DNA of 64,000 nt from a virus. Below the pieces are notes generated by a model. It searched no databases and was not told the DNA's origin. It saw nothing but the letters and a program-made list of their open reading frames with translations. Numbering within the stretch: position 1 is the first letter of the stretch; every line of letters begins with the position of its first letter. The position numbers and the translations under genes were made by a program. Shown here in pieces: positions 1 through 64,000 of the stretch. The stretch is taken from the IMG/VR virus record IMGVR_UViG_3300043399_000297, positions 1 through 64,000 of that record; one strand, 5' to 3'.

Positions 1-71
1 TCAATATCATTACGAAGTTGCCAATATATTCTGATAGAGTCTCTATCTTCTAGTAAATCAGTTATTTTCAT
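1..71 (-). CDS. Partial hypothetical protein (N-terminus only)
   Basis: An open reading frame starts at the ATG at 71-69 and runs off the left edge; 23 residues are visible, starting MKITDLLEDRDSIRIYW. The start lies inside the end of the upstream gene (stop at 58-60), the same close packing as the other small genes here. Too little is visible for a family assignment. Confidence 0.5.
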   Translation of the reverse strand, partial: MKITDLLEDRDSIRIYWQLRNDI

Positions 72-204
72 CGCTAATGTCTCGCTGTAGAATTGATTGC
101 ACAAATCTGTTAAGATCATCAACTTGTTGCTTTAACGTTTTTCTTGTTCCATCCTCATTCAATGATTCAGTTGGAGTTTCTTTGTATAATCTTCGCTTAG
201 TCAT
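58..204 (-). CDS. Small hypothetical protein, 48 residues
   Basis: Start chosen at ATG 204-202 because AAGGAAG lies 9 nt upstream of it. An in-frame ATG at 255 would give 65 residues; it overlaps the stop of the upstream small gene as ATGA but has no Shine-Dalgarno sequence, so it is the second choice. The product is charged and hydrophilic (MTKRRLYKETPTESL...) with a predicted helix near the C-terminus. No domain is recognised. It is the third of four tightly packed small genes, probably one transcript. Confidence 0.55.
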   Translation of the reverse strand: MTKRRLYKETPTESLNEDGTRKTLKQQVDDLNRFVQSILQRDISDENN

Positions 205-251
205 CTCACATATCTTCCTTTTTACAGCTATCAGGTGATTCACATAGCAGT

Positions 252-416
252 TCATTTATTCGCATTATTACACCACTCATCAATTTCAATTGTTAACTCA
301 TCAATGCCTTGCCGTAACTCATCAAATGTCTTTGAGCCCGGAATGGGTTTTCCAGTAAGATTAAACTTAAGTTTATATGTGTCTTTGTATTCATTGATGG
401 GTTCTTCTTCGTTCAT
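252..416 (-). CDS. Small hypothetical protein, 54 residues
   Basis: This short ORF fills the gap between its neighbours. It starts at ATG 416-414, 3 nt after the stop of the 172-residue gene, and ends with TGA at 254-252. The product starts MNEEEPINEYKDTYKLKFNL and ends with an acidic helix-like stretch (TFDELRQGIDELTIEIDEW). No clear Shine-Dalgarno sequence is present, so translation would depend on coupling to the upstream gene. The plus-strand ORF over the same interval looks like its shadow. Function unknown. Confidence 0.5.
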   Translation of the reverse strand: MNEEEPINEYKDTYKLKFNLTGKPIPGSKTFDELRQGIDELTIEIDEWCNNANK

Positions 417-419
417 TTT

Positions 420-938
420 TTAGCTATCCATTGAAAAAGTTATGACTTGATATTTGATATCTTGGTTTATTCCACCATCATCAAATATTTGAACATCAGG
501 AAGCCTACCTATACCCCGATGATCCGGATCTTTGTTCACATATATTGATTCCCGGACGCAGCGCAATAACCGCTTGAATGTAGGATTATATATAATTTCC
601 GATTCATATGGTCCGTGCCAGGTAGTCACAATCGTCGGTAAGTTGTTGCATATAGCCTTTTCAAATGCTTCTATCTCGTCATCGGGGATAGGGTCATAAT
701 AATCTGGACCTCCTGTCAGGTACCAATACAAACTTTGCTTTTCCCAGCGGGCTTCCCCTCGCCCTCGCGGGCGATCTGCGTTAACTAACTCTCCTCTAGT
801 CCAGCCTGCTGATTTGAAATATGACATTAGCTCTTTATACGATGTCCATCTCGTATTGAAGTAATGATCCCTTACTACGTTTAACGAATCTCGTTTGAGA
901 TATCGTATTAGTTTTTCATCTGAGGTCTCTTTAGCCAT
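420..938 (-). CDS. Hypothetical protein, 172 residues
   Basis: The start is supported by a strong Shine-Dalgarno sequence (GGAGG, 5 nt before ATG 938-936), and TAATG overlap couples it to the upstream 61-residue gene. The protein is soluble, rich in Tyr, Trp, Arg and Asp, with a basic Gly/Arg patch (RPRGRGEARWEK) near residues 57-68 and an Asp/Pro run (PDYYDPIPDDE) near 78-88. No signal peptide or membrane segment is visible. I do not recognise the family. Its position downstream of an HNH homing endonuclease suggests an accessory rather than a structural gene. Confidence 0.7.
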   Translation of the reverse strand: MAKETSDEKLIRYLKRDSLNVVRDHYFNTRWTSYKELMSYFKSAGWTRGELVNADRPRGRGEARWEKQSLYWYLTGGPDYYDPIPDDEIEAFEKAICNNLPTIVTTWHGPYESEIIYNPTFKRLLRCVRESIYVNKDPDHRGIGRLPDVQIFDDGGINQDIKYQVITFSMDS

Positions 939-1123
939 TAATCCTCCGTATACTCAAAACCGCTAGGAACAACCACTATACTACCGTCAATAAGTGTAAC
1001 TTCATATTCGGTTCTATCTGCACTTAAGCACACACTAGTATATTCACCCTCGTTGATTCCTGCATTACCAAGAGTAGCCTTATAAATCTCAGTCATCATC
1101 TTTTCATATTGTCTACTATTCAT
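938..1123 (-). CDS. Small hypothetical protein, 61 residues
   Basis: Start set at ATG 1123-1121: it overlaps the stop of the HNH gene as ATGA, and GGAAGG lies 8 nt upstream. A start at 1150 would add nine residues from inside the HNH frame and is less likely. The product (MNSRQYEKMMTEIYKATLG...) has an N-terminal helix followed by beta-like segments (EYEVTLIDGSIVVVPSGFEY). No domain is recognised. It is translationally coupled to both neighbours. Confidence 0.6.
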   Translation of the reverse strand: MNSRQYEKMMTEIYKATLGNAGINEGEYTSVCLSADRTEYEVTLIDGSIVVVPSGFEYTED

Positions 1124-1875
1124 TTTCTTTTCCTTCCACCTATACACCATCCTTCACTCAACCATTGATCAAGTGTATCACGTTTAACTTTCTTTTCAAT
1201 ACCGTCTTTGTTGATAGATACATTACCTAGGACAGCGTTTCTTACGTTATCGGAGTGACCGGGTTTCTTAGCAACGCCCTTCTGTTTCAATGAACGCTTT
1301 AGCTTTTCTTCTTCGCTCATCGGGCCTTTGAGCTTGCCTTTATGCGCCTGTGACATTTTGGCGCGGGTTTCATCAGTTCTCTTTTGACCAATGACTTTAG
1401 CAATCCTTTTTTGTTGTGATTCTGCGGATAGTTTTGGTCTGTTTAGTGCTGCTTTTCTCAAATTCTCTCGGTGTTTATCTGTTATGGGAACTCCTCCTTT
1501 ATTCCACGGAGTAAGGTTTTTATTCTTCATCGTTTCAGAATGTATACGAGCCTGTTCAACTCTATTTCTTTCATACGCTCGGGATATGATGGGAGAATAA
1601 TAGCGGTCTTGTAGTTCATTGGTTGCGTTCATCCCATTAAACGCATAAACCATTTTACTATACGCTTCGCCCACTGTCATTTTAACTAAAAGCCAATGAC
1701 AAATTGCGTGTTCTCTACAAGAAAGATATACTAAATTATCTTTGTCGTTAGAACCACCTAACGATTGAGGAATTATGTGATGACGTTCTCTACCTCGTTG
1801 TTTCTTCCATTGCCTTGAAACGGCATTAGTAATAATGTTATTATAAATTTTAGTGTATTTGTTATTTTTGAACAT
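1120..1875 (-). CDS. HNH homing endonuclease with NUMOD3-type repeats
   Basis: A 251-residue protein, probably a free-standing homing endonuclease. Residues 31-64 form an HNH core: the His pair H32-H33, the GGSNDKDNLVYLS segment that carries the family Asn, then H56 and H60. Residues about 130-210 hold several NUMOD3-like DNA-binding repeats (TDKHRENLRKAAL, TDETRAKMSQAHKG, SEEEKLKRSLKQKG), rich in Lys and Arg. Such genes cut DNA lacking the element and spread by repair. It lies just downstream of the major capsid gene and its terminator. The ATG has no Shine-Dalgarno sequence; a late-type octamer lies exactly 5 nt upstream (see 1881-1888), so a leaderless mRNA is possible. Its stop overlaps the next start (ATGA). 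Confidence 0.88.
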   Translation of the reverse strand: MFKNNKYTKIYNNIITNAVSRQWKKQRGRERHHIIPQSLGGSNDKDNLVYLSCREHAICHWLLVKMTVGEAYSKMVYAFNGMNATNELQDRYYSPIISRAYERNRVEQARIHSETMKNKNLTPWNKGGVPITDKHRENLRKAALNRPKLSAESQQKRIAKVIGQKRTDETRAKMSQAHKGKLKGPMSEEEKLKRSLKQKGVAKKPGHSDNVRNAVLGNVSINKDGIEKKVKRDTLDQWLSEGWCIGGRKRK

Positions 1876-1876
1876 A

Positions 1877-1920
1877 ATAGTATTTATTCCAGAATCTCTC
1901 GTTCTAGTAAATAATACTAT
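1877..1920 (-). promoter_or_regulatory. Late promoter octamer inside an inverted repeat at the HNH start
   Basis: On the minus strand the octamer AATAAATA (1888-1881) ends 5 nt before the HNH ATG, the T4 late-promoter spacing for transcription starting at the A of ATG. The same segment belongs to an inverted repeat: 8-nt arms at 1913-1920 and 1877-1884, 28 nt apart. In read-through RNA these arms could pair just before the start codon. The motif and repeat are seen; their action is inferred from T4. Confidence 0.5.
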
Positions 1921-1942
1921 GTTTTTGATAATTTTACAATAG

Positions 1943-1966
1943 AAAAGGGGACCGAAGTCCCCTTTT
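1943..1966 (-). terminator. Rho-independent terminator after the major capsid gene
   Basis: A perfect 10-bp stem with a four-base loop lies 33 nt past the capsid stop. Read on the minus strand the core is GGGGAC-TTCG-GTCCCC followed by TTTT, i.e. a C(UUCG)G tetraloop, an exceptionally stable type. The AAAA/TTTT flanks make it potentially bidirectional. It would end the highly expressed head transcript before the HNH gene. Confidence 0.85.
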
Positions 1967-1998
1967 CCATTTGACTCACTCTGTAAGTGATTGAAAAC

Positions 1999-3195
1999 TC
2001 ACTGAAAAGTTAAGTTCTGTACAGAAATTTCCCCAACGTAATCGGCGGCATTACCAAAACTGCTTGCGGTGTTAGTTAGTTCGATGTAACCGTAACGAGT
2101 CATAAAGCTTACGACTGGTTCGAAGGTTGACGGATCGAGGACAACGCCTGAAGACATTAGCGGAATATATGGGCAGTAGAACGCAGCAGCGTCAGTCTCA
2201 CTTGAACCCTTGTAGCCAACAAGTACTGGCTGGGTGTCAGGAGCATAGCTGTTTACGAATACGCGCATTGCACCGTTAAGAGTACCAACAAACTTAGTGT
2301 TAGTTGGAGCTTCAAATGTTCCTTCTGTAGTTCTTGCGAATGCAGAAGTGGTAGCTGACTGAAGAACAGTCAATGAAGCAGGTGAAACAACTGCCCAGTT
2401 ACCTGCACCACGACGAGTGCGCTGAGCAATCAAGTTTGCAACACGGTTGATAAGAACAGCAAGAGCAGCGTGTTCGTCACCAACGTAAGTAGCAGTACCT
2501 GATACAGTTGCCTGATTGTAAGTGTATTCAGTTGAAGCAAGAGTTGCCAAGCTGAGCAAGATTTCCTGGTCAATTTCAGCAGTGATTTCTTGTGCAAGAG
2601 CAGCCATAATTTCTGCTTCTACGTCGATACCGTGCTGTGACTGAGCATCCTGAGCAGCTTCGAAAGTCCAGCGAGCTTGTAGCTTACGTGACTTGGCTTC
2701 AACAGCCTGACGAAGGATCTGAACAGAAATCTGCTTACCACCATTACCTTCAAGTGATGCAGTGTTAGCACCAGTATAGAAGTCAGTTTCAGTTGCGTCA
2801 AGAGGAACACGGGAATATGCCTGTGCAATCTTGAATGGTGATAGAGCTTCTTCACCAGCAGTTACAGAAGTTGCTGCTGCTGAGTTGTCAGTTAAGCTAT
2901 TTGCATAGCGAACACGAAGCGTGTGAATCTGGCCAACTGGACCAGTCATTGGCTGAACACCAACGAGTTCATTTGCGATAACAGTTGGCATAACACGACG
3001 AATTACCGGAAGGATAACGCGATTAAGTGTTGCAATGTTACCAGCAGTGGTTGTGCCGGCAGTAGATTCTGCGAGCAACTGCTTGCGGGTATTTTCAAGC
3101 AATACGCCCATTGTTGAGCGACGATTGCCCTTTAAGCCTTCAAGCAGGGCGCCCTTAGTTTCGTCCCAACGGCTTTCTAAAAGTACTTTTGACAT
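1999..3195 (-). CDS. 23: Major capsid protein (T4 gp23 family)
   Basis: A 398-residue protein that forms the capsid hexamers. The block RRVMPTVIANELVGVQPMTG (residues about 66-85) followed by GQIHTLRVRYAN matches the gp23 signature near the mature N-terminus. T4 gp23 has 521 residues, so this is a short version. The N-terminal region has four L-x-E sites (ending at E7, E19, E34, E43), the type cut by the gp21 protease; E43 in LLAESTAG is the best candidate for the mature end. AGGAG precedes the ATG. It lies downstream of genes 20, 21 and 22 in the T4 order and is followed by a strong terminator. Confidence 0.95.
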   Translation of the reverse strand: MSKVLLESRWDETKGALLEGLKGNRRSTMGVLLENTRKQLLAESTAGTTTAGNIATLNRVILPVIRRVMPTVIANELVGVQPMTGPVGQIHTLRVRYANSLTDNSAAATSVTAGEEALSPFKIAQAYSRVPLDATETDFYTGANTASLEGNGGKQISVQILRQAVEAKSRKLQARWTFEAAQDAQSQHGIDVEAEIMAALAQEITAEIDQEILLSLATLASTEYTYNQATVSGTATYVGDEHAALAVLINRVANLIAQRTRRGAGNWAVVSPASLTVLQSATTSAFARTTEGTFEAPTNTKFVGTLNGAMRVFVNSYAPDTQPVLVGYKGSSETDAAAFYCPYIPLMSSGVVLDPSTFEPVVSFMTRYGYIELTNTASSFGNAADYVGEISVQNLTFQ

Positions 3196-3225
3196 TTATA
3201 ATTCTCCTAAACTATGTCGTTTTTA

Positions 3226-4335
3226 TTAAAGCCCTGCCAGACGCTTAATGTCGATTACATTGTCAGTAAACTCTGGATCGACTTCTTCAATCTTATTGGC
3301 AGTTTTATCTCCGGTTGCTTCTACAATAACTGATTCAGTTAAGGTCTTCTTATTTGCCTTAACTTCTGTTGAACCGTTATTGAGAACAGCTGGTAGATAC
3401 TTATCGAATGCGTGTTGTAGACGGTCTGTCTGCACGCTTTCAAGTAAAGTCTTCATTACTTCTTTCTTCTCCTCATTGAGTGGGGACAACAAGTTATTCA
3501 TTGTCTTCTCTCTTTGAGTAGTTTCTTTAATAATTCTAACTTCACGTTCTTTGCTTTCTGCGAGACGCTTCATATTGTTGAGTCTTGCAGTAGCTTCTTG
3601 TAATTGCTCGTCCTTCTGTGCGAGAGCTTTCATTACCTTACGAGTTTCAGCTTTATCATTTAGATAAGTTACGCTGAATTCGCTTGCAAAAGCCTCGAAC
3701 AACTTACGACCAAAACTATTCTCTCTTGCGATTTGAATATCTTCTTTAAGTTGTGATAGTTCACCCTTAAGATGATTTCCGACCATACCACTAACTTTCT
3801 TGGCACTCTCAGCAACAAACTTGCTCTTAAGTGCTTCCAATTGCTTGCGGCCTTCAGCAACGAGTTTAACCTTAGCTTCAACTACAGCCTGTCTATCCTG
3901 TGAGAATTCTTTGATTTCTCTGGCTAGAGCGTGTACGATGAACTTCTCAAGCTTTTCTTGATTTTCCATCTGTGCCTTGCGATCAGTACGAAGTTCTCTA
4001 ATTTCTTCAGCCAACTTAGTGACCATAAAATCGTTGAACTTAGTTGCGTTTTCGCGAAGCTTAAGCTGTGATCTTACTCTTTCTTCATTCATTGCTTCTC
4101 TTTCAGAACGGAATTCTGCAATTTCGTCTGAGAGATTGTCTGTCATCATCTTATCAAGAGCTTCTACCATAACATTACGGTCATGTTCGTAACGTTGTGC
4201 AAATTCCTCACGGAGTTCTGCACGTACCTGTTCACGAGCTTCATTCAACTTAACTTCCCAGGCTTCGTTTAACTGCTGCCCGATATCTTCATTGATGAGA
4301 CCGCTTTCAAGTAATGGCTTAATAGCATCTAACAT
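3226..4335 (-). CDS. 22: Prohead core scaffolding protein (T4 gp22-like)
   Basis: A 369-residue, highly charged, almost wholly helical protein with long coiled-coil stretches (EELRE, EEIRELRTDRKAQ and similar), expected for the internal scaffold that shapes the prohead and is then digested. The assignment rests on composition and on position between protease 21 and capsid 23, as in T4; T4 gp22 is shorter (269 residues). Residues 60-180 contain a repeated pattern of L-A-E-E-I-x-E-F/L-R/S-x-D/E-R blocks about 40 residues apart. AAGGA precedes the ATG. Confidence 0.8.
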   Translation of the reverse strand: MLDAIKPLLESGLINEDIGQQLNEAWEVKLNEAREQVRAELREEFAQRYEHDRNVMVEALDKMMTDNLSDEIAEFRSEREAMNEERVRSQLKLRENATKFNDFMVTKLAEEIRELRTDRKAQMENQEKLEKFIVHALAREIKEFSQDRQAVVEAKVKLVAEGRKQLEALKSKFVAESAKKVSGMVGNHLKGELSQLKEDIQIARENSFGRKLFEAFASEFSVTYLNDKAETRKVMKALAQKDEQLQEATARLNNMKRLAESKEREVRIIKETTQREKTMNNLLSPLNEEKKEVMKTLLESVQTDRLQHAFDKYLPAVLNNGSTEVKANKKTLTESVIVEATGDKTANKIEEVDPEFTDNVIDIKRLAGL

Positions 4336-4350
4336 CTGATTGATTCCTTT

Positions 4351-4989
4351 TTATATTTTGAGTTCTCGGATGAGACGCTTTACTTCCTCACCCAGGAATC
4401 TTTGTACTTGCTTGTCGCCCTGTGCTTCCTTAGCAATCTCAAGCATTTTATGTCCGTGCTTCATATTCATAAGACTTTCATAAATTGCTTTGGGATATGC
4501 ATTTGGTGCGCTAGGCTGGGCGACGATATCGACGGTGATTATTTCAAAATCACTGACTTTACCATCCATATCGTTTACATTACCTGATCCACGACTAGAT
4601 ACGCCTAGTTTTACACCGGACTCCAACATTGTTCTTACGAGTTGACCCATTGGAGTAGGAAGAATTTTTAGTTTACCGAAACCATTAGCACCATCCATCC
4701 ACATACTAGTAATCATATGGGATACACGATCTAAATTGATTTTAAGATCATCAGGGTGATCAACTTCCCCGAGTACACTGTAGCCTTCTGAGATTTGCTT
4801 GTTTAAAGTATCTACGGCATTTTCAATTTCATTGACGGGGTAAATACGCTCGTTTGCGTTCTTTACCCCGCCCTGAATGAAAATCCCCTTCATATAGAGG
4901 GTCTTAAAATCAGCGCCCTCTTCTTTGACAGATTCGACAATCAAGCCTGCTCTGTCGAAGGTTAGATTCTCTCTGAGATACAAAGCCAT
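4351..4989 (-). CDS. 21: Prohead core protease (T4 gp21 family)
   Basis: A 212-residue serine protease, the same length as T4 gp21, that processes scaffold and capsid proteins in the prohead. Visible landmarks are GEVDHP with H78, the KLGVSSRG segment with S131/S132, and the later ITVDIVAQPSAPNAYP block, all typical of the herpesvirus-assemblin-like phage protease fold. It lies directly upstream of gene 22 with a 15-nt gap. The last 25 residues are basic and helical. Its likely targets are the L-x-E sites in the capsid N-terminus. Confidence 0.93.
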   Translation of the reverse strand: MALYLRENLTFDRAGLIVESVKEEGADFKTLYMKGIFIQGGVKNANERIYPVNEIENAVDTLNKQISEGYSVLGEVDHPDDLKINLDRVSHMITSMWMDGANGFGKLKILPTPMGQLVRTMLESGVKLGVSSRGSGNVNDMDGKVSDFEIITVDIVAQPSAPNAYPKAIYESLMNMKHGHKMLEIAKEAQGDKQVQRFLGEEVKRLIRELKI

Positions 4990-5006
4990 TCTCTCAGTTT
5001 TCCTTC

Positions 5007-5864
5007 TTAGCGAATTCTACGCTTAGCAGAACGACGAGATTCTGCTACTGGGCTTCTAGCATTTGAACCGTCATCACCGTGCTTTGGCTTAGGAGCTGCT
5101 TCACCCTTCTCCTTAAAATTGCCTTTACCTGGGCTATTCTTGAAGTTACCTGCACCCTTTACTTGAGTTTCGCCCTTTGAATAGAAGTTACTTGGGCCCT
5201 TAGGAGCAGTCGGAACTGATTCACTTGCACCGCTAAAGTTTACTGGATGACTATCCATTCCTGCCTGGCCTGAACCCTGAAGTCCTGGGCTCTTAGTATA
5301 TGCGCCGTTGTCACCGTGAGTTACTGAAACCTTCTGAAGCTGCACGTTTTCCATAACGTCTTCAGAATCTTCATCACCCATATCGAAATCTGCGTCGCCT
5401 TCTTCATCACCCATATCGAAATCTGCGTCGCCTTCTTCGTCACCGAATTCGTCACCTAAATCTTCGTCGCCTTCTTCGCCGCCCATAATTTCTTCAAACT
5501 CAGCCATCAACTGGTCGAGCTTGTCTTCGATACGGATTAAAGTTTCTTCTTCCTCATCTTCTGAGTCTATGTCAAATTCTTCGTCATCGCCGCCGAGTTC
5601 GATATCGCCTTCTTCGTCACCGAATTCGTCACCGAATTCATCTTCATCAAGACCTTCTTCTTCGCTTGAAATTTCGTCCATGAGGTCGCCGACTTCACCG
5701 ACCATACCTTCGTCAAGTTCTTCGTCATCCATTTCTTCGGCCATAATTGACTCAAAGATTTCTCTTGACTTCTCTACAACGATTTCGTGAAATAATTCGC
5801 GTGCTTGTGCTTCATCTTCGTTGATCACGAGGTTGATCAACTGTTCGTATTTTCTAATGTCCAT
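5007..5864 (-). CDS. Acidic prohead core protein (gp68 position)
   Basis: A 285-residue protein in three parts: a helical N-terminus (residues 1-45, MDIRKYEQLINLVINEDEAQ), an extremely Asp/Glu-rich centre (about 46-170) with repeats such as DEFGDEEGD and GDADFDMGDEE, and a Gly/Lys/Ser-rich tail ending in the basic SRRSAKRRIR. In T4 the internal core proteins gp67 and gp68 occupy this place between 20 and 21. I infer a prohead core component; sequence alone does not show homology to gp68. The acid-then-basic arrangement could neutralise scaffold or DNA charge. AGGAG precedes the start. Confidence 0.6.
   Translation of the reverse strand: MDIRKYEQLINLVINEDEAQARELFHEIVVEKSREIFESIMAEEMDDEELDEGMVGEVGDLMDEISSEEEGLDEDEFGDEFGDEEGDIELGGDDEEFDIDSEDEEEETLIRIEDKLDQLMAEFEEIMGGEEGDEDLGDEFGDEEGDADFDMGDEEGDADFDMGDEDSEDVMENVQLQKVSVTHGDNGAYTKSPGLQGSGQAGMDSHPVNFSGASESVPTAPKGPSNFYSKGETQVKGAGNFKNSPGKGNFKEKGEAAPKPKHGDDGSNARSPVAESRRSAKRRIR
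5368..5433 (-). repeat. Perfect 33-bp tandem duplication in the acidic core gene
   Basis: Two identical adjacent 33-bp copies (5368-5400 and 5401-5433) encode two copies of an 11-residue GDADFDMGDEE-type unit. The in-frame length and lack of divergence point to a recent duplication. Related imperfect units flank it. Confidence 0.9.
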
Positions 5865-5971
5865 TGAATTGTTCTCCTGATAGAAATGGCTTTGTAAAGT
5901 TACTTATGCCGTAGTCAGGAAAACACCGTATTAAGTGCGTATTTTTTACATTTTTAGTATATATAATAGAA
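5865..5971 (-). other. 107-nt AT-rich leader without a late octamer
   Basis: This gap precedes the acidic core gene on the minus strand. It holds TATAAT- and TATATATAC-like AT-rich stretches just after the 77-residue gene, but no clear -35 and no late octamer. I see no ORF or convincing hairpin. Confidence 0.3.
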
Positions 5972-6205
5972 TTATACTGAAGGGGCGCCGGCACCCTCTT
6001 CAGGCTTAGCACCGTACTGTTTACGAACCTTACCTAAATAAAGTTTCTTTTCATAATTTCTAACGTCAATCATTCTACGTAATTTACGTATTTGCTTTAG
6101 CGTGAGTTTAGTTTTGCGGCTGGTTCGATACACAGGCTTACTATTATCTTGATTAGTATCCTGAAAACCCTGTACGGGCGGATCAAACATTTCGAATAGC
6201 TGCAT
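5972..6205 (-). CDS. Small basic protein, 77 residues (gp67 position)
   Basis: The protein has a hydrophilic N-terminus (MQLFEMFDPPVQGFQDTNQD) and a strongly basic helical middle (RKTKLTLKQIRKLRRMIDVR, residues about 30-49, then YEKKLYLGKVRKQYG). It lies between portal gene 20 and the acidic core gene, where T4 has gp67, but gp67 is acidic, so homology is not evident. A structural or assembly role is inferred from position only. GGAG precedes the ATG, and a late octamer (6227-6234) starts its transcript. Confidence 0.65.
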   Translation of the reverse strand: MQLFEMFDPPVQGFQDTNQDNSKPVYRTSRKTKLTLKQIRKLRRMIDVRNYEKKLYLGKVRKQYGAKPEEGAGAPSV

Positions 6206-6226
6206 TTAAAATATCTCCGTATTAGA

Positions 6227-6234
6227 TATTTATC
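6227..6234 (-). promoter_or_regulatory. Late promoter octamer GATAAATA
   Basis: On the minus strand GATAAATA ends 21 nt before the ATG of the 77-residue gene, giving a short leader that holds GGAG. It would drive the 77-residue gene, acidic core, 21, 22 and 23. Confidence 0.65.
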
Positions 6235-6236
6235 TT

Positions 6237-8021
6237 TTAGATTTGCATTGGGCCGCCTGGTGGCGCACCTGCTGCTGCTGCGCCACCAGCTGCTGGGGCG
6301 CCTGCTACTGGACCTGCAGTTTCAGGTCCCATTCCTGCTTCTTCTTCACCTGCCTCAATTTCATCTGCCGTTTCTAAGTCGGTGTCAAAGTCACCAGTAG
6401 ATACACCAATGTTACGTAGATCACTACCTGTAGGTTCTTCAACCTTCTCCTCAGTATTTTCTTCTTCCCAAAGCTTTTCGTTCTTTTTGATTTCTTCTTC
6501 GGTTAAACCTAAGAATCGTTCAAGTGCAAATCTCTTTGAGATATAAGGCAATGCTTCCATTGCAGTAAATGTAGCTGAACGTGCAGTATCCAATTCACTT
6601 TGACGATATGCAGCAAAGTTTTGAGGAGGGTTGAATACTAGATTGAATAGTCCAGTGTCAATATTGAATCCTCTCCAACGCAAGAATAATTTAAATTCTT
6701 CGTCTAGTTTTAGAGCGATATAATTCTGTAGTCTCTCACAATACTGATTAAATCTGAATTCTTGAATCATAGCAGTACCAACACGACCGTCACTCAACGG
6801 AGTCTGACTGTCATCTGGTCCTGTAGGAAGATAGCTTGATGGAACACGAAGACCGCGAGCAAGTCTATTATTGAAATAACGCAAGTCATCAATTTCGCCC
6901 AAGTTCTGGCCGCCGGGAAGAACTTCAACGCTTGATCCACGACCTTCTGCTGTTACAGGGAAGAAGTAGTCTTCATTCATTGAGAGTGGGTTATATGTAG
7001 CATCTACGATTGATTGTCCACCATATAATGAGGGAATTCTACGCTGGTGAATTTCGTTCTTGACTCGTTCAACGAATGCCATAGCCATATGACTTGGCAT
7101 ATTGCCAACGTCAATCTTGAACATTCTACGTTCAGGAGCACGTTGCACACGATAGATTAGAACAGCGTCTTCTAATAGTTCTTTCTGCTTGTAGACCTTA
7201 AATATGTTTTCTAGAATGCTCTGTCCGAATGGCCAGAATCTATCAAGCCCTTCTGTCAAACTCAAGTGAACAATATGCTTACCGTCTACCGCAGACTCAC
7301 TCTGTCCTAGCGTGAAACGTGATCCCGTAGTGTTGTATGGCATTGCGGGAACAGTGTAAGGAGTGTTGGTGCCACCGCCACTGCCCCCTAATCCAGTTGC
7401 TGGATTAGCTGCAAAGTCAGTATTCGTCTTTTGTGCAACACTCAAATTCTGTAGGTTAATGTTCAAATCCTTGAGAACATACTGTTCGGGCTTCTTACCT
7501 TCACTTTCGTTAACAATAACTTTTATGACTTTAACCATATCTACCCAGTATAACTTAAAGTTTTCTGGATCGCGAACAAATACTTGATCTCCATACTTTA
7601 CGACATTTCTAAAAATCTTAAAGATACGAACATCAAATTCATTTAATTTGCACCACTGTTGTAATTGTTTACCTAACAATTCAACTTCGTGTGGTGTCGG
7701 TTCTTCTTTGAATTCAAAAGAGAACGGAGTTTTGTTATGCTCATTGCGCTGAGTACTAAATTCTGCAATAATATCCAAACAAGCATTGATTTCAGCATCA
7801 ACATCCATCATTTCATATTGATTATAACGTTCAATTCTATTAGGGTGACCCGTGTAGACTTCTGGGAGTCTACTCATATAGTTCTTATAGCCGAATTCGG
7901 TATTATTCCAACCACCTGTAGGTGAGTCATTCATCCCATTCCAAGTGCCGCTGTTACTATTGGCACCTGAAATCGGGCTCGACACACCTGACTTGTTTAA
8001 GAATTTCTTTTTATATGGCAT
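6237..8021 (-). CDS. 20: Portal vertex protein (T4 gp20 family)
   Basis: A 594-residue portal subunit (T4: 524) that forms the dodecameric DNA-passage ring. gp20-type landmarks include NRIERYNQYEMMDVDAEINA (residues about 60-79), VYRVQRAPERRMFKIDVGN-like sequence near 290-310, the SMNEDYFFP block and LGEIDDLRYFNNRLARGLRVP near 380. The C-terminal 45 residues are an added Ala/Gly/Pro-rich low-complexity tail. It is the first gene of the head cluster after the tape-measure genes. The Shine-Dalgarno sequence is weak (AAGTG), and a late octamer precedes it. Confidence 0.94.
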   Translation of the reverse strand: MPYKKKFLNKSGVSSPISGANSNSGTWNGMNDSPTGGWNNTEFGYKNYMSRLPEVYTGHPNRIERYNQYEMMDVDAEINACLDIIAEFSTQRNEHNKTPFSFEFKEEPTPHEVELLGKQLQQWCKLNEFDVRIFKIFRNVVKYGDQVFVRDPENFKLYWVDMVKVIKVIVNESEGKKPEQYVLKDLNINLQNLSVAQKTNTDFAANPATGLGGSGGGTNTPYTVPAMPYNTTGSRFTLGQSESAVDGKHIVHLSLTEGLDRFWPFGQSILENIFKVYKQKELLEDAVLIYRVQRAPERRMFKIDVGNMPSHMAMAFVERVKNEIHQRRIPSLYGGQSIVDATYNPLSMNEDYFFPVTAEGRGSSVEVLPGGQNLGEIDDLRYFNNRLARGLRVPSSYLPTGPDDSQTPLSDGRVGTAMIQEFRFNQYCERLQNYIALKLDEEFKLFLRWRGFNIDTGLFNLVFNPPQNFAAYRQSELDTARSATFTAMEALPYISKRFALERFLGLTEEEIKKNEKLWEEENTEEKVEEPTGSDLRNIGVSTGDFDTDLETADEIEAGEEEAGMGPETAGPVAGAPAAGGAAAAGAPPGGPMQI

Positions 8022-8039
8022 ACTATTTCACTTTTATTG

Positions 8040-8047
8040 TATTTATT
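8040..8047 (-). promoter_or_regulatory. Late promoter octamer AATAAATA for gene 20
   Basis: AATAAATA on the minus strand ends 18 nt before the gene 20 ATG. It lies immediately after the stop codon of the M23 tape-measure gene, so the head cluster can be transcribed on its own. Confidence 0.6.
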
Positions 8048-11000
8048 TTAAGTTCGTGAATGTTGTAATATCTTATGGTTAGTATCGTGCGTGTCGTTCA
8101 TTACATCAATCAACTCATCTAATTTCTGTCCTAGTTGTTCAGTGAGTTGCATATTTCTCATATATACATTTTCCGTTTCAGCAGTTTTCGCGGTCATCTT
8201 ACTTGTAGTATTGATTTCTGAAATATTGTCTGCTGGTTTCTTTCCTAATTTAGCTATGATAGATTGAGGATTTAAAGAACCTATTTTGGAATCAAAATCC
8301 CCTTCCCCTTCACCGAAAATGCCGCCGTCTCTTGCTTTACTAATTTTAGTAGCCGGATCAATTGTATTAGACGAATTAGGTACAGCTAGTCCGGCCTTTT
8401 GAATAATATAGTGTAGGTGCGGCCCGGTCGATATCCCTGTACTACCCATATCACCGATATATTGTCCTTGACTTACACGGTCGCCCTCATTAACTCCATA
8501 TTTTGAAGTGTGTGTGTATACTGACTGATATCCATCATCCTGTTGAATTATGATTGCGTTTCCGAATCCAGTATAAGGGCGCCCATTATTAGTTAACTTA
8601 GTAACTATGCCTCCCTTAGCAGCACGTAAAGGTGCGCCCATTCCTTTACCGATATCTAAGCCAGTATGAAACTTCCTCGTACCAAACTTAGGATGTATTC
8701 TCATTCCATATGGGCTAGTTAATACTCCGCCCGCGACAGGGTGAATGTACCCGGCCTTTTCTTCTGCTATTGCATTTTGAGCAGCACTGGACGATGCTGC
8801 GGCATATTGTCCGGCAGCGTCAGCATAGGATTTAGAGTCCGCAGTATTTCCAGCTGCTGCTGATGCTCTTGCTTTATCTCTAGCTTCTTTAGCAAGAGTT
8901 TCATAAAATCTCGCTTTATCCTCTGATCCTAATTTATTTGCGTAATCTATAATCGCTGTTCTTCCCGATTGCATTGTAGGAGGCGGGCCTGCAGGGACTG
9001 AGGCGTTTGGACCGCTACCGGCATTTCCAGAACCGCCATCCGTACTTGCCGGGCCGCTTCCCGGAGGGGCACTGGCAGCAGCAACATTTCCTGCCAGTGC
9101 GCCCACTGTTTGAGCGTACTGTGCAAATGCCGCAGTATTTTTTTCCATATTGGGACCAAACGTCATTCTTGTAAATTTATCGAATGCGTCAATAGGACCA
9201 TCTTGTTTGGTCATAAATGAAACAATATTACCCGCAAAACTACTAAATGCATCCCACGCGCCGGGACCTCCTTTATATTCAGCCAATGCATTGGCAAAAT
9301 CTTTAAAAGCAATTGCATTATTTTTTGTTTTTATTGGATCAATAGGTAACAATGAAAAATATAAAAATTTATCTAGTGGGGGCCGCTCACCAAAAAGCTT
9401 GACTACTGCATTTGACAATGCAGATGCAACAGATCCTAATACCCCTAGTTGACCTTCGCCACGATAAGAAGACAATGCTTCTGCAAATAATTTGAATGCT
9501 GTTGCGTTTTCTTTAGCTCGCTTAGGATCTATCGGTAATTCTGAAAAATCTACAAACTTTTTGAATGGAGGTTCTTTACTAAAGAAGTTACTAACTGAAT
9601 CAGAAATCGCTATTGCGATTGATCCAACCCCTTGCATAGGTCCTGCCACTGCCATTGCCTTTGCGAAAGCTACAAAAGCGCCGGCATTATTTTCTACTTT
9701 CTGCTTATTAATATCATATGCTTGGAATTTTACAAGATTTAATCCTAACGTTTTAATAGGATCTTTATCTTCACCAAATGTAAACCATTCACCGATATTA
9801 CCCAATGCATCTAATATACCCCCGGCACCCATTGCGAGTATGCCGGCTCCCAATCCCGCCATTCCTATACCAGCTGATTTTAAGTTTTCTCCATTTACGC
9901 CATCAAACGATTTCAAACCTTCAGCTAATGAAGGCATAGATTTACCGAGTATCCAAGTCGCGCCGGCAAGGCCTGCACCAATTGCAGCAATTGCTATTCC
10001 TATCGCGCCGGCTCCAAGCGCAACGTATGCTGGGGTAGGAGGCTTACCTATGAAGGCTAAACCTTTTCCTACCCCTTCTAAAAATCCAGCTACTAGTGAG
10101 CCTCCTCCTGTAGCAGAGCCGGCTTTTGATAATCCAGAAACACCTTTACCCAAACCAGAAGGAACAGCTCCTCCTAATTTTCTAGCTCTAGAAGCTCTTG
10201 CTGCTCCACTTAGTGGTTTACCGTTTTTGTCAAGCATATCTGCTTCTGGAATTGCGGCGGGACCGGATTCACTTCCGAAAAATCTTGAAAAAATTCCTCG
10301 TTTATTAGGAGAACTGGTGCCCATTCCCTCAATTTCAGCGATAGCCGGATTGTCCGCAGTACCTAATTTTCCTTTACCCATTCCCAAAACAGACTTAATA
10401 ACGCTACCCACTGACGCAACTGTTTGGATAACCTTACCTACTGCTGCAATTCCAGCAAGTCCTGCCAAAGCAATAGCCAATCCCTTCAAAACTTTGCCAA
10501 TTGTATCTAAATTAGTAACCAAATATTCAGCAGCTTGATTTATCCGTGGCATAATCTTTAGTGCAAGTTGCACAAGATAATCAGAAACAGTTTTTAATAC
10601 GGTATCAAATTGCAGTCTTGCTGCACGTTCAGCCGCTTCTTGTTTACCGCGCTGGTCTGTTGCCCCGCCCTCTTGGTTCTTTTTCTGCTCATATGCGTCT
10701 CGCGCATCGTCTGCAATTTTTCTTAGTGTCGCTTCATCTGCATCTGCTGTCGCCGCGCGCAATTTAATTCTGCCTGCGTCAATTGCATTCTGCGCCATAA
10801 AATCTCTTGAATACTGCCCCAGACCCGTAGCTGCTTCTTTATAATTTTGATTATAATTGTCCAGTCCCTTATTTGAAGCTGCAATAAATTCTAGACGCTG
10901 ATCCATTCCCTGAGATGTTTTAGATACTATATCTAGCAAGCCCGGAATGTTTCTAACCAACGGTGCTGAACTTTCAGTTACTACTGCTTCGCCGGTGGTT

Positions 11001-12088
11001 GATAATAATTCTAGCAACCCTTTTGCATTTTCTGGACTCATTTGTGCTGCCAATGCAGCAAGACCATCCTTTGACTTAATAATATTTTCAAGTCTTAGTT
11101 TTTCGTTTTCGTCTGTTGTCGCAGCGGCTTTTGCTTTTAAACTAGCTATATATGCATTGTAATTTTCATTGGCATACGCAGCCTCGAGATTGTCTTGTTG
11201 TTGTTTAGCACTAACTCCTGTAATATTTGCCAATACATTCAAACTATCCAAATATTGCAATGATGCTTTTTGTAGTTGCTGAGGACTTTTGGTCATATCA
11301 ACACCGGTCTTAGATTGGATTTCCATATACCGAGTTTGCGATTCAATCAAATCTTCCTGAGTATAACCTAACCTACGATATTGAATTAAAGTTCTATCAC
11401 CTACTGCAATAAATTGTCCGAACTTAGTGACCCCTTCTGAAGTAGTAGTACCTAATGCCTTGAGTCCAGGTCCTAATCTAGCAGCATTTTTTGTAAATAT
11501 TTCTAGATTTTGTGACGACAGTCCTGCTTTATGCGCTAATTCCAATATACCTTCTGCACTGGACCCTATTGCTCCCCCTAATTTAGCAACATCGTCATAT
11601 CCTTTTACAACAGCATCATTGTATTTGAACGCTGCTGTCACTAAACTAGAAATAGCGCCCAATAATACAGAAGCAACTTTGCCCAAAGGACCAAAAACTT
11701 CTGCAAGGCCGCCGGCAGCTTCAGTTGCTCCTTTTACACTAGTCGCATATTTGGCCATACCAGGAGTAGTATCTATCATTGCGCCGGCAAAGCCTAACAA
11801 CGCTTTTTTACCCTCGTAAAACGATGCACTAAGTTTTCTATTTGCATCTGCTATCATTTCATTTGCAGCAGCAGCAGCTTCAGTTTTTTTATTGTTTCCA
11901 GTTATTAGGTCATTTGCGGCCTTTTCACTTTTTACTGTGTTATCAACGTTTGTACTCTGAGTTTTTAATGAGGAGTTTAAACTAGATAAATTTTTATTTT
12001 GGGCGCCCAACATATCTGCCTGTTGAGCAAGCAATTCGCTCATCACTCGGAGTTGTTCGTTTAATTGTTCTTCAAGCGCAGTGTCCAT
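8048..12088 (-). CDS. Tape-measure-like protein with C-terminal M23 peptidase
   Basis: A 1346-residue protein. Its N-terminal 70 residues look coiled-coil; residues about 85-560 match the neighbouring paralogue segment by segment (TTPGMAKYA, FGPLGKVAS, GYTQEDLI, ANITGVSAKQQQ). Hydrophobic Gly/Ala helices follow near 530-570 and 690-740, then a run of 60-70-residue repeats (PPFKKFVDFSELPIDPKRAK, PPLDKFLYFSLLPIDP, 780-1000). Residues about 1115-1230 are a complete M23 endopeptidase with HTGLD and HLH metal ligands. M23 enzymes cut peptidoglycan cross-links, here probably during DNA injection. Length, membrane-like helices and hydrolase domain indicate a tape-measure protein. Confidence 0.85.
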   Translation of the reverse strand: MDTALEEQLNEQLRVMSELLAQQADMLGAQNKNLSSLNSSLKTQSTNVDNTVKSEKAANDLITGNNKKTEAAAAANEMIADANRKLSASFYEGKKALLGFAGAMIDTTPGMAKYATSVKGATEAAGGLAEVFGPLGKVASVLLGAISSLVTAAFKYNDAVVKGYDDVAKLGGAIGSSAEGILELAHKAGLSSQNLEIFTKNAARLGPGLKALGTTTSEGVTKFGQFIAVGDRTLIQYRRLGYTQEDLIESQTRYMEIQSKTGVDMTKSPQQLQKASLQYLDSLNVLANITGVSAKQQQDNLEAAYANENYNAYIASLKAKAAATTDENEKLRLENIIKSKDGLAALAAQMSPENAKGLLELLSTTGEAVVTESSAPLVRNIPGLLDIVSKTSQGMDQRLEFIAASNKGLDNYNQNYKEAATGLGQYSRDFMAQNAIDAGRIKLRAATADADEATLRKIADDARDAYEQKKNQEGGATDQRGKQEAAERAARLQFDTVLKTVSDYLVQLALKIMPRINQAAEYLVTNLDTIGKVLKGLAIALAGLAGIAAVGKVIQTVASVGSVIKSVLGMGKGKLGTADNPAIAEIEGMGTSSPNKRGIFSRFFGSESGPAAIPEADMLDKNGKPLSGAARASRARKLGGAVPSGLGKGVSGLSKAGSATGGGSLVAGFLEGVGKGLAFIGKPPTPAYVALGAGAIGIAIAAIGAGLAGATWILGKSMPSLAEGLKSFDGVNGENLKSAGIGMAGLGAGILAMGAGGILDALGNIGEWFTFGEDKDPIKTLGLNLVKFQAYDINKQKVENNAGAFVAFAKAMAVAGPMQGVGSIAIAISDSVSNFFSKEPPFKKFVDFSELPIDPKRAKENATAFKLFAEALSSYRGEGQLGVLGSVASALSNAVVKLFGERPPLDKFLYFSLLPIDPIKTKNNAIAFKDFANALAEYKGGPGAWDAFSSFAGNIVSFMTKQDGPIDAFDKFTRMTFGPNMEKNTAAFAQYAQTVGALAGNVAAASAPPGSGPASTDGGSGNAGSGPNASVPAGPPPTMQSGRTAIIDYANKLGSEDKARFYETLAKEARDKARASAAAGNTADSKSYADAAGQYAAASSSAAQNAIAEEKAGYIHPVAGGVLTSPYGMRIHPKFGTRKFHTGLDIGKGMGAPLRAAKGGIVTKLTNNGRPYTGFGNAIIIQQDDGYQSVYTHTSKYGVNEGDRVSQGQYIGDMGSTGISTGPHLHYIIQKAGLAVPNSSNTIDPATKISKARDGGIFGEGEGDFDSKIGSLNPQSIIAKLGKKPADNISEINTTSKMTAKTAETENVYMRNMQLTEQLGQKLDELIDVMNDTHDTNHKILQHSRT

Positions 12089-12094
12089 CTTTTA

Positions 12095-15000
12095 TCAAAC
12101 CCTCATTGCTCTTAATGTTTTTTGTTTAGTGTATTTGTTTTTCTTAGCAATCTCTAATACCTGATCAATCTTTGCTAACACCATGTATCTCATATCATTG
12201 TCATTTTCTATTATTTTTTCTATAGTCAATCCCAGATTTCCTATTATAGGCATCACTGGTTTATCAGATGATGAAATAATGTCTGCTAAGATTTCTTCAG
12301 TATTTTCATCTGCATTCTGTGCTAATCTACTTAATATAGAATTTTTTAATGCCGGGATAATAATTTCAGTGCCGTGCAACTCAATGGGATAACCGCCGGT
12401 AGGGCCTGAATAAAGCCCTCCTGTCCTTGCTATTCCATATCTTTTAGCCATTGTTGCAACTCTATGATCTAAGTCAGCCGTTGTAATTTTACCATCGTGC
12501 GGATTTACATCTAACCCTTTATTTGAGTTATAATATTTTTCCGGTGCTTGTGTTAATACAAAATTATTGTTCCTAGCCGGTAAAAAGATATACCCATATA
12601 ATTTACCAGGCGAAGCTCCTTGCAAATGACTGCGATGAGGAGCCAAGAAAGAATCTACATATTTCATTTGCTGTGCCCTAGGCATTCCCCTCAAGGCACC
12701 GGTTGATGTTCCCATTGCTGCGGCTGTGCTAGGCATAAACTGAATTAGGCCGGTTGCTCCTCCTTTTGGATTTGTAGCAGCAGGATTCAATCCGCTTTCA
12801 GAAGCCATCATTCCCAAAAGATTACCAGGGGCAAAACCATATTTTTGGGAAACTCTGTTAACCTCTGAGAGAAACTCTTTATCTTCTTTCCATGGTCCTC
12901 TAGCTTTTGAAATATCCAGAACATTACCTACGGAGGAAATAGCAGCGCCGGCCATTGAACCTATTGTGCTGGCCGCGGAACTAATAGCATTTCCTGCGGC
13001 AGTTGCTAATCCAACAACTGCCGAAGATATGCCGTTCCCCACTATTTTACCTAAATTCGCAGAGCCTTGTCCGGACAAAATTGACATAGCCACTGCAAAA
13101 TCAAAAAACGCTAAAGCATTTTTAGTGGCGTTGGGACCAAAATTGTATTTCGAAGGGTCACTAAATTTTTGAAAAGCTTCTATAGGACCATCCTGGCTAA
13201 ATAGGTGATTTATAGCAGTTCCTACCATAGAACTAATTTGACTAACTAAATTTCCGGTTCCCTTATAAGATGCCAACGCTTCACTAAACAATCTAAATGC
13301 TGTTGCATTTTCTTGAGTTCGCTTAATATTAATTGGCAAAAATGAGAAGTACAAAAACTGATCAACCGGAGGACGTTGTCCAAAAAATTTCACGGTTGAG
13401 TCAGATATTAATGTAGCTATTTGACCTAGAGTGCTGCCATTTCCCTTAAATGAGAACATGGCACTTGCGTAGTCACTAAATGCCATAGCATTATCTCTTA
13501 CTTTATTAACATTGATATCAAGTGCCTCAAACAATAATAGTTTGTCAAACGGCGGATTCTTTTCGAAGAAATTGCTTACTGCTCGTGCTGCGGCTGATAA
13601 TCCACTTATGCCTTTTAGTAAAGCCATTGCACCCATTGCTTTAGCAAAGGCAATTGCCGCTTCTCCACTTTGCTTAATTTTATCTGGATTTACTCCTGTC
13701 GTCATTGCTTGGAAATTAACTAATTGATCTGCCGCCTTCTCAAGAGAAGATTTTCCACCAAACAGTGTTCCTAGATTGGTAATTGCTTCTAACACGTTTC
13801 CTACACCTAGAGCAATGATTCCAAATCCTATGCCGGCCATCCCTATACCAACGCCTTTAAGATTTTGTCCATCCACTTTGTTAAATGCAGATAGACCTTC
13901 AGCAAATGTAGGTAAAGTCTTTCCTACCATCCAAGTTGCGCCGGCAATGCCGGCTCCTATTTCAGCGATTGCTGCACCTAATGCAGCGGCGCCTAGGGCA
14001 ATTTGACCTGCTGAAGCTGCTGCATTCTTAAATGCTTGCAGTATACCACTTTCATCATTAGTTACATCTTCAGCAATATCGCCACCAATGCCCAATTTAG
14101 CTAGTCGCGAATCTAAAGCTGCGCCGCCCAGGATGTTACCGTGCTTGTCTAATAAATCTTCTTTCCTAAATTTAGGTATAGTAGCGCCTGATACTTTTCC
14201 AAACAGACTAGATCCGGCGGCTAGCCTTATATGTAATTTATTTCTCCGTGAAGATCCAGGTTCTCCGCCGCGTCCTATTAAAGACAAGCCTGCATCTTTA
14301 ATAGACTTAAAAGTGTTTACTACCTTCCCAGCGATTGCAACACCAGACATTATACCTAATATAATACCTAATCCTTTTAGACCGATCTCAATTTCTGGCA
14401 TATGAGTTTTGACAAAAAGTATCGCTTGCGTAACAAGCGGAATCATTTGGTTAATTAATTCGTTTACTTTAGGGGATATAGATTGCATAACTGTATCCCA
14501 ATTCTTACGAATATCACGTTCATAACTTTCTATCTGAGAACGTTCTGCAATCGCGGTATCTTCCTGTCTCTTAGCCTCTTCTAGTTTCGCCTTTTGATCC
14601 GCAGCCATTCTTCTAAAATCAGCAACATTACCTCTACCAAATCTCGCTGCATTTTCTCTGGAGTTATTCCCTATCATATAATAATCTTGAAAGTTTCTAG
14701 ATGCAGCACCCACACTAAAGACTAAACCCTCTGTCTCAGTTTCTGACCTTCTAACCAAATCTCTATTCATTTCAAGTAAATCACCAGTTACATTTTCTCC
14801 TTTACTAAGTCGCGTCATTATACTTAAAAAATTAGGTGCCACTTGTGCTAATTGCGCACTTGAGGCTGTTAACACCGGCGGACCTTTTGTAGATGCAGTT
14901 TCTAATATAGCAGTAGCCATCTTAGGATCAAGTGCTTCAGCAAAGGTTGCCGCTTCTCTTTTAGCATCAATTAATGCTTGAATTTGATCACGTTCTACCC

Positions 15001-15979
15001 CTGTTGTAGCGTTCGCTTTATCTCGCTCTAATTCTGCAATATGGGCCCTAAAATTTTCTTGTTGCATTGCTAGGGCTAATAGATCCTGTTGTTTTTTTGC
15101 ACTTACACCGGTTATCTCCGCCAAAATGTTTAATTTATCAATGTACGCTAGTGAGGCTTTTTGCAATTGTCTAGGACTTTGAGTCATCATTGCCCCGCCT
15201 TCGGCTTGAAGCTTAGCATAATTTGCCATTGTATCTATTAATTCTTCTTGGGTATAACCCATTTTCCTATAATATTGTAAATTCTTGTCACCTACGGCAA
15301 TCATTTGCCCAAATACTTGAACACCTTGCCCTGTTGTTATTCCTAAATTTTTGATGGCAGGGCCCATATCTTCAACTGCTTTGGTCAAATATGTTAATGT
15401 TCCCGAAGACAGATTGGCTTTATGTCCTAAGTCAAGTATGCCTTCAGCACTATTTCCAATTCCGCCGCCCGCTCTAGCAACTTTATCATAACTATCTACT
15501 ATATTATCTTGGAATTTTAAAGAACTTGTTGCCACTTCGCCTATTATACCCACCAGCGACCCGGCTACTTTACCTAATGGGCCAAATATAGATAGTATGC
15601 CGCCGGCAGCTTGAGATAATCCGGTTATCCCGCCGGCATATTTACTCATTCCCGGAGTGCTATCAACTACTGAACTAGCAAAGTTTAAAATGGCATCCTT
15701 ACCTGTTCTCAGTGAGGTAGAAAATTGAGAAGACGCTTCTTCTACTAATCTAGTAGCTTCCTGTGCAGCTTGACTTTTCTTGATATTTCCGGACACTGCA
15801 ACATCGTTTGCGAGCCTTGCTTTTTGTGTATTACTAGTAGCGTTTAATTTATTTTTATTAGAAATATTTACAGAATTCAAAGCGGCGACCTGGCTAGCCA
15901 TAATATTATTTTGTTTGGCAATTAAGTCATTAATTGTAGCAATTTGATCATTCAATTGTGTTAGTAGCTCAGGATCCAT
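12095..15979 (-). CDS. Tape-measure-like protein with C-terminal lytic transglycosylase
   Basis: A 1294-residue paralogue of the downstream gene, with the same layout: coiled-coil N-terminus, conserved block (STPGMSKYA, FGPLGKVAG, GYTQEELI, AEITGVSAKKQQ), hydrophobic segments near 530-560 and 660-720, and 60-70-residue repeats (PPVDQFLYFSFLPINIKRT). Its enzyme differs: residues about 1035-1180 resemble an SLT/lysozyme-like transglycosylase, with MMASESGLNP (catalytic Glu) and GLIQFMPSTAAAMG. Start set at ATG 15979, with AAGG 6 nt upstream; a TTG at 15985 abuts the AAGG and is unlikely. Only 6 nt separate it from the M23 paralogue, so both are probably made together. Which of the two sets tail length is unknown. 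Confidence 0.85.
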   Translation of the reverse strand: MDPELLTQLNDQIATINDLIAKQNNIMASQVAALNSVNISNKNKLNATSNTQKARLANDVAVSGNIKKSQAAQEATRLVEEASSQFSTSLRTGKDAILNFASSVVDSTPGMSKYAGGITGLSQAAGGILSIFGPLGKVAGSLVGIIGEVATSSLKFQDNIVDSYDKVARAGGGIGNSAEGILDLGHKANLSSGTLTYLTKAVEDMGPAIKNLGITTGQGVQVFGQMIAVGDKNLQYYRKMGYTQEELIDTMANYAKLQAEGGAMMTQSPRQLQKASLAYIDKLNILAEITGVSAKKQQDLLALAMQQENFRAHIAELERDKANATTGVERDQIQALIDAKREAATFAEALDPKMATAILETASTKGPPVLTASSAQLAQVAPNFLSIMTRLSKGENVTGDLLEMNRDLVRRSETETEGLVFSVGAASRNFQDYYMIGNNSRENAARFGRGNVADFRRMAADQKAKLEEAKRQEDTAIAERSQIESYERDIRKNWDTVMQSISPKVNELINQMIPLVTQAILFVKTHMPEIEIGLKGLGIILGIMSGVAIAGKVVNTFKSIKDAGLSLIGRGGEPGSSRRNKLHIRLAAGSSLFGKVSGATIPKFRKEDLLDKHGNILGGAALDSRLAKLGIGGDIAEDVTNDESGILQAFKNAAASAGQIALGAAALGAAIAEIGAGIAGATWMVGKTLPTFAEGLSAFNKVDGQNLKGVGIGMAGIGFGIIALGVGNVLEAITNLGTLFGGKSSLEKAADQLVNFQAMTTGVNPDKIKQSGEAAIAFAKAMGAMALLKGISGLSAAARAVSNFFEKNPPFDKLLLFEALDINVNKVRDNAMAFSDYASAMFSFKGNGSTLGQIATLISDSTVKFFGQRPPVDQFLYFSFLPINIKRTQENATAFRLFSEALASYKGTGNLVSQISSMVGTAINHLFSQDGPIEAFQKFSDPSKYNFGPNATKNALAFFDFAVAMSILSGQGSANLGKIVGNGISSAVVGLATAAGNAISSAASTIGSMAGAAISSVGNVLDISKARGPWKEDKEFLSEVNRVSQKYGFAPGNLLGMMASESGLNPAATNPKGGATGLIQFMPSTAAAMGTSTGALRGMPRAQQMKYVDSFLAPHRSHLQGASPGKLYGYIFLPARNNNFVLTQAPEKYYNSNKGLDVNPHDGKITTADLDHRVATMAKRYGIARTGGLYSGPTGGYPIELHGTEIIIPALKNSILSRLAQNADENTEEILADIISSSDKPVMPIIGNLGLTIEKIIENDNDMRYMVLAKIDQVLEIAKKNKYTKQKTLRAMRV

Positions 15980-16014
15980 TAGCAACCTTATTTTTTTAAG
16001 TGTAGTTTTTGCCC

Positions 16015-16022
16015 ACTAAATA
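16015..16022 (+). promoter_or_regulatory. Late-type octamer ACTAAATA, rightward
   Basis: This octamer lies 45 nt before the gene 26-like ATG. With the minus-strand copy at 16035-16042 it forms an exact inverted pair 12 bp apart; both predicted transcription starts fall near 16028-16029. The sequence deviates from the commoner GATAAATA. Confidence 0.5.
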
Positions 16023-16034
16023 TATGTTATAATC

Positions 16035-16042
16035 TATTTAGT
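16035..16042 (-). promoter_or_regulatory. Late-type octamer ACTAAATA, leftward
   Basis: This is the inverted mate of 16015-16022. It would drive the tape-measure genes with a leader of about 50 nt ending in AAGG before ATG 15979. Confidence 0.5.
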
Positions 16043-16067
16043 ACCGTCAAAACCAAGAGGAAATGTA

Positions 16068-16892
16068 ATGAATAATAACCCACTTAGACAATATTTTAGG
16101 AGACCGGCAGTTTACCTAAGGCTCCCTTCAGGAGGAAAAGACTATGCTGAGGGTATAATTGATTTACCAGAAAACGGAGAAATTCCGGTATACCCAATGA
16201 CCGCAATTGATGAAATTACTACGAGAACACCAGACGCATTATTCAATGGAACGGCATTAGCAGAACTCATTAAAAGCTGTATTCCAAATATCAAAGATCC
16301 ATGGGCAGTAAGCAGTAATGATATGGATGCTATATTAATATCAATCAAAGCAGCATCAGGCGGCGACACATTGGATATCGATACGGTTTGTCCTGCTTGC
16401 GAAGAATCAAATATTTACGGTATAAATTTATTGTCGATGCTTGCCAGTCTTAAACCTAGTGACTATGAAAAAGAATTAGAATCCGGTGAACTATTCATTA
16501 AATTTAAACCACTCAAGTATAAAGATATGAATGATGCTGCGATCGGTCAATTTGAACTGCAAAGAACTTTAGTCACCTTAGACAATATTGAATCAGAAGA
16601 AGAAAGAAATGCAGCAGGAAAACAAGCACTAGAGAATATCACAAATCTTACAATGGAAATACTCAGCAAGACTATCGATTATATCAAGACTCCTACTATT
16701 ATAGTCCGAGAACAGGAGTATATTCTTGATTTCTTAAGAAACTGTGATAAGAATATTTTCACTGCAATAAAAGATTTTAATACGGAACTCAAAGCTGCTA
16801 GTGAAATTAAACCAATACATATCACTTGCGCAAGCTGCGGTCACGAATACGATCAACAATTTACATTAAGTCCCGTAGATTTTTTCGAATAA
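16068..16892 (+). CDS. 26: Baseplate hub / tail assembly protein (T4 gp26-like)
   Basis: A 274-residue protein resembling the T4 gp26 baseplate family: FRRPAVYLRLPSGGKDY near residues 10-26, then YPMTAIDEITTRTPDALFNG (42-61). Two CxxC pairs (C108/C111 and C254/C257) could form a zinc ribbon. Start chosen for GAGG 7 nt upstream. The last codons, read GAT TTT TTC GAA TAA, contain a canonical -1 slippery heptamer 10-16 nt upstream of the end of the stop codon; shifting joins it to the following ORF (16886-17116). Its place beside the tape-measure genes fits a tail assembly chaperone of the lambda G/GT kind. Confidence 0.75.
   Translation: MNNNPLRQYFRRPAVYLRLPSGGKDYAEGIIDLPENGEIPVYPMTAIDEITTRTPDALFNGTALAELIKSCIPNIKDPWAVSSNDMDAILISIKAASGGDTLDIDTVCPACEESNIYGINLLSMLASLKPSDYEKELESGELFIKFKPLKYKDMNDAAIGQFELQRTLVTLDNIESEEERNAAGKQALENITNLTMEILSKTIDYIKTPTIIVREQEYILDFLRNCDKNIFTAIKDFNTELKAASEIKPIHITCASCGHEYDQQFTLSPVDFFE
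16880..16886 (+). promoter_or_regulatory. Candidate -1 programmed frameshift site (T TTT TTC)
   Basis: In the gene 26 frame the heptamer reads T_TTT_TTC, a fit to X_XXY_YYZ, just before GAA TAA. The downstream ORF is in the -1 frame and has no start codon before its conserved MAWYMRGG motif, so the shift is the simplest way to make its first part. No strong downstream hairpin is obvious; only a short GGCT/AGCC pairing is possible. Confidence 0.6.
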
Positions 16893-17116
16893 GGCTTCTT
16901 AATTCTAGCCCCGAAGATATCCAGAAGCTATTAGAACAATACGAAAAAGAAATTGAGGGGATTAAGAAGGGCGCATTAACCATGGCTTGGTATATGCGCG
17001 GCGGGGCATCATATGAGGATATCCTCAACATGTCCGACAGCGAGAGAAAGACTATTAACCAAATCATAGAAGATAATTTAGAGATAACTAAAAAGTCTCA
17101 AATGCCCTTCTTTTAA
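16886..17116 (+). CDS. gp51-like chaperone extension, probably made by -1 frameshift
   Basis: Seventy-six codons in the -1 frame follow the slippery site (LNSSPEDIQKLLEQYEKEIE..., then MAWYMRGG near the middle and KKSQMPFF at the end). The combined product with gene 26 would have 349 residues. An ATG at 16826 opens the same frame but would translate a basic stretch lying inside gene 26, probably not real. Short proteins with a W-Y-M-R-G-G motif and a terminal PFF occur in baseplate assembly proteins of T4-like phages, from memory and not checked. If the frameshift does not occur, translation could only start at the internal ATG at 16982 or at 16826. Confidence 0.65.
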   Translation, partial: RIRLLNSSPEDIQKLLEQYEKEIEGIKKGALTMAWYMRGGASYEDILNMSDSERKTINQIIEDNLEITKKSQMPFF

Positions 17117-17117
17117 C

Positions 17118-17166
17118 AGTTGATCTTCGATCAACTAGACTCTCACTACGTTCGGTCTACTTTTTT
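17118..17166 (+). terminator. Probable terminator after the gene 26 unit
   Basis: A perfect 8-bp hairpin (17118-17125 with 17129-17136, loop TTC) starts 2 nt after the stop. A weaker AGAC/GTCT pairing (17137-17140 with 17155-17158) follows, then six T residues at 17161-17166. The T-run makes a rightward terminator plausible. Confidence 0.6.
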
Positions 17167-17191
17167 AATTCTGTAAGACAATAACACTGAA

Positions 17192-17511
17192 GGGATATAC
17201 ATTGCCGGTTTAGAAGCCATGGTAGTGCTCCTCAGAGGCACTACCAAAGTTAGGACTTGCCATGGCCCGTCATCCTTTGCCGTCTATCCCCCGTTAAACT
17301 AGCCCTTAATGCTGTTTAACGTCACCGGTTGCCCTGTAAGATTTGATGGGGCTGTAGTGAAGCTATAAAGTGGAACTCACTTTACTCTTCGGCAACGCAT
17401 GTCCTATAGCATCAAGACAGAATAGCTATAGACTCATTCAAGGTTCGCCTACCTAGCGAGAGCCTTGTCGGTGTTCCCTAGGATCACTCCTAGGCATACT
17501 CCAGAATCCGA
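17192..17511. ncRNA. Candidate large structured RNA (novel), strand unresolved
   Basis: No gene fits in 17167-17579, and the stretch looks richer in G and C than its surroundings. Local pairings fill it: GGGATA 17192-17197/TATCCC 17285-17290 enclosing a three-way junction (17216-17220/17262-17266, 17221-17228/17238-17245, 17247-17250/17255-17258); 17292-17299/17314-17321 extended by AGC/GCT; 17328-17333/17391-17396 enclosing 17366-17372/17378-17384; 17404-17410/17425-17431; 17439-17443/17463-17467 with inner 17444-17448/17456-17460; 17468-17471/17508-17511 enclosing the perfect 17477-17483/17488-17494. G-U pairs (17444/17460, 17473/17497) favour the plus strand; a GTGA loop in the last hairpin favours the minus strand. 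No tRNA, tmRNA or RNase P signature was found. The flanks 17167-17191 and 17512-17579 hold nothing recognised. Confidence 0.6.
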
Positions 17512-17579
17512 CCGCATTCATTCGTGGTGCAGTCTCAAGGAGGATCAAAAGATCAATATCGATGTAAAAGGGTTCTGTA

Positions 17580-18128
17580 TTAGGTTTCTAAAGTAATAAT
17601 ATTTGTAGTGATATCTTTAGGTGAGCCTGAGTATGCTTTAAGAAGGTCTTTGTTGAGCCTGAAAAAATGTTCGAATTCCATAATAATCCATTCGCCTGAC
17701 TTCTCAGAACGATAATGAATAAAGTTGTCAGCAACCCAAGTCATCTTGGATTCAACTGCTACAAACTTACCCTTACGATTAAACTTCATAAACAATATGT
17801 TACAATCATTATCTTCTGCAACATCCATTAATTGTTTTAACCAAGTGTCTATGACCTTACATTCACCTGTTGGTAATAGATGAAAGGGGAAATCTGCATA
17901 ACTTTTGCATTCTGCGTTGAACAGTTTAAATGTTTCACCGGGCACTATATCTCCCTTGAAACTTCTTACTTGTCCTTCGTGTAAATACTGTTTTCTTGAT
18001 TGATTCTTGCCACCAACATATGCCCCAGAACCCGGGGCACGAATAAAACTCTCATTATAAGTTTTGGTTAAAAACTGAGCAATCTCACGCTCAAAGCTTG
18101 AACCTTTATTTTTACTCGGTGATGGCAT
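17580..18128 (-). CDS. PD-(D/E)XK family nuclease
   Basis: A 182-residue protein with the layout of small PD-(D/E)XK nucleases such as Holliday-junction resolvases: E13 in GSSFEREIAQFL, the RAPGSGAYVGG glycine-rich turn (30-40), D60 in KGDIV and the E73-x-K75 pair in NAECKSY. These residues would bind Mg2+ and cut DNA. It is the last gene of the 47-46 recombination unit, 38 nt after gene 46, so a role in recombination or branched-DNA processing is likely. The exact substrate cannot be told from sequence. It is not a homologue of T4 endonuclease VII by any motif I can see. Confidence 0.75.
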   Translation of the reverse strand: MPSPSKNKGSSFEREIAQFLTKTYNESFIRAPGSGAYVGGKNQSRKQYLHEGQVRSFKGDIVPGETFKLFNAECKSYADFPFHLLPTGECKVIDTWLKQLMDVAEDNDCNILFMKFNRKGKFVAVESKMTWVADNFIHYRSEKSGEWIIMEFEHFFRLNKDLLKAYSGSPKDITTNIITLET

Positions 18129-18166
18129 ATACTATTTTATCTTTCTAAACTGTGTATGTAATTTTT

Positions 18167-19933
18167 TTATTCTATGTCTGCTGCTGTGTTGTATGTGGTA
18201 AAACCGTTTTCTTTGACAACCTTAAGAACACTAGGAACACGACCTGCAAGTTCTTCTCTATGACTGACAAGCCAAATGCTCTTGTTACGCCTGCGCGACA
18301 TATCTTTGAGAATAGCCATACTATTCTCAACGCCTATACTATCCATACCTGAGTCGATCAACTCGTCAATAAACAGTGTGTTGATCGGGAAATATAGATT
18401 TTCCCAAACATCTCTAAATGCGAAACTAAGCCCAAGAATCAATCGGTTCCGCTCACCGCGTGATAAGTTGTCAAAGTCAAGTTCACGCCCGAGTTCAGTA
18501 ATTTCAACCGACAAATCGTTCTTGAATACGACCGTATGTGGCAATCCTATCTTGTCTAAGTAATGTGTTAATCTTGCATTCAAATAACTCAAGTTCTGAT
18601 CAATGATCTTCTTACGAACAAAACTATCCTTACTAGTTAATATGTCCAAAAGAAACTTCAAGTGATCACCATATTTAGTTAGTTCATTGATTTTATCAAA
18701 AGTAACTTCCTGCAATGCTTGATTTTCCATATCAACAATCTGTTCTTGATATGGGTCAGTCTCATCTGTCTTATTCTCAATCTGCTGTAACAGATTAGCA
18801 ACTGTAGTCTTATGCTCAATTGCTTCGGCTTCAGTTTCATAATGTGTAGTTGGTTTCTCGCCCAAAATAAACAATGAATTTTTATTTTTTTCTAATTCAT
18901 TTTGGGTTTGGACAAGATCATCAACTGCTGTAGCAAGAAGTTCACGCTTACTGTTTATAACAGCAGAGTGATTTTCATCGTGAAAGTCTTGACCACAAGC
19001 ATAACACTTGTTATCTTCAAGTGTCTTAATTTCAGCTTCAAGTTTACTAACAATAGCCGTTTCTTTTTTCAATGTTGTTTCAAGGCGATTGATAGTAGAG
19101 TTGATGTTATTTAATTCTACTTTGTTTGCTTCGTAAATCTTGAGGTCATAATGAGATTGCAACTCATTAGTAATATCAATTTTCGATAGTTCATCGTATC
19201 GAAGTGCTAATAATTCAAGGTCTTCTTTATGTTTAGCTTCCCAAAGCCTTTGTCTACGCTTCAAGCTATCAATTTGCTCTTGAACACGTTTGTTGGCTTC
19301 TTCAACGGCTTTGTTTCTAAACTCTTCCTGCTGAATATTATCCTTGTTCAGCCTAATCTTTTCTTTGATTAAATCTGCTTTCTCAGAAAGCAAGGTGATG
19401 CCCAACAATTGTTCGATAACATTTCTTTGATCGTTTGCCTTCATTGACAAGAATGGCTCGCTGTATGTATTCAATGCAACAATATGCTTGAACATATCAG
19501 GAGTCATCCCTATAGCGTGTTCAATTGCTAACTGAGTTTCCTTGTTCTCGCCCTGCGCTTCATTCTTATCTTCTTTATTGTTTTGCAAATTGTTGTTTAC
19601 ATAGAACCTAAGAATATGCGGCTTTCTTCCGCGCTCAATCTTATAATCAATGCCGTTACTAGAAAACTCTAAAGTAACCATCATATTTTTGGCATTGGTT
19701 CGATTGATAAGGTTATCTTTACGAATCTGATTGATAGGGGAGCCGAACAATACATAGCTCAACCCTTGAATCAATGTAGTTTTGCCAGTACCATTTCTAG
19801 CACCGTCACCGCCCAAATCTATGTTCTCGCCTAAAATAAGCGTGAGTTCACTAGTATCAAAGTTTACTGCTTGGCAAACCGCCCCGATTGAAAGAAAATT
19901 ACGCAGTGTTATGTTTTTAAATGTAATACTCAT
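18167..19933 (-). CDS. 46: Recombination endonuclease subunit gp46 (Rad50/SMC-like)
   Basis: A 588-residue ATPase (T4: 560). The Walker A motif is GARNGTGKTT (residues 44-53, K51); two long coiled coils (about 165-300 and 325-440) flank a CYAC zinc hook near 311-314; the ABC signature LSRGERNRL lies near 490 and the Walker B strand TLFIDELID near 522. With gp47 it resects DNA ends for recombination-dependent replication. Its start overlaps the stop of the 64-residue gene (ATGA), showing translational coupling. Confidence 0.96.
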   Translation of the reverse strand: MSITFKNITLRNFLSIGAVCQAVNFDTSELTLILGENIDLGGDGARNGTGKTTLIQGLSYVLFGSPINQIRKDNLINRTNAKNMMVTLEFSSNGIDYKIERGRKPHILRFYVNNNLQNNKEDKNEAQGENKETQLAIEHAIGMTPDMFKHIVALNTYSEPFLSMKANDQRNVIEQLLGITLLSEKADLIKEKIRLNKDNIQQEEFRNKAVEEANKRVQEQIDSLKRRQRLWEAKHKEDLELLALRYDELSKIDITNELQSHYDLKIYEANKVELNNINSTINRLETTLKKETAIVSKLEAEIKTLEDNKCYACGQDFHDENHSAVINSKRELLATAVDDLVQTQNELEKNKNSLFILGEKPTTHYETEAEAIEHKTTVANLLQQIENKTDETDPYQEQIVDMENQALQEVTFDKINELTKYGDHLKFLLDILTSKDSFVRKKIIDQNLSYLNARLTHYLDKIGLPHTVVFKNDLSVEITELGRELDFDNLSRGERNRLILGLSFAFRDVWENLYFPINTLFIDELIDSGMDSIGVENSMAILKDMSRRRNKSIWLVSHREELAGRVPSVLKVVKENGFTTYNTAADIE

Positions 19934-20124
19934 TTGTTATCTTTGTCTGTTCTGTTATGTGCATCCATAAGAACTTGCAATTCGTTGTTAAGCTTTTGTA
20001 AATATGGCTTACCAAATTTTTCTAATCTTTCAATAGGATAGTTCTTAATTGCTTGTGTATAGTTATCAATCTCAATTTTCTTTAATTGAATTTGATGTTC
20101 TAAGTTATATGCATTCCTCTTCAT
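19930..20124 (-). CDS. Small helical protein between genes 47 and 46
   Basis: A 64-residue, charged, almost entirely helical protein (MKRNAYNLEHQIQLKKIEID..., then LEKFGKPYLQKLNNELQVLM). The start overlaps the gene 47 stop and its stop overlaps the gene 46 start, so it is coupled to both. No domain is recognised. Small unknown ORFs also occur around 46/47 in T4, but I cannot claim homology. It might bind the coiled coils of gp46. Confidence 0.75.
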   Translation of the reverse strand: MKRNAYNLEHQIQLKKIEIDNYTQAIKNYPIERLEKFGKPYLQKLNNELQVLMDAHNRTDKDNK

Positions 20125-21137
20125 AGGCTACGATAAATCTCTAACAATAGTTTAGGATCAAAAAACTCACTTTCAATAGCAGTGATTTGATCAATAACAA
20201 TTTGGTCAACGGTTTCAAACTTGATTTCGCCGGGTGCAAGATCAATACTATGCTGCTCTAACTTTATTGGAATCAATGACATTTCTCTAATACTGTGTTT
20301 TGGAATCAATGTTTCACGAATAAAGTTGGCTTCTTCATATGAAATATCAATATCAAGATGCACTCTAACACTACTTTTAGGAAGTAGCAAGCCTTCTGGG
20401 TTATCTAATACTTCACTTAACTTGTATACACGATATAATGGTTGCCCAGGCCAAGAATGAAATATTGGTTCTTCGCCCCATTCTAATATCATCATACCGC
20501 GTTGATCATCGCCTGCGTCAGCATAGTTGTGCGGGAAAGCATTACCGATATACCAGATGTTATTTCTAGCTTGTCGTTTATGAAAGTGACCACTGAATAC
20601 TTTTTCAAATCCAGTGACATCATCATCTTTGAGTTCGCCGTGGTCGGGCATCTGAACCATTGCGTTCATATAGAAGTTAGGTAGCTCTAAATGACTGAAC
20701 AAATATTTGCCACTCATCTTAGCTAACTTTTTGTAGTCATCGCCCACTAACCAGGGAGCGACAACTACATCACCTTCTTTGAACCAATCGTTAACAATTA
20801 TAACATTTGATAAATGTCTGGCCCACTCGATACTATGTATGTCACGCTTATCTCTATAATAGAGATCGTGATTGCCGGGAATAAAGAAAACTTTATCAAA
20901 ATTTTGATTCAGTTTTTCTAATGCTCGTAAGCCATACTGTAATGTATGGATATTAATACTGGCTCTATGATGATTATAATCACCTAAAAAGAAACAAGTA
21001 TCACAATTTTCTTCTTTTGCCTTACTAATAAACCAATCTACAAACTCAGTGCAGTCAGTATTATGTTGTATACTATTGGACTTTAATCCAAAATGAATAT
21101 CGGTGAAGACAGCAGCCTTCTTAAACAAATTCGCCAT
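20121..21137 (-). CDS. 47: Recombination endonuclease subunit gp47 (Mre11-like)
   Basis: A 338-residue calcineurin-like phosphoesterase (T4: 339). Metal-binding motifs are in order: FTDIHFG (D13, H15), LGDYNHHR (D53), GNHD (88-91), SHLE near 147 and GHFHKR near 186. It is the nuclease partner of gp46. The unit continues with the 64-residue protein, gene 46 and the PD-(D/E)XK nuclease. The start is supported by GGAAG about 12 nt upstream. Confidence 0.96.
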   Translation of the reverse strand: MANLFKKAAVFTDIHFGLKSNSIQHNTDCTEFVDWFISKAKEENCDTCFFLGDYNHHRASINIHTLQYGLRALEKLNQNFDKVFFIPGNHDLYYRDKRDIHSIEWARHLSNVIIVNDWFKEGDVVVAPWLVGDDYKKLAKMSGKYLFSHLELPNFYMNAMVQMPDHGELKDDDVTGFEKVFSGHFHKRQARNNIWYIGNAFPHNYADAGDDQRGMMILEWGEEPIFHSWPGQPLYRVYKLSEVLDNPEGLLLPKSSVRVHLDIDISYEEANFIRETLIPKHSIREMSLIPIKLEQHSIDLAPGEIKFETVDQIVIDQITAIESEFFDPKLLLEIYRSL

Positions 21138-21143
21138 AGTTAC

Positions 21144-21172
21144 ACTATACTTCCACTAATCGTAAAAATCAA
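21144..21172 (-). promoter_or_regulatory. Weak candidate sigma70-like promoter before gene 47
   Basis: On the minus strand TTGATT and TATAGT lie 17 bp apart. Transcription would start almost at the ATG (21137), which leaves the gene 47 Shine-Dalgarno sequence upstream of the mRNA start, so the match may be accidental. Confidence 0.25.
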
Positions 21173-21186
21173 TAAAACTGGATACC

Positions 21187-22080
21187 TTAATCAGGTAATT
21201 GCATCTTCATACCCTTCATTTGTCTATTGAAGGATGGATTCATTCCATTCATTTCAAGAATGTCATCACGAATATTTTGATTACGCTTTTCAGTATTCAA
21301 TACACGGCAGAAACTGTTAGTAATAGCAGCAGTGTAATATGCGAATGGGTTAGCACTCTTTGCTTCATTGAATCGAAGCCCGACATACGTTAACTGCAAC
21401 ACAGCACTAGCCTTCATTTCATCGTTATATGTATAACCACGCCAGTTGAACTTCATAGCATATTTCTCACAGAGCATCATATACATCCTAGCTAATTTGT
21501 TAGTAATGTTGCCGTGATCTTTATTGAAGTGTCCGTTTTCCATTCCGCCTTCCCAATGACTCTTTCCAACACAATGAAAAGTGTTGTTTTCGTCTAATTT
21601 AAAATGCTGAAAGGGAGGGAAGTTAACTTTAACGTGCACCATATCGTCAACTTCTTTCTTAGTTGACTTGTCTTCTAAATCACTAAAGTCTTCACTATCG
21701 ATATCATCGAATAAGAAAATATCTTTAGCAGATTTCTTTTTTACAGTTTTTCTGGGTTGCTTTTGTGCTACCGGAACGTGATCCCAAGTCATTACGCGAA
21801 AGATTAAATCAGTAGTCGGTATATTTTCTGCTAATACCTTCTCGCCTGTTTCTTGTGTTAGTCTATATGCTCTGTTTTCTTTTGCTTGTTGAATTTGAGT
21901 TGGCTTTAATGCATATTCTAAGCTTGTAGGAATATCACTATCTGGCATATCAATAATGATATCATATCTGTGATATTCTGGTTCTATGAAAGAACAATAT
22001 GAATTTTTACTTGTATGTATTTCTTTTAAGATATCTTTATTGTTTAGGTAGTTTACTGTTTTCTTTGCTTTGATAGCCAT
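21187..22080 (-). CDS. 55: Late-transcription sigma factor gp55
   Basis: A 297-residue sigma factor that directs host RNA polymerase to late promoters. The C-terminal part holds the gp55 signature: VGKSHWEGGMENGHFNKDHG, NWRGYTYNDEMKASA, NPFAYYTAAITNSFCRVLN and EKRNQNIRDDILEMNGMNPS. T4 gp55 has 185 residues; here about 170 extra N-terminal residues include a basic stretch and an acidic cluster (LFDDIDSEDFSDLED). Start set at ATG 22080, with AGGAAG upstream; a longer reading from 22152 lacks a Shine-Dalgarno sequence and crosses the promoter. Octamers across the window are its expected targets. Confidence 0.95.
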   Translation of the reverse strand: MAIKAKKTVNYLNNKDILKEIHTSKNSYCSFIEPEYHRYDIIIDMPDSDIPTSLEYALKPTQIQQAKENRAYRLTQETGEKVLAENIPTTDLIFRVMTWDHVPVAQKQPRKTVKKKSAKDIFLFDDIDSEDFSDLEDKSTKKEVDDMVHVKVNFPPFQHFKLDENNTFHCVGKSHWEGGMENGHFNKDHGNITNKLARMYMMLCEKYAMKFNWRGYTYNDEMKASAVLQLTYVGLRFNEAKSANPFAYYTAAITNSFCRVLNTEKRNQNIRDDILEMNGMNPSFNRQMKGMKMQLPD

Positions 22081-22102
22081 ATTTCTTCCTATTATTATGG
22101 TA

Positions 22103-22136
22103 AGTATACTATTAGTGTTGCAAATGTGCAACACTA
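22103..22136 (-). promoter_or_regulatory. Sigma70-like promoter of gene 55 with an embedded dyad
   Basis: On the minus strand TTGCAC (22131-22126) and TATACT (22108-22103) are 17 bp apart, close to the host consensus. Transcription would start near 22096 and leave a short leader with AGGAAG. A perfect inverted repeat with 10-bp arms and AATG loop (22113-22122/22127-22136) covers the -35 and spacer, as an operator would. Confidence 0.6.
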
Positions 22137-22164
22137 TTGGGTAAAAATACACAGTTTTTATTGC

Positions 22165-22172
22165 GATAAATA
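22165..22172 (+). promoter_or_regulatory. Late promoter octamer GATAAATA, rightward
   Basis: It ends 34 nt before the ATG of the 533-residue structural gene, whose leader carries AGAGG. With 22188-22195 it forms an exact inverted pair. Confidence 0.65.
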
Positions 22173-22187
22173 GTAATTAAGATAGTT

Positions 22188-22195
22188 TATTTATC
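22188..22195 (-). promoter_or_regulatory. Late promoter octamer GATAAATA, leftward toward gene 55
   Basis: This inverted copy of 22165-22172 lies 15 bp from it, directed at gene 55. Both predicted starts fall within about 5 bp. It would let gp55 promote its own gene late in infection. Confidence 0.5.
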
Positions 22196-22206
22196 AGAGG
22201 AAAAAT

Positions 22207-23808
22207 ATGTCCAATACTGTTTCTTTACAAGGTCCGATCGGTTCTAGTATAACGCTTTCGTATGGTTCAACAGGTTTACCCATCGTAAGTGCAACTGATC
22301 CGCAGTTCCCCTCTGGAGGATATGGTGGACCATTAGAATCGGGACAAATAAGTAGCTCAATAAATCAACTTCAATCAAATATAAATCAAAACAACAATAG
22401 AATATTAGAGTTAAACTTAAAAATTGCATCTACTCGTGATAGTCAAGTAATCCCGGCCTCTGAAAAGCAGGCATTGATACAATCATACCAAAACGAGGTG
22501 AACGGATATAAAAATCAAAATGCTAATTTTACTAATTCAATAACTATTGCGAGTTATCTAGCAAGTAATATAAGTTCACTTACTGCGAAATTAAAAGCTG
22601 CACAAGCATCCACCACTACTAACACAGCAGCAAGTAATACTGGTAGTAATCAAACTGCACCAAAAGTATCACCTAATGACCCTACTGCTATTGTTGTGAA
22701 TACTAAACCTGTTGGTAATACTAAAACAGCATCCACTACTAACACAGGGATAGTAGTAAACCAGTCTGCTATCCCGAGTGGTAACATTAAGTCTACCCCG
22801 CTCCCAACCTCGGACCCGTCTGTAATAAACACTAACATACAACCGGTAGGTAACGTAGCAGTAAATAAACCGATCCCAACAACTGATCCCAACAAGATTG
22901 TTGTTAATGACGAAGCTAATCAACAGGCGGCAGCTAACGCGCAAGCCAATGCATCTCAAGCAGCTTCGGCGGCCGATCTTACAAATACTGATGCAACACC
23001 CAAAGTCATATCAATAGCTGCACAACAAGATTCAACTAAATTTCAAGCAAGGAAAGACTGGCGCGTAAGATTAGCACTGTCAGATGATGCAAGTGTTAAT
23101 TATCTGTATAAAGCACCGGATCCGGGAATTCTAAAACCACTAGTTGCAACAAATGGTATTGTCTTTCCATATACACCAACCATTAATATTAACTATAGTG
23201 CTAATTATACCCCTATAGACTTAACACATAGTAACTATAAAGTAAATCAGTATTCAAACAGCAGTGTCGATAACGTTTCAATAACGTGTGATTTTACAGC
23301 CCAGGATACGTATGAAGCTAATTACCTACTTGCAGTAATACACTTTATTAGAAGTGCTATGAAAATGTTTTACGGGCAAGATGAAAATCCAAAGAGAGGT
23401 ACCCCTCCTCCATTAGTCTATCTATTTGGGTTAGGTACTTTTCAGTTTTCTGCTCATCCATTAGCTATTTCCGGATTCACTTACAACTTACCTAACGATT
23501 GCGATTACATTAAGACTGTAGCACCTTCTGACCCGGGAACGCAACAACCGACTGGAAATACGGGAAGTAGTCAAGGTAGATTACCACAAGAAGTCGCTCC
23601 TGGCGGGACTGCACAACCGCCCAAATGGTCAGGTCCTGCACCGGGATCAACCGGAGAAGTTACCTGGGTCCCAACAAAAATTCAGTTAAGCATTTCTTGT
23701 GTAGTCATACAAAGTAGAAATCAAGTATCTAATAAGTTTAGCTTTAGAGATTACGCGACTGGCGATCTATTGAACGGTATTAAAAATCCTGGAGGAGCAT
23801 TCTGGTAA
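22207..23808 (+). CDS. Baseplate/tail structural protein, 533 residues
   Basis: Three parts are visible: a helical Asn/Gln/Ser-rich N-terminus (1-130), a low-complexity linker (about 150-245) with four degenerate repeats around DP-x-x-I-V-V-N and P-x-G-N, and a folded C-terminal part (about 280-533). The last contains DWRVRLALSDDASVNYLY, FPYTPTININYSANY and VIHFIRSAMKMFYGQ, which I associate with tail-tube or baseplate proteins of aquatic T4-like phages. It opens the baseplate block and its stop overlaps the next start. T4 gp48/gp54 equivalence is possible but not shown. Confidence 0.65.
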   Translation: MSNTVSLQGPIGSSITLSYGSTGLPIVSATDPQFPSGGYGGPLESGQISSSINQLQSNINQNNNRILELNLKIASTRDSQVIPASEKQALIQSYQNEVNGYKNQNANFTNSITIASYLASNISSLTAKLKAAQASTTTNTAASNTGSNQTAPKVSPNDPTAIVVNTKPVGNTKTASTTNTGIVVNQSAIPSGNIKSTPLPTSDPSVINTNIQPVGNVAVNKPIPTTDPNKIVVNDEANQQAAANAQANASQAASAADLTNTDATPKVISIAAQQDSTKFQARKDWRVRLALSDDASVNYLYKAPDPGILKPLVATNGIVFPYTPTININYSANYTPIDLTHSNYKVNQYSNSSVDNVSITCDFTAQDTYEANYLLAVIHFIRSAMKMFYGQDENPKRGTPPPLVYLFGLGTFQFSAHPLAISGFTYNLPNDCDYIKTVAPSDPGTQQPTGNTGSSQGRLPQEVAPGGTAQPPKWSGPAPGSTGEVTWVPTKIQLSISCVVIQSRNQVSNKFSFRDYATGDLLNGIKNPGGAFW

Positions 23809-24125
23809 TGGCTTACAATCAATCTTCATATCCAAAATCAAGTCCGTATTTTCTAACTCAAATAGTAGATAACAAGTATTTGGGTGTATTAAATTATAGA
23901 ACAATACCACAAAATCCTAGTGATGTATATATGGTATTAACAGCAGTGTACGAATATAGGCCCGATTTACTAGCGTTTGACTTATATAATGACCCCACAC
24001 TTTGGTGGGTATTTGCGGCTAGAAATCCAAATCGTTTGGGATCAGATCCTTATTTTAATTTTAAAACAGGGCTAGGAATATATATACCTACGCTAAACAA
24101 CTTAAGGGCATACTTGGGATTATAA
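23808..24125 (+). CDS. 53: Baseplate wedge protein, gp53-like
   Basis: A 105-residue protein. The block YEYRPDLLAFDLYNDPTLWWVFAARNPN (split here as YEYRPDLLAFDLY and DPTLWWVFAARNP), followed by DPYFNFKTGLGIYIPT, is characteristic of gp53-like baseplate wedge proteins with a LysM-like core. T4 gp53 has 196 residues, so this is a minimal version. Its start overlaps the upstream stop by one base (TAATG) and only one base separates its stop from the next gene, a tight baseplate operon. Confidence 0.75.
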   Translation: MAYNQSSYPKSSPYFLTQIVDNKYLGVLNYRTIPQNPSDVYMVLTAVYEYRPDLLAFDLYNDPTLWWVFAARNPNRLGSDPYFNFKTGLGIYIPTLNNLRAYLGL

Positions 24126-24126
24126 T

Positions 24127-26952
24127 ATGGCAACCCTCTCACAGGTAACTGCGGCAGCAGAACAAGTAAATAACATATACAATCAATATATTCCTAAATT
24201 AGAGTCTATCATTTCGCAGATGAAGGCTATCAATCCCAATGAAACCGGGGCAAGCGCCAAACTAGAACAATTAGAACAACAATATCAATCTACTAAAAAT
24301 GAAGCTAATGCGGCTAGAAGCACAGCAAATTCTAACTTCAGTTCTTTGTATCAAACATTAAATCAGAGCGACAAAACTGCATTTGAAAACAGCAGTATTA
24401 AAAAAACAATTGATCAAAACAGTACTAAAGTAAATTCTTTGGGAAGTGAACACACTTCAGTATATAATAGTCAAAAAGACGCAATAGCAAAGAATAATGC
24501 AACAACCGCTAATGCCAGCTCTGGTACGAATACTACGGGAACAGATCAAGCTAAAACTGATGCCAATAATATAACTGGAGCTGCTGACGGTGATAATGCC
24601 GGCGATAAGACCGATCAGAAAAAAAATACTACCTCTTCGGATTCCGGTGGATCGAACACAACTGCAAAAAAGGAAGGCGGTTCCGGAATAACCCCATATC
24701 CCAATGAATTTTTTAACCCCTCGTTGAATGCAAGTCTACGCCCAGGTAGAAGACCAAATAATCCTTTATCAAATCTTGCAAGCTATAATTACCAAATAAG
24801 TTTATACATGATTACAAAAGATGCATATACTGCATTTGTAGAAGGAGGAATGAGAGATATTAACGCATTTGTGAATGCAGGTGCACCATTAAGTCAAAAT
24901 CCTGCTTCCTCTTCAATTAAAGGCGGGGCATATTTAATTGCGCAAAGCGGAGGGATGAAACCAAATGAACGTGTCCCGGGACTAGAATATGATTTTTACA
25001 TAGACGACTTAAAATTTGACCACCAAACGTTGCCAGAAACTGCTTCAAGTGTTTGTAATTTGAACATAGACCTTAAAATTATAGAGCCGTACGGATTTTC
25101 ATTCTTATCTAAATTGAAAAAAGCAAAGGATGAATTGCGTAAATATGATCCAAACATGCCTGATAAAATCGAAGCCACTTTTTATGTTTTAGGTATTCGT
25201 TTTTATGGGTGGGATCAAGGAGGAAGACAAGTTAAAGGTTCGGACATTTATGACGGTGTCCCAATTGATCCAAATTCAACTAGTACCTCGTTATTTGAAA
25301 GTTTTTATGCAGTAAGTATGACCGAACTTAAATTTAAACTTGATGGAAGACCGACTACTTATGAAATAAAAATGCAGGAACAGGCGATCACAGCGTTTAC
25401 TGTAAGAAAGGGTATTGTACCACAAAATATGTCTGGGTCAGGGGTCACAGTTCGTGATGTACTTTTAGGAGACGACGGAATTCTAACCAAATTAAATAAA
25501 GACTTAGTTAATTTTGTTAAGGATACTAATCCCAAAGTAAATCCTATGAAATATCAAATCGAGTGGTTAGGTGATGCCGATCTTATTGCTAATGCAACTT
25601 TTAGAGGTGATGCAGACACGCAAAAAAATTCAACGCCAGGTAGTACTGCAACTAAAACTAGCGAATCCAATGATGCAACAGCTATAAAATCACAGCCGCA
25701 AGTTAAATCAAAAACACACACTGCCGCAGCAAATGATCCAATAGTTAAGGTCATAGAAGATGTGGTTTTAAGAAGTAGTTATGTCGAAGATGCACTAAAT
25801 GTTAATTATACTGATGCAGCAGAAAATGACCCTAAGAGTAAAAGTGCCCCGAATGTTACTCCGTCGTACAATAAAGCAATTATGTGGTTTAGTATAAGTC
25901 CTAAACTTTCTAATATAGAATGGGTTGAAAAAATTCACGATTGGACGTATACAATAACTTATGTGATTCAAACTTATTTAATTCCGGTTATAGATAATCC
26001 ATATGTTAATAAAACAACAAAATATTATGGACCGCATAAAAGATATGAATACTGGTATACTGGAAATAATAAAGAAGTGTTGTCTTATGAAACTAGGTTG
26101 GACAATCTTTGGTATACCCTAGGACTAGGAGTTGTGCCAGGAAAAACGGACCAAGCGCAAGGGAATCAAACTAACAATTCTGAAGGTGCCGGACATGTGG
26201 CCCCAGGAACTCAATCTCCGGCAGTTACGGCCGGCGATGGTCATAGATCAGCCGCGGCTTCAAGTTTTAAAACTAGTCTTTTTGATCAAACTGCGTGGGC
26301 CAAAGCAGATATAAACATTGTGGGAGACCCTGACTTCTTAATGCAACCGACTATAACCGGCGTCAACCAAGTTTATAGTAAACATTATGGAGCAGATGGT
26401 TATACTGTTAATCCAACGGGTGGACAAGTTTTTATTGAAATAGACTTCAAAGAAGCAATAGATTATAGCTCAAGCTCAGTTACTGGGTTGGGTGAGGGAT
26501 ATGGAGTTGGTGGTACACTTTCATTGAATGAAAGTATAGCATTTACTAAAACTCCAAATGACTTGCAAACTCCTGATCCTGTGACAGGAAAACCGCTGGT
26601 TCAAGGAGTTAGCTACCAGCTTATAAATTTAAGTAGCTCTTTTTCAGGCGGAACATTTAAACAAACACTACACTGTAACATAAATTCATTTGGTAAAACA
26701 CCAACTGAAGCAACCAAAAACAATGTAGATGGATCAGTGGCCACTGATCCATCTACAGCGCCAGCAGCCAATAATACAAATACTACTGTCAGCGCCAGCC
26801 CGCCACCGGATAAATCAGTTGAGACTAAACAAACTTGGTATGGAACTGTGCCGGTAAAAGCACAATCTAATGTAACCACAACTCAAATCACTTCAGCCAC
26901 CGGAAATGCAGCTAACCCAGAAACTGCCGATGATGACGCCACTTCAAATTAA
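24127..26952 (+). CDS. Large baseplate structural protein, 941 residues
   Basis: Residues 1-120 form a predicted coiled coil, 125-195 a Thr/Asn/Gly low-complexity linker, and about 200-860 a folded region with SNLASYNYQISLYMIT, VPGLEYDFYIDDLKFDH, IEPYGFSFLSKLKKAKDEL and YELKFKLDG-like segments, then a Thr/Ala-rich tail. The order coiled coil - linker - beta-rich body and the place between gene 53 and the spike gene suggest a hub or wedge component. I do not recognise a T4 counterpart. Codons for residues about 866-877 lie in a perfect 34-bp palindrome. Confidence 0.65.
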   Translation: MATLSQVTAAAEQVNNIYNQYIPKLESIISQMKAINPNETGASAKLEQLEQQYQSTKNEANAARSTANSNFSSLYQTLNQSDKTAFENSSIKKTIDQNSTKVNSLGSEHTSVYNSQKDAIAKNNATTANASSGTNTTGTDQAKTDANNITGAADGDNAGDKTDQKKNTTSSDSGGSNTTAKKEGGSGITPYPNEFFNPSLNASLRPGRRPNNPLSNLASYNYQISLYMITKDAYTAFVEGGMRDINAFVNAGAPLSQNPASSSIKGGAYLIAQSGGMKPNERVPGLEYDFYIDDLKFDHQTLPETASSVCNLNIDLKIIEPYGFSFLSKLKKAKDELRKYDPNMPDKIEATFYVLGIRFYGWDQGGRQVKGSDIYDGVPIDPNSTSTSLFESFYAVSMTELKFKLDGRPTTYEIKMQEQAITAFTVRKGIVPQNMSGSGVTVRDVLLGDDGILTKLNKDLVNFVKDTNPKVNPMKYQIEWLGDADLIANATFRGDADTQKNSTPGSTATKTSESNDATAIKSQPQVKSKTHTAAANDPIVKVIEDVVLRSSYVEDALNVNYTDAAENDPKSKSAPNVTPSYNKAIMWFSISPKLSNIEWVEKIHDWTYTITYVIQTYLIPVIDNPYVNKTTKYYGPHKRYEYWYTGNNKEVLSYETRLDNLWYTLGLGVVPGKTDQAQGNQTNNSEGAGHVAPGTQSPAVTAGDGHRSAAASSFKTSLFDQTAWAKADINIVGDPDFLMQPTITGVNQVYSKHYGADGYTVNPTGGQVFIEIDFKEAIDYSSSSVTGLGEGYGVGGTLSLNESIAFTKTPNDLQTPDPVTGKPLVQGVSYQLINLSSSFSGGTFKQTLHCNINSFGKTPTEATKNNVDGSVATDPSTAPAANNTNTTVSASPPPDKSVETKQTWYGTVPVKAQSNVTTTQITSATGNAANPETADDDATSN
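26724..26757. repeat. Perfect 34-bp palindrome with no spacer, inside a gene
   Basis: Arms of 17 bp (26724-26740 and 26741-26757) are exact reverse complements and meet with no loop; each arm reads TGTAGATGGATCAGTGG. It encodes the NVDGSVATDPST region of the 941-residue protein, 195 bp before its stop. Such length by chance is very unlikely. Confidence 0.9.
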
Positions 26953-26961
26953 GGATAATGT

Positions 26962-29900
26962 ATGCCAACAGATGTAAATTTTCCCATTACTAAACCACCC
27001 AAAATTCTATCTCCTCAAGGTGCCGGCGGAAATAGCAACACAACACCCTTGATCGGTGTTGTAAAGGACAATATTGATCCTACTAGATCGGGTAGAATTA
27101 GAGTAGCACTGCAAAGAGGAAAAGGCGCACAAGATCCTAATAGCAGCGAGGGATGGGTAACTGTCCAAAAACTCAGCAACTTTTTTGGATCGGTAGGGGG
27201 AGATGCGGGCACCGACGTTGAAGATCACGGAACTTATAAAACAAACCCAAGCTCATATGGAATGTGGCACGCTCCGCCGGATATAGGCACGCAAGTTGTT
27301 TGCATCTTTATTAACGGGGATCCTAATTATGGATTTTATATCGGTTGTATTCCTGAACCTGAAAAATTACAAATGGTTCCTGCTATAGGTGCAGTTGATA
27401 ACGTTACATTAAACGAAAGCGAAGCTAATAGTTATGGTGGTGCAACTAGATTGCCGACTACTAATATGAACGTAAACAACAAGAGTAAATCTGATAGCGC
27501 ACAATTTTTAGAGACAGCAAGACCTGTACATAGTTACACTGCAAGTATTATGATGCAGCAGGGTATATTGCGTGACGCGGTAAGAGGTCCCATATCATCT
27601 AGTGCAAGCCGAGAAACTGCAAGCCGAGTTGGCTTTGGCGTAAGCACTCCGGGCCGACCTATATACACCGGTGGCTTCGATGATACTAATTTACCTAAAA
27701 ACTTAGAAACCAGTAATAACGAGAAACTTCAAGTGGTGGCTCGTAGAGGCGGACATAGTATCGTTATGGATGACGGTGATGTTATTGGCCGCGATCAGTT
27801 AATCAGAATAAGAACTAGTCTTGGTCATCAAATAATGATGAGTGATGATGGTCAAACATTAATGATATTACATAGCAATGGTCAAAGTTATGTTGAGTTA
27901 GGCAAAGAAGGTACAGTTGATATCTATAGTACTAACAGCTTTAATGTAAGAACACAAGGGGATATTAATTTTCACGCCGACCAAGATATTAATATTCACG
28001 CAATGGAAAATCTAAACATACAAGCTAAAAATATTCATTGTAACAGTGAAGAAATGACTAAGTTCAGGGCCGGCAAAGATTTTAATGTCAATGCCTTAAG
28101 CAATTTTACTGCCAAGTCTGGGTCTGCTGCTGCAATATCAGCTGGTGGCGAAGCAAGTCTAGTAGGAGGTGGAGCTACTTTTGTTAATGGTGCTAAAGTT
28201 AATATCAATAGTGGTGCACCCGGACTTAATCCGCCCGAAGTACCTATTATCACATTAAACGCCCAACCAGATACACTGTTCGATGAAGAAAAGGGCTGGG
28301 CAGCAGCGCCTGGTAAATTATTGACTGTAACGAGCAGAGCGCCGGCACACGCCCCGTGGGCATCGGCAGGACAAGGAATAAGTATCAAGACTTCTGCTAG
28401 CGCGTCAGACAGCTTACCACCTACACCCTCAAATGCAGTGCAACAAGCTAATCAAGCAGGACAGAATGCAAATTCAACCCCTCCTTCTACTGCAACCGTT
28501 GCTAGTGTTCCACAAACCAAACCAGTTAGCCCTTCAGTCGATACGGGAACTACCGGATCAACATTAGCAGCGGTAGGCAAAGCAGCAGCCAACGGAGCGA
28601 CTGCCCCGGCTGTTCAAAAAGGTGCTGCTATTATTTCTAGCGGACAAAACCCAGCAGAAGGCGGGTCCACTGCAACTGTTGCCGCCGGAGCATTTGGTCA
28701 AACTGCAAAACAACTTGCTGATTCAGGTGTAATTAAACCCGGAGCTGATAAACTGATTAATGGTCTTGCAAGTGTTGCTCAAACTGCTGGCAAAGTAATT
28801 GGTGTAACTAAAATACTTAGTAACACGTTGTTTACTGGCCAACAAGGCGCGGAAACAATTGGTAAGTTCGCAACTAATGTTGAAGCTCAAGCCAAGTCAG
28901 TGATCAACACATTGCAAAAAGGACAAACGTTATTGACACAAGCCGGAGTAATTTCCGGTAAAGAAACTCCTACGCAAACAGCCGGGCTTGTCGTTGCGGC
29001 TGCGACTACAGGAGCGAACAATACAATTAATGCCGTTAAAGAGTCTGCTAACAAGCTTGCTGCAATTGGAAATGAAGTAACTGATTTCGGTGATGCTGTA
29101 GGAAATACTATTACTAAAGTTGGAGGGTCGATAGGTGGAGAAGTTGGCGCTACACTTAATAAGGTAAGCGACACTATTAACCAATTCTCAAGTAAAGCAG
29201 CATCAGTTACTAACGCATTAGGTAAAGCATCAAGTGCATTAAATGCAATAGGATCAGGATCTTCTGCTGCTGGACAAGCAGCGTCATTAGGAGGATTAGC
29301 AGGTATTGCTAATGCAGTAGGAGCATTGACAGGAGGCAGTGGTCCTAGTTTATCATCATTGATTAACTCAGTTAATGGTATTGCAGCAGGAGCATATGAT
29401 GCTATCAAGAATGGTTTCCCCAAACTAAAAGCCAATGTACCACAGAAACTATCTGCTATTGCTAAAGAAGCAGCCGCTAAAAGTGCTGCTACTGCACAAA
29501 CTACTACGAATGCAGCCAAGTCAGGTGGGCTAAGCAGTTTAGCTGGAGGTGTTGGAAAAGTATTATCTGGCGCAACTAGTGTCGTTAATACTATTACTGA
29601 GGGTACTAAAACTATTGAAAATACTATAGGCGGGGTCTCCGGCGCTATTAATAATGCAACCGCAACAAGTGGAAATAATAATAATGCGATTAGTGGTGTA
29701 ACTGGCGCAATCGAAACGGGACTGAATAAGCTTACAACCGGCGCACAACAGGTCTCGGGCGTATTATCCGATGCAGGAAATGTAGCTACGTCTCTATCGA
29801 ATATCACGTCCGGCGGAACTGGTAGTAATAGTGTGGGAGGGACATTATCTAATTTGGCTGGAGCAGCAAGTGATGTTACCGGATTCATTAATAAAGCAAC

Positions 29901-30936
29901 TGGCGCATTAGGCGATGTTACAGGCGGAGTTAACAAAGCGATCAACACAGTCAACGGTCTGGCTGGCGCAGGAGCTGCATTGAAGGGCGGACTAAGCGAT
30001 CTTGCAAACGCTGCCAAGAATGTACAAGCCGGGGGCAATGCTGCCAAGGCAGTGCTTCAAGCGGCCGGCATTAATAATTTACCCGGCGGACTTAATGCTA
30101 TCGCATCCGTAGCAGATAAAAAGAATGCTCCCGTACACATTCCGGGCGCAAAAGAATTGACTAACTTAGCAAATACTGTAGGGTCTGGATTAAATGCAGC
30201 TAAAGATGCATTGGGTAAAGTGGGCGACATTGCTGGTAAGGCTAGCGGAGTACTCAATCAAGTTTCAGGAGTAGCAAGTGACGTTTCTGGTGCAGTCGGT
30301 ACCGTTTCTGGTGTCGCCGGCCAAATTGGAGGAGCAGTAGGAGCGGCACAGGGAGCATTAGGAAATGCAACCGGCGATATCGGTAATTTAGCTAACAAAG
30401 TAACTAGTGTTGCTGATAAGTTAGGTGGAGTCGCTAGTGCATTAGGTGATGCAGGAAAGAAATTAAATGGAATTACATCATCAATAACCGGTGCATTGAA
30501 TTCCGGTGAAGCGTCCAGTCTGTTATCAAGTTTGTCTGCATTGGGCGCGGGCGGACCAAGTCCAATCAAATTACCAGAAGTGGGCTTTAATACATTTAAC
30601 AGAGATGGAATCACAAGTCAAGTTAATTCGTTGTTAGGAGATCCCGGTATTCCTAAGCCAAACTTGGTAGGGGAAGTCAGCGATGACACAGTAAACTCTC
30701 TAAATCAAAAAGTTGAAACATCAAGAGAAGCGATTAAGAAAGCAAATGATGAATTGAATCAAGCCATAGCTGATACGCAGATGGCAAAACAAATGGCAAT
30801 TAAGGCAATAGATCAATCTGCTTCACCAGAAAGTGATCCTAATGTTCAGAATTTGAAGAAAGCTTGGCAAGAAAAAGTTAAAATTATGAAGGAAAAAGCA
30901 GACAAGCTTGCAGCGTTAGAGTCGGCAGCAGCTTAG
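26962..30936 (+). CDS. gp5/VgrG-like baseplate spike-hub protein with long C-terminal extension
   Basis: A 1324-residue protein (T4 gp5: 575). Residues about 25-140 look like the gp5 OB-fold (LIGVVKDNIDPTRSGRIRVA, later YGMWHAPPDIGTQVVCIF and NYGFYIGCIPEPE). Residues 255-430 resemble the start of the spike beta-helix (RRGGHSIVMDDGD, IRIRTSLGHQIMMSDDGQTL, then DINFHADQDINIHAMENLNI). No lysozyme domain lies between them. Residues about 470-1240 are Ala/Gly/Thr/Ser/Asn-rich, with recurrent short hydrophobic heptads (SGVLNQVSGVASDVSGAVG). The end is a charged coiled coil. It probably forms the trimeric spike; the long extension is unexplained. Confidence 0.8.
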   Translation: MPTDVNFPITKPPKILSPQGAGGNSNTTPLIGVVKDNIDPTRSGRIRVALQRGKGAQDPNSSEGWVTVQKLSNFFGSVGGDAGTDVEDHGTYKTNPSSYGMWHAPPDIGTQVVCIFINGDPNYGFYIGCIPEPEKLQMVPAIGAVDNVTLNESEANSYGGATRLPTTNMNVNNKSKSDSAQFLETARPVHSYTASIMMQQGILRDAVRGPISSSASRETASRVGFGVSTPGRPIYTGGFDDTNLPKNLETSNNEKLQVVARRGGHSIVMDDGDVIGRDQLIRIRTSLGHQIMMSDDGQTLMILHSNGQSYVELGKEGTVDIYSTNSFNVRTQGDINFHADQDINIHAMENLNIQAKNIHCNSEEMTKFRAGKDFNVNALSNFTAKSGSAAAISAGGEASLVGGGATFVNGAKVNINSGAPGLNPPEVPIITLNAQPDTLFDEEKGWAAAPGKLLTVTSRAPAHAPWASAGQGISIKTSASASDSLPPTPSNAVQQANQAGQNANSTPPSTATVASVPQTKPVSPSVDTGTTGSTLAAVGKAAANGATAPAVQKGAAIISSGQNPAEGGSTATVAAGAFGQTAKQLADSGVIKPGADKLINGLASVAQTAGKVIGVTKILSNTLFTGQQGAETIGKFATNVEAQAKSVINTLQKGQTLLTQAGVISGKETPTQTAGLVVAAATTGANNTINAVKESANKLAAIGNEVTDFGDAVGNTITKVGGSIGGEVGATLNKVSDTINQFSSKAASVTNALGKASSALNAIGSGSSAAGQAASLGGLAGIANAVGALTGGSGPSLSSLINSVNGIAAGAYDAIKNGFPKLKANVPQKLSAIAKEAAAKSAATAQTTTNAAKSGGLSSLAGGVGKVLSGATSVVNTITEGTKTIENTIGGVSGAINNATATSGNNNNAISGVTGAIETGLNKLTTGAQQVSGVLSDAGNVATSLSNITSGGTGSNSVGGTLSNLAGAASDVTGFINKATGALGDVTGGVNKAINTVNGLAGAGAALKGGLSDLANAAKNVQAGGNAAKAVLQAAGINNLPGGLNAIASVADKKNAPVHIPGAKELTNLANTVGSGLNAAKDALGKVGDIAGKASGVLNQVSGVASDVSGAVGTVSGVAGQIGGAVGAAQGALGNATGDIGNLANKVTSVADKLGGVASALGDAGKKLNGITSSITGALNSGEASSLLSSLSALGAGGPSPIKLPEVGFNTFNRDGITSQVNSLLGDPGIPKPNLVGEVSDDTVNSLNQKVETSREAIKKANDELNQAIADTQMAKQMAIKAIDQSASPESDPNVQNLKKAWQEKVKIMKEKADKLAALESAAA

Positions 30937-30953
30937 CCCGCGTTTGGTTAAAC

Positions 30954-30961
30954 AATAAATA
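30954..30961 (+). promoter_or_regulatory. Late promoter octamer AATAAATA before gene 25
   Basis: It is flanked on both sides by the direct repeat GTTAAAC (30947-30953 and 30962-30968) and ends 43 nt before the gene 25 ATG, which has TTAGGAG upstream. Confidence 0.6.
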
Positions 30962-31004
30962 GTTAAACGTTTGTCAAGCAATTTCTTAAAGTTAGGAGTA
31001 TAAT

Positions 31005-31508
31005 ATGGCTCAATACGTCGGTTACAGTTCAATAAATGCTTGCAGGCCCAAAACAACTAATGCCATACCAGGGTCAGCCGGCGGCACTGGTGGAACAGTG
31101 GGTCCTGGTGGCAATGGAGGCACCGGCGGGGTAGGAGGCCCGGGCGGAGGTCAGATAGGTATAAGCTCAGGAAACAAATATACTATCACTGACAATCCAT
31201 TAGTGTTACAAGACTTTATTAATTCGATGAATATTAGAAAAGGTTCCAAAGTAGGAAGACCTGACTATGGATCAGATATTTGGAATTATATTTTTGAATA
31301 CAATACGAGCGATACTCAATTTAGAATCGAGAACGAAGTACGTAGACTAGCAAGCCAAGATCCTAGAATTATATTGAACTACGTTAAGTCATATCCATAT
31401 GAAAATGGAATACTAGTAGAAGTTGAGATAGCTGTCAATCCATTCAACCAACCACAGACAGTTAACATTGGATTTAATACTACATTAAATGTTGCTACCT
31501 TGCTATAA
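31005..31508 (+). CDS. 25: Baseplate wedge protein gp25
   Basis: Residues about 62-167 match the GPW/gp25 family: KYTITDNPLVLQDFINSMNI, KGSKVGRPDYGSDIWNYIFE, then IENEVRRLASQDPRI and the strand GILVEVEIAVNP. In the family it joins the baseplate to the sheath. T4 gp25 has 132 residues; the excess here is an N-terminal glycine-rich insert (residues about 23-52, GSAGGTGGTVGPGGNGGTGG and onward) not usual for the family. Gene 6 follows, as in T4. Confidence 0.9.
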   Translation: MAQYVGYSSINACRPKTTNAIPGSAGGTGGTVGPGGNGGTGGVGGPGGGQIGISSGNKYTITDNPLVLQDFINSMNIRKGSKVGRPDYGSDIWNYIFEYNTSDTQFRIENEVRRLASQDPRIILNYVKSYPYENGILVEVEIAVNPFNQPQTVNIGFNTTLNVATLL

Positions 31509-31524
31509 CCGTCTTTTTAGATAA

Positions 31525-31532
31525 GATAAATA
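31525..31532 (+). promoter_or_regulatory. Late promoter octamer GATAAATA before gene 6
   Basis: It ends 21 nt before the gene 6 ATG; the predicted leader of about 16 nt holds AAGAG. It overlaps a small GATAA/TTATC inverted repeat. Confidence 0.65.
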
Positions 31533-31553
31533 TATTATCAAAAGAGTAAAACT

Positions 31554-34500
31554 ATGGCAACAAGTTCAAGACAATCAGCATTGTTCGGTCTCAATGACTG
31601 GAAGACTATTTACCAAACCTTCAACCAAGCAGATTTTCGCAGCTATGACTACGAAACATTACGTAAGTCATTCATTGATTACCTACAAACTTATTATCCT
31701 GAAACGTTTAACGATTATGTAGAATCTAGCGAATTCATTGCACTACTTGATGTTATTGCCTTTATGGGTCAAGGTCTTGCATTTCGCGATGACTTAAATG
31801 CTCGTGAAAATTTCATTGATACTGCTGAGCGTAGAGATAGTGTTATCAAGCTTGCTAATCTTGTTAGCTATACTCCAAAAAGAAACAATGCTGGTCAAGG
31901 TTATTTAAAAATCACCAGCATTCAAACATCACAAAACATCAATGACATTAATGGGTTGAATTTAAGTAATGTTCCTGTATTATGGAATGACCCTGCAAAT
32001 CCAAACTGGCTTGAACAGTTTAATACTATTTTAAATGCAGCAATGGTTAATACTCAAAAGATAGGTAGGCCGGGCAACGTAGCAGACATTGGCGGTGTCA
32101 CTACAAGCGAATATTCAATACAAATTCTCGACGGTGCGGTCCCAATCATACCGTTTACTTCTACTGTCAATAATCAAAATATGAATTTTGAATTGGTTAG
32201 TGTTTCAAGTGTAGACGAAGATTATGTATACGAAATTCCACCTGCTCCAAGTGGCAAGTTTAATTTACTATATAGAAATGACAAGCTAGGATTTGGAAGT
32301 CCCAACACAGGCTTCTTTGTTTACTTCAAGCAGGGAAGTTTGCAAACAAGCGACTTTACACAACAGCAACAAATTAGTAATCTAAATGTTGATATTAATA
32401 TTCAAGGTATTAATGAAACTGATACTTGGTTATATAAAATTAATAGTGATGGTACCAGAACTCAATGGAAGCAAGTAGAAAACGTTTATGCTGATGCTTA
32501 CTTGCAAAATGAAACGAGCTTAAAGCCAATATTCAGCGTCACATCAAGATTTAATGACCAAGTTACATATGTATTTGGTGACGGTGTATTCAGTGAAATG
32601 CCAGTAGGCAACTTTAGAGCTTATGTAAGAGCCGGTAATGCACTGACTTATACTATATATCCAACTGATATGAATGGACTCAGTGTTGCATTCAGCTATG
32701 TTTCACGATTGGGTAGAGTAGAAACACTTACCCTAGGACTAGCACTAACTGAAGTAGTCAATACTGCTCAGGCACGTGAACCAATTAGTGAGATTAAACA
32801 ACGCGCACCAACACGTTATTATACACAGAATCGTATGGTAAATGGTGAAGACTACAATAATTTCCCATATACACTATACAATTCAATTATTAAAAGTAAA
32901 GCTATCAATAGATCAAGTATTGGTGTTAGTAAAAATCTAGATTTACTCGATCCTACTGGAAAATATTCTAGCACTAACAGTTTTGGTAATGACGGAGCAC
33001 TATATCAAAATGAAGATGATGGTTTCTTATCATTAACAATTAACAATACCAGCGATATTATTTCATTCTTTACTGGACAATTAACTAGTGTGTTAGGACT
33101 TAATAGAGCCAACCAATATTACATTCAGCATTATCCCAGGTATACTATTACTGCACCACTACCCAGTGACGACAATAAAGTATATTGGAACACTAGCACT
33201 GTAGATACTGGAGTAGAGTCTGGTTATCTATATACCAAATCGGGAAGTTTAACTATACCGCAAAGCGTAGGAACATTCAGCACTGTCAATTTAAAGTATA
33301 TTACGCCAGGCGCTATTTGCAAGTTTGTTGCTCCTGATGGATTTTACTTTACTCCTGACAATAGATTGAAAGCAGGGATTGCACCTAGCTCAGAATATAC
33401 ATATATTTGGTCCACCGTATTAAATGTTGTAGGGGATGGATCAAATAATGGCAATGGTAATTTTGCTAATGGTTCTGGACCTATTAAAATGAATGGCTAT
33501 ATTCCAAACAACGTAGAATTAACAACAGTGATTCCTGCATTTGGAAACAACATCCCAACTGTGGTAATTCAAGAAGCAATATTGCGAATGGAGTTGAACG
33601 AGAACTTTACCTTAGTATTTGACAATAGTTTGTTAATCAATCAGCAACGTTGGTCTATTAGTACTATAGAAGATACAAATTATTTTGTTAGGTTCACTAG
33701 TTTAGGAAACAATAGATATAGTGTGACGTATAGATCACTTATTTACTATTTCGCAAGTGTTGCAGACACTAGATTTACATTCGCCAAAGATGAATTAGTA
33801 TATGATCCTTTCTCAGGAAAAATCATTCAAGACTTTATTGACTTGTTGCCTATTAATACGCAACCAAACTCTAGCACGGCATTTGGTAGAAACTTAAAAG
33901 TTAATATCTTGGGCCAGACAACCGAAAGCGATGGATATGTCAATGACTTTGAAGTAGAAGTTGCTGCCACTGATGTGAGTAATAGACAACTTATACTGAA
34001 CCCTGATTTCTTTACTGCCGTGACGGGATATGATTATTCTACAAATGCTCAGAATGTAGGAGTATATGTATTCTTCGAAACAGTACAAGATGCAATTAGT
34101 TTAACTAGGCAGTTTGTTATACCTAGTTCTGATGTAATTTATTCATATCAGACTATTACACAGATTGAAGTTAATAAGTATGATTATCCACTTGGTCAAT
34201 TGTTCTATGCGTACGGAGATAATAAGTTTTATAAGACTGTGCAAGACCAGACAGTAGTAACTCCTTACTATATTTTAGTTGAGCAGCCTCAGTATTCAGT
34301 ACAGTCAGGTAGGCAGGGATTAAGTTATCAGTATAAGCATAATGCTAATAATACTAATAGAATTGATCCGGCCACGACCAACATTATTGATTTATACGTA
34401 GTACCATATAGTTATTACACTCAATATGAAAACTACATTAATGATAGCACTAATACTGTTCCTGAACCCAATAAACCTACTCTTTCTGAACTAAGTCAGG

Positions 34501-34934
34501 CATATGGAAAAGTTCAAGATTATAAAATGTTGAGCGATGCTGTAGTCTTAAATAGTGTAGTATTCAAGCCCTTATTTGGTCCTAAAGCAGATACCGCATT
34601 ACAGGCTACAATAAAGGTTATTAAGGATAGTAAAACTAATGCAAGTGATAGCGAGATTCGTAGTGCAGTATTGGCCGCAATGAACAATTATTTCAATATT
34701 AATAATTGGAACTTCGGTGATACTTTCTACTTTAGTGAGCTTGCCGCATATCTACACGCTGAGTGCGGAGACTTAATTAGCAGTGCTGTACTCGTACCAA
34801 ACGACCCCAATAAACGATTCGGAGATTTGTATGAAATCAAATGTATGCCTTATGAAATATTTGTAAACGCAGCAACGGCTAACGATGTTTTAGTTGTACC
34901 CGCATTAACCCCAGCAGAACTACAAATTGCATAA
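31554..34934 (+). CDS. 6: Baseplate wedge protein gp6
   Basis: An 1126-residue protein (T4: 660). The N-terminus is typical of gp6: SYDYETLRKSFIDYLQTYYP, FNDYVESSEFIALLDVIAFM, GQGLAFRDDLNARENFIDTA and VIKLANLVSYTPKRN, and a later block (REPISEIKQRAPTRYYTQNR, residues about 405-425) is also conserved. gp6 forms the continuous ring of the baseplate. The extra 450 residues lie mainly in the second half. It is preceded by gene 25 and a late octamer and followed at once by the giant gene. Confidence 0.92.
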   Translation: MATSSRQSALFGLNDWKTIYQTFNQADFRSYDYETLRKSFIDYLQTYYPETFNDYVESSEFIALLDVIAFMGQGLAFRDDLNARENFIDTAERRDSVIKLANLVSYTPKRNNAGQGYLKITSIQTSQNINDINGLNLSNVPVLWNDPANPNWLEQFNTILNAAMVNTQKIGRPGNVADIGGVTTSEYSIQILDGAVPIIPFTSTVNNQNMNFELVSVSSVDEDYVYEIPPAPSGKFNLLYRNDKLGFGSPNTGFFVYFKQGSLQTSDFTQQQQISNLNVDINIQGINETDTWLYKINSDGTRTQWKQVENVYADAYLQNETSLKPIFSVTSRFNDQVTYVFGDGVFSEMPVGNFRAYVRAGNALTYTIYPTDMNGLSVAFSYVSRLGRVETLTLGLALTEVVNTAQAREPISEIKQRAPTRYYTQNRMVNGEDYNNFPYTLYNSIIKSKAINRSSIGVSKNLDLLDPTGKYSSTNSFGNDGALYQNEDDGFLSLTINNTSDIISFFTGQLTSVLGLNRANQYYIQHYPRYTITAPLPSDDNKVYWNTSTVDTGVESGYLYTKSGSLTIPQSVGTFSTVNLKYITPGAICKFVAPDGFYFTPDNRLKAGIAPSSEYTYIWSTVLNVVGDGSNNGNGNFANGSGPIKMNGYIPNNVELTTVIPAFGNNIPTVVIQEAILRMELNENFTLVFDNSLLINQQRWSISTIEDTNYFVRFTSLGNNRYSVTYRSLIYYFASVADTRFTFAKDELVYDPFSGKIIQDFIDLLPINTQPNSSTAFGRNLKVNILGQTTESDGYVNDFEVEVAATDVSNRQLILNPDFFTAVTGYDYSTNAQNVGVYVFFETVQDAISLTRQFVIPSSDVIYSYQTITQIEVNKYDYPLGQLFYAYGDNKFYKTVQDQTVVTPYYILVEQPQYSVQSGRQGLSYQYKHNANNTNRIDPATTNIIDLYVVPYSYYTQYENYINDSTNTVPEPNKPTLSELSQAYGKVQDYKMLSDAVVLNSVVFKPLFGPKADTALQATIKVIKDSKTNASDSEIRSAVLAAMNNYFNINNWNFGDTFYFSELAAYLHAECGDLISSAVLVPNDPNKRFGDLYEIKCMPYEIFVNAATANDVLVVPALTPAELQIA

Positions 34935-34942
34935 GATAAATA
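34935..34942 (+). promoter_or_regulatory. Late promoter octamer GATAAATA abutting the giant gene
   Basis: It lies directly after the gene 6 stop, with only 6 nt between octamer and ATG and no Shine-Dalgarno sequence. A transcript starting at the T4 distance would begin within a base of the ATG. Confidence 0.6.
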
Positions 34943-34948
34943 TGATAT

Positions 34949-37900
34949 ATGGCTAGAATCAGAACACTAAACTTTTTACCTGAAGTTTTTCAAACCCCAA
35001 CCAACAGCCAATTTTTGGCAGCTACACTTGATCAGATAGTAAGTGAGCCTAATACTGTTAAGCAACAAGGCTATATCGGCAGTAAGTTAGGTTATGGAGT
35101 GAATGCTCTCGACTACTATGTTACTGAACCAACTAAAACCCGAGTTGACTATCAGTTAGATCCAAGCGTTGTTTTCACAAAGCCCAATGAAACTATTGCA
35201 CAAGATTTTATCACATATCCCGGTATACTTGACGCATTAAAATTGCAGGGAAGCATCACTGATGATAACAGTGAGCTTTTCCAAAGTCAATTTTATTCTT
35301 GGGACAGCTTTGTTGATCTGGACAAGTTGGTTAACTATCAAGAATATTATTGGTTGCCAGAAGGTCCACCTAGTGTTTCTGTTTCTCCCGGATTAGTATA
35401 TTCAGTTGAAGAATACATCGTAACAGATTATGACAATCAATATGGAATTAACGAGAAGACAGCACAGAATAGTGGTCCGTTAAATCCAACATTAACGTTA
35501 TTGCGCGGCGGATCATATACCTTTTCTGTTAATCAAAACAGTCAGTTCTTTATTCAAACTTTGCCGGGCACTAGCGGATATAGCCCCATTCAGCCTAACA
35601 TCCCTACACGAGAAGTATATGGAGTAGAAAACAATGGCGCGTCAACAGGATTTGTAACATTTGATGTTCCCTTAAAAGATGCACAAGACGAATATGATTT
35701 CCCGGGTAATAATATAGTAGATTTAATTTGCACTACTCCGTTTAGTCAGGTCAATGGTCAAATACTAGGCACGTTTACTGATCCAGCGACCGGTGTAACA
35801 TATAATGGATTGAGCGACATTGACGGCATTACCGGTATCGATGGTTTACGAATTATGTTCTATAACACCGGTATCTCAAATGAAGTAGGATATATCAATT
35901 CATATTACGGTGAGACTTCATATGACGTAAATGATGATTATTTTACTTCTCCATTGACAGTAGAAATAAGTTCTACCACTAATAGTGGTTCATATCTAAC
36001 TCTTGGAACAGGGTATACCACTGATCAGTTAATCGTTAATCAAACTATTACTTTTGATACTCCTACACTCGGCGGGCTATCACAAAATGTAGTTTATTTT
36101 GTAAAAGAAATATTAAATTCCACAGACTTTACAATCAGTGAATATATTGAAGGCCCTGCTCTCAGCGTAAATGATGATGCTGGAACAATGATTGCTAACA
36201 TTAATCAAGGACAATATCAACAGGGATTTTATAGCACAGTAAATGATAACTTCTATCGCGTACAATTAGTAGGAACTGGCCCGAATCCTACAATTCGTTT
36301 ATTACCAGATGGCACTATCCCCACTAATCAAAAGATAACACCACAATTCGGTGTTACTTATATTAATCGTCCTTTCTATCGCAATGTAAACGGTGTAATT
36401 GGGTTAATTCCTATTATTACTGCACCATTAGATGTGTTATACTATCAAGATGGCACTAACCCAAATAAAGTTGGGGAAATTCGTTTAGTTGACACTAACG
36501 CAGACAATTATATTAATGTCGATACTCAGATTATCGGCAAAGTAAATTATACTAGTCCAAACGGTGTTGCATTTACAAACGGATTAAAGATAATATTTCA
36601 AGGTAATATTTTCCCTAGTAGATATTTAAATCAAGAATATTATGTCGAGGGAGTTGGAACTAGTATTGAATTGGTTCCTGTATTAAGTCTAGAGTGCCCT
36701 GAGAAGTTTACAATTGGAGAATATATTCCCTGGGATATGTTTGGATTTGACGCAGGCCCCTGGGACATTAGTTTAAATATTCCTGTTTTACCTGACTATA
36801 TTACTATTGCAAGAAACAGCATTAACAAAAATGCCTGGTCGCGCAGCAATCGTTGGTTCCATACTGATATCATCACTCAGACGGCAAACTACAATAATAA
36901 TCCAGACATTTTAACTAGGTATGCAACACTAGAGAACAAGGCGAAAAGGCCAATCATAGAGTTCTACCCTAACATCAAATTGTTTGATAGCGGATCTGTT
37001 GGTAAAAACGCAGTTGATTTCTTCGACACACGAACAACAGATGCTTTTAGTGAGGTTGCGGGATTATATAATTATTATCCTGACGTAGAAGTTTATACAA
37101 AAAATACAGCAGTAATTGACAGCACAATAACTAGCCCTGTATCATCAAGCAGTTTGATTGTTGGTAAGACATATGTTATTACCAGTAAGGGCACGACAAA
37201 CTGGAATACGGCTGCCGGGACAACAGGCTTTTATTATGTAGAAGGGCAAATATTTGTTTGTGAGTCTACTAGTGTTGGAACAGGAACAGCTACTGAACTA
37301 GCATATGGGACAACTATTACCATACCCACAGCAGATATTAATGGTACATTCCAAGAAGGAATGTATGTTGCAGATTATAATAATGTACTTCCTGTTAACA
37401 CACAACTCGATAACATACAAATTGTAGGGTCAGATACTATATTAACCGTTTCCTGGGATCAACCTCAAAATGTTGATACTACTACTACGGTTATTGTAGG
37501 ATCAGATAGCACAGTAAATGCATACGCAGTATATCCGGGAGCAAGAATTGTTTTTGCTAATGATAGTGATCTACAAGTAAGAAATAAAATCTATGTTGTA
37601 GATTATGCAACAATTGGAACAAGTTCACAGCCTATTATTGTATTAAGTCCTGCTGAAGATAGTATGCCATTACCTGATGAAATGATTGCAGTTAATAGAG
37701 GGTATAATTATCAAGGTAAAAGTTTTTACTATAATGGTATTATGTGGGATGAAGCGCAATTAAAAATTGATGTTAATCAACCTCCCAAGTTTGATGTGTT
37801 TGATAACAATAATATAAGTTTCGGTGACACTGATGTTTATAATAGCAGCACCTTCAAGGGATCAACATTATTTGCCTATCAGATAGGTGATGGTCCTGAT

Positions 37901-40900
37901 GATAGTATTCTTGGTTTCCCTATCAAGTATAGCTCAGTTGCTACAATCGGTGATATTGAGTTTGACGTTACACTAAACAGTCAAACATTTAATTATGTCA
38001 GAGAATTCAATTCAATTAATCAGCGCATTAATACTGGTTATGTACACGATTATAATAATGACCTAACTTACGATAGATTGATTGGTTGGGAAACTGCTAT
38101 TGCGCCAAGCACTCAATATCAAGTATTTAATTTTGACTATAAGATCACTACACCCAACAATATCTTAAAGATCGATATTCCAATGATTGATCCTATCCCA
38201 TATGGGCAAGTGGGTTGGCCAACTATTCAAGTATATTACAATAACAAATACGTTGATAGTATTAATGGTTCATATACCGTTACAGTCGAGGATAATGTAA
38301 CATTTGTTCAGTTGAACACACCTCCAATTGTAGACACGGTAGTGCAAGTATTATTGTTAAGTAATGAAACTAGCGCAAATAGTTATTATACTATTCCTAT
38401 CAATTTGTCTAACAATCCACTAAACAACGATATCACCGACGTAAAGTTGGGTGATATTCGTATGCAATATATGGATATGTTTATCAACGCTCCTAATACT
38501 ACAGGAGATGTATTCGGTAAGAATAACTATAGAGATTGTGGCGATCTTGTTCCATATGGCACAAAAATAATTCAGAATAGCGCAAGTCTAGTATTACCCG
38601 GCTTATTTTTACGTAAGCAGAATAATAATTTGTTCAATGCATTATTGTACAATAGCAGAGAATATATCAATTATAAGCAATTGTTAGTCGACACCGTTCA
38701 AAATACTGATTATGATAGACGTTATAGTCCCGCGCAAATACTAGATGATGCTGTCGATCAAATCTCAGCAGCAAGAAGCGAGATTAATTCGTTCTTCTGG
38801 TCAGATATGTTACCTAGCAAGACGCCGTTTAGAAGTAACACATATATCTTTAATAGCAACTTAGATACTACTCGTTATCCACTGAGCCACGTGTATAATT
38901 TTGAAAGTGCTAACTATGATGGTGTATTAGTATACATTACTAGAGAAGTAAACAACAATTATGTAACAAAACAGTTGATTCGTAATGTTGATTATACTAT
39001 AGATCAAGAAAGCCCAACAGTTGTAGTAACACTCGACTTAGTGCCGGGAGACTATATTACGGTTAATGAATATAATCAGACATATGGATCATATGTTCCC
39101 AATACTCCAAGTAAATTAGGATTGTACCCATTATACATTCCTGAGGTAATATTGGACAGTGATTATATTACTCCGACTTATTTCATTCTAGGTCACGATG
39201 GCAGCTATACCAAACTCTATGGCGATTATATTCCAGAGTTCGATATACTGACTGATTTTAGAGATCAGGTATTATTAGAATTTGAACAACGAATTTATAA
39301 TAATTGCAAGTTAAGCACCGAAGTACCTATTAGAATCTATGAAGTATTGCCTGGCTTCTTTAGAGAAAGCACTTACACCTATAACGAATATCTAGAGATG
39401 TACTCAAGTAGTTTCTTAAATTGGGTAGGACAAAATAGATTAGATTACAAGACACAATATTTCAATAGAAATAATGAATTCACATATAACTATACGAATT
39501 CAAGCAACAAGTTGAATCGTATGCCAATTCAGCAGGGCAATTTCAGAGGTGTCTACGAGTATTTCTATGATACATCTACTCCTAATTTAACACCTTGGCA
39601 AATGCTTGGCTTTAGTAATATGCCAACTTGGTGGGTTGATAGATATGGTCCCGCTCCATATACTAGTGGCAATGAAATACTTTGGAATGATTTAGAGCAG
39701 GGTTATATCTATAATAACGGCGATGGATATATTGATAGTTTGTTTGCTCGTCCTGGATTATCGAATATAATTCCAGTAGACCAAGATGGTAATTTATTAA
39801 GCCCGTTGTATAGTATTGTTGCTGACTACAACCCAAGTACGTTCCAAAAGGATTGGAAGGTAGGAGATGATGGTCCTGTAGAATTCAGCTATCGTCGTAG
39901 CTCAAGTTATCCATTCGATGTAATTAGAATATTTGCATTGACGCGCCCCGCAGAATTATACAATCTAGGTGTTGACTTGGATAACTACAAGTACAATGAA
40001 GAATTCAATCAATATTTGGTTAACGATAGAAGCCATCTTGTCATAAGTGACATTGAAGTCTATGGTAACGGGACAGCTAAGACAAGCTATATCAATTGGA
40101 TCGTTGATTATCAAAAGCAAGTAGGTGTAGATGCTACAACTGAAATTTCTACATTACTTGACAACTTAGATGTACGATTGGTATACAGATTAGCTGGCTT
40201 CAGCGATAAAACATTATTGCAGTTTTATGTAGAAAAGTCAAGTGCAAACACAACAGACAGTGCATTATTGATTCCTGACGAGAGCTATAGTATATTACTA
40301 TACGACAACCAACCGTTTGAGCAATTAATGTATTCTAGCGTTATTGTTCAGCTTAATAATGACGGCACGTTTAGTATATACGGTAACGCTCAGAACTTTG
40401 CGTATTTCACTACATATAAACCAACTACTAATTCTAAAATAGAAAATTATGAAGTCGGTAACGTTAAAGTAACAGTCAGTGTTGATCACACTACTGAAGA
40501 ACAACTAGTGCCATATGGCACTAAGTTTTATACTGCCCAAGAAGTAGCACAATTCTTGATGAACTATGATGCATATCTACAAGATAAGGGTATGCAGTTT
40601 ACTTCACAGATTTATGGAACAGAAATTAATTTTATATTAATGATTCAAGAGTTCTTATACTGGATTCAGACTGGGTGGGAAAACGGAAGCATTATTACAT
40701 TAAATCCTTCAGCAACAGATATCGTCATTGAGAAAGATGGTAATGTTGTTCAACCATTGACATTGCAACAGCAGAACTTTATATTGAATCAGGATCTATA
40801 TCCTATTCAATTAAACAATCTATGTGTTATACGCGATGAGAACAACTTTAAGGTGCATACTTTAAATCAGGGTGATAGTATGAGCTATGCCCAGTTTAAC

Positions 40901-43900
40901 ATTGGCAACATCGAACAAGCTGTTGTATTCGACAATGTAACATTGTTTAACGATTTGATATATAATACCACAACCGGATTAAGACAGAATAGAATTTATC
41001 TACGAGGTGCAAAGACTGCTGAATGGAATGGCACTATTAATGCCTGGGGCTTTATTTTAAATCAGGACAATATAAAAGAATGGTCAAGATATGTAAAATA
41101 TCCTAAGGGTATTATTGTAAAATATAAGAACAAATATTGGACTGCATTAACTACTGTTGAACCCAATAATCAGTTCGTTGAACAGCAGTGGAAGATTATC
41201 GATTATCAAGATATTCAAAAAGGGTTGTTACCAAACGCAGCTAATCGTGCATATGAAAGCACACTATATTACAACAGTGACAAGGCTAATCTTGAACAGG
41301 ATGCAGATTTATTGAGCTTTAGCTTGATTGGATATCGCCCTAGAGATTATCTAGCTGTCGCAGATTTGACAGACATTACCCAAGTCAATGTATATAAGAA
41401 TTTGATTCGCAATAAGGGAACAAAGAACGCTACATATGCCTTCAAGGGCGCCAATCTTCCCCAGGGAGGAATCGATTACACAGTCTATGAAAATTGGGCA
41501 ATTAAGACAGGTGAATATGGAGGAGTACTTAACGAGAACTTTGTAGAGTTCAAACTAGATCAACCGTCATTGACCGGTAATCCAACTATCGTATCATTAA
41601 CAAATGGCACTCCAACAGTAGGTTCTCAGCAAGAAGTTCCATTGTATGATTTATTCAACTATGGAAGATATGTTACTGATCCCAATGTCTTGAATACATT
41701 AGATACAACTGATAATGATATTTTATATCCGACGGCAGGTTATGTCAACTACAATGATGTTAGAATGAGTTCATTCTATTACGCAGGATTACCTAACAGC
41801 GTAGATAAATCAGGAACATTAATACCTATTAATGATTTCTATGTAAGAGATTATGTTTGGTTAGCTAATTATAAAGAAACTTGGCAGGTATATACTTGGA
41901 AACCGATTGGACAAGTGTTACAAGTAAGGGGCAATTTAAATGGTACTACTGTAGTTACCTTTGCAGAACCGCACAATCTAAAGAAACTAGATTCACTGTC
42001 TATAATTAATTTCGCTAATAACGTTAACGGTTACTATATTATCACTGAGGTAATAAATCTATATGAAGTAGAAATCAATCTGTCTATACCCAATAGAACT
42101 ATTAATGCACAGATACAGGGTACTGGAATTGGTTTAACCTTCACTTCGCAAAGAGTCACTAAGCCCGGCGACATTAGTAATCTAGACTTAACACAAAGTG
42201 AATTCAGCAAAAACACTGTTTGGGTTGATGAGAATACTGATGGTAACTGGGCAGTATATCGCAAGGGATTAAACTATAATTTAAATGCAAGCATCACAAA
42301 AGAGTCAAGTAGTAACTTCGGCTCAAGTGTTGCTTTCACTAACGTAGGTGATTATCTAATAGGTGATAGTAATCTTGGTGAAGTATATAGATATTCTATT
42401 AATAATGATGGGACATACCAGGTAACAGAAACATTATCTGGTGACACAAGCTTTGGTTCATCAATTGTTTATGCAACAAGTAAACCAATATATGCAATTA
42501 CTGAACCGACTAGTGCAAACCCCAAAGTACAGATTTATGTAATTAATACTAATACCGCACTGACAGACGATTATCTACTAGTTCAAACAATAGATGCACC
42601 AATTAGTATTACTGATTGGGGAAGCAGCGTTGCAATCAGTAACGATGGTAACTATCTGTTCATTAGAGATGTTGGTAATACACAGTTCTATGTCTATGCA
42701 AGACAACATCTTCCATTAAATGCGGGATATTTCGTATCCGGCGAAACATATGAGATTACTGAGCTTGGTGATACAGACTTTACTGCGATCGGCGCAATTG
42801 AAAATAAAGTTGGCATAATATTTGTTGCAACTGGCATAGGAACTGGTACTGGTTCTGCTACCCAGATATCCTATAAGTATGCTAATGTCATTGACGGTTC
42901 GTCAATTTATAATATTGGTGATAATTTTGGATTCGATATCTCAACAAATGATGACGCTAGTTCTGTTGTTATAACTGCACCTAATTTTGATCAAGTCAGT
43001 GGTGTTACTGATTGGGGCAGTGCAACTGTTTACCAAAAGACACAGCAAACATTCGAAGCACAATTTACGTCAAATGAGAATACGCCCCAATTCTTTGATT
43101 TGATTTGGTCCCCAAATAGTATTAATAAAACAGTGCTGTCTACTAATAGTGCAGGTAATATAATTACACTCAACAATACAAGCGCATTAACTGTTAATGA
43201 TCCTATTATCTTCTATGGTGGAGGATTAGAGGGAACAAATATCAACGGTTATAAAGTATATTATATCAATAGCATAAGCGGAAGTAATATCACTATTAAA
43301 ACATCAAGAAGTTCTACTACGCCGGTGACTTTAGCTACTGAGGTAACAGTTAATGCAGATGCTGCTATTACTAATGTTCCATTGTTTGTTTATAGAAATG
43401 GCACATTAGTTGATGACAGTAACTATGGTGTTATTAATAGTCAATTAGTATATACTACAGTATTAAACGCCGGCGACATTATTAATGTTCAGGGTAGCCA
43501 GTATAATGATGTACAAACATTTAATTCATCAAGAGACGATAGAATTAACATTCAGTTTGGTTATAGCGTTGATAATGCATTGAAGGGTTCAGAAATCTTA
43601 ATCGGTTCTCCTTATGAAATCAATGACGAAAATCAAGAGGGACAAGTTTATAGATATACTAACCTAGGCGCTAAGATTGGTATTATTATTGCAGAAAACG
43701 AATGCAATATTACAAGTGACTGTGCATTTTTATTAAATGGATATAGTGTTTATGCTACAGCAGGTGATACTGCTGTTGACGTAGCAAACAATATTAATAC
43801 TAGCAAAATACCTAATGTTCAGGCATCTTCAGTTAACAACAAATTGATGATTGAAATCTTAAATGAAAATATGTCTATCGTTAATAGTAAGTTGCAAATT

Positions 43901-46900
43901 ACAGTAGTAGACAAAACTGTTTTAGAAGATTTGGGTATTACATTATATACAAATACGCAAGTTATTTCTTGCCCTCATAAAGAGGGTCCTACTCAGTTTG
44001 GTAAAAAGATCAAGTTCAATGAGTTTGGTTCAGCAGCGATCGGCGCCCCAGTTGGTACTCGTTATCAAGCTACTACTTTCGACTTCACAGATGATGAAAA
44101 TCTTCATAATGATACAGTGTTTGACAATAATGCTACACGCTTTATTGATCAATGGCCTAACGCCGGCGCAGTATATATGTTTGACTTGTTGGCTAACTAT
44201 ACTAATGACACAGTTGATCCCGGTAAGTTTGCTTATGCTCAGCCTGTCAATAGCGATAGCGAATTGTTTGGAAATAGTCCATATTATGGTATAGCAATTG
44301 ATTTTAACGAGTATAATGTAATAGTAGGTGCTCCTAATTATCTACCGTTTATTGATAGTGGTCAGGCAACTGTATACACTAACTACACTGGTGTCAGAGA
44401 TTGGAGTGAATATAGACAGTCAAGTGCAATAGTTGATGTTAGTAAGATACAGGACACTCAGTTGTTCAGCAACTTAACTAACAACACACTAGTAAATCTT
44501 GATTATATGGATCCCTTGCAAGGCAAACTATTAGGCGTAGTAAGAGAAAATATTGATTTCGTAAGTAAAGTTGATCCAGCCTATTATAATAGTGATAGTT
44601 CTCCGTTAACAGGAAAAGTTTGGGGAGCGGATAATATTGGTGAAATTTGGTTTAACACAGAAAATGTTAGATTTATTAATTATCATCAAAATGATGTAGT
44701 ATACAACAGTAAGTATTGGGGAACATTATTCCCCGGTAGCGATGTTGCTATGTACACCTGGGTTATAAGTGACGTTCCCCCGTCAAATTACCCTGGACCC
44801 GGCATACCATATGACTTTAATTTATATTCAGTTGGCGGAACACTTAATGCAAGCAATGTTGTAGTACCTGTATACTACTTCTGGGTACGCAATTCAGGAA
44901 TTGTTACACAGAAAAGAAATAAGACACTAAGCGATATTACATTAGCTCAATATGTTGCAAACCCTCAGAATTCTGGAATTGCATATATGGCACCTATACT
45001 ACCAAATACATTTGCATTGTATAATAGTGGTCAATATATAAATGCAGATGATACTGTGTTCCACTTGGGATATGCTAATGGCACGAGTGATGATGTTTCA
45101 CACAGTGAATACGCATTAATAAGAGAAAATTTTGAAGATGATTTCTTGCCGGGATTACCGTTAACTGTTAATACATCTCACAATTTAGCACAGCACGGAT
45201 TATATCCTGCAATATCAAATGAAGAACCATATTCACTATATGCGAGAATGCTAGACAGCTTAAGTGGTTGCACTTTCAACACTGACCCTGAGCAGCTAGC
45301 TGGTCAAGTTGTACCTGATCCGTTCTTACCAATTAATTATCAAAGTGGTATATTAGTAAGACCTAGACAGAGCTTCTTCTATGATAGATTGTTGGCACTA
45401 AAGAATTATATCACATATGCCAATGAAGTGTTAATGAATTATCCTATCACTGAATTGAAGCCAGACTTGTATTTCTTATTCACTAGCGGTGAATATTATA
45501 ATACAGCAGACTATTGGGAATACACTGATTGGTATTATCCAGGTTATAACAGTGCCACGAAGCCTACATTGCAAGTTCGTGAATATGCAGACTTGTCTGG
45601 GTTAAATGTTGCAGTAAACACTATTGTTAAGGTACTTACAAACGGAGCCGGACTAAATGAATTCTATCGTTATGATGGACAAGATGTTTGGACAAGAGTA
45701 TACTTGCAAAACGGTACAATACAGTTCAAGTCAAGTTTATATGACTATAGTGCAAATAAGATAGGTTTCGGAGGTGACTTCTTTGACACTGCTACCTTTG
45801 ATAATTATCCAAGCACAGAAACACGTTATATTATACGTGCGTTGAATGAGCAGATTTATACTGAAGACTTATTGCCTTATCGTAACAAGAGTTTGATATT
45901 ATTGTTTGAATACATTCAATCTGAAACTATTGAATCTCAGAATTATTTACCGTGGCTTAATAAAACAAGCTTGATGGATGTATCACATATCATACGCGAA
46001 CTAAAACCATATGAAGTATTCAAGAGTGACAATCAAGTGTTCCTCGAGGGTTATATTAATGAAGTAAAACCCTACCACGTGGTTATCAAAGATTTCTTAT
46101 TCAAGTATACCGGAACCGAAGAATACAACTTGTCAAATCTTACTGACTTTGATGTTCCGGCAACATATAATGAAAATTATAGAAAATATATTAGTCCTCA
46201 ACTAGTGTATTCAACTCCTAATAATGAATATGAGTATGAACTTAATAATGATATTTGGAATACAGCTCCATACTATCAGTATTATAATAATAGGGGAATG
46301 ACATTAGATGGTCAGCCCGAGTATTTGATTACTAGACTTTCAACATATGTATCAATAGGTGACAACTATCTTGTGGTAGATAACTCAGCTGGCTTCCCTA
46401 TTAACGGAACTATAACCATTGATGAAGAAATTATTAGTTATGCTTATGTTGATCGTGCATACAATATACTATATGGTCTAGTAAGAGGTTTACAGGGCAC
46501 AAGACAAGCTACCCACCTTCCGGGCAGCGAAATCTATATGGATCTTCCCCCGATTGTAGTGTTAGATGGTGGCAGAAATTATGTGAACCCACCCTCAATA
46601 AAATGCGTATATGATTCTGCATTCCCTGAACCAATTATACCGGCCATACTAGAGCCTATTATGGCAGCAGGTACGTTGATAGGAGTTGACGTAGTAGAGC
46701 CAGGCTATGGTTATATGGCACAGCCCACTATTGAAATTGCCCCGTCAAGTGAAATATATTTTTCACAAACAGCAATTAACTCACTGCTTCACACTATCAA
46801 TCTATCTAATGTTAATTTGTATACCGGTGACATTGTAAGATTCAAGGCAGGGACAAATGGAGTTGCGCCGACTAAGTTGGTAGATGGCGAATGGTATTAT

Positions 46901-49900
46901 GTCAACGTATTAGAAAGTGTCCCATCTTATATCATTGCATTGTATTCTAATTATTCTGATGCTATCAAAGACCACGATAGAATTGAAATTGCAGTAAATG
47001 GAACGTCATCGGACATGGCATTGTTGCCCGGGGCAAAGGCATATGCAATTACGTCAAGCTCTCCTACTAGAGAGAATAATATTAAGCTTAAGTTTGACAG
47101 AACAACATATACATCACAAGTATTAGACTGGAAAGAAAGTTCTTACTATAGTGCATATTTTGCAGGCAAATATTATCAACCTGAATCCTTAGCAAGCTCT
47201 AGTTATACCTTAGAAAATACAATGCCTAACATCGGTGATCTACTTGCTAGTGCTAGCGGTGTAGTATTTGAAATTGCTGAGGTAAATGACGATCAATATA
47301 TCGATTGGTCATCATATATTAGATATGTCGCTGAAACTTCAAGTGCCAATAATAGTATTAGACTAATTCCGCAAGATAACAACAATGATCCATTAAATCC
47401 TGAGGTAAATAATTCAGGAACTACAGTAGGTTTCTATAAGAATATGCCTATTAAGTTTGTGGGCGCGGTAATAGGTAACTTAGTAGATAGCACAACTTAC
47501 TATGTTAGTGAGATATTAAGCGAAATTGAATTTACTGTTAGTGAATCTATCGATGGTCCTGTATTTGCATTAACAAATGGTTCTTGGCCAGATAATAGCA
47601 CACTGTTGAAGTGCTATACCGGTAATATCAATAGCACAACTATACTCACTGTAAACTATCCTAGCATACTAAATGTCACGAACACCACTAAAACAATTAA
47701 CAGTATTACGGTACCATTAACTTCAATTGGTACGGGCGGTACAATTGGTTTTTATCCTACACTTCCATTATTCTTTACAAGCAATGGAAATAACAGTGTG
47801 TTTGGAAACATAGTAGAGAACAGACCTTATTATGTAAACACTATTATAGATAATGAGAACTTTACTATTTCTGAAAGTGAAGATGTAATTTCTACTACAG
47901 TAACCGAAACAAATCAAACAACTGATACGGTTACGGTTGATTCTACTGAAAACTTTAATATTAATGATCCTATTATCTTTAATAATTTTGTATTTACAGC
48001 CGGAGACTTTGTAATAGGACAAACCTATACTATATTAACAGTTGGAACTACAGACTATACAAGCATAGGATCAATATCAAATGTTGTAGGAACCACCTTC
48101 ACTGCTACTGGAGTTGGTAGTGGTACTGGCACAGCATCTTCTAACTTGTTCGGTACTATTGAGTCTGGTACCCTTTATTGTGTAAACGAAATTGTTAGTA
48201 GCACTGAACTCAAGATTTCTACAAAAGCTAACTTTGATGTATATGCATTGAACGATCAAATAGGTACGGCTACACTAACCGATCAATCAAACACGGTAGC
48301 ACTAACGACGGCTGAAGGGTCAATGTATGTCAATGTTTCTCTGCCAGTAAGCCCTGGCCAAATTGACGGACAGAAATTCAGTTTTTATAAAACATCAGGA
48401 CAATATGTAGAATTGAGCGGCAGCGTAAGCAATCTAATTGAAACTGATATTAACGCTACAATTAGTAGTGTGGATAGAGTTGCATTAGCATTCAACACTG
48501 ATATGACTAATTTTTATGTCAATATGCCAATCGAAGTCTCAGTAAATGTTGGTGGATTGGTGACAGGAACACCTTATTATATTACCGAATATTCAGGAGA
48601 ATTAATCCCTGATCCAGATCCTGAAAATGTAGGTAAATATATTAATAGACCAAACATTCAGGTTACTGTATCAAATACTAGTGATATAGAAAATGTCCTA
48701 ACTTGCGATACTACTGAGAGTTTATTCGTAGGTATGCCAATTGTATTTTCTGGAGTAGGATTAGGAGGAATAACGATTGGTCAACAATATTTTGTAAGTT
48801 CAATTAATGATAGCACCCGTTTTACTATTGCATCAACGAAAGAATCTACGACAACAGTAACACAAGTTGATTCAATTACTCTCAATATAACAGTGAATGA
48901 TACCTCTATCTTTAATGTCGGCGATGGCGTAATGTTTAGAGGAAGTATAGTAGGCGGGCAATTAGATTCAACGACAACATATTATGTTGAAACTATTGGG
49001 GTCAATACTATTAAAGTTACTGATACCAAGTATTCAAATGGAACATTGGGAGCGCCAATAGATCCGGGCACTGGTACTGGTAATTTTACTATTGCTAACA
49101 TCGTAGTTCTTACTGCTGCGTCGGGAACAATGATTGGTACTGGTGATCCTTATATTAAACTTTCCAGCACACTATCACCTAGTACGCCTGTCGCACTAAC
49201 TGACGATAACAGCGGATCATCAAAGATGATTCAATATCCTGATCCACTTGGTTCCTATCCTACATTCTCAATATCATATCTGTTGGGAGGATATAGAGTA
49301 TTAATTATTAATTCAAGCAGCGGTTTTGCAATTAATAATACTATAACTATACCGGGCACTGATGTAGGAGGTTCAAGCCCTGCTAACGATATTACATTAA
49401 TTGTAAATCAAATTAATACGACCGGCGAAATTCTTGATGTAATTGCTAATGGTACTGTGCCTGTAACAAGTAATCAATATTATCTACAAGTTCGTTCGCC
49501 TAATACACTAGCAGTATATAGTGATCCATTAATGGATATTCCAGTAAGTTATAATGATTTTGATTATGTGGGCTTCACTAAAGTAGGCGTTTCGCAAGTT
49601 TCTAGCATTGGTAATTATATCACCGTCACTGACTCAAGTGTGTTTGCAGAGAACGATGAAGTCATATTCACTGGAACAAGCTTAGGTAATATTGTAATAG
49701 GCAAATCTTATTACATTTATTATATCTTCAGTCCCACAGTTGTTATAGTAAGCGAAACCCCTTATGGTCCAATGTTTGACCCAGGTAATGGAACAGGTAG
49801 TGCAAGTGATTTGACTATGGCAAAAGCTGGAAGCTTTTGCGTACTTCCTGAACCATTCTACTTCAATCAATCAATTGTTAGATATAATAATAGACTTTAT

Positions 49901-52900
49901 GTTTGCGTTGTTTCAAATAATGACAATACATTTGTTCTCGGTAAGTGGGAACCGATCGGCAGCGATTATCCATTGCTCAATGCATTAGATAGAGCAGAAG
50001 GTTATTATCAGCCCACTGTCAATATGCCGGGCCGTGATCTAACACAATTGTTCGAAGGAATTACATACCCCAATCCTATTGTAAGAGGCAATAAGTTTGA
50101 ACCCGATCAGCAATATGATATCGATACTATCATAATTGATAGTCCGTTCTACCCAACAAACGTAGACATTTCAAGCGTCATATACAACAATGGAATATAT
50201 TTAGCAAGTGCTAATCTACCCAACTATAGCGCAATAATTATTAGTTTGGACGGCGATACTTGGGGCATAGGTAAACTAACAGAGTTTAATATTGATACTA
50301 CTGATATAATATGTCTAAATGGAAATTATATAATCACATCTACTAATGTTGTAACTCCTGTGTTCAAGAGTGTAGATGGGATAAACTGGTCAGTAACCGG
50401 CGGCTATATTCCATATGGTGTCTATGATGAATATGGTGTTCCTGTAGTAACCAAACCAATTGGCACAGTAGGACTATCACTTAATGCGATAACATATTAT
50501 AACGGTAAGTATATTGCAGCAGGAAATAATATTGTAAACAGTGATGACTTGTATACTTGGAGAGCATTGACTCAGTTTGAAACTGCGTTTGACATTAATC
50601 TATATGATATAGCAAGTGTTAATATTCCTGGATTCGTCGGCGTCGTTTCGGTTGGTTCTGGTAAGCGATATAGTTATGAGAACGGATTTACAGAATTAGT
50701 AGATACTGATATCGTAGCCTATAGCAATGATGGTGTTAACTATTCCCGTTCCAACAGTTTTACCAACAAAGCATTGTATGGAGTAACTAGCGATTCAAAT
50801 ACTATTGTTGTAGTAGGTGAAGCTGGCGTAATATATTATAGTTTAAATGGTGCAAATTATTTAGGTGTTAATGAAGTGGGTGTCACTTCCATTAATGCAG
50901 CTACTAATCAAATCAATGTAAACAATACCGCTGGATTTAATGTCAATGACACTGTTCAGTTTACTGGCTCCTTTGGAACAATAACTGCTTACACCACTTA
51001 CTATATCAAAACTATTGATTCATCTACGCAAATTACAATTTCTGAAACATTAGCTGGTACTACTAAACAATTAGTAGACGTTACTGCTGGTAATTTTATA
51101 ATTGGTCAAACTTATATCATTACAAGTGTAGGGACAACTAACTTCATTGCTATAGGTGCAAGTAGTAATACAGTTGGTGTAACATTTACTGCTACTGGTA
51201 TCGGCACCGGCGACGGTACAGCATCAATCGTAATTAATGGTGTAATAGGTGGCACAATACCTGAGCAAACATTAATGAATTACTATGATAGTCTAGATCC
51301 TACTCCTAGTAACCTTAATAAGGTTTGCTATGCAAACGGTATCTTCTTTGCAGTAGGCGATAACGGAACAGTGAGAACATCAAGCGATGGCATTGTTTGG
51401 ACTACTCAAACAACAGGTACTACAGAAAATCTCACGAGCGTAAGTTATGTTGACAATAGTAAGTTTGTTATTGCTGGTGACAACAATATAGTATTGTTTA
51501 CTGAAGATAATGGGTTGACTTATACATCTAATGTTGTCTTCGAAGTCGCAGCACCTATCTATACTATAAAGGGCGCCGACTTCCCATATGGATATGGTCC
51601 TGAAGAGTTAGTACCGGGCAACATTGTTGATAACTTGCAGATGATTGTCAACACGAGACCCGGCACTAACTGGCCCGGTCCCGAATATGGACACACTGGC
51701 TTCAACGTAGTATCGGTAGAAGTAATTCCATCTCAGCAATATCAAACTATGTTTAGCTTTAAGAACATAGTAGAAACTCCGGCGCAAGTTAGACTACAAG
51801 TAATTAATGGGTCTACATATTTAGGTACTACTTTATATCCTACTGAGTATACTATTGACTGGGTAAACAAAATAATTACACTTAATGAACCATTAAACTT
51901 TTTCCCAATAAAAGATATATTAAGAATCGATGTATATGAAGTAGGCAACGGTGATCAATTAGTTAAAGCTAATACTGACACTGATCCTATTCGTGTAAAT
52001 CCAGAAACAATGTTTACTGAGATTTTTGTAAACTGCGACTACAATCAACCAATCTTCTTGGGAAGTGGTGTTATTAAAACTGGAACAAGTAGTGTAGTTG
52101 TGCGTGCATTTGAAACTAACGAAATCACTGACAGAATCACTTGCGATGATGTTTCACAGTTCACGCTCAACACCGGTATTACTTTTCAGGGACTACCGTT
52201 CGGAGGCCTTGAAGAAAATACAAACTACTACGTAAAAAGTATTAGTTACGCAACCAACTCAATTACTGTTTCTCTTAGCTATAATCCAGTTACTGGCTTA
52301 GCTGGACCAACTGTAGAATTGACTACAGCAACTGGTGAGATGTATGCTAATATACAAAATGGCAATGGAGTTCCCTGGACTGATCCAATTGTATATCACA
52401 ATGGAAACAAATTAGTATTGGGAACAACCGGATTAGTCACGAGAACAAAAGCGAGCAATAACGCATTAACGACAAATACAACTGCTGGTTTAATAGTGGG
52501 TACTCCTATTAGTTTCTGTGAATGTATATTTGGTGGAATCATCGAACCATTCGTCACATATTATATTGCAACTATCGTTGATGACAATGAGTTCACTATC
52601 AGCGCGACACAAGGTGGTCCAATATTACCACTTAATGATTCAACTGGTGGAACTACATTTATTACAAATGATTATGCGTTTGGTATTCAACCAGATGGTA
52701 TTTCAGCTAAAATTATGTTCCCTGTTCCAACTTATACTAATAATACTGATTATATAGTTTACTCATTGTTAGGTGAAACAGCACCAGAACAATATGGATA
52801 TAGTATACCTGAAACTCAATATTTTGTTGGCAACGGAGCAACGTCTCAGTTCAATTTAGATAACTTTGTAGGTGAGAATAATCCCAATAATGCAATCGTA

Positions 52901-55207
52901 GAGGTAGATGGTCTTAGACTAACGGCAAGTGACTACGTAATAAACTCTATTGCAAACACAATCTTGTTTGCAAGTCCACCGGCTAACGGTTCTAATATCA
53001 GCGTCACAACATATAATGATACTAAGCAGCAATATCTAACTAGTCAATACCAGTTAGCAGGAAACACTGTTTCTCCGCTAACACTGACTGTGGGATCAAC
53101 TACGCACTCGATTGGCACGTTTGATCAAAACTTGCCCGCTGTTCAAACATTCGATGAAAACGCACCTAGTGTCGTGTTGTTTGACCAAAATCTAAACTAC
53201 CTAACGTTACTTGCGCCTGACACTACAAGTTCTCTCAACATTAATGATAATGTAGTATTCAGTGAACCTACTATAGGTGGAATTGTAGCAGGAAGAACTT
53301 ATTATGTTACGCAAATTATTGACAGTGTAAGTTTTGTAGTTTCTGAAACAGTAGGCGGAGATCCCATAACATTAAATGTCTACGCAGCCGGTGATTTTGT
53401 GATTGGTCAAACTTATGTTATAGAGACATTAGGAAGTACTAATTTTACATTGATCGGCGCGGCTAGCAATACAGTAGGATTGAGCTTTACTGCAACTGGT
53501 ATAGGATCAGGTACAGGAACTGCCTATGTTCAAACTGTTATAGGTTCGATGCCAATTAATTCTTCGTCGTTGCAAGTTTGTAAGATTGTCAACGTTGATA
53601 ACAATATTGTTGCTCCTATATCAATTGAGGTATCTAATACTACGAGCGGGACAAATCAAATTACAGTATCAACTGGATTTAACACAACTGGATTCTTGCC
53701 TAATCAAACCGTTATATTTAAGGGAACTGCATTCGGGGGAATCTACACAGACGGAACTGTGTATTTTGTTGACACTGTAGTAAGCTCTACGAAGTTCACT
53801 ATTAAGGATTATGACGGTAATCAAATAACATTAAGTACCGATAGTGGATCAATGTCAGTAGAAGTTGGAGGAACCCCAACTACGAGAATAACTACATTAT
53901 CTGCAAACGATTTCTATGACAATATTGTTGTTAGAATAGACGGCGTGCTTGGATCAACACAATTAAATAATAATATATTCTATGTAAAGGTGATTACACC
54001 TTATGTGTTCGACATTTACACAGAACCTTATACCGACGCACAATATGGAATTAACTATCCGGTTACAAATGTGTCCACTTATATAAGCGGCGGATATGTT
54101 TGGGTAGCTGGATCGTTCTTCTTAGCCACTACTATTGCAACAGAAACAACTACGTCAGGTAACTTTATCACAGTAGATGATGCGAGTGAATTAATAGTAG
54201 GAACTCCTGTATACTTTAACAAACCCGGAAATCTAAACGGTGATGTATTGTTGGGTGGACTTGTTCAAGGCACAGAATATTATGTGTTGGATGTTAACTA
54301 TACATTTAATAAGTTTACTATATCCGACGTTCGTTATGGTGAAGAGTTTGTGTTGACAAGTGATATTGGAGCAATGGATGTTATTCAGTGGTCTCAAACT
54401 AATGTTAACAGGTTGTATGTAACTGTTAATGGTTATAGAGTACCTTCAAGTAACTTAAGATTGAATCCATACAATGAAGTAAGTATTTTAACTGAAATCT
54501 TACCAGGTGATCAAGTTATAATCACTAGTATGATTCCTACTGCGACACCAAACGAACAAATTTATATGAATGTAGTCGATAAAGAAGGCGAGCAGATAAT
54601 TTATAACTGCAATTCGCATACTAGAACTTGGCTTACTTACCCAATATATGAATTAAGTGATACGATTCAAGTATACGATGTAACTAAATTAACTAATACT
54701 GTAGTTCAGAATGTGTCTTGCCCCGAGATTGACAATGGGTATTACTATATCGGTCTTACAGCAGACAAACGAATTATATCATCAGTGACAGTGTACAATA
54801 ACACAACCAACTCAGTAATACCATCTGAATATTATGAAATTGTATTAGTAAGTATTGCTCCTCAAGTTAAAATTCTTGGTGGTAATTACATTAATGAAGG
54901 TGATAGTTTGACTATCACTATACTTGAAGGTAATACTATTATGATTAACGGAGAACAAATTAGATTTACAACAGTAGATGTAGAAAACAACACACTAAAT
55001 GGGTTAGAAAGAGGTTGCAACGGAACAGCAATGCAATCTGTAATTCCTAAGTACTTAGATGTGTTTGGCTTGTTAACTACTAACATACTTTATAATGAAT
55101 ACTATGATAAAACTTGGAATTCATATGTGTATAATCAAGTAGAAGGAGATCCATTGCAGATTAGCAATACTATCCCGGCTATATTCTTAAATACTGACCT
55201 ACCGTAA
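34949..55207 (+). CDS. Giant baseplate/tail structural protein, 6752 residues (gp7 position)
   Basis: One uninterrupted 20.3-kb frame. The N-terminus (MARIRTLNFLPEVFQTPTNS, then SWDSFVDLDKLVNYQEYYWL) follows gene 6, where T4 has gene 7, but clear gp7 homology is not visible. Conserved landmarks include FLEGYINEVKPYHVVIKDFL near residue 3705. Two propeller-like regions appear: FG-GAP/integrin-like repeats near 2450-3150 and BNR-like repeats (GVIYYSLNGANY, GTVRTSSDGIVWTTQ) near 5070-5530. About 16 copies of a 55-80-residue beta module (I-T/V-V-x-x-T-x-x-F... Y-Y-V-x-x-I... F-T-I-S-E) are concentrated after residue 3940. Five copies of a second, 47-residue module interrupt other domains. Probably a long host-range or baseplate periphery protein. 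No Shine-Dalgarno sequence precedes the ATG. Confidence 0.85.
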   Translation: MARIRTLNFLPEVFQTPTNSQFLAATLDQIVSEPNTVKQQGYIGSKLGYGVNALDYYVTEPTKTRVDYQLDPSVVFTKPNETIAQDFITYPGILDALKLQGSITDDNSELFQSQFYSWDSFVDLDKLVNYQEYYWLPEGPPSVSVSPGLVYSVEEYIVTDYDNQYGINEKTAQNSGPLNPTLTLLRGGSYTFSVNQNSQFFIQTLPGTSGYSPIQPNIPTREVYGVENNGASTGFVTFDVPLKDAQDEYDFPGNNIVDLICTTPFSQVNGQILGTFTDPATGVTYNGLSDIDGITGIDGLRIMFYNTGISNEVGYINSYYGETSYDVNDDYFTSPLTVEISSTTNSGSYLTLGTGYTTDQLIVNQTITFDTPTLGGLSQNVVYFVKEILNSTDFTISEYIEGPALSVNDDAGTMIANINQGQYQQGFYSTVNDNFYRVQLVGTGPNPTIRLLPDGTIPTNQKITPQFGVTYINRPFYRNVNGVIGLIPIITAPLDVLYYQDGTNPNKVGEIRLVDTNADNYINVDTQIIGKVNYTSPNGVAFTNGLKIIFQGNIFPSRYLNQEYYVEGVGTSIELVPVLSLECPEKFTIGEYIPWDMFGFDAGPWDISLNIPVLPDYITIARNSINKNAWSRSNRWFHTDIITQTANYNNNPDILTRYATLENKAKRPIIEFYPNIKLFDSGSVGKNAVDFFDTRTTDAFSEVAGLYNYYPDVEVYTKNTAVIDSTITSPVSSSSLIVGKTYVITSKGTTNWNTAAGTTGFYYVEGQIFVCESTSVGTGTATELAYGTTITIPTADINGTFQEGMYVADYNNVLPVNTQLDNIQIVGSDTILTVSWDQPQNVDTTTTVIVGSDSTVNAYAVYPGARIVFANDSDLQVRNKIYVVDYATIGTSSQPIIVLSPAEDSMPLPDEMIAVNRGYNYQGKSFYYNGIMWDEAQLKIDVNQPPKFDVFDNNNISFGDTDVYNSSTFKGSTLFAYQIGDGPDDSILGFPIKYSSVATIGDIEFDVTLNSQTFNYVREFNSINQRINTGYVHDYNNDLTYDRLIGWETAIAPSTQYQVFNFDYKITTPNNILKIDIPMIDPIPYGQVGWPTIQVYYNNKYVDSINGSYTVTVEDNVTFVQLNTPPIVDTVVQVLLLSNETSANSYYTIPINLSNNPLNNDITDVKLGDIRMQYMDMFINAPNTTGDVFGKNNYRDCGDLVPYGTKIIQNSASLVLPGLFLRKQNNNLFNALLYNSREYINYKQLLVDTVQNTDYDRRYSPAQILDDAVDQISAARSEINSFFWSDMLPSKTPFRSNTYIFNSNLDTTRYPLSHVYNFESANYDGVLVYITREVNNNYVTKQLIRNVDYTIDQESPTVVVTLDLVPGDYITVNEYNQTYGSYVPNTPSKLGLYPLYIPEVILDSDYITPTYFILGHDGSYTKLYGDYIPEFDILTDFRDQVLLEFEQRIYNNCKLSTEVPIRIYEVLPGFFRESTYTYNEYLEMYSSSFLNWVGQNRLDYKTQYFNRNNEFTYNYTNSSNKLNRMPIQQGNFRGVYEYFYDTSTPNLTPWQMLGFSNMPTWWVDRYGPAPYTSGNEILWNDLEQGYIYNNGDGYIDSLFARPGLSNIIPVDQDGNLLSPLYSIVADYNPSTFQKDWKVGDDGPVEFSYRRSSSYPFDVIRIFALTRPAELYNLGVDLDNYKYNEEFNQYLVNDRSHLVISDIEVYGNGTAKTSYINWIVDYQKQVGVDATTEISTLLDNLDVRLVYRLAGFSDKTLLQFYVEKSSANTTDSALLIPDESYSILLYDNQPFEQLMYSSVIVQLNNDGTFSIYGNAQNFAYFTTYKPTTNSKIENYEVGNVKVTVSVDHTTEEQLVPYGTKFYTAQEVAQFLMNYDAYLQDKGMQFTSQIYGTEINFILMIQEFLYWIQTGWENGSIITLNPSATDIVIEKDGNVVQPLTLQQQNFILNQDLYPIQLNNLCVIRDENNFKVHTLNQGDSMSYAQFNIGNIEQAVVFDNVTLFNDLIYNTTTGLRQNRIYLRGAKTAEWNGTINAWGFILNQDNIKEWSRYVKYPKGIIVKYKNKYWTALTTVEPNNQFVEQQWKIIDYQDIQKGLLPNAANRAYESTLYYNSDKANLEQDADLLSFSLIGYRPRDYLAVADLTDITQVNVYKNLIRNKGTKNATYAFKGANLPQGGIDYTVYENWAIKTGEYGGVLNENFVEFKLDQPSLTGNPTIVSLTNGTPTVGSQQEVPLYDLFNYGRYVTDPNVLNTLDTTDNDILYPTAGYVNYNDVRMSSFYYAGLPNSVDKSGTLIPINDFYVRDYVWLANYKETWQVYTWKPIGQVLQVRGNLNGTTVVTFAEPHNLKKLDSLSIINFANNVNGYYIITEVINLYEVEINLSIPNRTINAQIQGTGIGLTFTSQRVTKPGDISNLDLTQSEFSKNTVWVDENTDGNWAVYRKGLNYNLNASITKESSSNFGSSVAFTNVGDYLIGDSNLGEVYRYSINNDGTYQVTETLSGDTSFGSSIVYATSKPIYAITEPTSANPKVQIYVINTNTALTDDYLLVQTIDAPISITDWGSSVAISNDGNYLFIRDVGNTQFYVYARQHLPLNAGYFVSGETYEITELGDTDFTAIGAIENKVGIIFVATGIGTGTGSATQISYKYANVIDGSSIYNIGDNFGFDISTNDDASSVVITAPNFDQVSGVTDWGSATVYQKTQQTFEAQFTSNENTPQFFDLIWSPNSINKTVLSTNSAGNIITLNNTSALTVNDPIIFYGGGLEGTNINGYKVYYINSISGSNITIKTSRSSTTPVTLATEVTVNADAAITNVPLFVYRNGTLVDDSNYGVINSQLVYTTVLNAGDIINVQGSQYNDVQTFNSSRDDRINIQFGYSVDNALKGSEILIGSPYEINDENQEGQVYRYTNLGAKIGIIIAENECNITSDCAFLLNGYSVYATAGDTAVDVANNINTSKIPNVQASSVNNKLMIEILNENMSIVNSKLQITVVDKTVLEDLGITLYTNTQVISCPHKEGPTQFGKKIKFNEFGSAAIGAPVGTRYQATTFDFTDDENLHNDTVFDNNATRFIDQWPNAGAVYMFDLLANYTNDTVDPGKFAYAQPVNSDSELFGNSPYYGIAIDFNEYNVIVGAPNYLPFIDSGQATVYTNYTGVRDWSEYRQSSAIVDVSKIQDTQLFSNLTNNTLVNLDYMDPLQGKLLGVVRENIDFVSKVDPAYYNSDSSPLTGKVWGADNIGEIWFNTENVRFINYHQNDVVYNSKYWGTLFPGSDVAMYTWVISDVPPSNYPGPGIPYDFNLYSVGGTLNASNVVVPVYYFWVRNSGIVTQKRNKTLSDITLAQYVANPQNSGIAYMAPILPNTFALYNSGQYINADDTVFHLGYANGTSDDVSHSEYALIRENFEDDFLPGLPLTVNTSHNLAQHGLYPAISNEEPYSLYARMLDSLSGCTFNTDPEQLAGQVVPDPFLPINYQSGILVRPRQSFFYDRLLALKNYITYANEVLMNYPITELKPDLYFLFTSGEYYNTADYWEYTDWYYPGYNSATKPTLQVREYADLSGLNVAVNTIVKVLTNGAGLNEFYRYDGQDVWTRVYLQNGTIQFKSSLYDYSANKIGFGGDFFDTATFDNYPSTETRYIIRALNEQIYTEDLLPYRNKSLILLFEYIQSETIESQNYLPWLNKTSLMDVSHIIRELKPYEVFKSDNQVFLEGYINEVKPYHVVIKDFLFKYTGTEEYNLSNLTDFDVPATYNENYRKYISPQLVYSTPNNEYEYELNNDIWNTAPYYQYYNNRGMTLDGQPEYLITRLSTYVSIGDNYLVVDNSAGFPINGTITIDEEIISYAYVDRAYNILYGLVRGLQGTRQATHLPGSEIYMDLPPIVVLDGGRNYVNPPSIKCVYDSAFPEPIIPAILEPIMAAGTLIGVDVVEPGYGYMAQPTIEIAPSSEIYFSQTAINSLLHTINLSNVNLYTGDIVRFKAGTNGVAPTKLVDGEWYYVNVLESVPSYIIALYSNYSDAIKDHDRIEIAVNGTSSDMALLPGAKAYAITSSSPTRENNIKLKFDRTTYTSQVLDWKESSYYSAYFAGKYYQPESLASSSYTLENTMPNIGDLLASASGVVFEIAEVNDDQYIDWSSYIRYVAETSSANNSIRLIPQDNNNDPLNPEVNNSGTTVGFYKNMPIKFVGAVIGNLVDSTTYYVSEILSEIEFTVSESIDGPVFALTNGSWPDNSTLLKCYTGNINSTTILTVNYPSILNVTNTTKTINSITVPLTSIGTGGTIGFYPTLPLFFTSNGNNSVFGNIVENRPYYVNTIIDNENFTISESEDVISTTVTETNQTTDTVTVDSTENFNINDPIIFNNFVFTAGDFVIGQTYTILTVGTTDYTSIGSISNVVGTTFTATGVGSGTGTASSNLFGTIESGTLYCVNEIVSSTELKISTKANFDVYALNDQIGTATLTDQSNTVALTTAEGSMYVNVSLPVSPGQIDGQKFSFYKTSGQYVELSGSVSNLIETDINATISSVDRVALAFNTDMTNFYVNMPIEVSVNVGGLVTGTPYYITEYSGELIPDPDPENVGKYINRPNIQVTVSNTSDIENVLTCDTTESLFVGMPIVFSGVGLGGITIGQQYFVSSINDSTRFTIASTKESTTTVTQVDSITLNITVNDTSIFNVGDGVMFRGSIVGGQLDSTTTYYVETIGVNTIKVTDTKYSNGTLGAPIDPGTGTGNFTIANIVVLTAASGTMIGTGDPYIKLSSTLSPSTPVALTDDNSGSSKMIQYPDPLGSYPTFSISYLLGGYRVLIINSSSGFAINNTITIPGTDVGGSSPANDITLIVNQINTTGEILDVIANGTVPVTSNQYYLQVRSPNTLAVYSDPLMDIPVSYNDFDYVGFTKVGVSQVSSIGNYITVTDSSVFAENDEVIFTGTSLGNIVIGKSYYIYYIFSPTVVIVSETPYGPMFDPGNGTGSASDLTMAKAGSFCVLPEPFYFNQSIVRYNNRLYVCVVSNNDNTFVLGKWEPIGSDYPLLNALDRAEGYYQPTVNMPGRDLTQLFEGITYPNPIVRGNKFEPDQQYDIDTIIIDSPFYPTNVDISSVIYNNGIYLASANLPNYSAIIISLDGDTWGIGKLTEFNIDTTDIICLNGNYIITSTNVVTPVFKSVDGINWSVTGGYIPYGVYDEYGVPVVTKPIGTVGLSLNAITYYNGKYIAAGNNIVNSDDLYTWRALTQFETAFDINLYDIASVNIPGFVGVVSVGSGKRYSYENGFTELVDTDIVAYSNDGVNYSRSNSFTNKALYGVTSDSNTIVVVGEAGVIYYSLNGANYLGVNEVGVTSINAATNQINVNNTAGFNVNDTVQFTGSFGTITAYTTYYIKTIDSSTQITISETLAGTTKQLVDVTAGNFIIGQTYIITSVGTTNFIAIGASSNTVGVTFTATGIGTGDGTASIVINGVIGGTIPEQTLMNYYDSLDPTPSNLNKVCYANGIFFAVGDNGTVRTSSDGIVWTTQTTGTTENLTSVSYVDNSKFVIAGDNNIVLFTEDNGLTYTSNVVFEVAAPIYTIKGADFPYGYGPEELVPGNIVDNLQMIVNTRPGTNWPGPEYGHTGFNVVSVEVIPSQQYQTMFSFKNIVETPAQVRLQVINGSTYLGTTLYPTEYTIDWVNKIITLNEPLNFFPIKDILRIDVYEVGNGDQLVKANTDTDPIRVNPETMFTEIFVNCDYNQPIFLGSGVIKTGTSSVVVRAFETNEITDRITCDDVSQFTLNTGITFQGLPFGGLEENTNYYVKSISYATNSITVSLSYNPVTGLAGPTVELTTATGEMYANIQNGNGVPWTDPIVYHNGNKLVLGTTGLVTRTKASNNALTTNTTAGLIVGTPISFCECIFGGIIEPFVTYYIATIVDDNEFTISATQGGPILPLNDSTGGTTFITNDYAFGIQPDGISAKIMFPVPTYTNNTDYIVYSLLGETAPEQYGYSIPETQYFVGNGATSQFNLDNFVGENNPNNAIVEVDGLRLTASDYVINSIANTILFASPPANGSNISVTTYNDTKQQYLTSQYQLAGNTVSPLTLTVGSTTHSIGTFDQNLPAVQTFDENAPSVVLFDQNLNYLTLLAPDTTSSLNINDNVVFSEPTIGGIVAGRTYYVTQIIDSVSFVVSETVGGDPITLNVYAAGDFVIGQTYVIETLGSTNFTLIGAASNTVGLSFTATGIGSGTGTAYVQTVIGSMPINSSSLQVCKIVNVDNNIVAPISIEVSNTTSGTNQITVSTGFNTTGFLPNQTVIFKGTAFGGIYTDGTVYFVDTVVSSTKFTIKDYDGNQITLSTDSGSMSVEVGGTPTTRITTLSANDFYDNIVVRIDGVLGSTQLNNNIFYVKVITPYVFDIYTEPYTDAQYGINYPVTNVSTYISGGYVWVAGSFFLATTIATETTTSGNFITVDDASELIVGTPVYFNKPGNLNGDVLLGGLVQGTEYYVLDVNYTFNKFTISDVRYGEEFVLTSDIGAMDVIQWSQTNVNRLYVTVNGYRVPSSNLRLNPYNEVSILTEILPGDQVIITSMIPTATPNEQIYMNVVDKEGEQIIYNCNSHTRTWLTYPIYELSDTIQVYDVTKLTNTVVQNVSCPEIDNGYYYIGLTADKRIISSVTVYNNTTNSVIPSEYYEIVLVSIAPQVKILGGNYINEGDSLTITILEGNTIMINGEQIRFTTVDVENNTLNGLERGCNGTAMQSVIPKYLDVFGLLTTNILYNEYYDKTWNSYVYNQVEGDPLQISNTIPAIFLNTDLP
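37151..37294 (+). repeat. Module B copy 1 (divergent)
   Basis: First copy of the 47-residue module, with LIVGKTYVITSKGTTNW at the start and GTGTATE at the end; the centre is the most divergent of the five. Confidence 0.65.
42722..42861 (+). repeat. Module B copy 2, inside the first propeller
   Basis: It reads AGYFVSGETYEITELG...FTAIGA...FVATGIGTGTGSA and interrupts the FG-GAP-like repeats between VYARQHLPL and ISYKYANVIDG. Confidence 0.75.
47996..48139 (+). repeat. Module B copy 3, inside a module A
   Basis: It reads AGDFVIGQTYTILTVG...YTSIGS...FTATGVGSGTGTA and splits one module A after NDPIIFNNFVF; that module resumes with LFGTIESGTLYCVNEI. Confidence 0.8.
51082..51226 (+). repeat. Module B copy 4, inside the second propeller
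   Basis: It reads AGNFIIGQTYIITSVG...FIAIGA...FTATGIGTGDGTA and, with the module A before it, separates two BNR-like propeller blades. Confidence 0.8.
53384..53524 (+). repeat. Module B copy 5, in a module A loop
   Basis: It reads AGDFVIGQTYVIETLG...FTLIGA...FTATGIGSGTGTA and sits between PITLNV and IGSMPINSS, the usual end of a module A. Confidence 0.8.
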
Positions 55208-55209
55208 AA

Positions 55210-55217
55210 GATAAATA
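55210..55217 (+). promoter_or_regulatory. Late promoter octamer GATAAATA, 5 nt before an ATG
   Basis: It lies just after the giant gene stop; the fifth base after it precedes the ATG at 55223, so the T4-type start of transcription would be the A of ATG. No Shine-Dalgarno sequence is present. Confidence 0.65.
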
Positions 55218-55222
55218 GTTAG

Positions 55223-55366
55223 ATGAAACGTAGCAAAATAGAAAATAATAAGCCTTCCTCTAATAGAAAACCAAACGAAGTGGGCGGATTTTATTTTTCT
55301 TCTGGAATTAAGATTTTTGACCCGAACACTCAAGAAGTTTTGGTTCAAAAAAGAGGGGATAGTTAA
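55223..55366 (+). CDS. Small protein, 47 residues, related to the next gene's N-terminus
   Basis: It starts MKRSKIENNKPSSNRKPNEV and contains GIKIFDPNTQEVLVQKRGDS. The motif K-I-F/Y-D-P-N-x-x-E-V-x-V-x-K also stands at residues 14-29 of the following 206-residue protein (LKIYDPNNGEVFVDKK), so the two share an element. TAATG overlap couples it to that gene. A late octamer 5 nt before the ATG suggests a leaderless mRNA. Probably a minor virion or assembly protein, by position only. Confidence 0.65.
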   Translation: MKRSKIENNKPSSNRKPNEVGGFYFSSGIKIFDPNTQEVLVQKRGDS

Positions 55367-55986
55367 TGTCAGTTATTAATCTGTCATACAAGATTGAGGG
55401 ATTTCTCAAGATTTATGACCCCAACAACGGGGAAGTATTTGTAGATAAAAAGAATGCTATAAATTACGAGAATATGTCTGAAGCCATTGCAGACACGCTA
55501 AGCACTCGTGGGTATGGGGAAATTTATCAGATGGCATTTGGTAATGGCGGAGCCAGCGTAGATGACACTGGAGTTATTACATATCTTCCTCCTAACACAA
55601 CTGGTCAAAATGCCGCATTGTATAATGAAACTTACGCCAAGATCGTTGATGACACGAGTGTTTTCAATCTTGACCCTACTCGTAATAAGATGACAGTTTA
55701 TCATACAACAGGAACACTGTATTCTGATATTTTAGTTCAGTGTCTACTGGACTACGGTGAACCCGCCGGACAAGCAGCATTTGACAATAGTACGCAGACA
55801 GATGGCGCATATGTATTTGATGAACTAGGGCTATTAGCTAACTATGGCACTGATAACAATGGTAATGTAATCACTAGATTATTAACTCACGTAATATTTC
55901 ACCCGGTACAAAAATCACTAAACAGACAAATTCAAATCGACTATACAGTTAGAATTCAAAGTCTAACTAATCTAGTTACAATATAA
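55366..55986 (+). CDS. Virion structural protein, 206 residues
   Basis: A predicted beta-rich protein. Visible segments are EGFLKIYDPNNGEVFVDKKN, YENMSEAIADTLSTRGYGEI, QMAFGNGGASVDDTGVITYL and a C-terminal RQIQIDYTVRIQS. I have seen this N-terminal pattern in uncharacterised structural proteins of aquatic T4-like phages, from memory. It lies between the giant baseplate protein and the fibre genes and may be a connector. The start overlaps the preceding stop; GGGGAT lies 6 nt upstream. Confidence 0.65.
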   Translation: MSVINLSYKIEGFLKIYDPNNGEVFVDKKNAINYENMSEAIADTLSTRGYGEIYQMAFGNGGASVDDTGVITYLPPNTTGQNAALYNETYAKIVDDTSVFNLDPTRNKMTVYHTTGTLYSDILVQCLLDYGEPAGQAAFDNSTQTDGAYVFDELGLLANYGTDNNGNVITRLLTHVIFHPVQKSLNRQIQIDYTVRIQSLTNLVTI

Positions 55987-56000
55987 TATTGGAGTAAGCA

Positions 56001-58469
56001 GTGTCATATACTATAGTAAGGACAAATGGTTCAGTATTAACAGAAATTCCTGATGGTGTAGTAAATACTACGAGTACTCCTTTGTCTTTGCCGGGCCGTA
56101 ACTATTCAAGTTACGGTGTAGTGATGGACACTAATTTTGTTCACGCATTAGAAAATTTTGCAGATGGTAATGTACCAAACAACGCCATTAGAGGTCAATT
56201 GTTTTTTAATACTAATACAGAAACTTTGTATATTTGCCCCACAGACGGTGAATCTAACTTAAGTAACTGGCTCAAAATTATTTCTTCAAACGATGATAAT
56301 TTAGAATTTGGAAACATTACATTAACCGGCAACATATATGCCAATAACGCTGTAATGACCAATGATGTAATTGGAAATCGGTTAATAGGTAATTATCTAA
56401 CTGTTTATATTAGTGCTAATGTTAATGATGCAACATTGACCGGCTCATCAAATATAGCAAATATACGCACTAATAATATTACAACTGGCTCTAACATTAC
56501 ATCGGGAAATCTTACTGGCAATTGGAATTTGAATGGTAACGTTTCTGTACCAAGCGGAAATGTGTCTGCTAGCGGTGTTAAATCAGACAACTATATGTAT
56601 GCTAATGGGGTGTCTATTAACTTCTTGCAGGCAGCAGGATTAAATGGCTACATTCAATTTAATACATCAGGAAATTTAAATGCAAGTGCGGGATTAACTT
56701 TTGATACTGCTACGAGCAATCTTAACCTATTAGGTAATTTAGGTGCCGGCGGCGACATTACCGCATCTGGAAATCTTTCAGGTCCTGCAGCCAATATAAC
56801 AAATATTCCTGCTGCCAACTTACAAGGAACTATCAATAGCACTGTTCAAGCAAATATCACTCAACTAGGCACACTAACTTCAGCAACAGTTCTAGGAACC
56901 ATTTATTCTGGTAATTTAATTGCTAGTTTAAATGTATCAGCAGCAAGTTTAACTGGAAGTTTAACTACAGCCGCGCAGCCTAATATTACTTCAGTTGGTA
57001 CATTGACTGGCTTAGCTGTTAGCGGTACGATTAATAGTGGTAATTTAACCGGCGCTAATTTGATATCAGGCAATTTTATATCTGGTACATTGACTACAGC
57101 CGCACAACCTAATATTACAAGTGTAGGAACATTATCATCATTAAATGTAAATGCTAATATTACTTCAGGAAATGTTTATGCAAATTCAGGTAGAATAGGA
57201 GCTTCCTTACTATCAGGCACATTAACTACTACTGCTCAACCAAACATTACTAGCTTAGGAACATTATCAAGTGTTACTGTAACAGGAAATATAGATTCTG
57301 GAAATGTAAATAGTAATTTTTCAGGCGACGGTTCTCGTTTGACAAATATACCCGGTGCAAATGTTACAGGTACGGTTTCCTCTGCTACTACAGCTATAAG
57401 TGCGACAAGTGCCACAACAGCAGGGACTGTTACAACCGCCGCGCAACCAAACATTACTAGTTTAGGTGCATTAGCATCTCTGATCGTAAATGGCAATGTC
57501 AATTCAGGAAATGTAATATCTAATTTTGAAGGGGACGGCTCTAAGTTGACGAACCTACCGGGTGCAAATGTTACTGGAAAGGTCCCCAACGCAATATACG
57601 CTGACATAGCTGGCACCGCTGGCCCGGCTGACACTGCTAATACTGTTATACTTGCGGCACAACCCAACATTACAAGCGTGGGAACTTTAATATCACTAAA
57701 TGTCACAGGCAATATAAACGGTGCAAACTTGACGGGTAAGCATTTTGGTAATGGAGCTCCATTAAGCAATATAACAGGTGCTAATGTAAACGGTCAAGTG
57801 CCCAACGCATTGGTTGCTGGTACGGTTTACACTAATGCTCAACCAAACATTACTAGCACCGGTACATTAATCAGCCTCAATGTAACCGGTAATATTAACG
57901 CAAATAACTTTGTTGCAAGCAATTATTTTGTAGGCAACGGTTCAAAGCTTACAAACATCAATGCTGCTAATATCGTAGGAAATGTCCCCAACGCTAATTT
58001 TGCAACTACAGCGGGATATGCAGCGAATGCAGGAAATGCCCTAAATGCAGACACTGCAAATTATGCCAATAGTGCAGGGTCCTTTGGCGGAGTTAACGAC
58101 ATTGCGCACGGCGGCACTAGCGGGAATACTGTATTAGCAGCAGGAACTAATTTAGGCATCATTGGCGTTGGACAGACTTGGCAAAATTTAACAGGCAGCC
58201 GCACGAGAAACACCTCATATCGAAACACAACAGGCAGGCCCATTCAAGTTATAGTTCAAACTGAGTTTGAAAGCGACGGAGATGATTGGTTTGACGTATC
58301 CTCCGATTCAACCACTTGGATTACATTAGGTATGCTAAGTGGAGGAACCGCTTATGGCACAAATGAAGGCGGCCCAGCAATCAGCGCAATTATTCCTGCA
58401 GGACACTATTATAGATGGAGAGCAAGTGATGCCGATGTGAACTTGTTATATTGGTCAGAATTGCGATAA
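56001..58469 (+). CDS. Tail fibre protein 1, 822 residues, GTG start
   Basis: Residues 1-95 (MSYTIVRTNGSVLTEIPDGV..., LPGRNYSSYG, NFVHALENFAD, RGQLFFNTNTETLYICPTDG) are shared with the next fibre and are probably the attachment domain. The shaft (about 110-690) is Asn/Thr/Ser/Gly-rich with seven QPNITSVGTL-type repeats. Residues about 715-822 (GVGQTWQNLTGSRTRNTSYR, then TGRPIQVIVQTEFES) form a compact C-terminal domain seen at fibre tips, probably receptor binding. Translation starts at GTG, with GGAG 6 nt upstream and no in-frame ATG near. Confidence 0.85.
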   Translation: MSYTIVRTNGSVLTEIPDGVVNTTSTPLSLPGRNYSSYGVVMDTNFVHALENFADGNVPNNAIRGQLFFNTNTETLYICPTDGESNLSNWLKIISSNDDNLEFGNITLTGNIYANNAVMTNDVIGNRLIGNYLTVYISANVNDATLTGSSNIANIRTNNITTGSNITSGNLTGNWNLNGNVSVPSGNVSASGVKSDNYMYANGVSINFLQAAGLNGYIQFNTSGNLNASAGLTFDTATSNLNLLGNLGAGGDITASGNLSGPAANITNIPAANLQGTINSTVQANITQLGTLTSATVLGTIYSGNLIASLNVSAASLTGSLTTAAQPNITSVGTLTGLAVSGTINSGNLTGANLISGNFISGTLTTAAQPNITSVGTLSSLNVNANITSGNVYANSGRIGASLLSGTLTTTAQPNITSLGTLSSVTVTGNIDSGNVNSNFSGDGSRLTNIPGANVTGTVSSATTAISATSATTAGTVTTAAQPNITSLGALASLIVNGNVNSGNVISNFEGDGSKLTNLPGANVTGKVPNAIYADIAGTAGPADTANTVILAAQPNITSVGTLISLNVTGNINGANLTGKHFGNGAPLSNITGANVNGQVPNALVAGTVYTNAQPNITSTGTLISLNVTGNINANNFVASNYFVGNGSKLTNINAANIVGNVPNANFATTAGYAANAGNALNADTANYANSAGSFGGVNDIAHGGTSGNTVLAAGTNLGIIGVGQTWQNLTGSRTRNTSYRNTTGRPIQVIVQTEFESDGDDWFDVSSDSTTWITLGMLSGGTAYGTNEGGPAISAIIPAGHYYRWRASDADVNLLYWSELR
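56846..57895 (+). repeat. Fibre shaft repeat array
   Basis: Seven copies of an A-Q-P-N-I-T-S-x-G-T-L unit occur near 56846, 56967, 57090, 57226, 57431, 57650 and 57830. Spacing varies from about 120 to 220 bp, with GNI-x-SGN or GDGSRLTNIPGANVTG segments between. The DNA copies are similar but not identical. Confidence 0.8.
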
Positions 58470-58485
58470 GAAGACAAAATATTAT

Positions 58486-58493
58486 GATAAATA
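58486..58493 (+). promoter_or_regulatory. Late promoter octamer GATAAATA before tail fibre 2
   Basis: It ends 19 nt before the ATG; the predicted short leader contains CGGAG. Confidence 0.7.
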
Positions 58494-58512
58494 GATTTAA
58501 CGGAGTTATAAA

Positions 58513-59733
58513 ATGGCATATGTAATTGTTAAAAGCGATGGTACTACATTAACTACCATTGCTGATGGTACAATTAATACAACAAGTACCTCATTAGGGT
58601 TGCCAGGTAGAAATTATGCAGGATATGGACAGACAGTAGATACTAACTTTGTTCATATGACGGAAAATTTTGCTGCTGCTACCCCACCTAGTAATCCTCT
58701 GAGAGGACAATTATGGTATAACACAAATACTAGTACACTATATGTTTGTCCAACGGATGGTGAATCAAACGCACTAGCTTGGACTTCAATTTCAACTACT
58801 GCTTCAGGCGGTACAACTACATTTGGCAATGTAACTGTAGCTTCCGAACTTGATGCTAATAATGCAACATTTACTAACAATGCAAATGCCAATGCTATTA
58901 ATAGTAACTACTTGACTGTTTCTGCAAACGCAAATATTTCTAATGCTAATATTACTAATGCTAACATCTCCTCTCTTACTACAACCAACATTACAACAGG
59001 ATCACTTACTACAGCAGGTAATTTGACTGGTGTTTGGACACTGAATGGTTCAGCAGGCGGTTCGGGTGCAAATTCATTAATTTTGAATACTGGTGGTATT
59101 TATATCAATAATACTGGTAATTTATACGGTATTAAAACTGACAAGTATATGTGGGCAAATGGCGACCCGGTATCTTTTGCAGGTACTTACAGCAATTCAA
59201 ACGTAGCTTTGTATCTCCCTGTATACAACGGTAATATCTTAACAGTAAGGACTACAGCAACGACATTAACAACTGGTGCTAACACTACACCGGGCACTAT
59301 GACAGGTAACTGGACACTATCAGCCGGTTCAAGACTCAACGCTACTTACGCTGACCTTGCAGAACGTTTTGAAGCTGATGAATCCTACGCTCCAGGAACT
59401 GTTGTAGAAATTGGCGGTACTAAAGAAATCACCGCAGCGAAATATGAATTGAGTGAAGATGTGTTTGGCGTCATAAGCAACAGTGCTGCGTATTTAATGA
59501 ACGCCGGCGCAGGTTCCGACAACACTCACCCTGCAGTTGCTGTAACAGGACGTGTTCCTGTTAAAGTAACTGGTATTATTAAAAAGGGTGATAGACTAGT
59601 AAGTGCAGGAGAAGGTCTTGCACGAGCCGCTAAGAAGGGTGAAGCAACTGCATTTAATACAATCGGTAGAGCGTTAGAAGAAAAAACAACCGGTGGTGAC
59701 GGATATGTCGAAGCCGTCGTTATGATAAGATAA
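58513..59733 (+). CDS. Tail fibre protein 2, 406 residues
   Basis: Residues 1-95 closely match fibre 1 (IADGTINTTSTSLGLPGRNY, RGQLWYNTNTSTLYVCPTDG). A short Asn/Thr/Ala-rich shaft follows. From about residue 278 (ADLAERFEADESYAPGTVVE, then VFGVISNSAAYLMNAGAG and VAVTGRVPVKVTGIIKKGDR) the protein carries a C-terminal domain common at the ends of phage structural proteins, resembling G2-type self-cleaving chaperone domains; that last point is from memory and uncertain. The two fibres could share an attachment site and carry different tips. Confidence 0.8.
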   Translation: MAYVIVKSDGTTLTTIADGTINTTSTSLGLPGRNYAGYGQTVDTNFVHMTENFAAATPPSNPLRGQLWYNTNTSTLYVCPTDGESNALAWTSISTTASGGTTTFGNVTVASELDANNATFTNNANANAINSNYLTVSANANISNANITNANISSLTTTNITTGSLTTAGNLTGVWTLNGSAGGSGANSLILNTGGIYINNTGNLYGIKTDKYMWANGDPVSFAGTYSNSNVALYLPVYNGNILTVRTTATTLTTGANTTPGTMTGNWTLSAGSRLNATYADLAERFEADESYAPGTVVEIGGTKEITAAKYELSEDVFGVISNSAAYLMNAGAGSDNTHPAVAVTGRVPVKVTGIIKKGDRLVSAGEGLARAAKKGEATAFNTIGRALEEKTTGGDGYVEAVVMIR

Positions 59734-59745
59734 TAAGGGTATACG

Positions 59746-60699
59746 ATGACTTACGCACAATATGGTTTAATACAAGCCGCAGATTATAATACACTAGTTG
59801 GTGGTAATCCAGTGACAACATCTGGTACCTTAAATACGGTATGGGCAACGGGCGGCTCAAATGCAGGATATGGTCAAACAGCAGAAGCAAATGTTGCTAT
59901 AGGAGACAATGTAGCCGCAGCAAAATGGGCTAACCTAGTAAACAAAACTTCTAACAGCGCAAGTCATCAGGGAACTAGCATTACGGCAGTAACAGCCCCT
60001 GCTTCAGGAGGATCAATTACATATTTGTCTGCTATACCAACTAATCTAACAACAATTTACACTAGTAGATTAAACGCAGCAACCCAGGGAACTACTTCAG
60101 GAAATACAGTTACGACTGTTTCAACGTGGTCAGATAAAGCAACTTGGACACATACTGCAACGTTTGCAAACGGAGATGCAGCAAGATATTTCTTTAATTC
60201 AGGCGGACAACTAAAAGTTAGTATGACACATCCAAGTGGCACTGGTATCGACTTGTTGTTGAATAACCTAGCTAGTAATGTAGGTACAGTTGTGTTGTCC
60301 GCCCCTACTAGCGGAACTATTACGGTAGCCAGCACTTCCTATTCTGGTATTACTAAAGTGGGCGGCGGCGGCAATGCTCCTAGTCCATATTTGACAAATA
60401 ATGGATATTATGCATTAACTACTAGTAACGCAAACGTGTTCTTACAGACAGCAAGTACGGGACCGTCTGGATATCTCAGCACAAACGTCAATATTTTAAT
60501 TAAGAGTAACGGTACACAAGGATCAAATAGTGATGCCGGATCTATTATCACAATTTATACGGTTTGGGATGAAATTCCAAACGGACTTACGGTATCGTCA
60601 GGTTCTGCGGTTACACTAACAGTTGTACCGCCGGAAACAACATATCTAGCTAATAGTTGGGGAACCATTACACTTGCCGGATCAGTGTCGGTCGTATAA
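59746..60699 (+). CDS. Virion structural protein, 317 residues
   Basis: A beta-rich, Ser/Thr/Gly/Asn-rich protein with few charges. Its start, MTYAQYGLIQAADYNTLVGG, is followed by GSNAGYGQTAEANVAIGDNV and the AAKWANLVNKTSN segment, which recall short attachment domains of phage structural proteins. The remainder holds YFFNSGGQLKVSMTHPSGTG and ends in VTLTVVPPETTYLANSWGTI. It lies 12 nt after fibre 2, with AAGGG before the ATG. A minor tail or fibre-associated protein is likely; the exact role is unknown. Confidence 0.65.
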   Translation: MTYAQYGLIQAADYNTLVGGNPVTTSGTLNTVWATGGSNAGYGQTAEANVAIGDNVAAAKWANLVNKTSNSASHQGTSITAVTAPASGGSITYLSAIPTNLTTIYTSRLNAATQGTTSGNTVTTVSTWSDKATWTHTATFANGDAARYFFNSGGQLKVSMTHPSGTGIDLLLNNLASNVGTVVLSAPTSGTITVASTSYSGITKVGGGGNAPSPYLTNNGYYALTTSNANVFLQTASTGPSGYLSTNVNILIKSNGTQGSNSDAGSIITIYTVWDEIPNGLTVSSGSAVTLTVVPPETTYLANSWGTITLAGSVSVV

Positions 60700-60716
60700 T
60701 TTTTAATCACTATGGG

Positions 60717-60755
60717 GTATCCATCTAAATACTCTTAGGAGTAAAAGATGGATAC
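60717..60755 (+). promoter_or_regulatory. Late promoter inside a hairpin that hides a start codon
   Basis: The outer arms GTATCCATC (60717-60725) and GATGGATAC (60747-60755) pair over the ATG at 60748; the inner arms TACTC (60730-60734) and GAGTA (60739-60743), loop TTAG, cover the AGGAG Shine-Dalgarno sequence. The late-type octamer TCTAAATA (60724-60731) lies inside. A transcript from it would start near 60737, at AGGAG, and lack both 5' arms. This design is known for some T4 genes, such as e. Confidence 0.6.
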
Positions 60756-61062
60756 TAAAACTTTAATAGCTGAAGCAAAAGCTAGATTCAACCATAACTC
60801 GGCAAAAGAGTATCTTAAAGAAAAATATGAAGCAAAACTGCTAGTCGCAGAACAGGGTGGACTGTGGAAAGCCGATCAAGAGACTATTGCATTTCTAGCT
60901 GTTATGTCAAATGATTGGGATGATAGAGTAGTCATAATAGATACCTTTCAAAATCCAGTACTTGTAACCCGCAGTGAATTACTAACTAAGCTGAAGGAAG
61001 TTTATCGTAGCGTGATGGCTGACTGGTATAATGAGTGGAAAGAACTAGAAAGTAAACGATGA
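60748..61062 (+). CDS. Conserved small protein, 104 residues
   Basis: A soluble, mixed helical protein: MDTKTLIAEAKARFNHNSAK, YLKEKYEAKLLVAEQGGLWK and a C-terminal helix rich in Trp and Glu (MADWYNEWKELES). I have seen near-identical N-termini in uncharacterised aquatic phage proteins, but no function is known to me. AGGAG lies 8 nt before the ATG, within the hairpin described above. Its stop overlaps the next start as ATGA. Confidence 0.7.
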   Translation: MDTKTLIAEAKARFNHNSAKEYLKEKYEAKLLVAEQGGLWKADQETIAFLAVMSNDWDDRVVIIDTFQNPVLVTRSELLTKLKEVYRSVMADWYNEWKELESKR

Positions 61063-61868
61063 GTCGTGGCGTAATACTGTTCGCGTTTAACAGTCCCAAA
61101 TATAACTATTATGATATGGCAGAATATACTGCTAGAAGAATTAGACATTTTTTAGATTTGCCCGTCACTTTAGTTAGTGATGAAGATTCTGTGCCAGATA
61201 GAGTTAAACGAGGAACGTGGGACAAAATAATACGTGTAACGCCGGATAAAAATAACTTTCGTGATTGGGGGATGTGGATAAACAAAGGCAGATATATGGC
61301 CTATGAATTGAGCCCCTACGAAGAAACCATCCTATTAGACGTAGACTATATTATCAACTCAGATAAGTTGTTAACTCTTTTTGAAATTGATACTGATTTT
61401 TGTTGTCACAATAAAACTAATTTTTTAATGCACCCCGGAGTTCCTCAAGAAATATTGAGCGCCTACAGCTATGAGACATTATGGGCAACAGTTGTGATGT
61501 TTCGCAAGAGCAACCGCACACAACAAATCTTTCAATCTTTAGAAATGGTACAAAAGAACTATGAACACTACGCGAACATTCATAATTTTATCGCCCCTGT
61601 ATATCGTAACGATTATGCTCTCACTCTTGCCCATCGTATTGCTAACGGTCATAGTGTTGGTCCCCGCGATTTTATTCCTTGGGATTTACTGCACGTTGGA
61701 AAAAATACTCAAGTTTTTAAGACTGGAGAAGACGAGTTCGACACTGAATATACAGTGATGTTTGATAACTGGCAAAAAGGTAAGATTCGTAAAGAGTATA
61801 TCTTTATTAAAGATATGGATTTTCACGTTATGAACAAAGACCTATATGCGGAGATGATCAATGGATAA
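61059..61868 (+). CDS. Glycosyltransferase-like protein, 269 residues
   Basis: The GT-A-like plan is visible: a first strand GVILFAFNSPKYNYYDMAEY, nucleotide-binding-like turns, and ILLDVDYIIN, with the DVD triad (D94, D96) in the place of the metal-binding DxD. The FIPWDLLHVGKNTQVF region lies near 200-220. Start overlaps the previous stop; the stop lies within the next gene. Donor sugar and acceptor are unknown; DNA, virion or host surface could be the target. Confidence 0.6.
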   Translation: MSRGVILFAFNSPKYNYYDMAEYTARRIRHFLDLPVTLVSDEDSVPDRVKRGTWDKIIRVTPDKNNFRDWGMWINKGRYMAYELSPYEETILLDVDYIINSDKLLTLFEIDTDFCCHNKTNFLMHPGVPQEILSAYSYETLWATVVMFRKSNRTQQIFQSLEMVQKNYEHYANIHNFIAPVYRNDYALTLAHRIANGHSVGPRDFIPWDLLHVGKNTQVFKTGEDEFDTEYTVMFDNWQKGKIRKEYIFIKDMDFHVMNKDLYAEMING

Positions 61869-62610
61869 GGGTTTTGTTATTATGGCACAGGGTTCTGATT
61901 ATGAAGTTTGTGCAGAATTATTGAAGAAATCTATATTGAATGTAATGCCCGACAGCAATATAACTATCGTTACTACGTCGATGCTTCCATACGGAGACCA
62001 AGCCCCGGATACAGATTGGAAGTTGCAGAATGATTGGCAAGTATACGAAGCTAGTCCATATGAATATACTATAAAACTAGAAGCTGATATGTATATTCCT
62101 AGATCAATCGATTATTGGTGGGATATATTAAAGGATAGAGATTTAGTAGTATCAACCACTATTAGAAATTTTAAACAAGAGATTTCAGATATCAAAGCAT
62201 ATCGCAGATTTATTATTGATAATAATTTGCCGGATACATATAATGCAATTACATATTTTCGTAAAAGCGAATTAGCAGAAAAATTCTTTAAGATTGTTAG
62301 AGATGTGTTTGAGAATTGGGATGTATATAGAAGTTCTCTCAAATGCAATACAAATGAATTATGCACTACAGACTGGGCTTACGCTATTGCTAGTCATATA
62401 TTAGGAGTTGAGAATACTACATTGCCTCCGTTTAAAGAAATGTCTATGGTTCATATGAAGCAGTTTATTAATAGTCTTCCAACTGAGAATTGGACAGATA
62501 TATTCATTCACGAAATATTACCGCACACGTTTAGAATCAATACAATTGCACAGATGTATCCGGTTCATTACCATATCAAGAGTTTTGCTAAGGAAGCATT
62601 AAATGGATGA
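61861..62610 (+). CDS. Glycosyltransferase-like protein, 249 residues
   Basis: It resembles the preceding gene product in plan: a first strand MDKGFVIMAQGSDYEVCAEL, then SPYEYTIKLEADMYIPRSID, with E74-A75-D76 where the neighbour has DVD, and a conserved AITYFRKSELAEKFF near 147. The EAD variant leaves activity uncertain. It overlaps both neighbours by 8 nt and probably works in the same pathway. Confidence 0.55.
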   Translation: MDKGFVIMAQGSDYEVCAELLKKSILNVMPDSNITIVTTSMLPYGDQAPDTDWKLQNDWQVYEASPYEYTIKLEADMYIPRSIDYWWDILKDRDLVVSTTIRNFKQEISDIKAYRRFIIDNNLPDTYNAITYFRKSELAEKFFKIVRDVFENWDVYRSSLKCNTNELCTTDWAYAIASHILGVENTTLPPFKEMSMVHMKQFINSLPTENWTDIFIHEILPHTFRINTIAQMYPVHYHIKSFAKEALNG

Positions 62611-62932
62611 TCAAGAAGATTATGTAATCATTTGGGAACCGCCTGTTCTTGAAAAACCAGAGTTTCGTTTATACTATGACGACAGAGGTAATGTAATTAC
62701 ATATACTTGCGAGAAGCTTGATGGCAATTATATCATCATTGATGCACTGACGTTTGCAGAAGCCAGACCCGACGTAAAAGTGGTAGATAATAAGTTAGTA
62801 AAGATCGGTACCGGTTCTGTCATATCTCGTTTATTTTCATCCGACGAAGGTATTATGTGTGAAAAAGAAGACATAAGTATTGTTACTAATTCAGACGGAT
62901 GCTTTTATAAACTAAGAGTAGTTAAAGTTTAA
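62603..62932 (+). CDS. Conserved hypothetical protein, 109 residues
   Basis: A predicted beta-rich soluble protein: KPEFRLYYDDRGNVITYTCE, KLDGNYIIIDALTFAEARPD and VKVVDNKLVKIG. I recall similar sequences beside glycosyltransferase-like genes in aquatic phages. It overlaps the upstream gene by 8 nt and the convergent SDR gene by 11 nt at its 3' end. No catalytic motif is evident. Confidence 0.65.
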   Translation: MDDQEDYVIIWEPPVLEKPEFRLYYDDRGNVITYTCEKLDGNYIIIDALTFAEARPDVKVVDNKLVKIGTGSVISRLFSSDEGIMCEKEDISIVTNSDGCFYKLRVVKV

Positions 62933-63656
62933 ACCCGCCGCTTATCTCAATTATTTGTGCGGTAATGTGTTTTCCTGCATTAGAGCAGAGTAGACTTGCC
63001 ATCTCCGCTATTTCTTCGGGTTTTCCCAATCTATTAAGCGCAGTAATACTTAACACTTCACTCAACATAGCCGGATCATTTGTTACGTATTCTGTTGTCT
63101 CACCGATAGTAAATCCTGGGCTTATTGAATTTACTGTTATCCCTCTGCTACCCAAGTCTGCTGCCATTACTCTAGTAAACGCATTCAATGCATTTTTGGC
63201 CATCGTATATACTATGATGTTTGGATCTGTTATTCTTGCGCCAGCAGATGAAATATTAATTACTCTACCTCCATCATTTATATTGTGATAAAAAGCGCGA
63301 GTCAAGAAGAACGCACTCTTGACATTATTGTTCATAATTTCATCGAAGAATTGTTCATCGGCTTTCAATATGTTACCATAATCACTGCCGCCTATATTGT
63401 TAACAAGTATGTCAATGTTATTGACTTTGTTTAATACAAGTGATGCTAGTTCCTCGGCATCTTTTTGTCCGGTTAATTTAATTTTAATTGCATCAGCTTG
63501 CCCGCCGTTTTTTATAATTTCTTCAACAGTATTCTTTGCAGCAACATCATTGTTAGCATAATTAATGATTACATTTATGCCCTGTTCAGCAAGTTTTAGT
63601 GCAATACTTTTTCCTATTCCGCGGCTTCCGCCGGTAATTAGTGCAGTTTTTGTCAT
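62922..63656 (-). CDS. SDR-family oxidoreductase (3-oxoacyl-ACP reductase-like)
   Basis: A complete 244-residue classical short-chain dehydrogenase/reductase. Visible are TGGSRGIG (8-15, NAD(P) binding), NNIGG (86-90), N111, S137 and the Y150-x-x-x-K154 pair, then PGF. It would catalyse NAD(P)-dependent carbonyl/hydroxyl interconversion; FabG is the nearest well-known type, but sugar or polyketide reductases look similar. It is transcribed against its neighbours and overlaps the preceding gene's end. A late octamer ends 5 nt before the ATG and no Shine-Dalgarno sequence is seen. A host-derived accessory metabolic gene is likely. Confidence 0.85.
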   Translation of the reverse strand: MTKTALITGGSRGIGKSIALKLAEQGINVIINYANNDVAAKNTVEEIIKNGGQADAIKIKLTGQKDAEELASLVLNKVNNIDILVNNIGGSDYGNILKADEQFFDEIMNNNVKSAFFLTRAFYHNINDGGRVINISSAGARITDPNIIVYTMAKNALNAFTRVMAADLGSRGITVNSISPGFTIGETTEYVTNDPAMLSEVLSITALNRLGKPEEIAEMASLLCSNAGKHITAQIIEISGGFKL

Positions 63657-63661
63657 AGAGA

Positions 63662-63669
63662 TATTTATT
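63662..63669 (-). promoter_or_regulatory. Late promoter octamer AATAAATA, 5 nt before the SDR ATG
   Basis: On the minus strand exactly five bases separate the octamer from the ATG, so the predicted start is the A of ATG. It overlaps the arm of the 63667-63699 inverted repeat. Confidence 0.55.
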
Positions 63670-63699
63670 ATTTACTATGTCAGAAGTAAAGTAAATAAT
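63667..63699. repeat. Inverted repeat between divergent genes
   Basis: Perfect 10-bp arms, ATTATTTACT at 63667-63676 and AGTAAATAAT at 63690-63699, are separated by 13 bp. Both arms contain an AGTAAATA late-like octamer directed outward, to the SDR gene on one side and the next gene on the other. Confidence 0.7.
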
Positions 63700-63702
63700 G
63701 CA

Positions 63703-64000
63703 ATGGACGACATTATTGATATTGCAGACTTAGACGTAATATACCTAAGCTATGACGAACCTCAAAAAGAAGAATTCTGGCTCAAGATTAAGAATATGGT
63801 GCCTTGGGCTGTCAGAGTAGATGGTGTTAAGGGAAGTGACGCTGCACATAAAGCAGCAGGGGAAGCATCATCTACTGAGAGATTCATTCTCATTGACGGT
63901 GACAACTTGCCCGATGAGAACTTCTTTAATTTACAATTAGACTTTACCGATAAAGACCCTAACTACAAGTTAGCGCAGTATCGTTGGAGAGCAGTCAATG
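63703..64000 (+). CDS. Partial glycosyltransferase-like protein
   Basis: Ninety-nine codons run off the right edge. The first in-frame ATG after the inverted repeat is at 63703. Visible blocks are DLDVIYLSYDEPQKEEFW, VPWAVRVDGVKGSDAAHKAA and RFILIDGDNLPDENFF, with D65-G66-D67-N68 in the place of a GT-A DxD motif. The family is frequent in aquatic T4-like phages, to my memory. It extends the local cluster of glycosyltransferase-like genes. Confidence 0.65.
   Translation, partial: MDDIIDIADLDVIYLSYDEPQKEEFWLKIKNMVPWAVRVDGVKGSDAAHKAAGEASSTERFILIDGDNLPDENFFNLQLDFTDKDPNYKLAQYRWRAVN

Follow-up and report, generated by a model that had tools for sequence, protein, structure and literature searches.

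A minus-strand RNA of conserved structure, located between baseplate-hub and recombination genes in jumbo phages

The locus and its neighbours

The stretch of DNA analysed here (the window) covers 64 kb from the start of a virus record of 244,022 bases, and around positions 17117-17579 it displays a T4-like gene order in which a baseplate hub gene and a small overlapping open reading frame (ORF) on the plus strand are followed by a series of minus-strand genes. Beyond the gap, these encode a RusA-like/PDDEXK_15 nuclease, SbcC- and SbcD-like subunits, and a late sigma factor. The flanking genes are convergent, with the bounding ORFs ending at 17116 (+) and 17580 (-), and the 463 nt that separate them constitute the sole internal noncoding gap of more than 200 nt in the 64 kb, counting ORFs of at least 70 aa. 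An earlier note, made from the sequence alone, had described 413 nt of this gap (17167-17579) as gene-free and richer in G+C than its surroundings. Both claims held, the GC content being 0.44-0.50 in the gap vs. 0.33-0.40 around it; the portion that the note omitted (17117-17166) is terminator-like. Hairpins resembling the pair found there are present at the equivalent place in relatives, and in the window the pair and its run of six T residues went unflagged by a consensus terminator scan. No tRNA-like or tmRNA-like domain was called in the interval by ARAGORN. The features of the locus are collected in Table 1.

Table 1. Features of the gap, its RNA and the adjoining nuclease gene (window coordinates)
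Feature	Coordinates	Strand	Evidence
Terminator-like element of the plus-strand hub unit, with tandem hairpins of UUCG type followed by T6; outside the RNA	17117..17166	+	sequence
Structured noncoding RNA, ~350 nt; 5' end near 17556, 3' end near 17200 (approximate)	17200..17556	-	conservation, covariation, G-U/A-C counts
Repeat R2 (plus strand TTGCCGG)	17202..17208	-	homologue comparison
Hairpin I, 9 bp, near-invariant stem UGGUAGUGC x GCACUACCA	17220..17246	-	conservation in nuclease-found set
Repeat R1 (plus strand TTGCCATGGCCC), covaries as identical letters with R2	17256..17267	-	homologue comparison
Pseudoknot 1, 5' strand x 3' strand	17415..17420 x 17280..17285	-	standard pairing throughout (6 pairs, 48/48); double changes in 5 pairs
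Pseudoknot 2, 5' strand x 3' strand	17348..17351 x 17288..17291	-	4 pairs, 100% standard wherever letters exist; double changes in 2
Hairpin C	17293..17320	-	double changes in 9/9 pairs
Core domain; closing helix 17469-17473 x 17323-17327	17323..17473	-	double changes in 3/5 pairs
Core helix D (17392-17396 x 17328-17332), inner hairpin about 17358-17389	17328..17396	-	double changes in 3/5 pairs
Core hairpin B, loop carries pseudoknot 1 strand	17399..17437	-	double changes in 10/11 pairs
Core hairpin A	17439..17467	-	8 pairs, double changes in 6
Hairpin F; site of 300-650 nt insertion in both G006 copies	17477..17494	-	6/6 pairs with double changes
5' domain with inner hairpin; closing pairs CUCC x GGAG (17539-17542 with 17499-17502)	17499..17542	-	inner pairs covary
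5' hairpin, variable sequence	17543..17554	-	sequence; partial covariation in homologues
ACAGAACCC element just 3' of nuclease stop, possible promoter part (inferred)	17570..17578	-	single exact copy in window
PDDEXK_15/RusA-like nuclease gene, neighbour of the RNA	17580..18128	-	complete gene

We conclude, with little doubt, that the greater part of the gap codes for a minus-strand RNA whose structure is conserved. How this RNA is produced is less clear: it may be made as the trailing part of the nuclease transcript, or it may be expressed from a promoter of its own near 17550-17580, and in the absence of transcript data its ends, promoter and terminator remain undetermined. Among 119 unique homologues, the region corresponding to the ACAGAACCC element holds AGAACCC in 22 and an A/T-rich leader (AAAAATT) in 45. 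The longest complete ORF within the RNA varies among homologues from 17 to 89 aa, and there is therefore no sign of a conserved small gene.

Elsewhere in the window, a single plus-strand ORF of ~6,750 codons (34949-55207) showed no Pfam match in either of the parts that were searched. ARAGORN called a tRNA-Phe on the opposite strand (34946-35027), overlapping the start of this giant ORF; the call is probably a false positive, as it is unsupported by the tRNA model of Rfam.

Strand, fold and covariation

The assignment of strand rests on the excess of G-U over A-C pairs. When strand-neutral stems are read from the plus strand, 140 A-C combinations are encountered vs. 36 G-U. In the final structure, read from the minus strand, G-U outnumbers A-C by 119 to 19, and 42 sequences favor the minus strand vs. 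one that does not. By contrast with these counts, folding energy was only moderately informative: it fell below that of shuffled sequences on both the plus strand (z -2.5, 1/100 shuffles as low) and the minus strand (z -2.0, 2/100), and as single-sequence values of this size are modest, the claim of a structured RNA is rested on covariation instead.

The significance of covariation was judged against shuffles and against controls in which the structure was slid along the alignment. Among 68 sequences of less than 90% identity, the strongest covarying column pairs comprise a set of nested stems and two pseudoknots. The resulting structure of 70 pairs, including both long-range pseudoknots, was scored on 48 diverse homologues, in which 97.7% of cells are paired and 46 of the 70 pairs show compensatory (double) changes. 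Cells with double changes number 537, compared with 148 in shuffles, and the covariation score is 0.462 compared with 0.160; on no measure did any of 500 shuffles reach the observed value. Slid versions of the structure remained near background (31-44% paired).

Read 5' to 3' on the minus strand, the RNA begins with a variable hairpin and a 5' domain, the closing pairs of which provide no evidence from covariation because they are invariant in all 48 homologues. Hairpin F follows, then a core domain (hairpins A and B and helix D) and hairpin C. The 3' side consists of the return strands of the two pseudoknots, repeat R1, hairpin I and repeat R2, in that order. A covariance model of the core (itself named R1) scores the window at 185 bits, the window being among the 24 sequences from which the model was built. 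The window thus belongs to a family of RNAs defined by the core helices and two pseudoknots on the minus strand, together with a near-invariant hairpin (GGUAGUGC/GCACUACC).

Several elements of this fold had been proposed in the earlier note. Its 11-bp stem at 17292-17321, which corresponds to hairpin C, and its 7-bp stem at 17477-17494 both held and both covary (nine and six pairs, respectively, all double-changed). Its three-way junction at 17216-17266 failed: the GCCATG x CATGGC closing stem is missing from most homologues, and only the hairpin at 17220-17246 is conserved. The overall inference of an unnamed phage noncoding RNA was upheld with corrections, namely the minus strand, where the note had given none, and a length of about 350 nt. 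With respect to the checks that it had suggested, covariation across homologues proved overwhelming, folding energy was lower than in shuffles but modest alone, and a cmscan against Rfam 15 gave no relevant match.

Distribution, linkage and comparison with known RNAs

Homologues were collected by several routes. A protein search with the nuclease yielded 21 IMG/VR loci; in one (L001) the nuclease and hub are identical to those of the window, and besides it 18 carry the hub (cut in two), the small ORF and the nuclease in identical order, and their gap sequences, of 440-668 nt, can be aligned. A pattern search for hairpin I recovered at least 120 further stretches; both neighbors are present in 94 hairpin-found loci, and another 25 are truncated on one side. 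Removal of duplicates left 119 unique RNAs from IMG/VR, on contigs of up to 525 kb and at a fixed genomic place. An alignment-based search for the nuclease that ignored the RNA returned 80 loci, of which 79 carry the RNA and the 80th lies on a contig that stops before the RNA position. As at least 590 stretches encode relatives of the neighboring nuclease, the RNA family may be larger still.

This linkage invites the reading that the RNA acts in cis, as an element in the 3' UTR of the nuclease mRNA that controls the stability or translation of this message. In favor of this, the RNA is on the same strand as the nuclease and directly downstream of it in 79/79 testable loci, frequently no more than tens of nucleotides from the stop codon. 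However, the core model, which made one strong match in seven of eight whole contigs, made two in the remaining one (G006). Copy A of G006 occupies the usual place beside the hub gene, where only a 25-codon remnant of the nuclease was found; copy B is located far away, without a hub or nuclease neighbor, and the two copies have diverged. A purely cis role on the nuclease gene is unlikely given these placements, and the fold far exceeds the usual stability elements in size. Pseudoknot 1 is maintained in L110 / G006 copy B by different letters, which represents independent confirmation of that pairing. As a separate observation, a SegE-type GIY-YIG homing endonuclease gene (L352, 3688-4764, minus strand) stands at the expected place of the nuclease in G006, adjoining the remnant.

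The RNA is absent from Rfam. At gathering thresholds, the 4227 models of Rfam 15 gave no hits in the window and none in eight homologous loci (L352, L031, L036, L060, L133, L026, L023, and L025), and relaxed E-values gave chance-level matches or none. No DNA similarity to isolated phages was found in INPHARED or PLSDB, where the 290 weak hits (E around 4) are short and attributable to chance, and the hairpin pattern was not found in bacterial genomes. Variants of the hairpin with an altered inner stem were also tried, and their stem-forming matches proved to be unrelated sequences. No published description of the RNA was found in the literature searched, which left out most subscription papers. 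We therefore regard it as a previously uncatalogued family of jumbo phages, with newness meant at the level of the RNA family, for elaborate phage RNAs of unknown function are already known as a broad kind.

Two such RNAs, GOLLD and ROOL, had been cited in the earlier note as known large phage RNAs, and no homology to either was found. GOLLD is an elaborate noncoding RNA of phages and prophages with unknown function (PMC12286853). It is likewise pseudoknotted, but at about 800 nt it is much larger than the RNA described here, has different neighbors, and gave no covariance-model match at gathering or relaxed thresholds. ROOL (about 600 nt) is similarly a large structured phage-associated RNA of unknown function; it gave no covariance-model match in Rfam 15 and is not known to share synteny with hub and recombination genes. 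It could nonetheless be proposed that our RNA forms oligomers in their manner, its copies contacting one another via the repeats or hairpins. The shared setting speaks for this reading, as do the insertions at hairpin F in the two G006 copies, which expand those loci to about 0.8-1.1 kb. Against it, typical members measure only about 350 nt, Rfam similarity is lacking, and no self-complementary partner of the repeats was detected; we consider it unlikely. The stable RNAs of T4, RNAC and RNAD, are also of unknown function and come from a T4-like phage, but they differ in size (about 100-150 nt) and in their setting within a tRNA cluster.

The core model found no homologue in PA5oct, SCTP-2, Phosso, XaC1, Atu_ph07 or L021. 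Some of these do contain gene-free stretches at comparable places. In L021, a folded stretch of ~500 nt (243-740) lies directly after the small ORF of the hub unit (z -3.05, 0/100 shuffles) and is a possible diverged relative. Phosso has a folded stretch between its hub and recombination genes (z -2.17, 0/20 shuffles). In PA5oct (L143, 3479-4991), 1.5 kb hold only four small annotated ORFs and fold in part far below shuffles (z to -9.7), and the equivalent in the near-identical phage 30-2 carries no annotation. XaC1 has a 792-nt gap at the equivalent place, where folding is not unusual. It is possible that the stretches of L021, PA5oct and Phosso hold relatives diverged beyond detection, though this is a lead only.

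Hairpin I, the repeats and possible function

Loci found through the hairpin pattern carry hairpin I by construction, and its conservation is best appreciated in the nuclease-found set, which is free of that bias. There, 52 of 76 RNAs match the strict pattern and the others differ mostly toward the loop; in L309 the stem is preserved via a double change. The repeats that flank the hairpin behave differently, varying in their letters among phages yet agreeing within any one RNA. The R1 and R2 of the same RNA match at 5.63 nt, vs. 5.09 in permutations (sd 0.10), a value reached by 0/2000, although the test ignores phylogeny. Because the repeats change together as identical letters, a shared partner is suggested. 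A search of about 1.2-1.5 kb on the RNA strand revealed no consistent complementary site. A 10-bp complement within the L110 insertion was equalled in 39/2000 shuffles and is again a lead only. Covariation of the repeats without a located partner is the main unexplained feature of the RNA.

A regulatory reading, in which the RNA resembles a small RNA or decoy whose repeats pair with host or phage RNA, would account for repeats that are lineage-variable yet internally consistent, as expected of a changing shared target. Apparent complements of the form CATTGCCGG were considered as partners and rejected: in the window phage, where nine are on the other strand, they fall for the most part within repetitive coding sequence and seem to be coincidences. 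Shared seeds, moreover, measure only about 5-8 nt, and this reading appears improbable. In G000, repetitive coding regions at 143.3-143.5 kb and 169.1-170.3 kb show recurrent minus-strand CATTGCCGG resembling an R2 complement, which probably reflects codon repetition.

It might instead be supposed that the RNA is a ribozyme built on a pseudoknotted catalytic core, whether self-cleaving, self-splicing or trans-acting, and that the repeats are substrate sites for one guide. The compact core, its two pseudoknots and many invariant unpaired bases are in keeping with this, and two sequences with one common partner do resemble substrate sites. We nevertheless doubt it. No ribozyme or intron family was matched, typical members revealed no internal guide for the repeats, and there is no exon to join, the genes on either side of the RNA being intact in the window. 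The group I introns of T4-like phages share a pseudoknotted core, but our RNA sits between two complete convergent genes, and its helix order differs from theirs. With respect to a template role, no reverse transcriptase was found in the phage's own genome.

Structure, strand, linkage and absence from Rfam are shown; function and expression are unproven, without transcript data. Our best guess, held with slightly more doubt than confidence, is that of a trans-acting RNA scaffold. The minus-strand RNA of ~350 nt, the core of which contains two long-range pseudoknots, would act in trans as a stable RNA. Hairpin I would offer a conserved protein a place to dock, an inference drawn from its sequence invariance alone, while R1 and R2 would both contact a single partner, which is most likely a nucleic acid bound through base pairing. 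A bolder reading than this scaffold, toward which we are rather more skeptical, is that of a new family that acts in trans by a mechanism of its own, perhaps as a ribozyme or RNA machine, and is kept by jumbo phages between their baseplate-hub and recombination genes, with the unannotated stretches of L021, PA5oct and Phosso as possible relatives. Large structured RNAs usually do elaborate jobs, and few phage-borne classes are known; since an alignment, a structure and a covariance model now exist, this RNA is directly testable.

Follow-up and report, generated by a model that had tools for sequence, protein, structure and literature searches.

In phage T4, the slot after gp6 holds gp7, a protein of 1,032 aa for which Pfam lists no carbohydrate-binding module (CBM) or propeller family. 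In annotated isolates of T4-related jumbo phages, the gene directly after gp6 codes for a far longer protein that is annotated as "virion structural protein" or "hypothetical protein". Those measured are PA5oct gp355 (3,857 aa), Atu_ph07 gp180 (4,449 aa), SCTP-2 gene 140 (3,807 aa), Phosso 294 (4,555 aa), CBB gp236 (3,340 aa), RaK2 gp465 (3,326 aa) and the Hallingskeid homologue (about 3,330 aa, or 3,337 when read from an earlier start). Two of these homologues, both shorter than the protein described here, are virion proteins by mass spectrometry: the record of PA5oct gp355 carries the annotation ESI-MS/MS, and CBB gp236 was recovered from virions through 21 unique peptides, which cover 7.72% of it, as given in passages of PMC5259590. 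For Atu_ph07, passages of PMC6102473 report 131 virion proteins, concentrated in clusters including CDS 170-215; gp180 falls in this range and is unnamed in those passages. A giant tail protein of a different architecture, a tape measure protein of 5,002 residues fused to RNA polymerase, is reported for P23-45 in the abstract of PMC10770324. No phage baseplate protein as large as the one analysed here was described in the parts of the literature that were searched, most subscription journals lying outside the scope.

The window, a stretch of 64,000 nucleotides, belongs to a virus contig of 244,022 bases and contains an open reading frame at 34949-55207 (+) that starts with ATG and runs for 6,752 codons with 0 internal stops. 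The predicted product has 6,752 aa, 746 kDa and a pI of 4.2. The initial annotation, which had noted an uninterrupted frame of more than 20 kb right after gene 6, is thus confirmed in its coordinates, start and length. A stop-free run this long would arise at the base composition of the frame with a chance of about 10^-222, and GC is steady at all three codon positions along it. ARAGORN placed a tRNA-Phe at 34946-35027 (-), antisense over the start of the giant gene; an Rfam search for tRNAs there was negative, and the call was judged to be false.

The genes around the frame are arranged in the style of T4-like baseplate genes. A baseplate wedge protein (23808-24125) and a hub/lysozyme (26962-30936) are followed by a gp25-type baseplate wedge protein (31005-31508, +; PF04965, E 2.7e-7; phrog_43) and a gp6-type baseplate wedge protein (31554-34934, +), which matches phrog_10646 ("baseplate wedge subunit") at E 3.9e-257 and also phrog_219, the T4 gp6 family, at E 1.2e-25. 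Downstream lie a gene for a 206-aa protein (55366-55986, +; phrog_11259, E 6.1e-68) and fibre-like genes (56001-59733), among them one for a fibre-like protein of 406 aa (58513-59733, +) with a weak match to Peptidase_G2, an autoproteolytic cleavage domain (E 1.8e-4, below cut-off). This order is not peculiar to the window. A gp6 relative was found immediately upstream of the giant homologue and on the same strand at 80 of 80 loci, the gap after the last aligned gp6 residue being 11-291 bp (median 23 bp), and gp25 was present in all 69 loci having room for it. The 206-aa neighbour was found at 29 of 38 loci, some loci ending before its position is reached. In Salicola phage SCTP-2, the giant homologue is directly preceded, in the gp6 position, by a gene for 3,096 aa (10633-19923).

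The search with tblastn led us to a family that is already known, yet uncharacterised. The first 700 residues matched 16 phage records and residues 1350-2250 matched 60 of 50,697; the latter matches include PA5oct and its relatives, Atu_ph07, SCTP-2 and Phosso, together with six RaK2-like phages: RaK2, CBB, GAP32, 121Q, PBECO4 and Munch. The name RaK2-like follows PMC5259590 for the first five of these six. PHROG 10938 ("virion structural protein") matched four 1000-aa pieces of the giant protein (E 2.8e-63, 6.6e-105, 4.1e-22 and 7.7e-52) and none of the three C-terminal pieces. In IMG/VR, one scan returned 95 relatives and another at least 544 stretches; exact peptide patterns from the C-terminal 544 residues returned 0, these patterns having missed members in which that end exists. 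Among 48 IMG/VR relatives taken from the second scan, 34 had frames of at least 5,000 aa, including 26 of at least 6,000 aa, while 13 had frames of 4,297-4,994 aa and one a frame of 4,933 aa, some of the shorter ones probably being clipped by contig ends. The longest complete relative that was read reaches 6,796 aa. Such sizes had been called rare for phage tail proteins; the protein is indeed large but it is not unique, and it stands near the top of a continuum rather than as an outlier. It is a longer variant of the family: with the PHROG 10938 isolates it shares the slot after gp6 and a common core (residues 1-146, 514-723, about 864-2250 and 3150-3760), whereas the isolates measured have about 3,330-4,555 aa. 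After the core there follow about 3,000 residues in the window member and about 1,000 in PA5oct.

Most relatives keep residues 1-146, 514-723, most of 864-2250, and 3150-3760, with single blocks missing in some of them, as in one relative (L110) that ends early at a stop. In that relative (G026:C1:31700-43760) a single in-frame TGA stands at codon 2950 of the homologous frame, which stays open beyond it for 998 further codons, up to the contig end; the TGA may reflect a nonsense mutation, an error of sequencing or a gene that is split in two. A close clade of 17 relatives aligns over the whole length, mostly at a mean identity to the window of 0.3-0.7 per 125 residues; three insertions, near 4626-4750, 5376-5500 and 6126-6250, are poorly shared. 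The part that we call the arm (residues 4129-6490; 47333-54418, +) is conserved almost end to end, mean identity being 0.3-0.5 in most 125-residue blocks. In four pairs of sequences, dN/dS was 0.056, 0.082, 0.062 and 0.13 for the core and 0.09, 0.115, 0.087 and 0.139 for the arm, synonymous divergence being high in three of the four pairs. These ratios indicate that both halves of the protein are under strong purifying selection. The C-terminal end (residues 6380-6752; 54086-55204, +) is likewise conserved, with a mean column identity of 51% in an 18-row alignment. A loose terminal motif, composed once the sequences had been viewed, is present within the final 90 residues in 31 of 44 proteins and in 23 of 2,543 other 90-residue windows; the proteins without it include truncated frames as well as the most distant of the members.

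The giant frame is therefore a real protein of a large tailed phage. That it might be an assembly chimera or a spurious frame has nothing in its favour except its size and the premature TGA of one relative after 2,950 codons, and we give it practically no credence. A chimera is excluded because 26 of the 48 relatives, among many independent ones that carry the homologous frame, have frames of at least 6,000 aa; a second contig, which may come from related samples, matches window positions 20661-39914 at 19,254 of 19,254 bases; and the dN/dS values likewise speak against it.

The N-terminal segment conserved in the family (residues 1-146; 34949-35386, +) was modelled at low pLDDT. The AlphaFold2 model of the N-terminus had a mean pLDDT of only 55.8, locally 70-89 in residues 149-518 (35393-36502, +), where it predicts a cupredoxin-like beta sandwich, interrupted by a beta module; VIA matched the sandwich to rusticyanin (Z 9.4, 98 residues, 3.0 A). 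No Foldseek match of this poor model reached E 0.001. For the main conserved core (residues 864-2250; 37538-41698, +), a model of residues 1100-2262 built from 96 sequences reached a mean pLDDT of 80.1 and had no PDB match in Foldseek at E 0.001. Neighbours in BFVD were the structural protein of Atu_ph07 and phage proteins that are uncharacterised. Profile searches of the PDB with the N-terminus, the second conserved core (residues 3150-3760; 44396-46228, +) and the C-terminal end gave weak, unrelated matches only. A YHYH domain (E 1.7e-12) was seen in one of the 25 members of the core alignment (window 37538-41698), and several homologues in BFVD go by the name of YHYH protein, which indicates that the core accepts other inserted domains.

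Two kinds of domain recognised in the core point to adsorption. The first of three profile copies of the T7 gp17-type tail-fibre adaptor lies at residues 1294-1377 (38828-39079, +); the others are a weak T7-fibre-type copy at residues 5593-5664 (51725-51940, +; i-Evalue 0.005) and one at residues 5952-6024 (52802-53020, +; i-Evalue 1.9e-14). A CBM5/12-like carbohydrate-binding module was recognised by Pfam and VIA at residues 2039-2092 (41063-41224, +). Pfam found CBM5/12 in 13 of 25 members (best 3.8e-7), the window sequence itself scoring E 0.012, under the Pfam cut-off, with nothing at 0.05 in the family search; a profile search matched deacetylase DA1 at E 0.00097. The best VIA match of the adaptor region (71 residues, 2.4 A) and that of the CBM5/12 region to the receptor-binding complex of the phage Milano baseplate (45 residues, 1.1 A) both have Z 8.1, a level reachable by common arrangements. 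The VIA matches of residues 1292-1377 or so are to tail adaptors, N-termini of fibres and baseplate chains of phages (Carin 1, Kp9, T7, P1, phi812 and phiKZ), from which an adaptor fold of the T7 gp17 type is predicted; it is internal in the giant chain and not N-terminal as in T7 gp17-type fibres. Further VIA matches of about 2039-2087 were to the tail fibres of phages 7-7-1 and A-1(L) and to chitinases. With the Milano, 7-7-1 and A-1(L) domains the module shares a chitin-type binding fold of 44-47 residues at 1.1-1.9 A; those domains sit in separate fibre or receptor-binding chains, whereas the module of the window is embedded in the giant chain.

The modular beta repeats and two propeller-like regions seen by the initial annotation are both borne out, the propellers by way of the relatives. 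In residues 2530-3160 (42536-44428, +), FG-GAP_2 was found in 13 of 15 aligned members (best 1.2e-9), the match of the window itself (E 0.00079) being below the curated cut-off. Residues 4940-5560 (49766-51628, +) appear to form a Ycf48/BNR-type propeller with a beta module inserted between blades: DUF6242 was found in 8 of 18 members and PSII_BNR/Ycf48 in 4 of 18, and the best PDB profile matches were Ycf48 structures (E 0.0018-0.0076), while the window sequence alone gave no family match at 0.01. An 87-position beta module was matched by 18 stretches of the giant protein, 15 of them within the arm, and a 45-residue module by five copies, of which the arm holds three; neither repeat model had any match (0) in shuffled or reversed proteins. 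In the close clade (n=18 including the window), 17 members have 9 to 18 copies of the longer module and 1 to 7 of the shorter, with none of either listed for the remaining one (G052). This spread suggests that module gain and loss explain part of the length variation.

The initial annotation had further proposed that the protein replaces gp7. The position directly after gp6 holds at every one of the 80 loci; homology to gp7 found no backing in four profile comparisons. Other periphery or fibre proteins, which were also proposed to be replaced, may have been absorbed too, yet fibre-like genes still follow downstream (56001-59733). Three core regions aligned with five T4-type gp7 proteins by hhalign gave probabilities of 0.4, 0.1 and 0.1%. 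A 124-row profile of the N-terminus scored 11.8-18.3 against gp7, the 18.3 being against full-length gp7 without a matched control, and resembled the 9.3-14.4 obtained when the columns of one gp7 region were shuffled 30 times. The gp7 family phrog_964 had no match in the 244-kb record, a control search being positive in one genome. Finally, gp7 chains were absent among the matches listed by the fold searches, which is not decisive. Since no similarity was found, the replacement of gp7 follows from position only; the missing phrog_964 match makes it possible on the same ground. The giant protein, 6.5 times longer than T4 gp7, would thus fill the gp7 slot while any kinship with gp7 goes undetected at the sequence level. 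It might still be a true gp7 orthologue, diverged past recognition and enlarged by inserted modules, with a T4-like wedge function to which the modules would be decorative. The identical slot and the lack of another gp7 match in the record make this a possibility to be taken seriously, which the four comparisons without profile similarity and the fold searches without a listed gp7 chain nevertheless leave short of an even chance.

On balance, we favour the reading that the protein is a gene-6-anchored baseplate protein of a contractile-tailed jumbo phage that carries long carbohydrate-binding adsorption arms. The conserved part of about 3,750 residues would be attached to the baseplate wedge next to gp6, where T4 has gp7, and the other 3,000 or so residues would make up a long and stiff arm built from beta modules. 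Six chains round the baseplate, about 4.5 MDa in all, would grip host-surface glycans before contraction through the domains found along each of them: CBM5/12 for sugar binding, propellers and fibre adaptors. The protein probably forms long sugar-binding arms that aid the grip on the host. Indeed, the recognised domains are of tail-fibre and receptor-binding types, which fits the elongated adsorption device that had been suggested for it. The same domains would suit a protein of an adsorption fibre or fibre network that has no kinship with gp7 and simply happens to follow gene 6, the gp7 role being filled by another, unrecognised protein; a weak match to gp9/10_N, below cut-off, at 105993-106154 of the record hints at other baseplate genes elsewhere. 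The strict linkage to gp6 at all the loci and the strong conservation of the core across a wide group render such a fibre somewhat unlikely. A polyprotein, cut from one chain into separate baseplate and fibre proteins, is suggested by the size, by the clear split into core, propellers and arm, and by the weak Peptidase_G2-like match in the neighbour at 58513-59733, but relatives keep both termini and all blocks together, and we consider it improbable. Against the favoured reading of a gene-6-anchored baseplate protein with adsorption arms count the lack of sequence similarity to gp7, the poor model of residues 1-146, where contact with gp6 is likely, the CBM5/12 score of the window protein under the Pfam cut-off, and the modest Z of the two top VIA matches. 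Receptor-binding tips are often hypervariable, so the near end-to-end conservation of the arm also counts against its role in adsorption, as does its evolving only slightly faster than the core.

The "virion structural protein" after gp6 is hence no peculiarity of a single assembly: it is strongly conserved across a wide group of T4-related jumbo phages, and one lineage has lengthened the PHROG 10938 protein to 5,300-6,800 residues. It offers a concrete candidate for the occupant of the gp7 slot in RaK2-like and PA5oct-like phages, and also for the way in which these phages hold host sugars. Rather speculatively, and with more doubt than belief, one may picture a large, mostly uncultured lineage of aquatic jumbo phages that fuses the gene-7 wedge slot to a modular glycan-binding arm of about 3,000 residues. 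The arm would grow as beta modules of 87 and 45 residues are gained or lost, and six giant chains would take the place of both the wedge initiator and separate long fibres.

The 87-position module also occurs outside the giant protein. In the record to which the window belongs (L122, G000), ORFs of 940 aa (177333-180155, +) and 426 aa (180180-181460, +) carry two such modules each, with i-Evalues from 3.8e-25 to 1.6e-13, which indicates that the module is common to several proteins of one genome. The same phage has an ORF of 2,456 aa at 168128-175498 (+).
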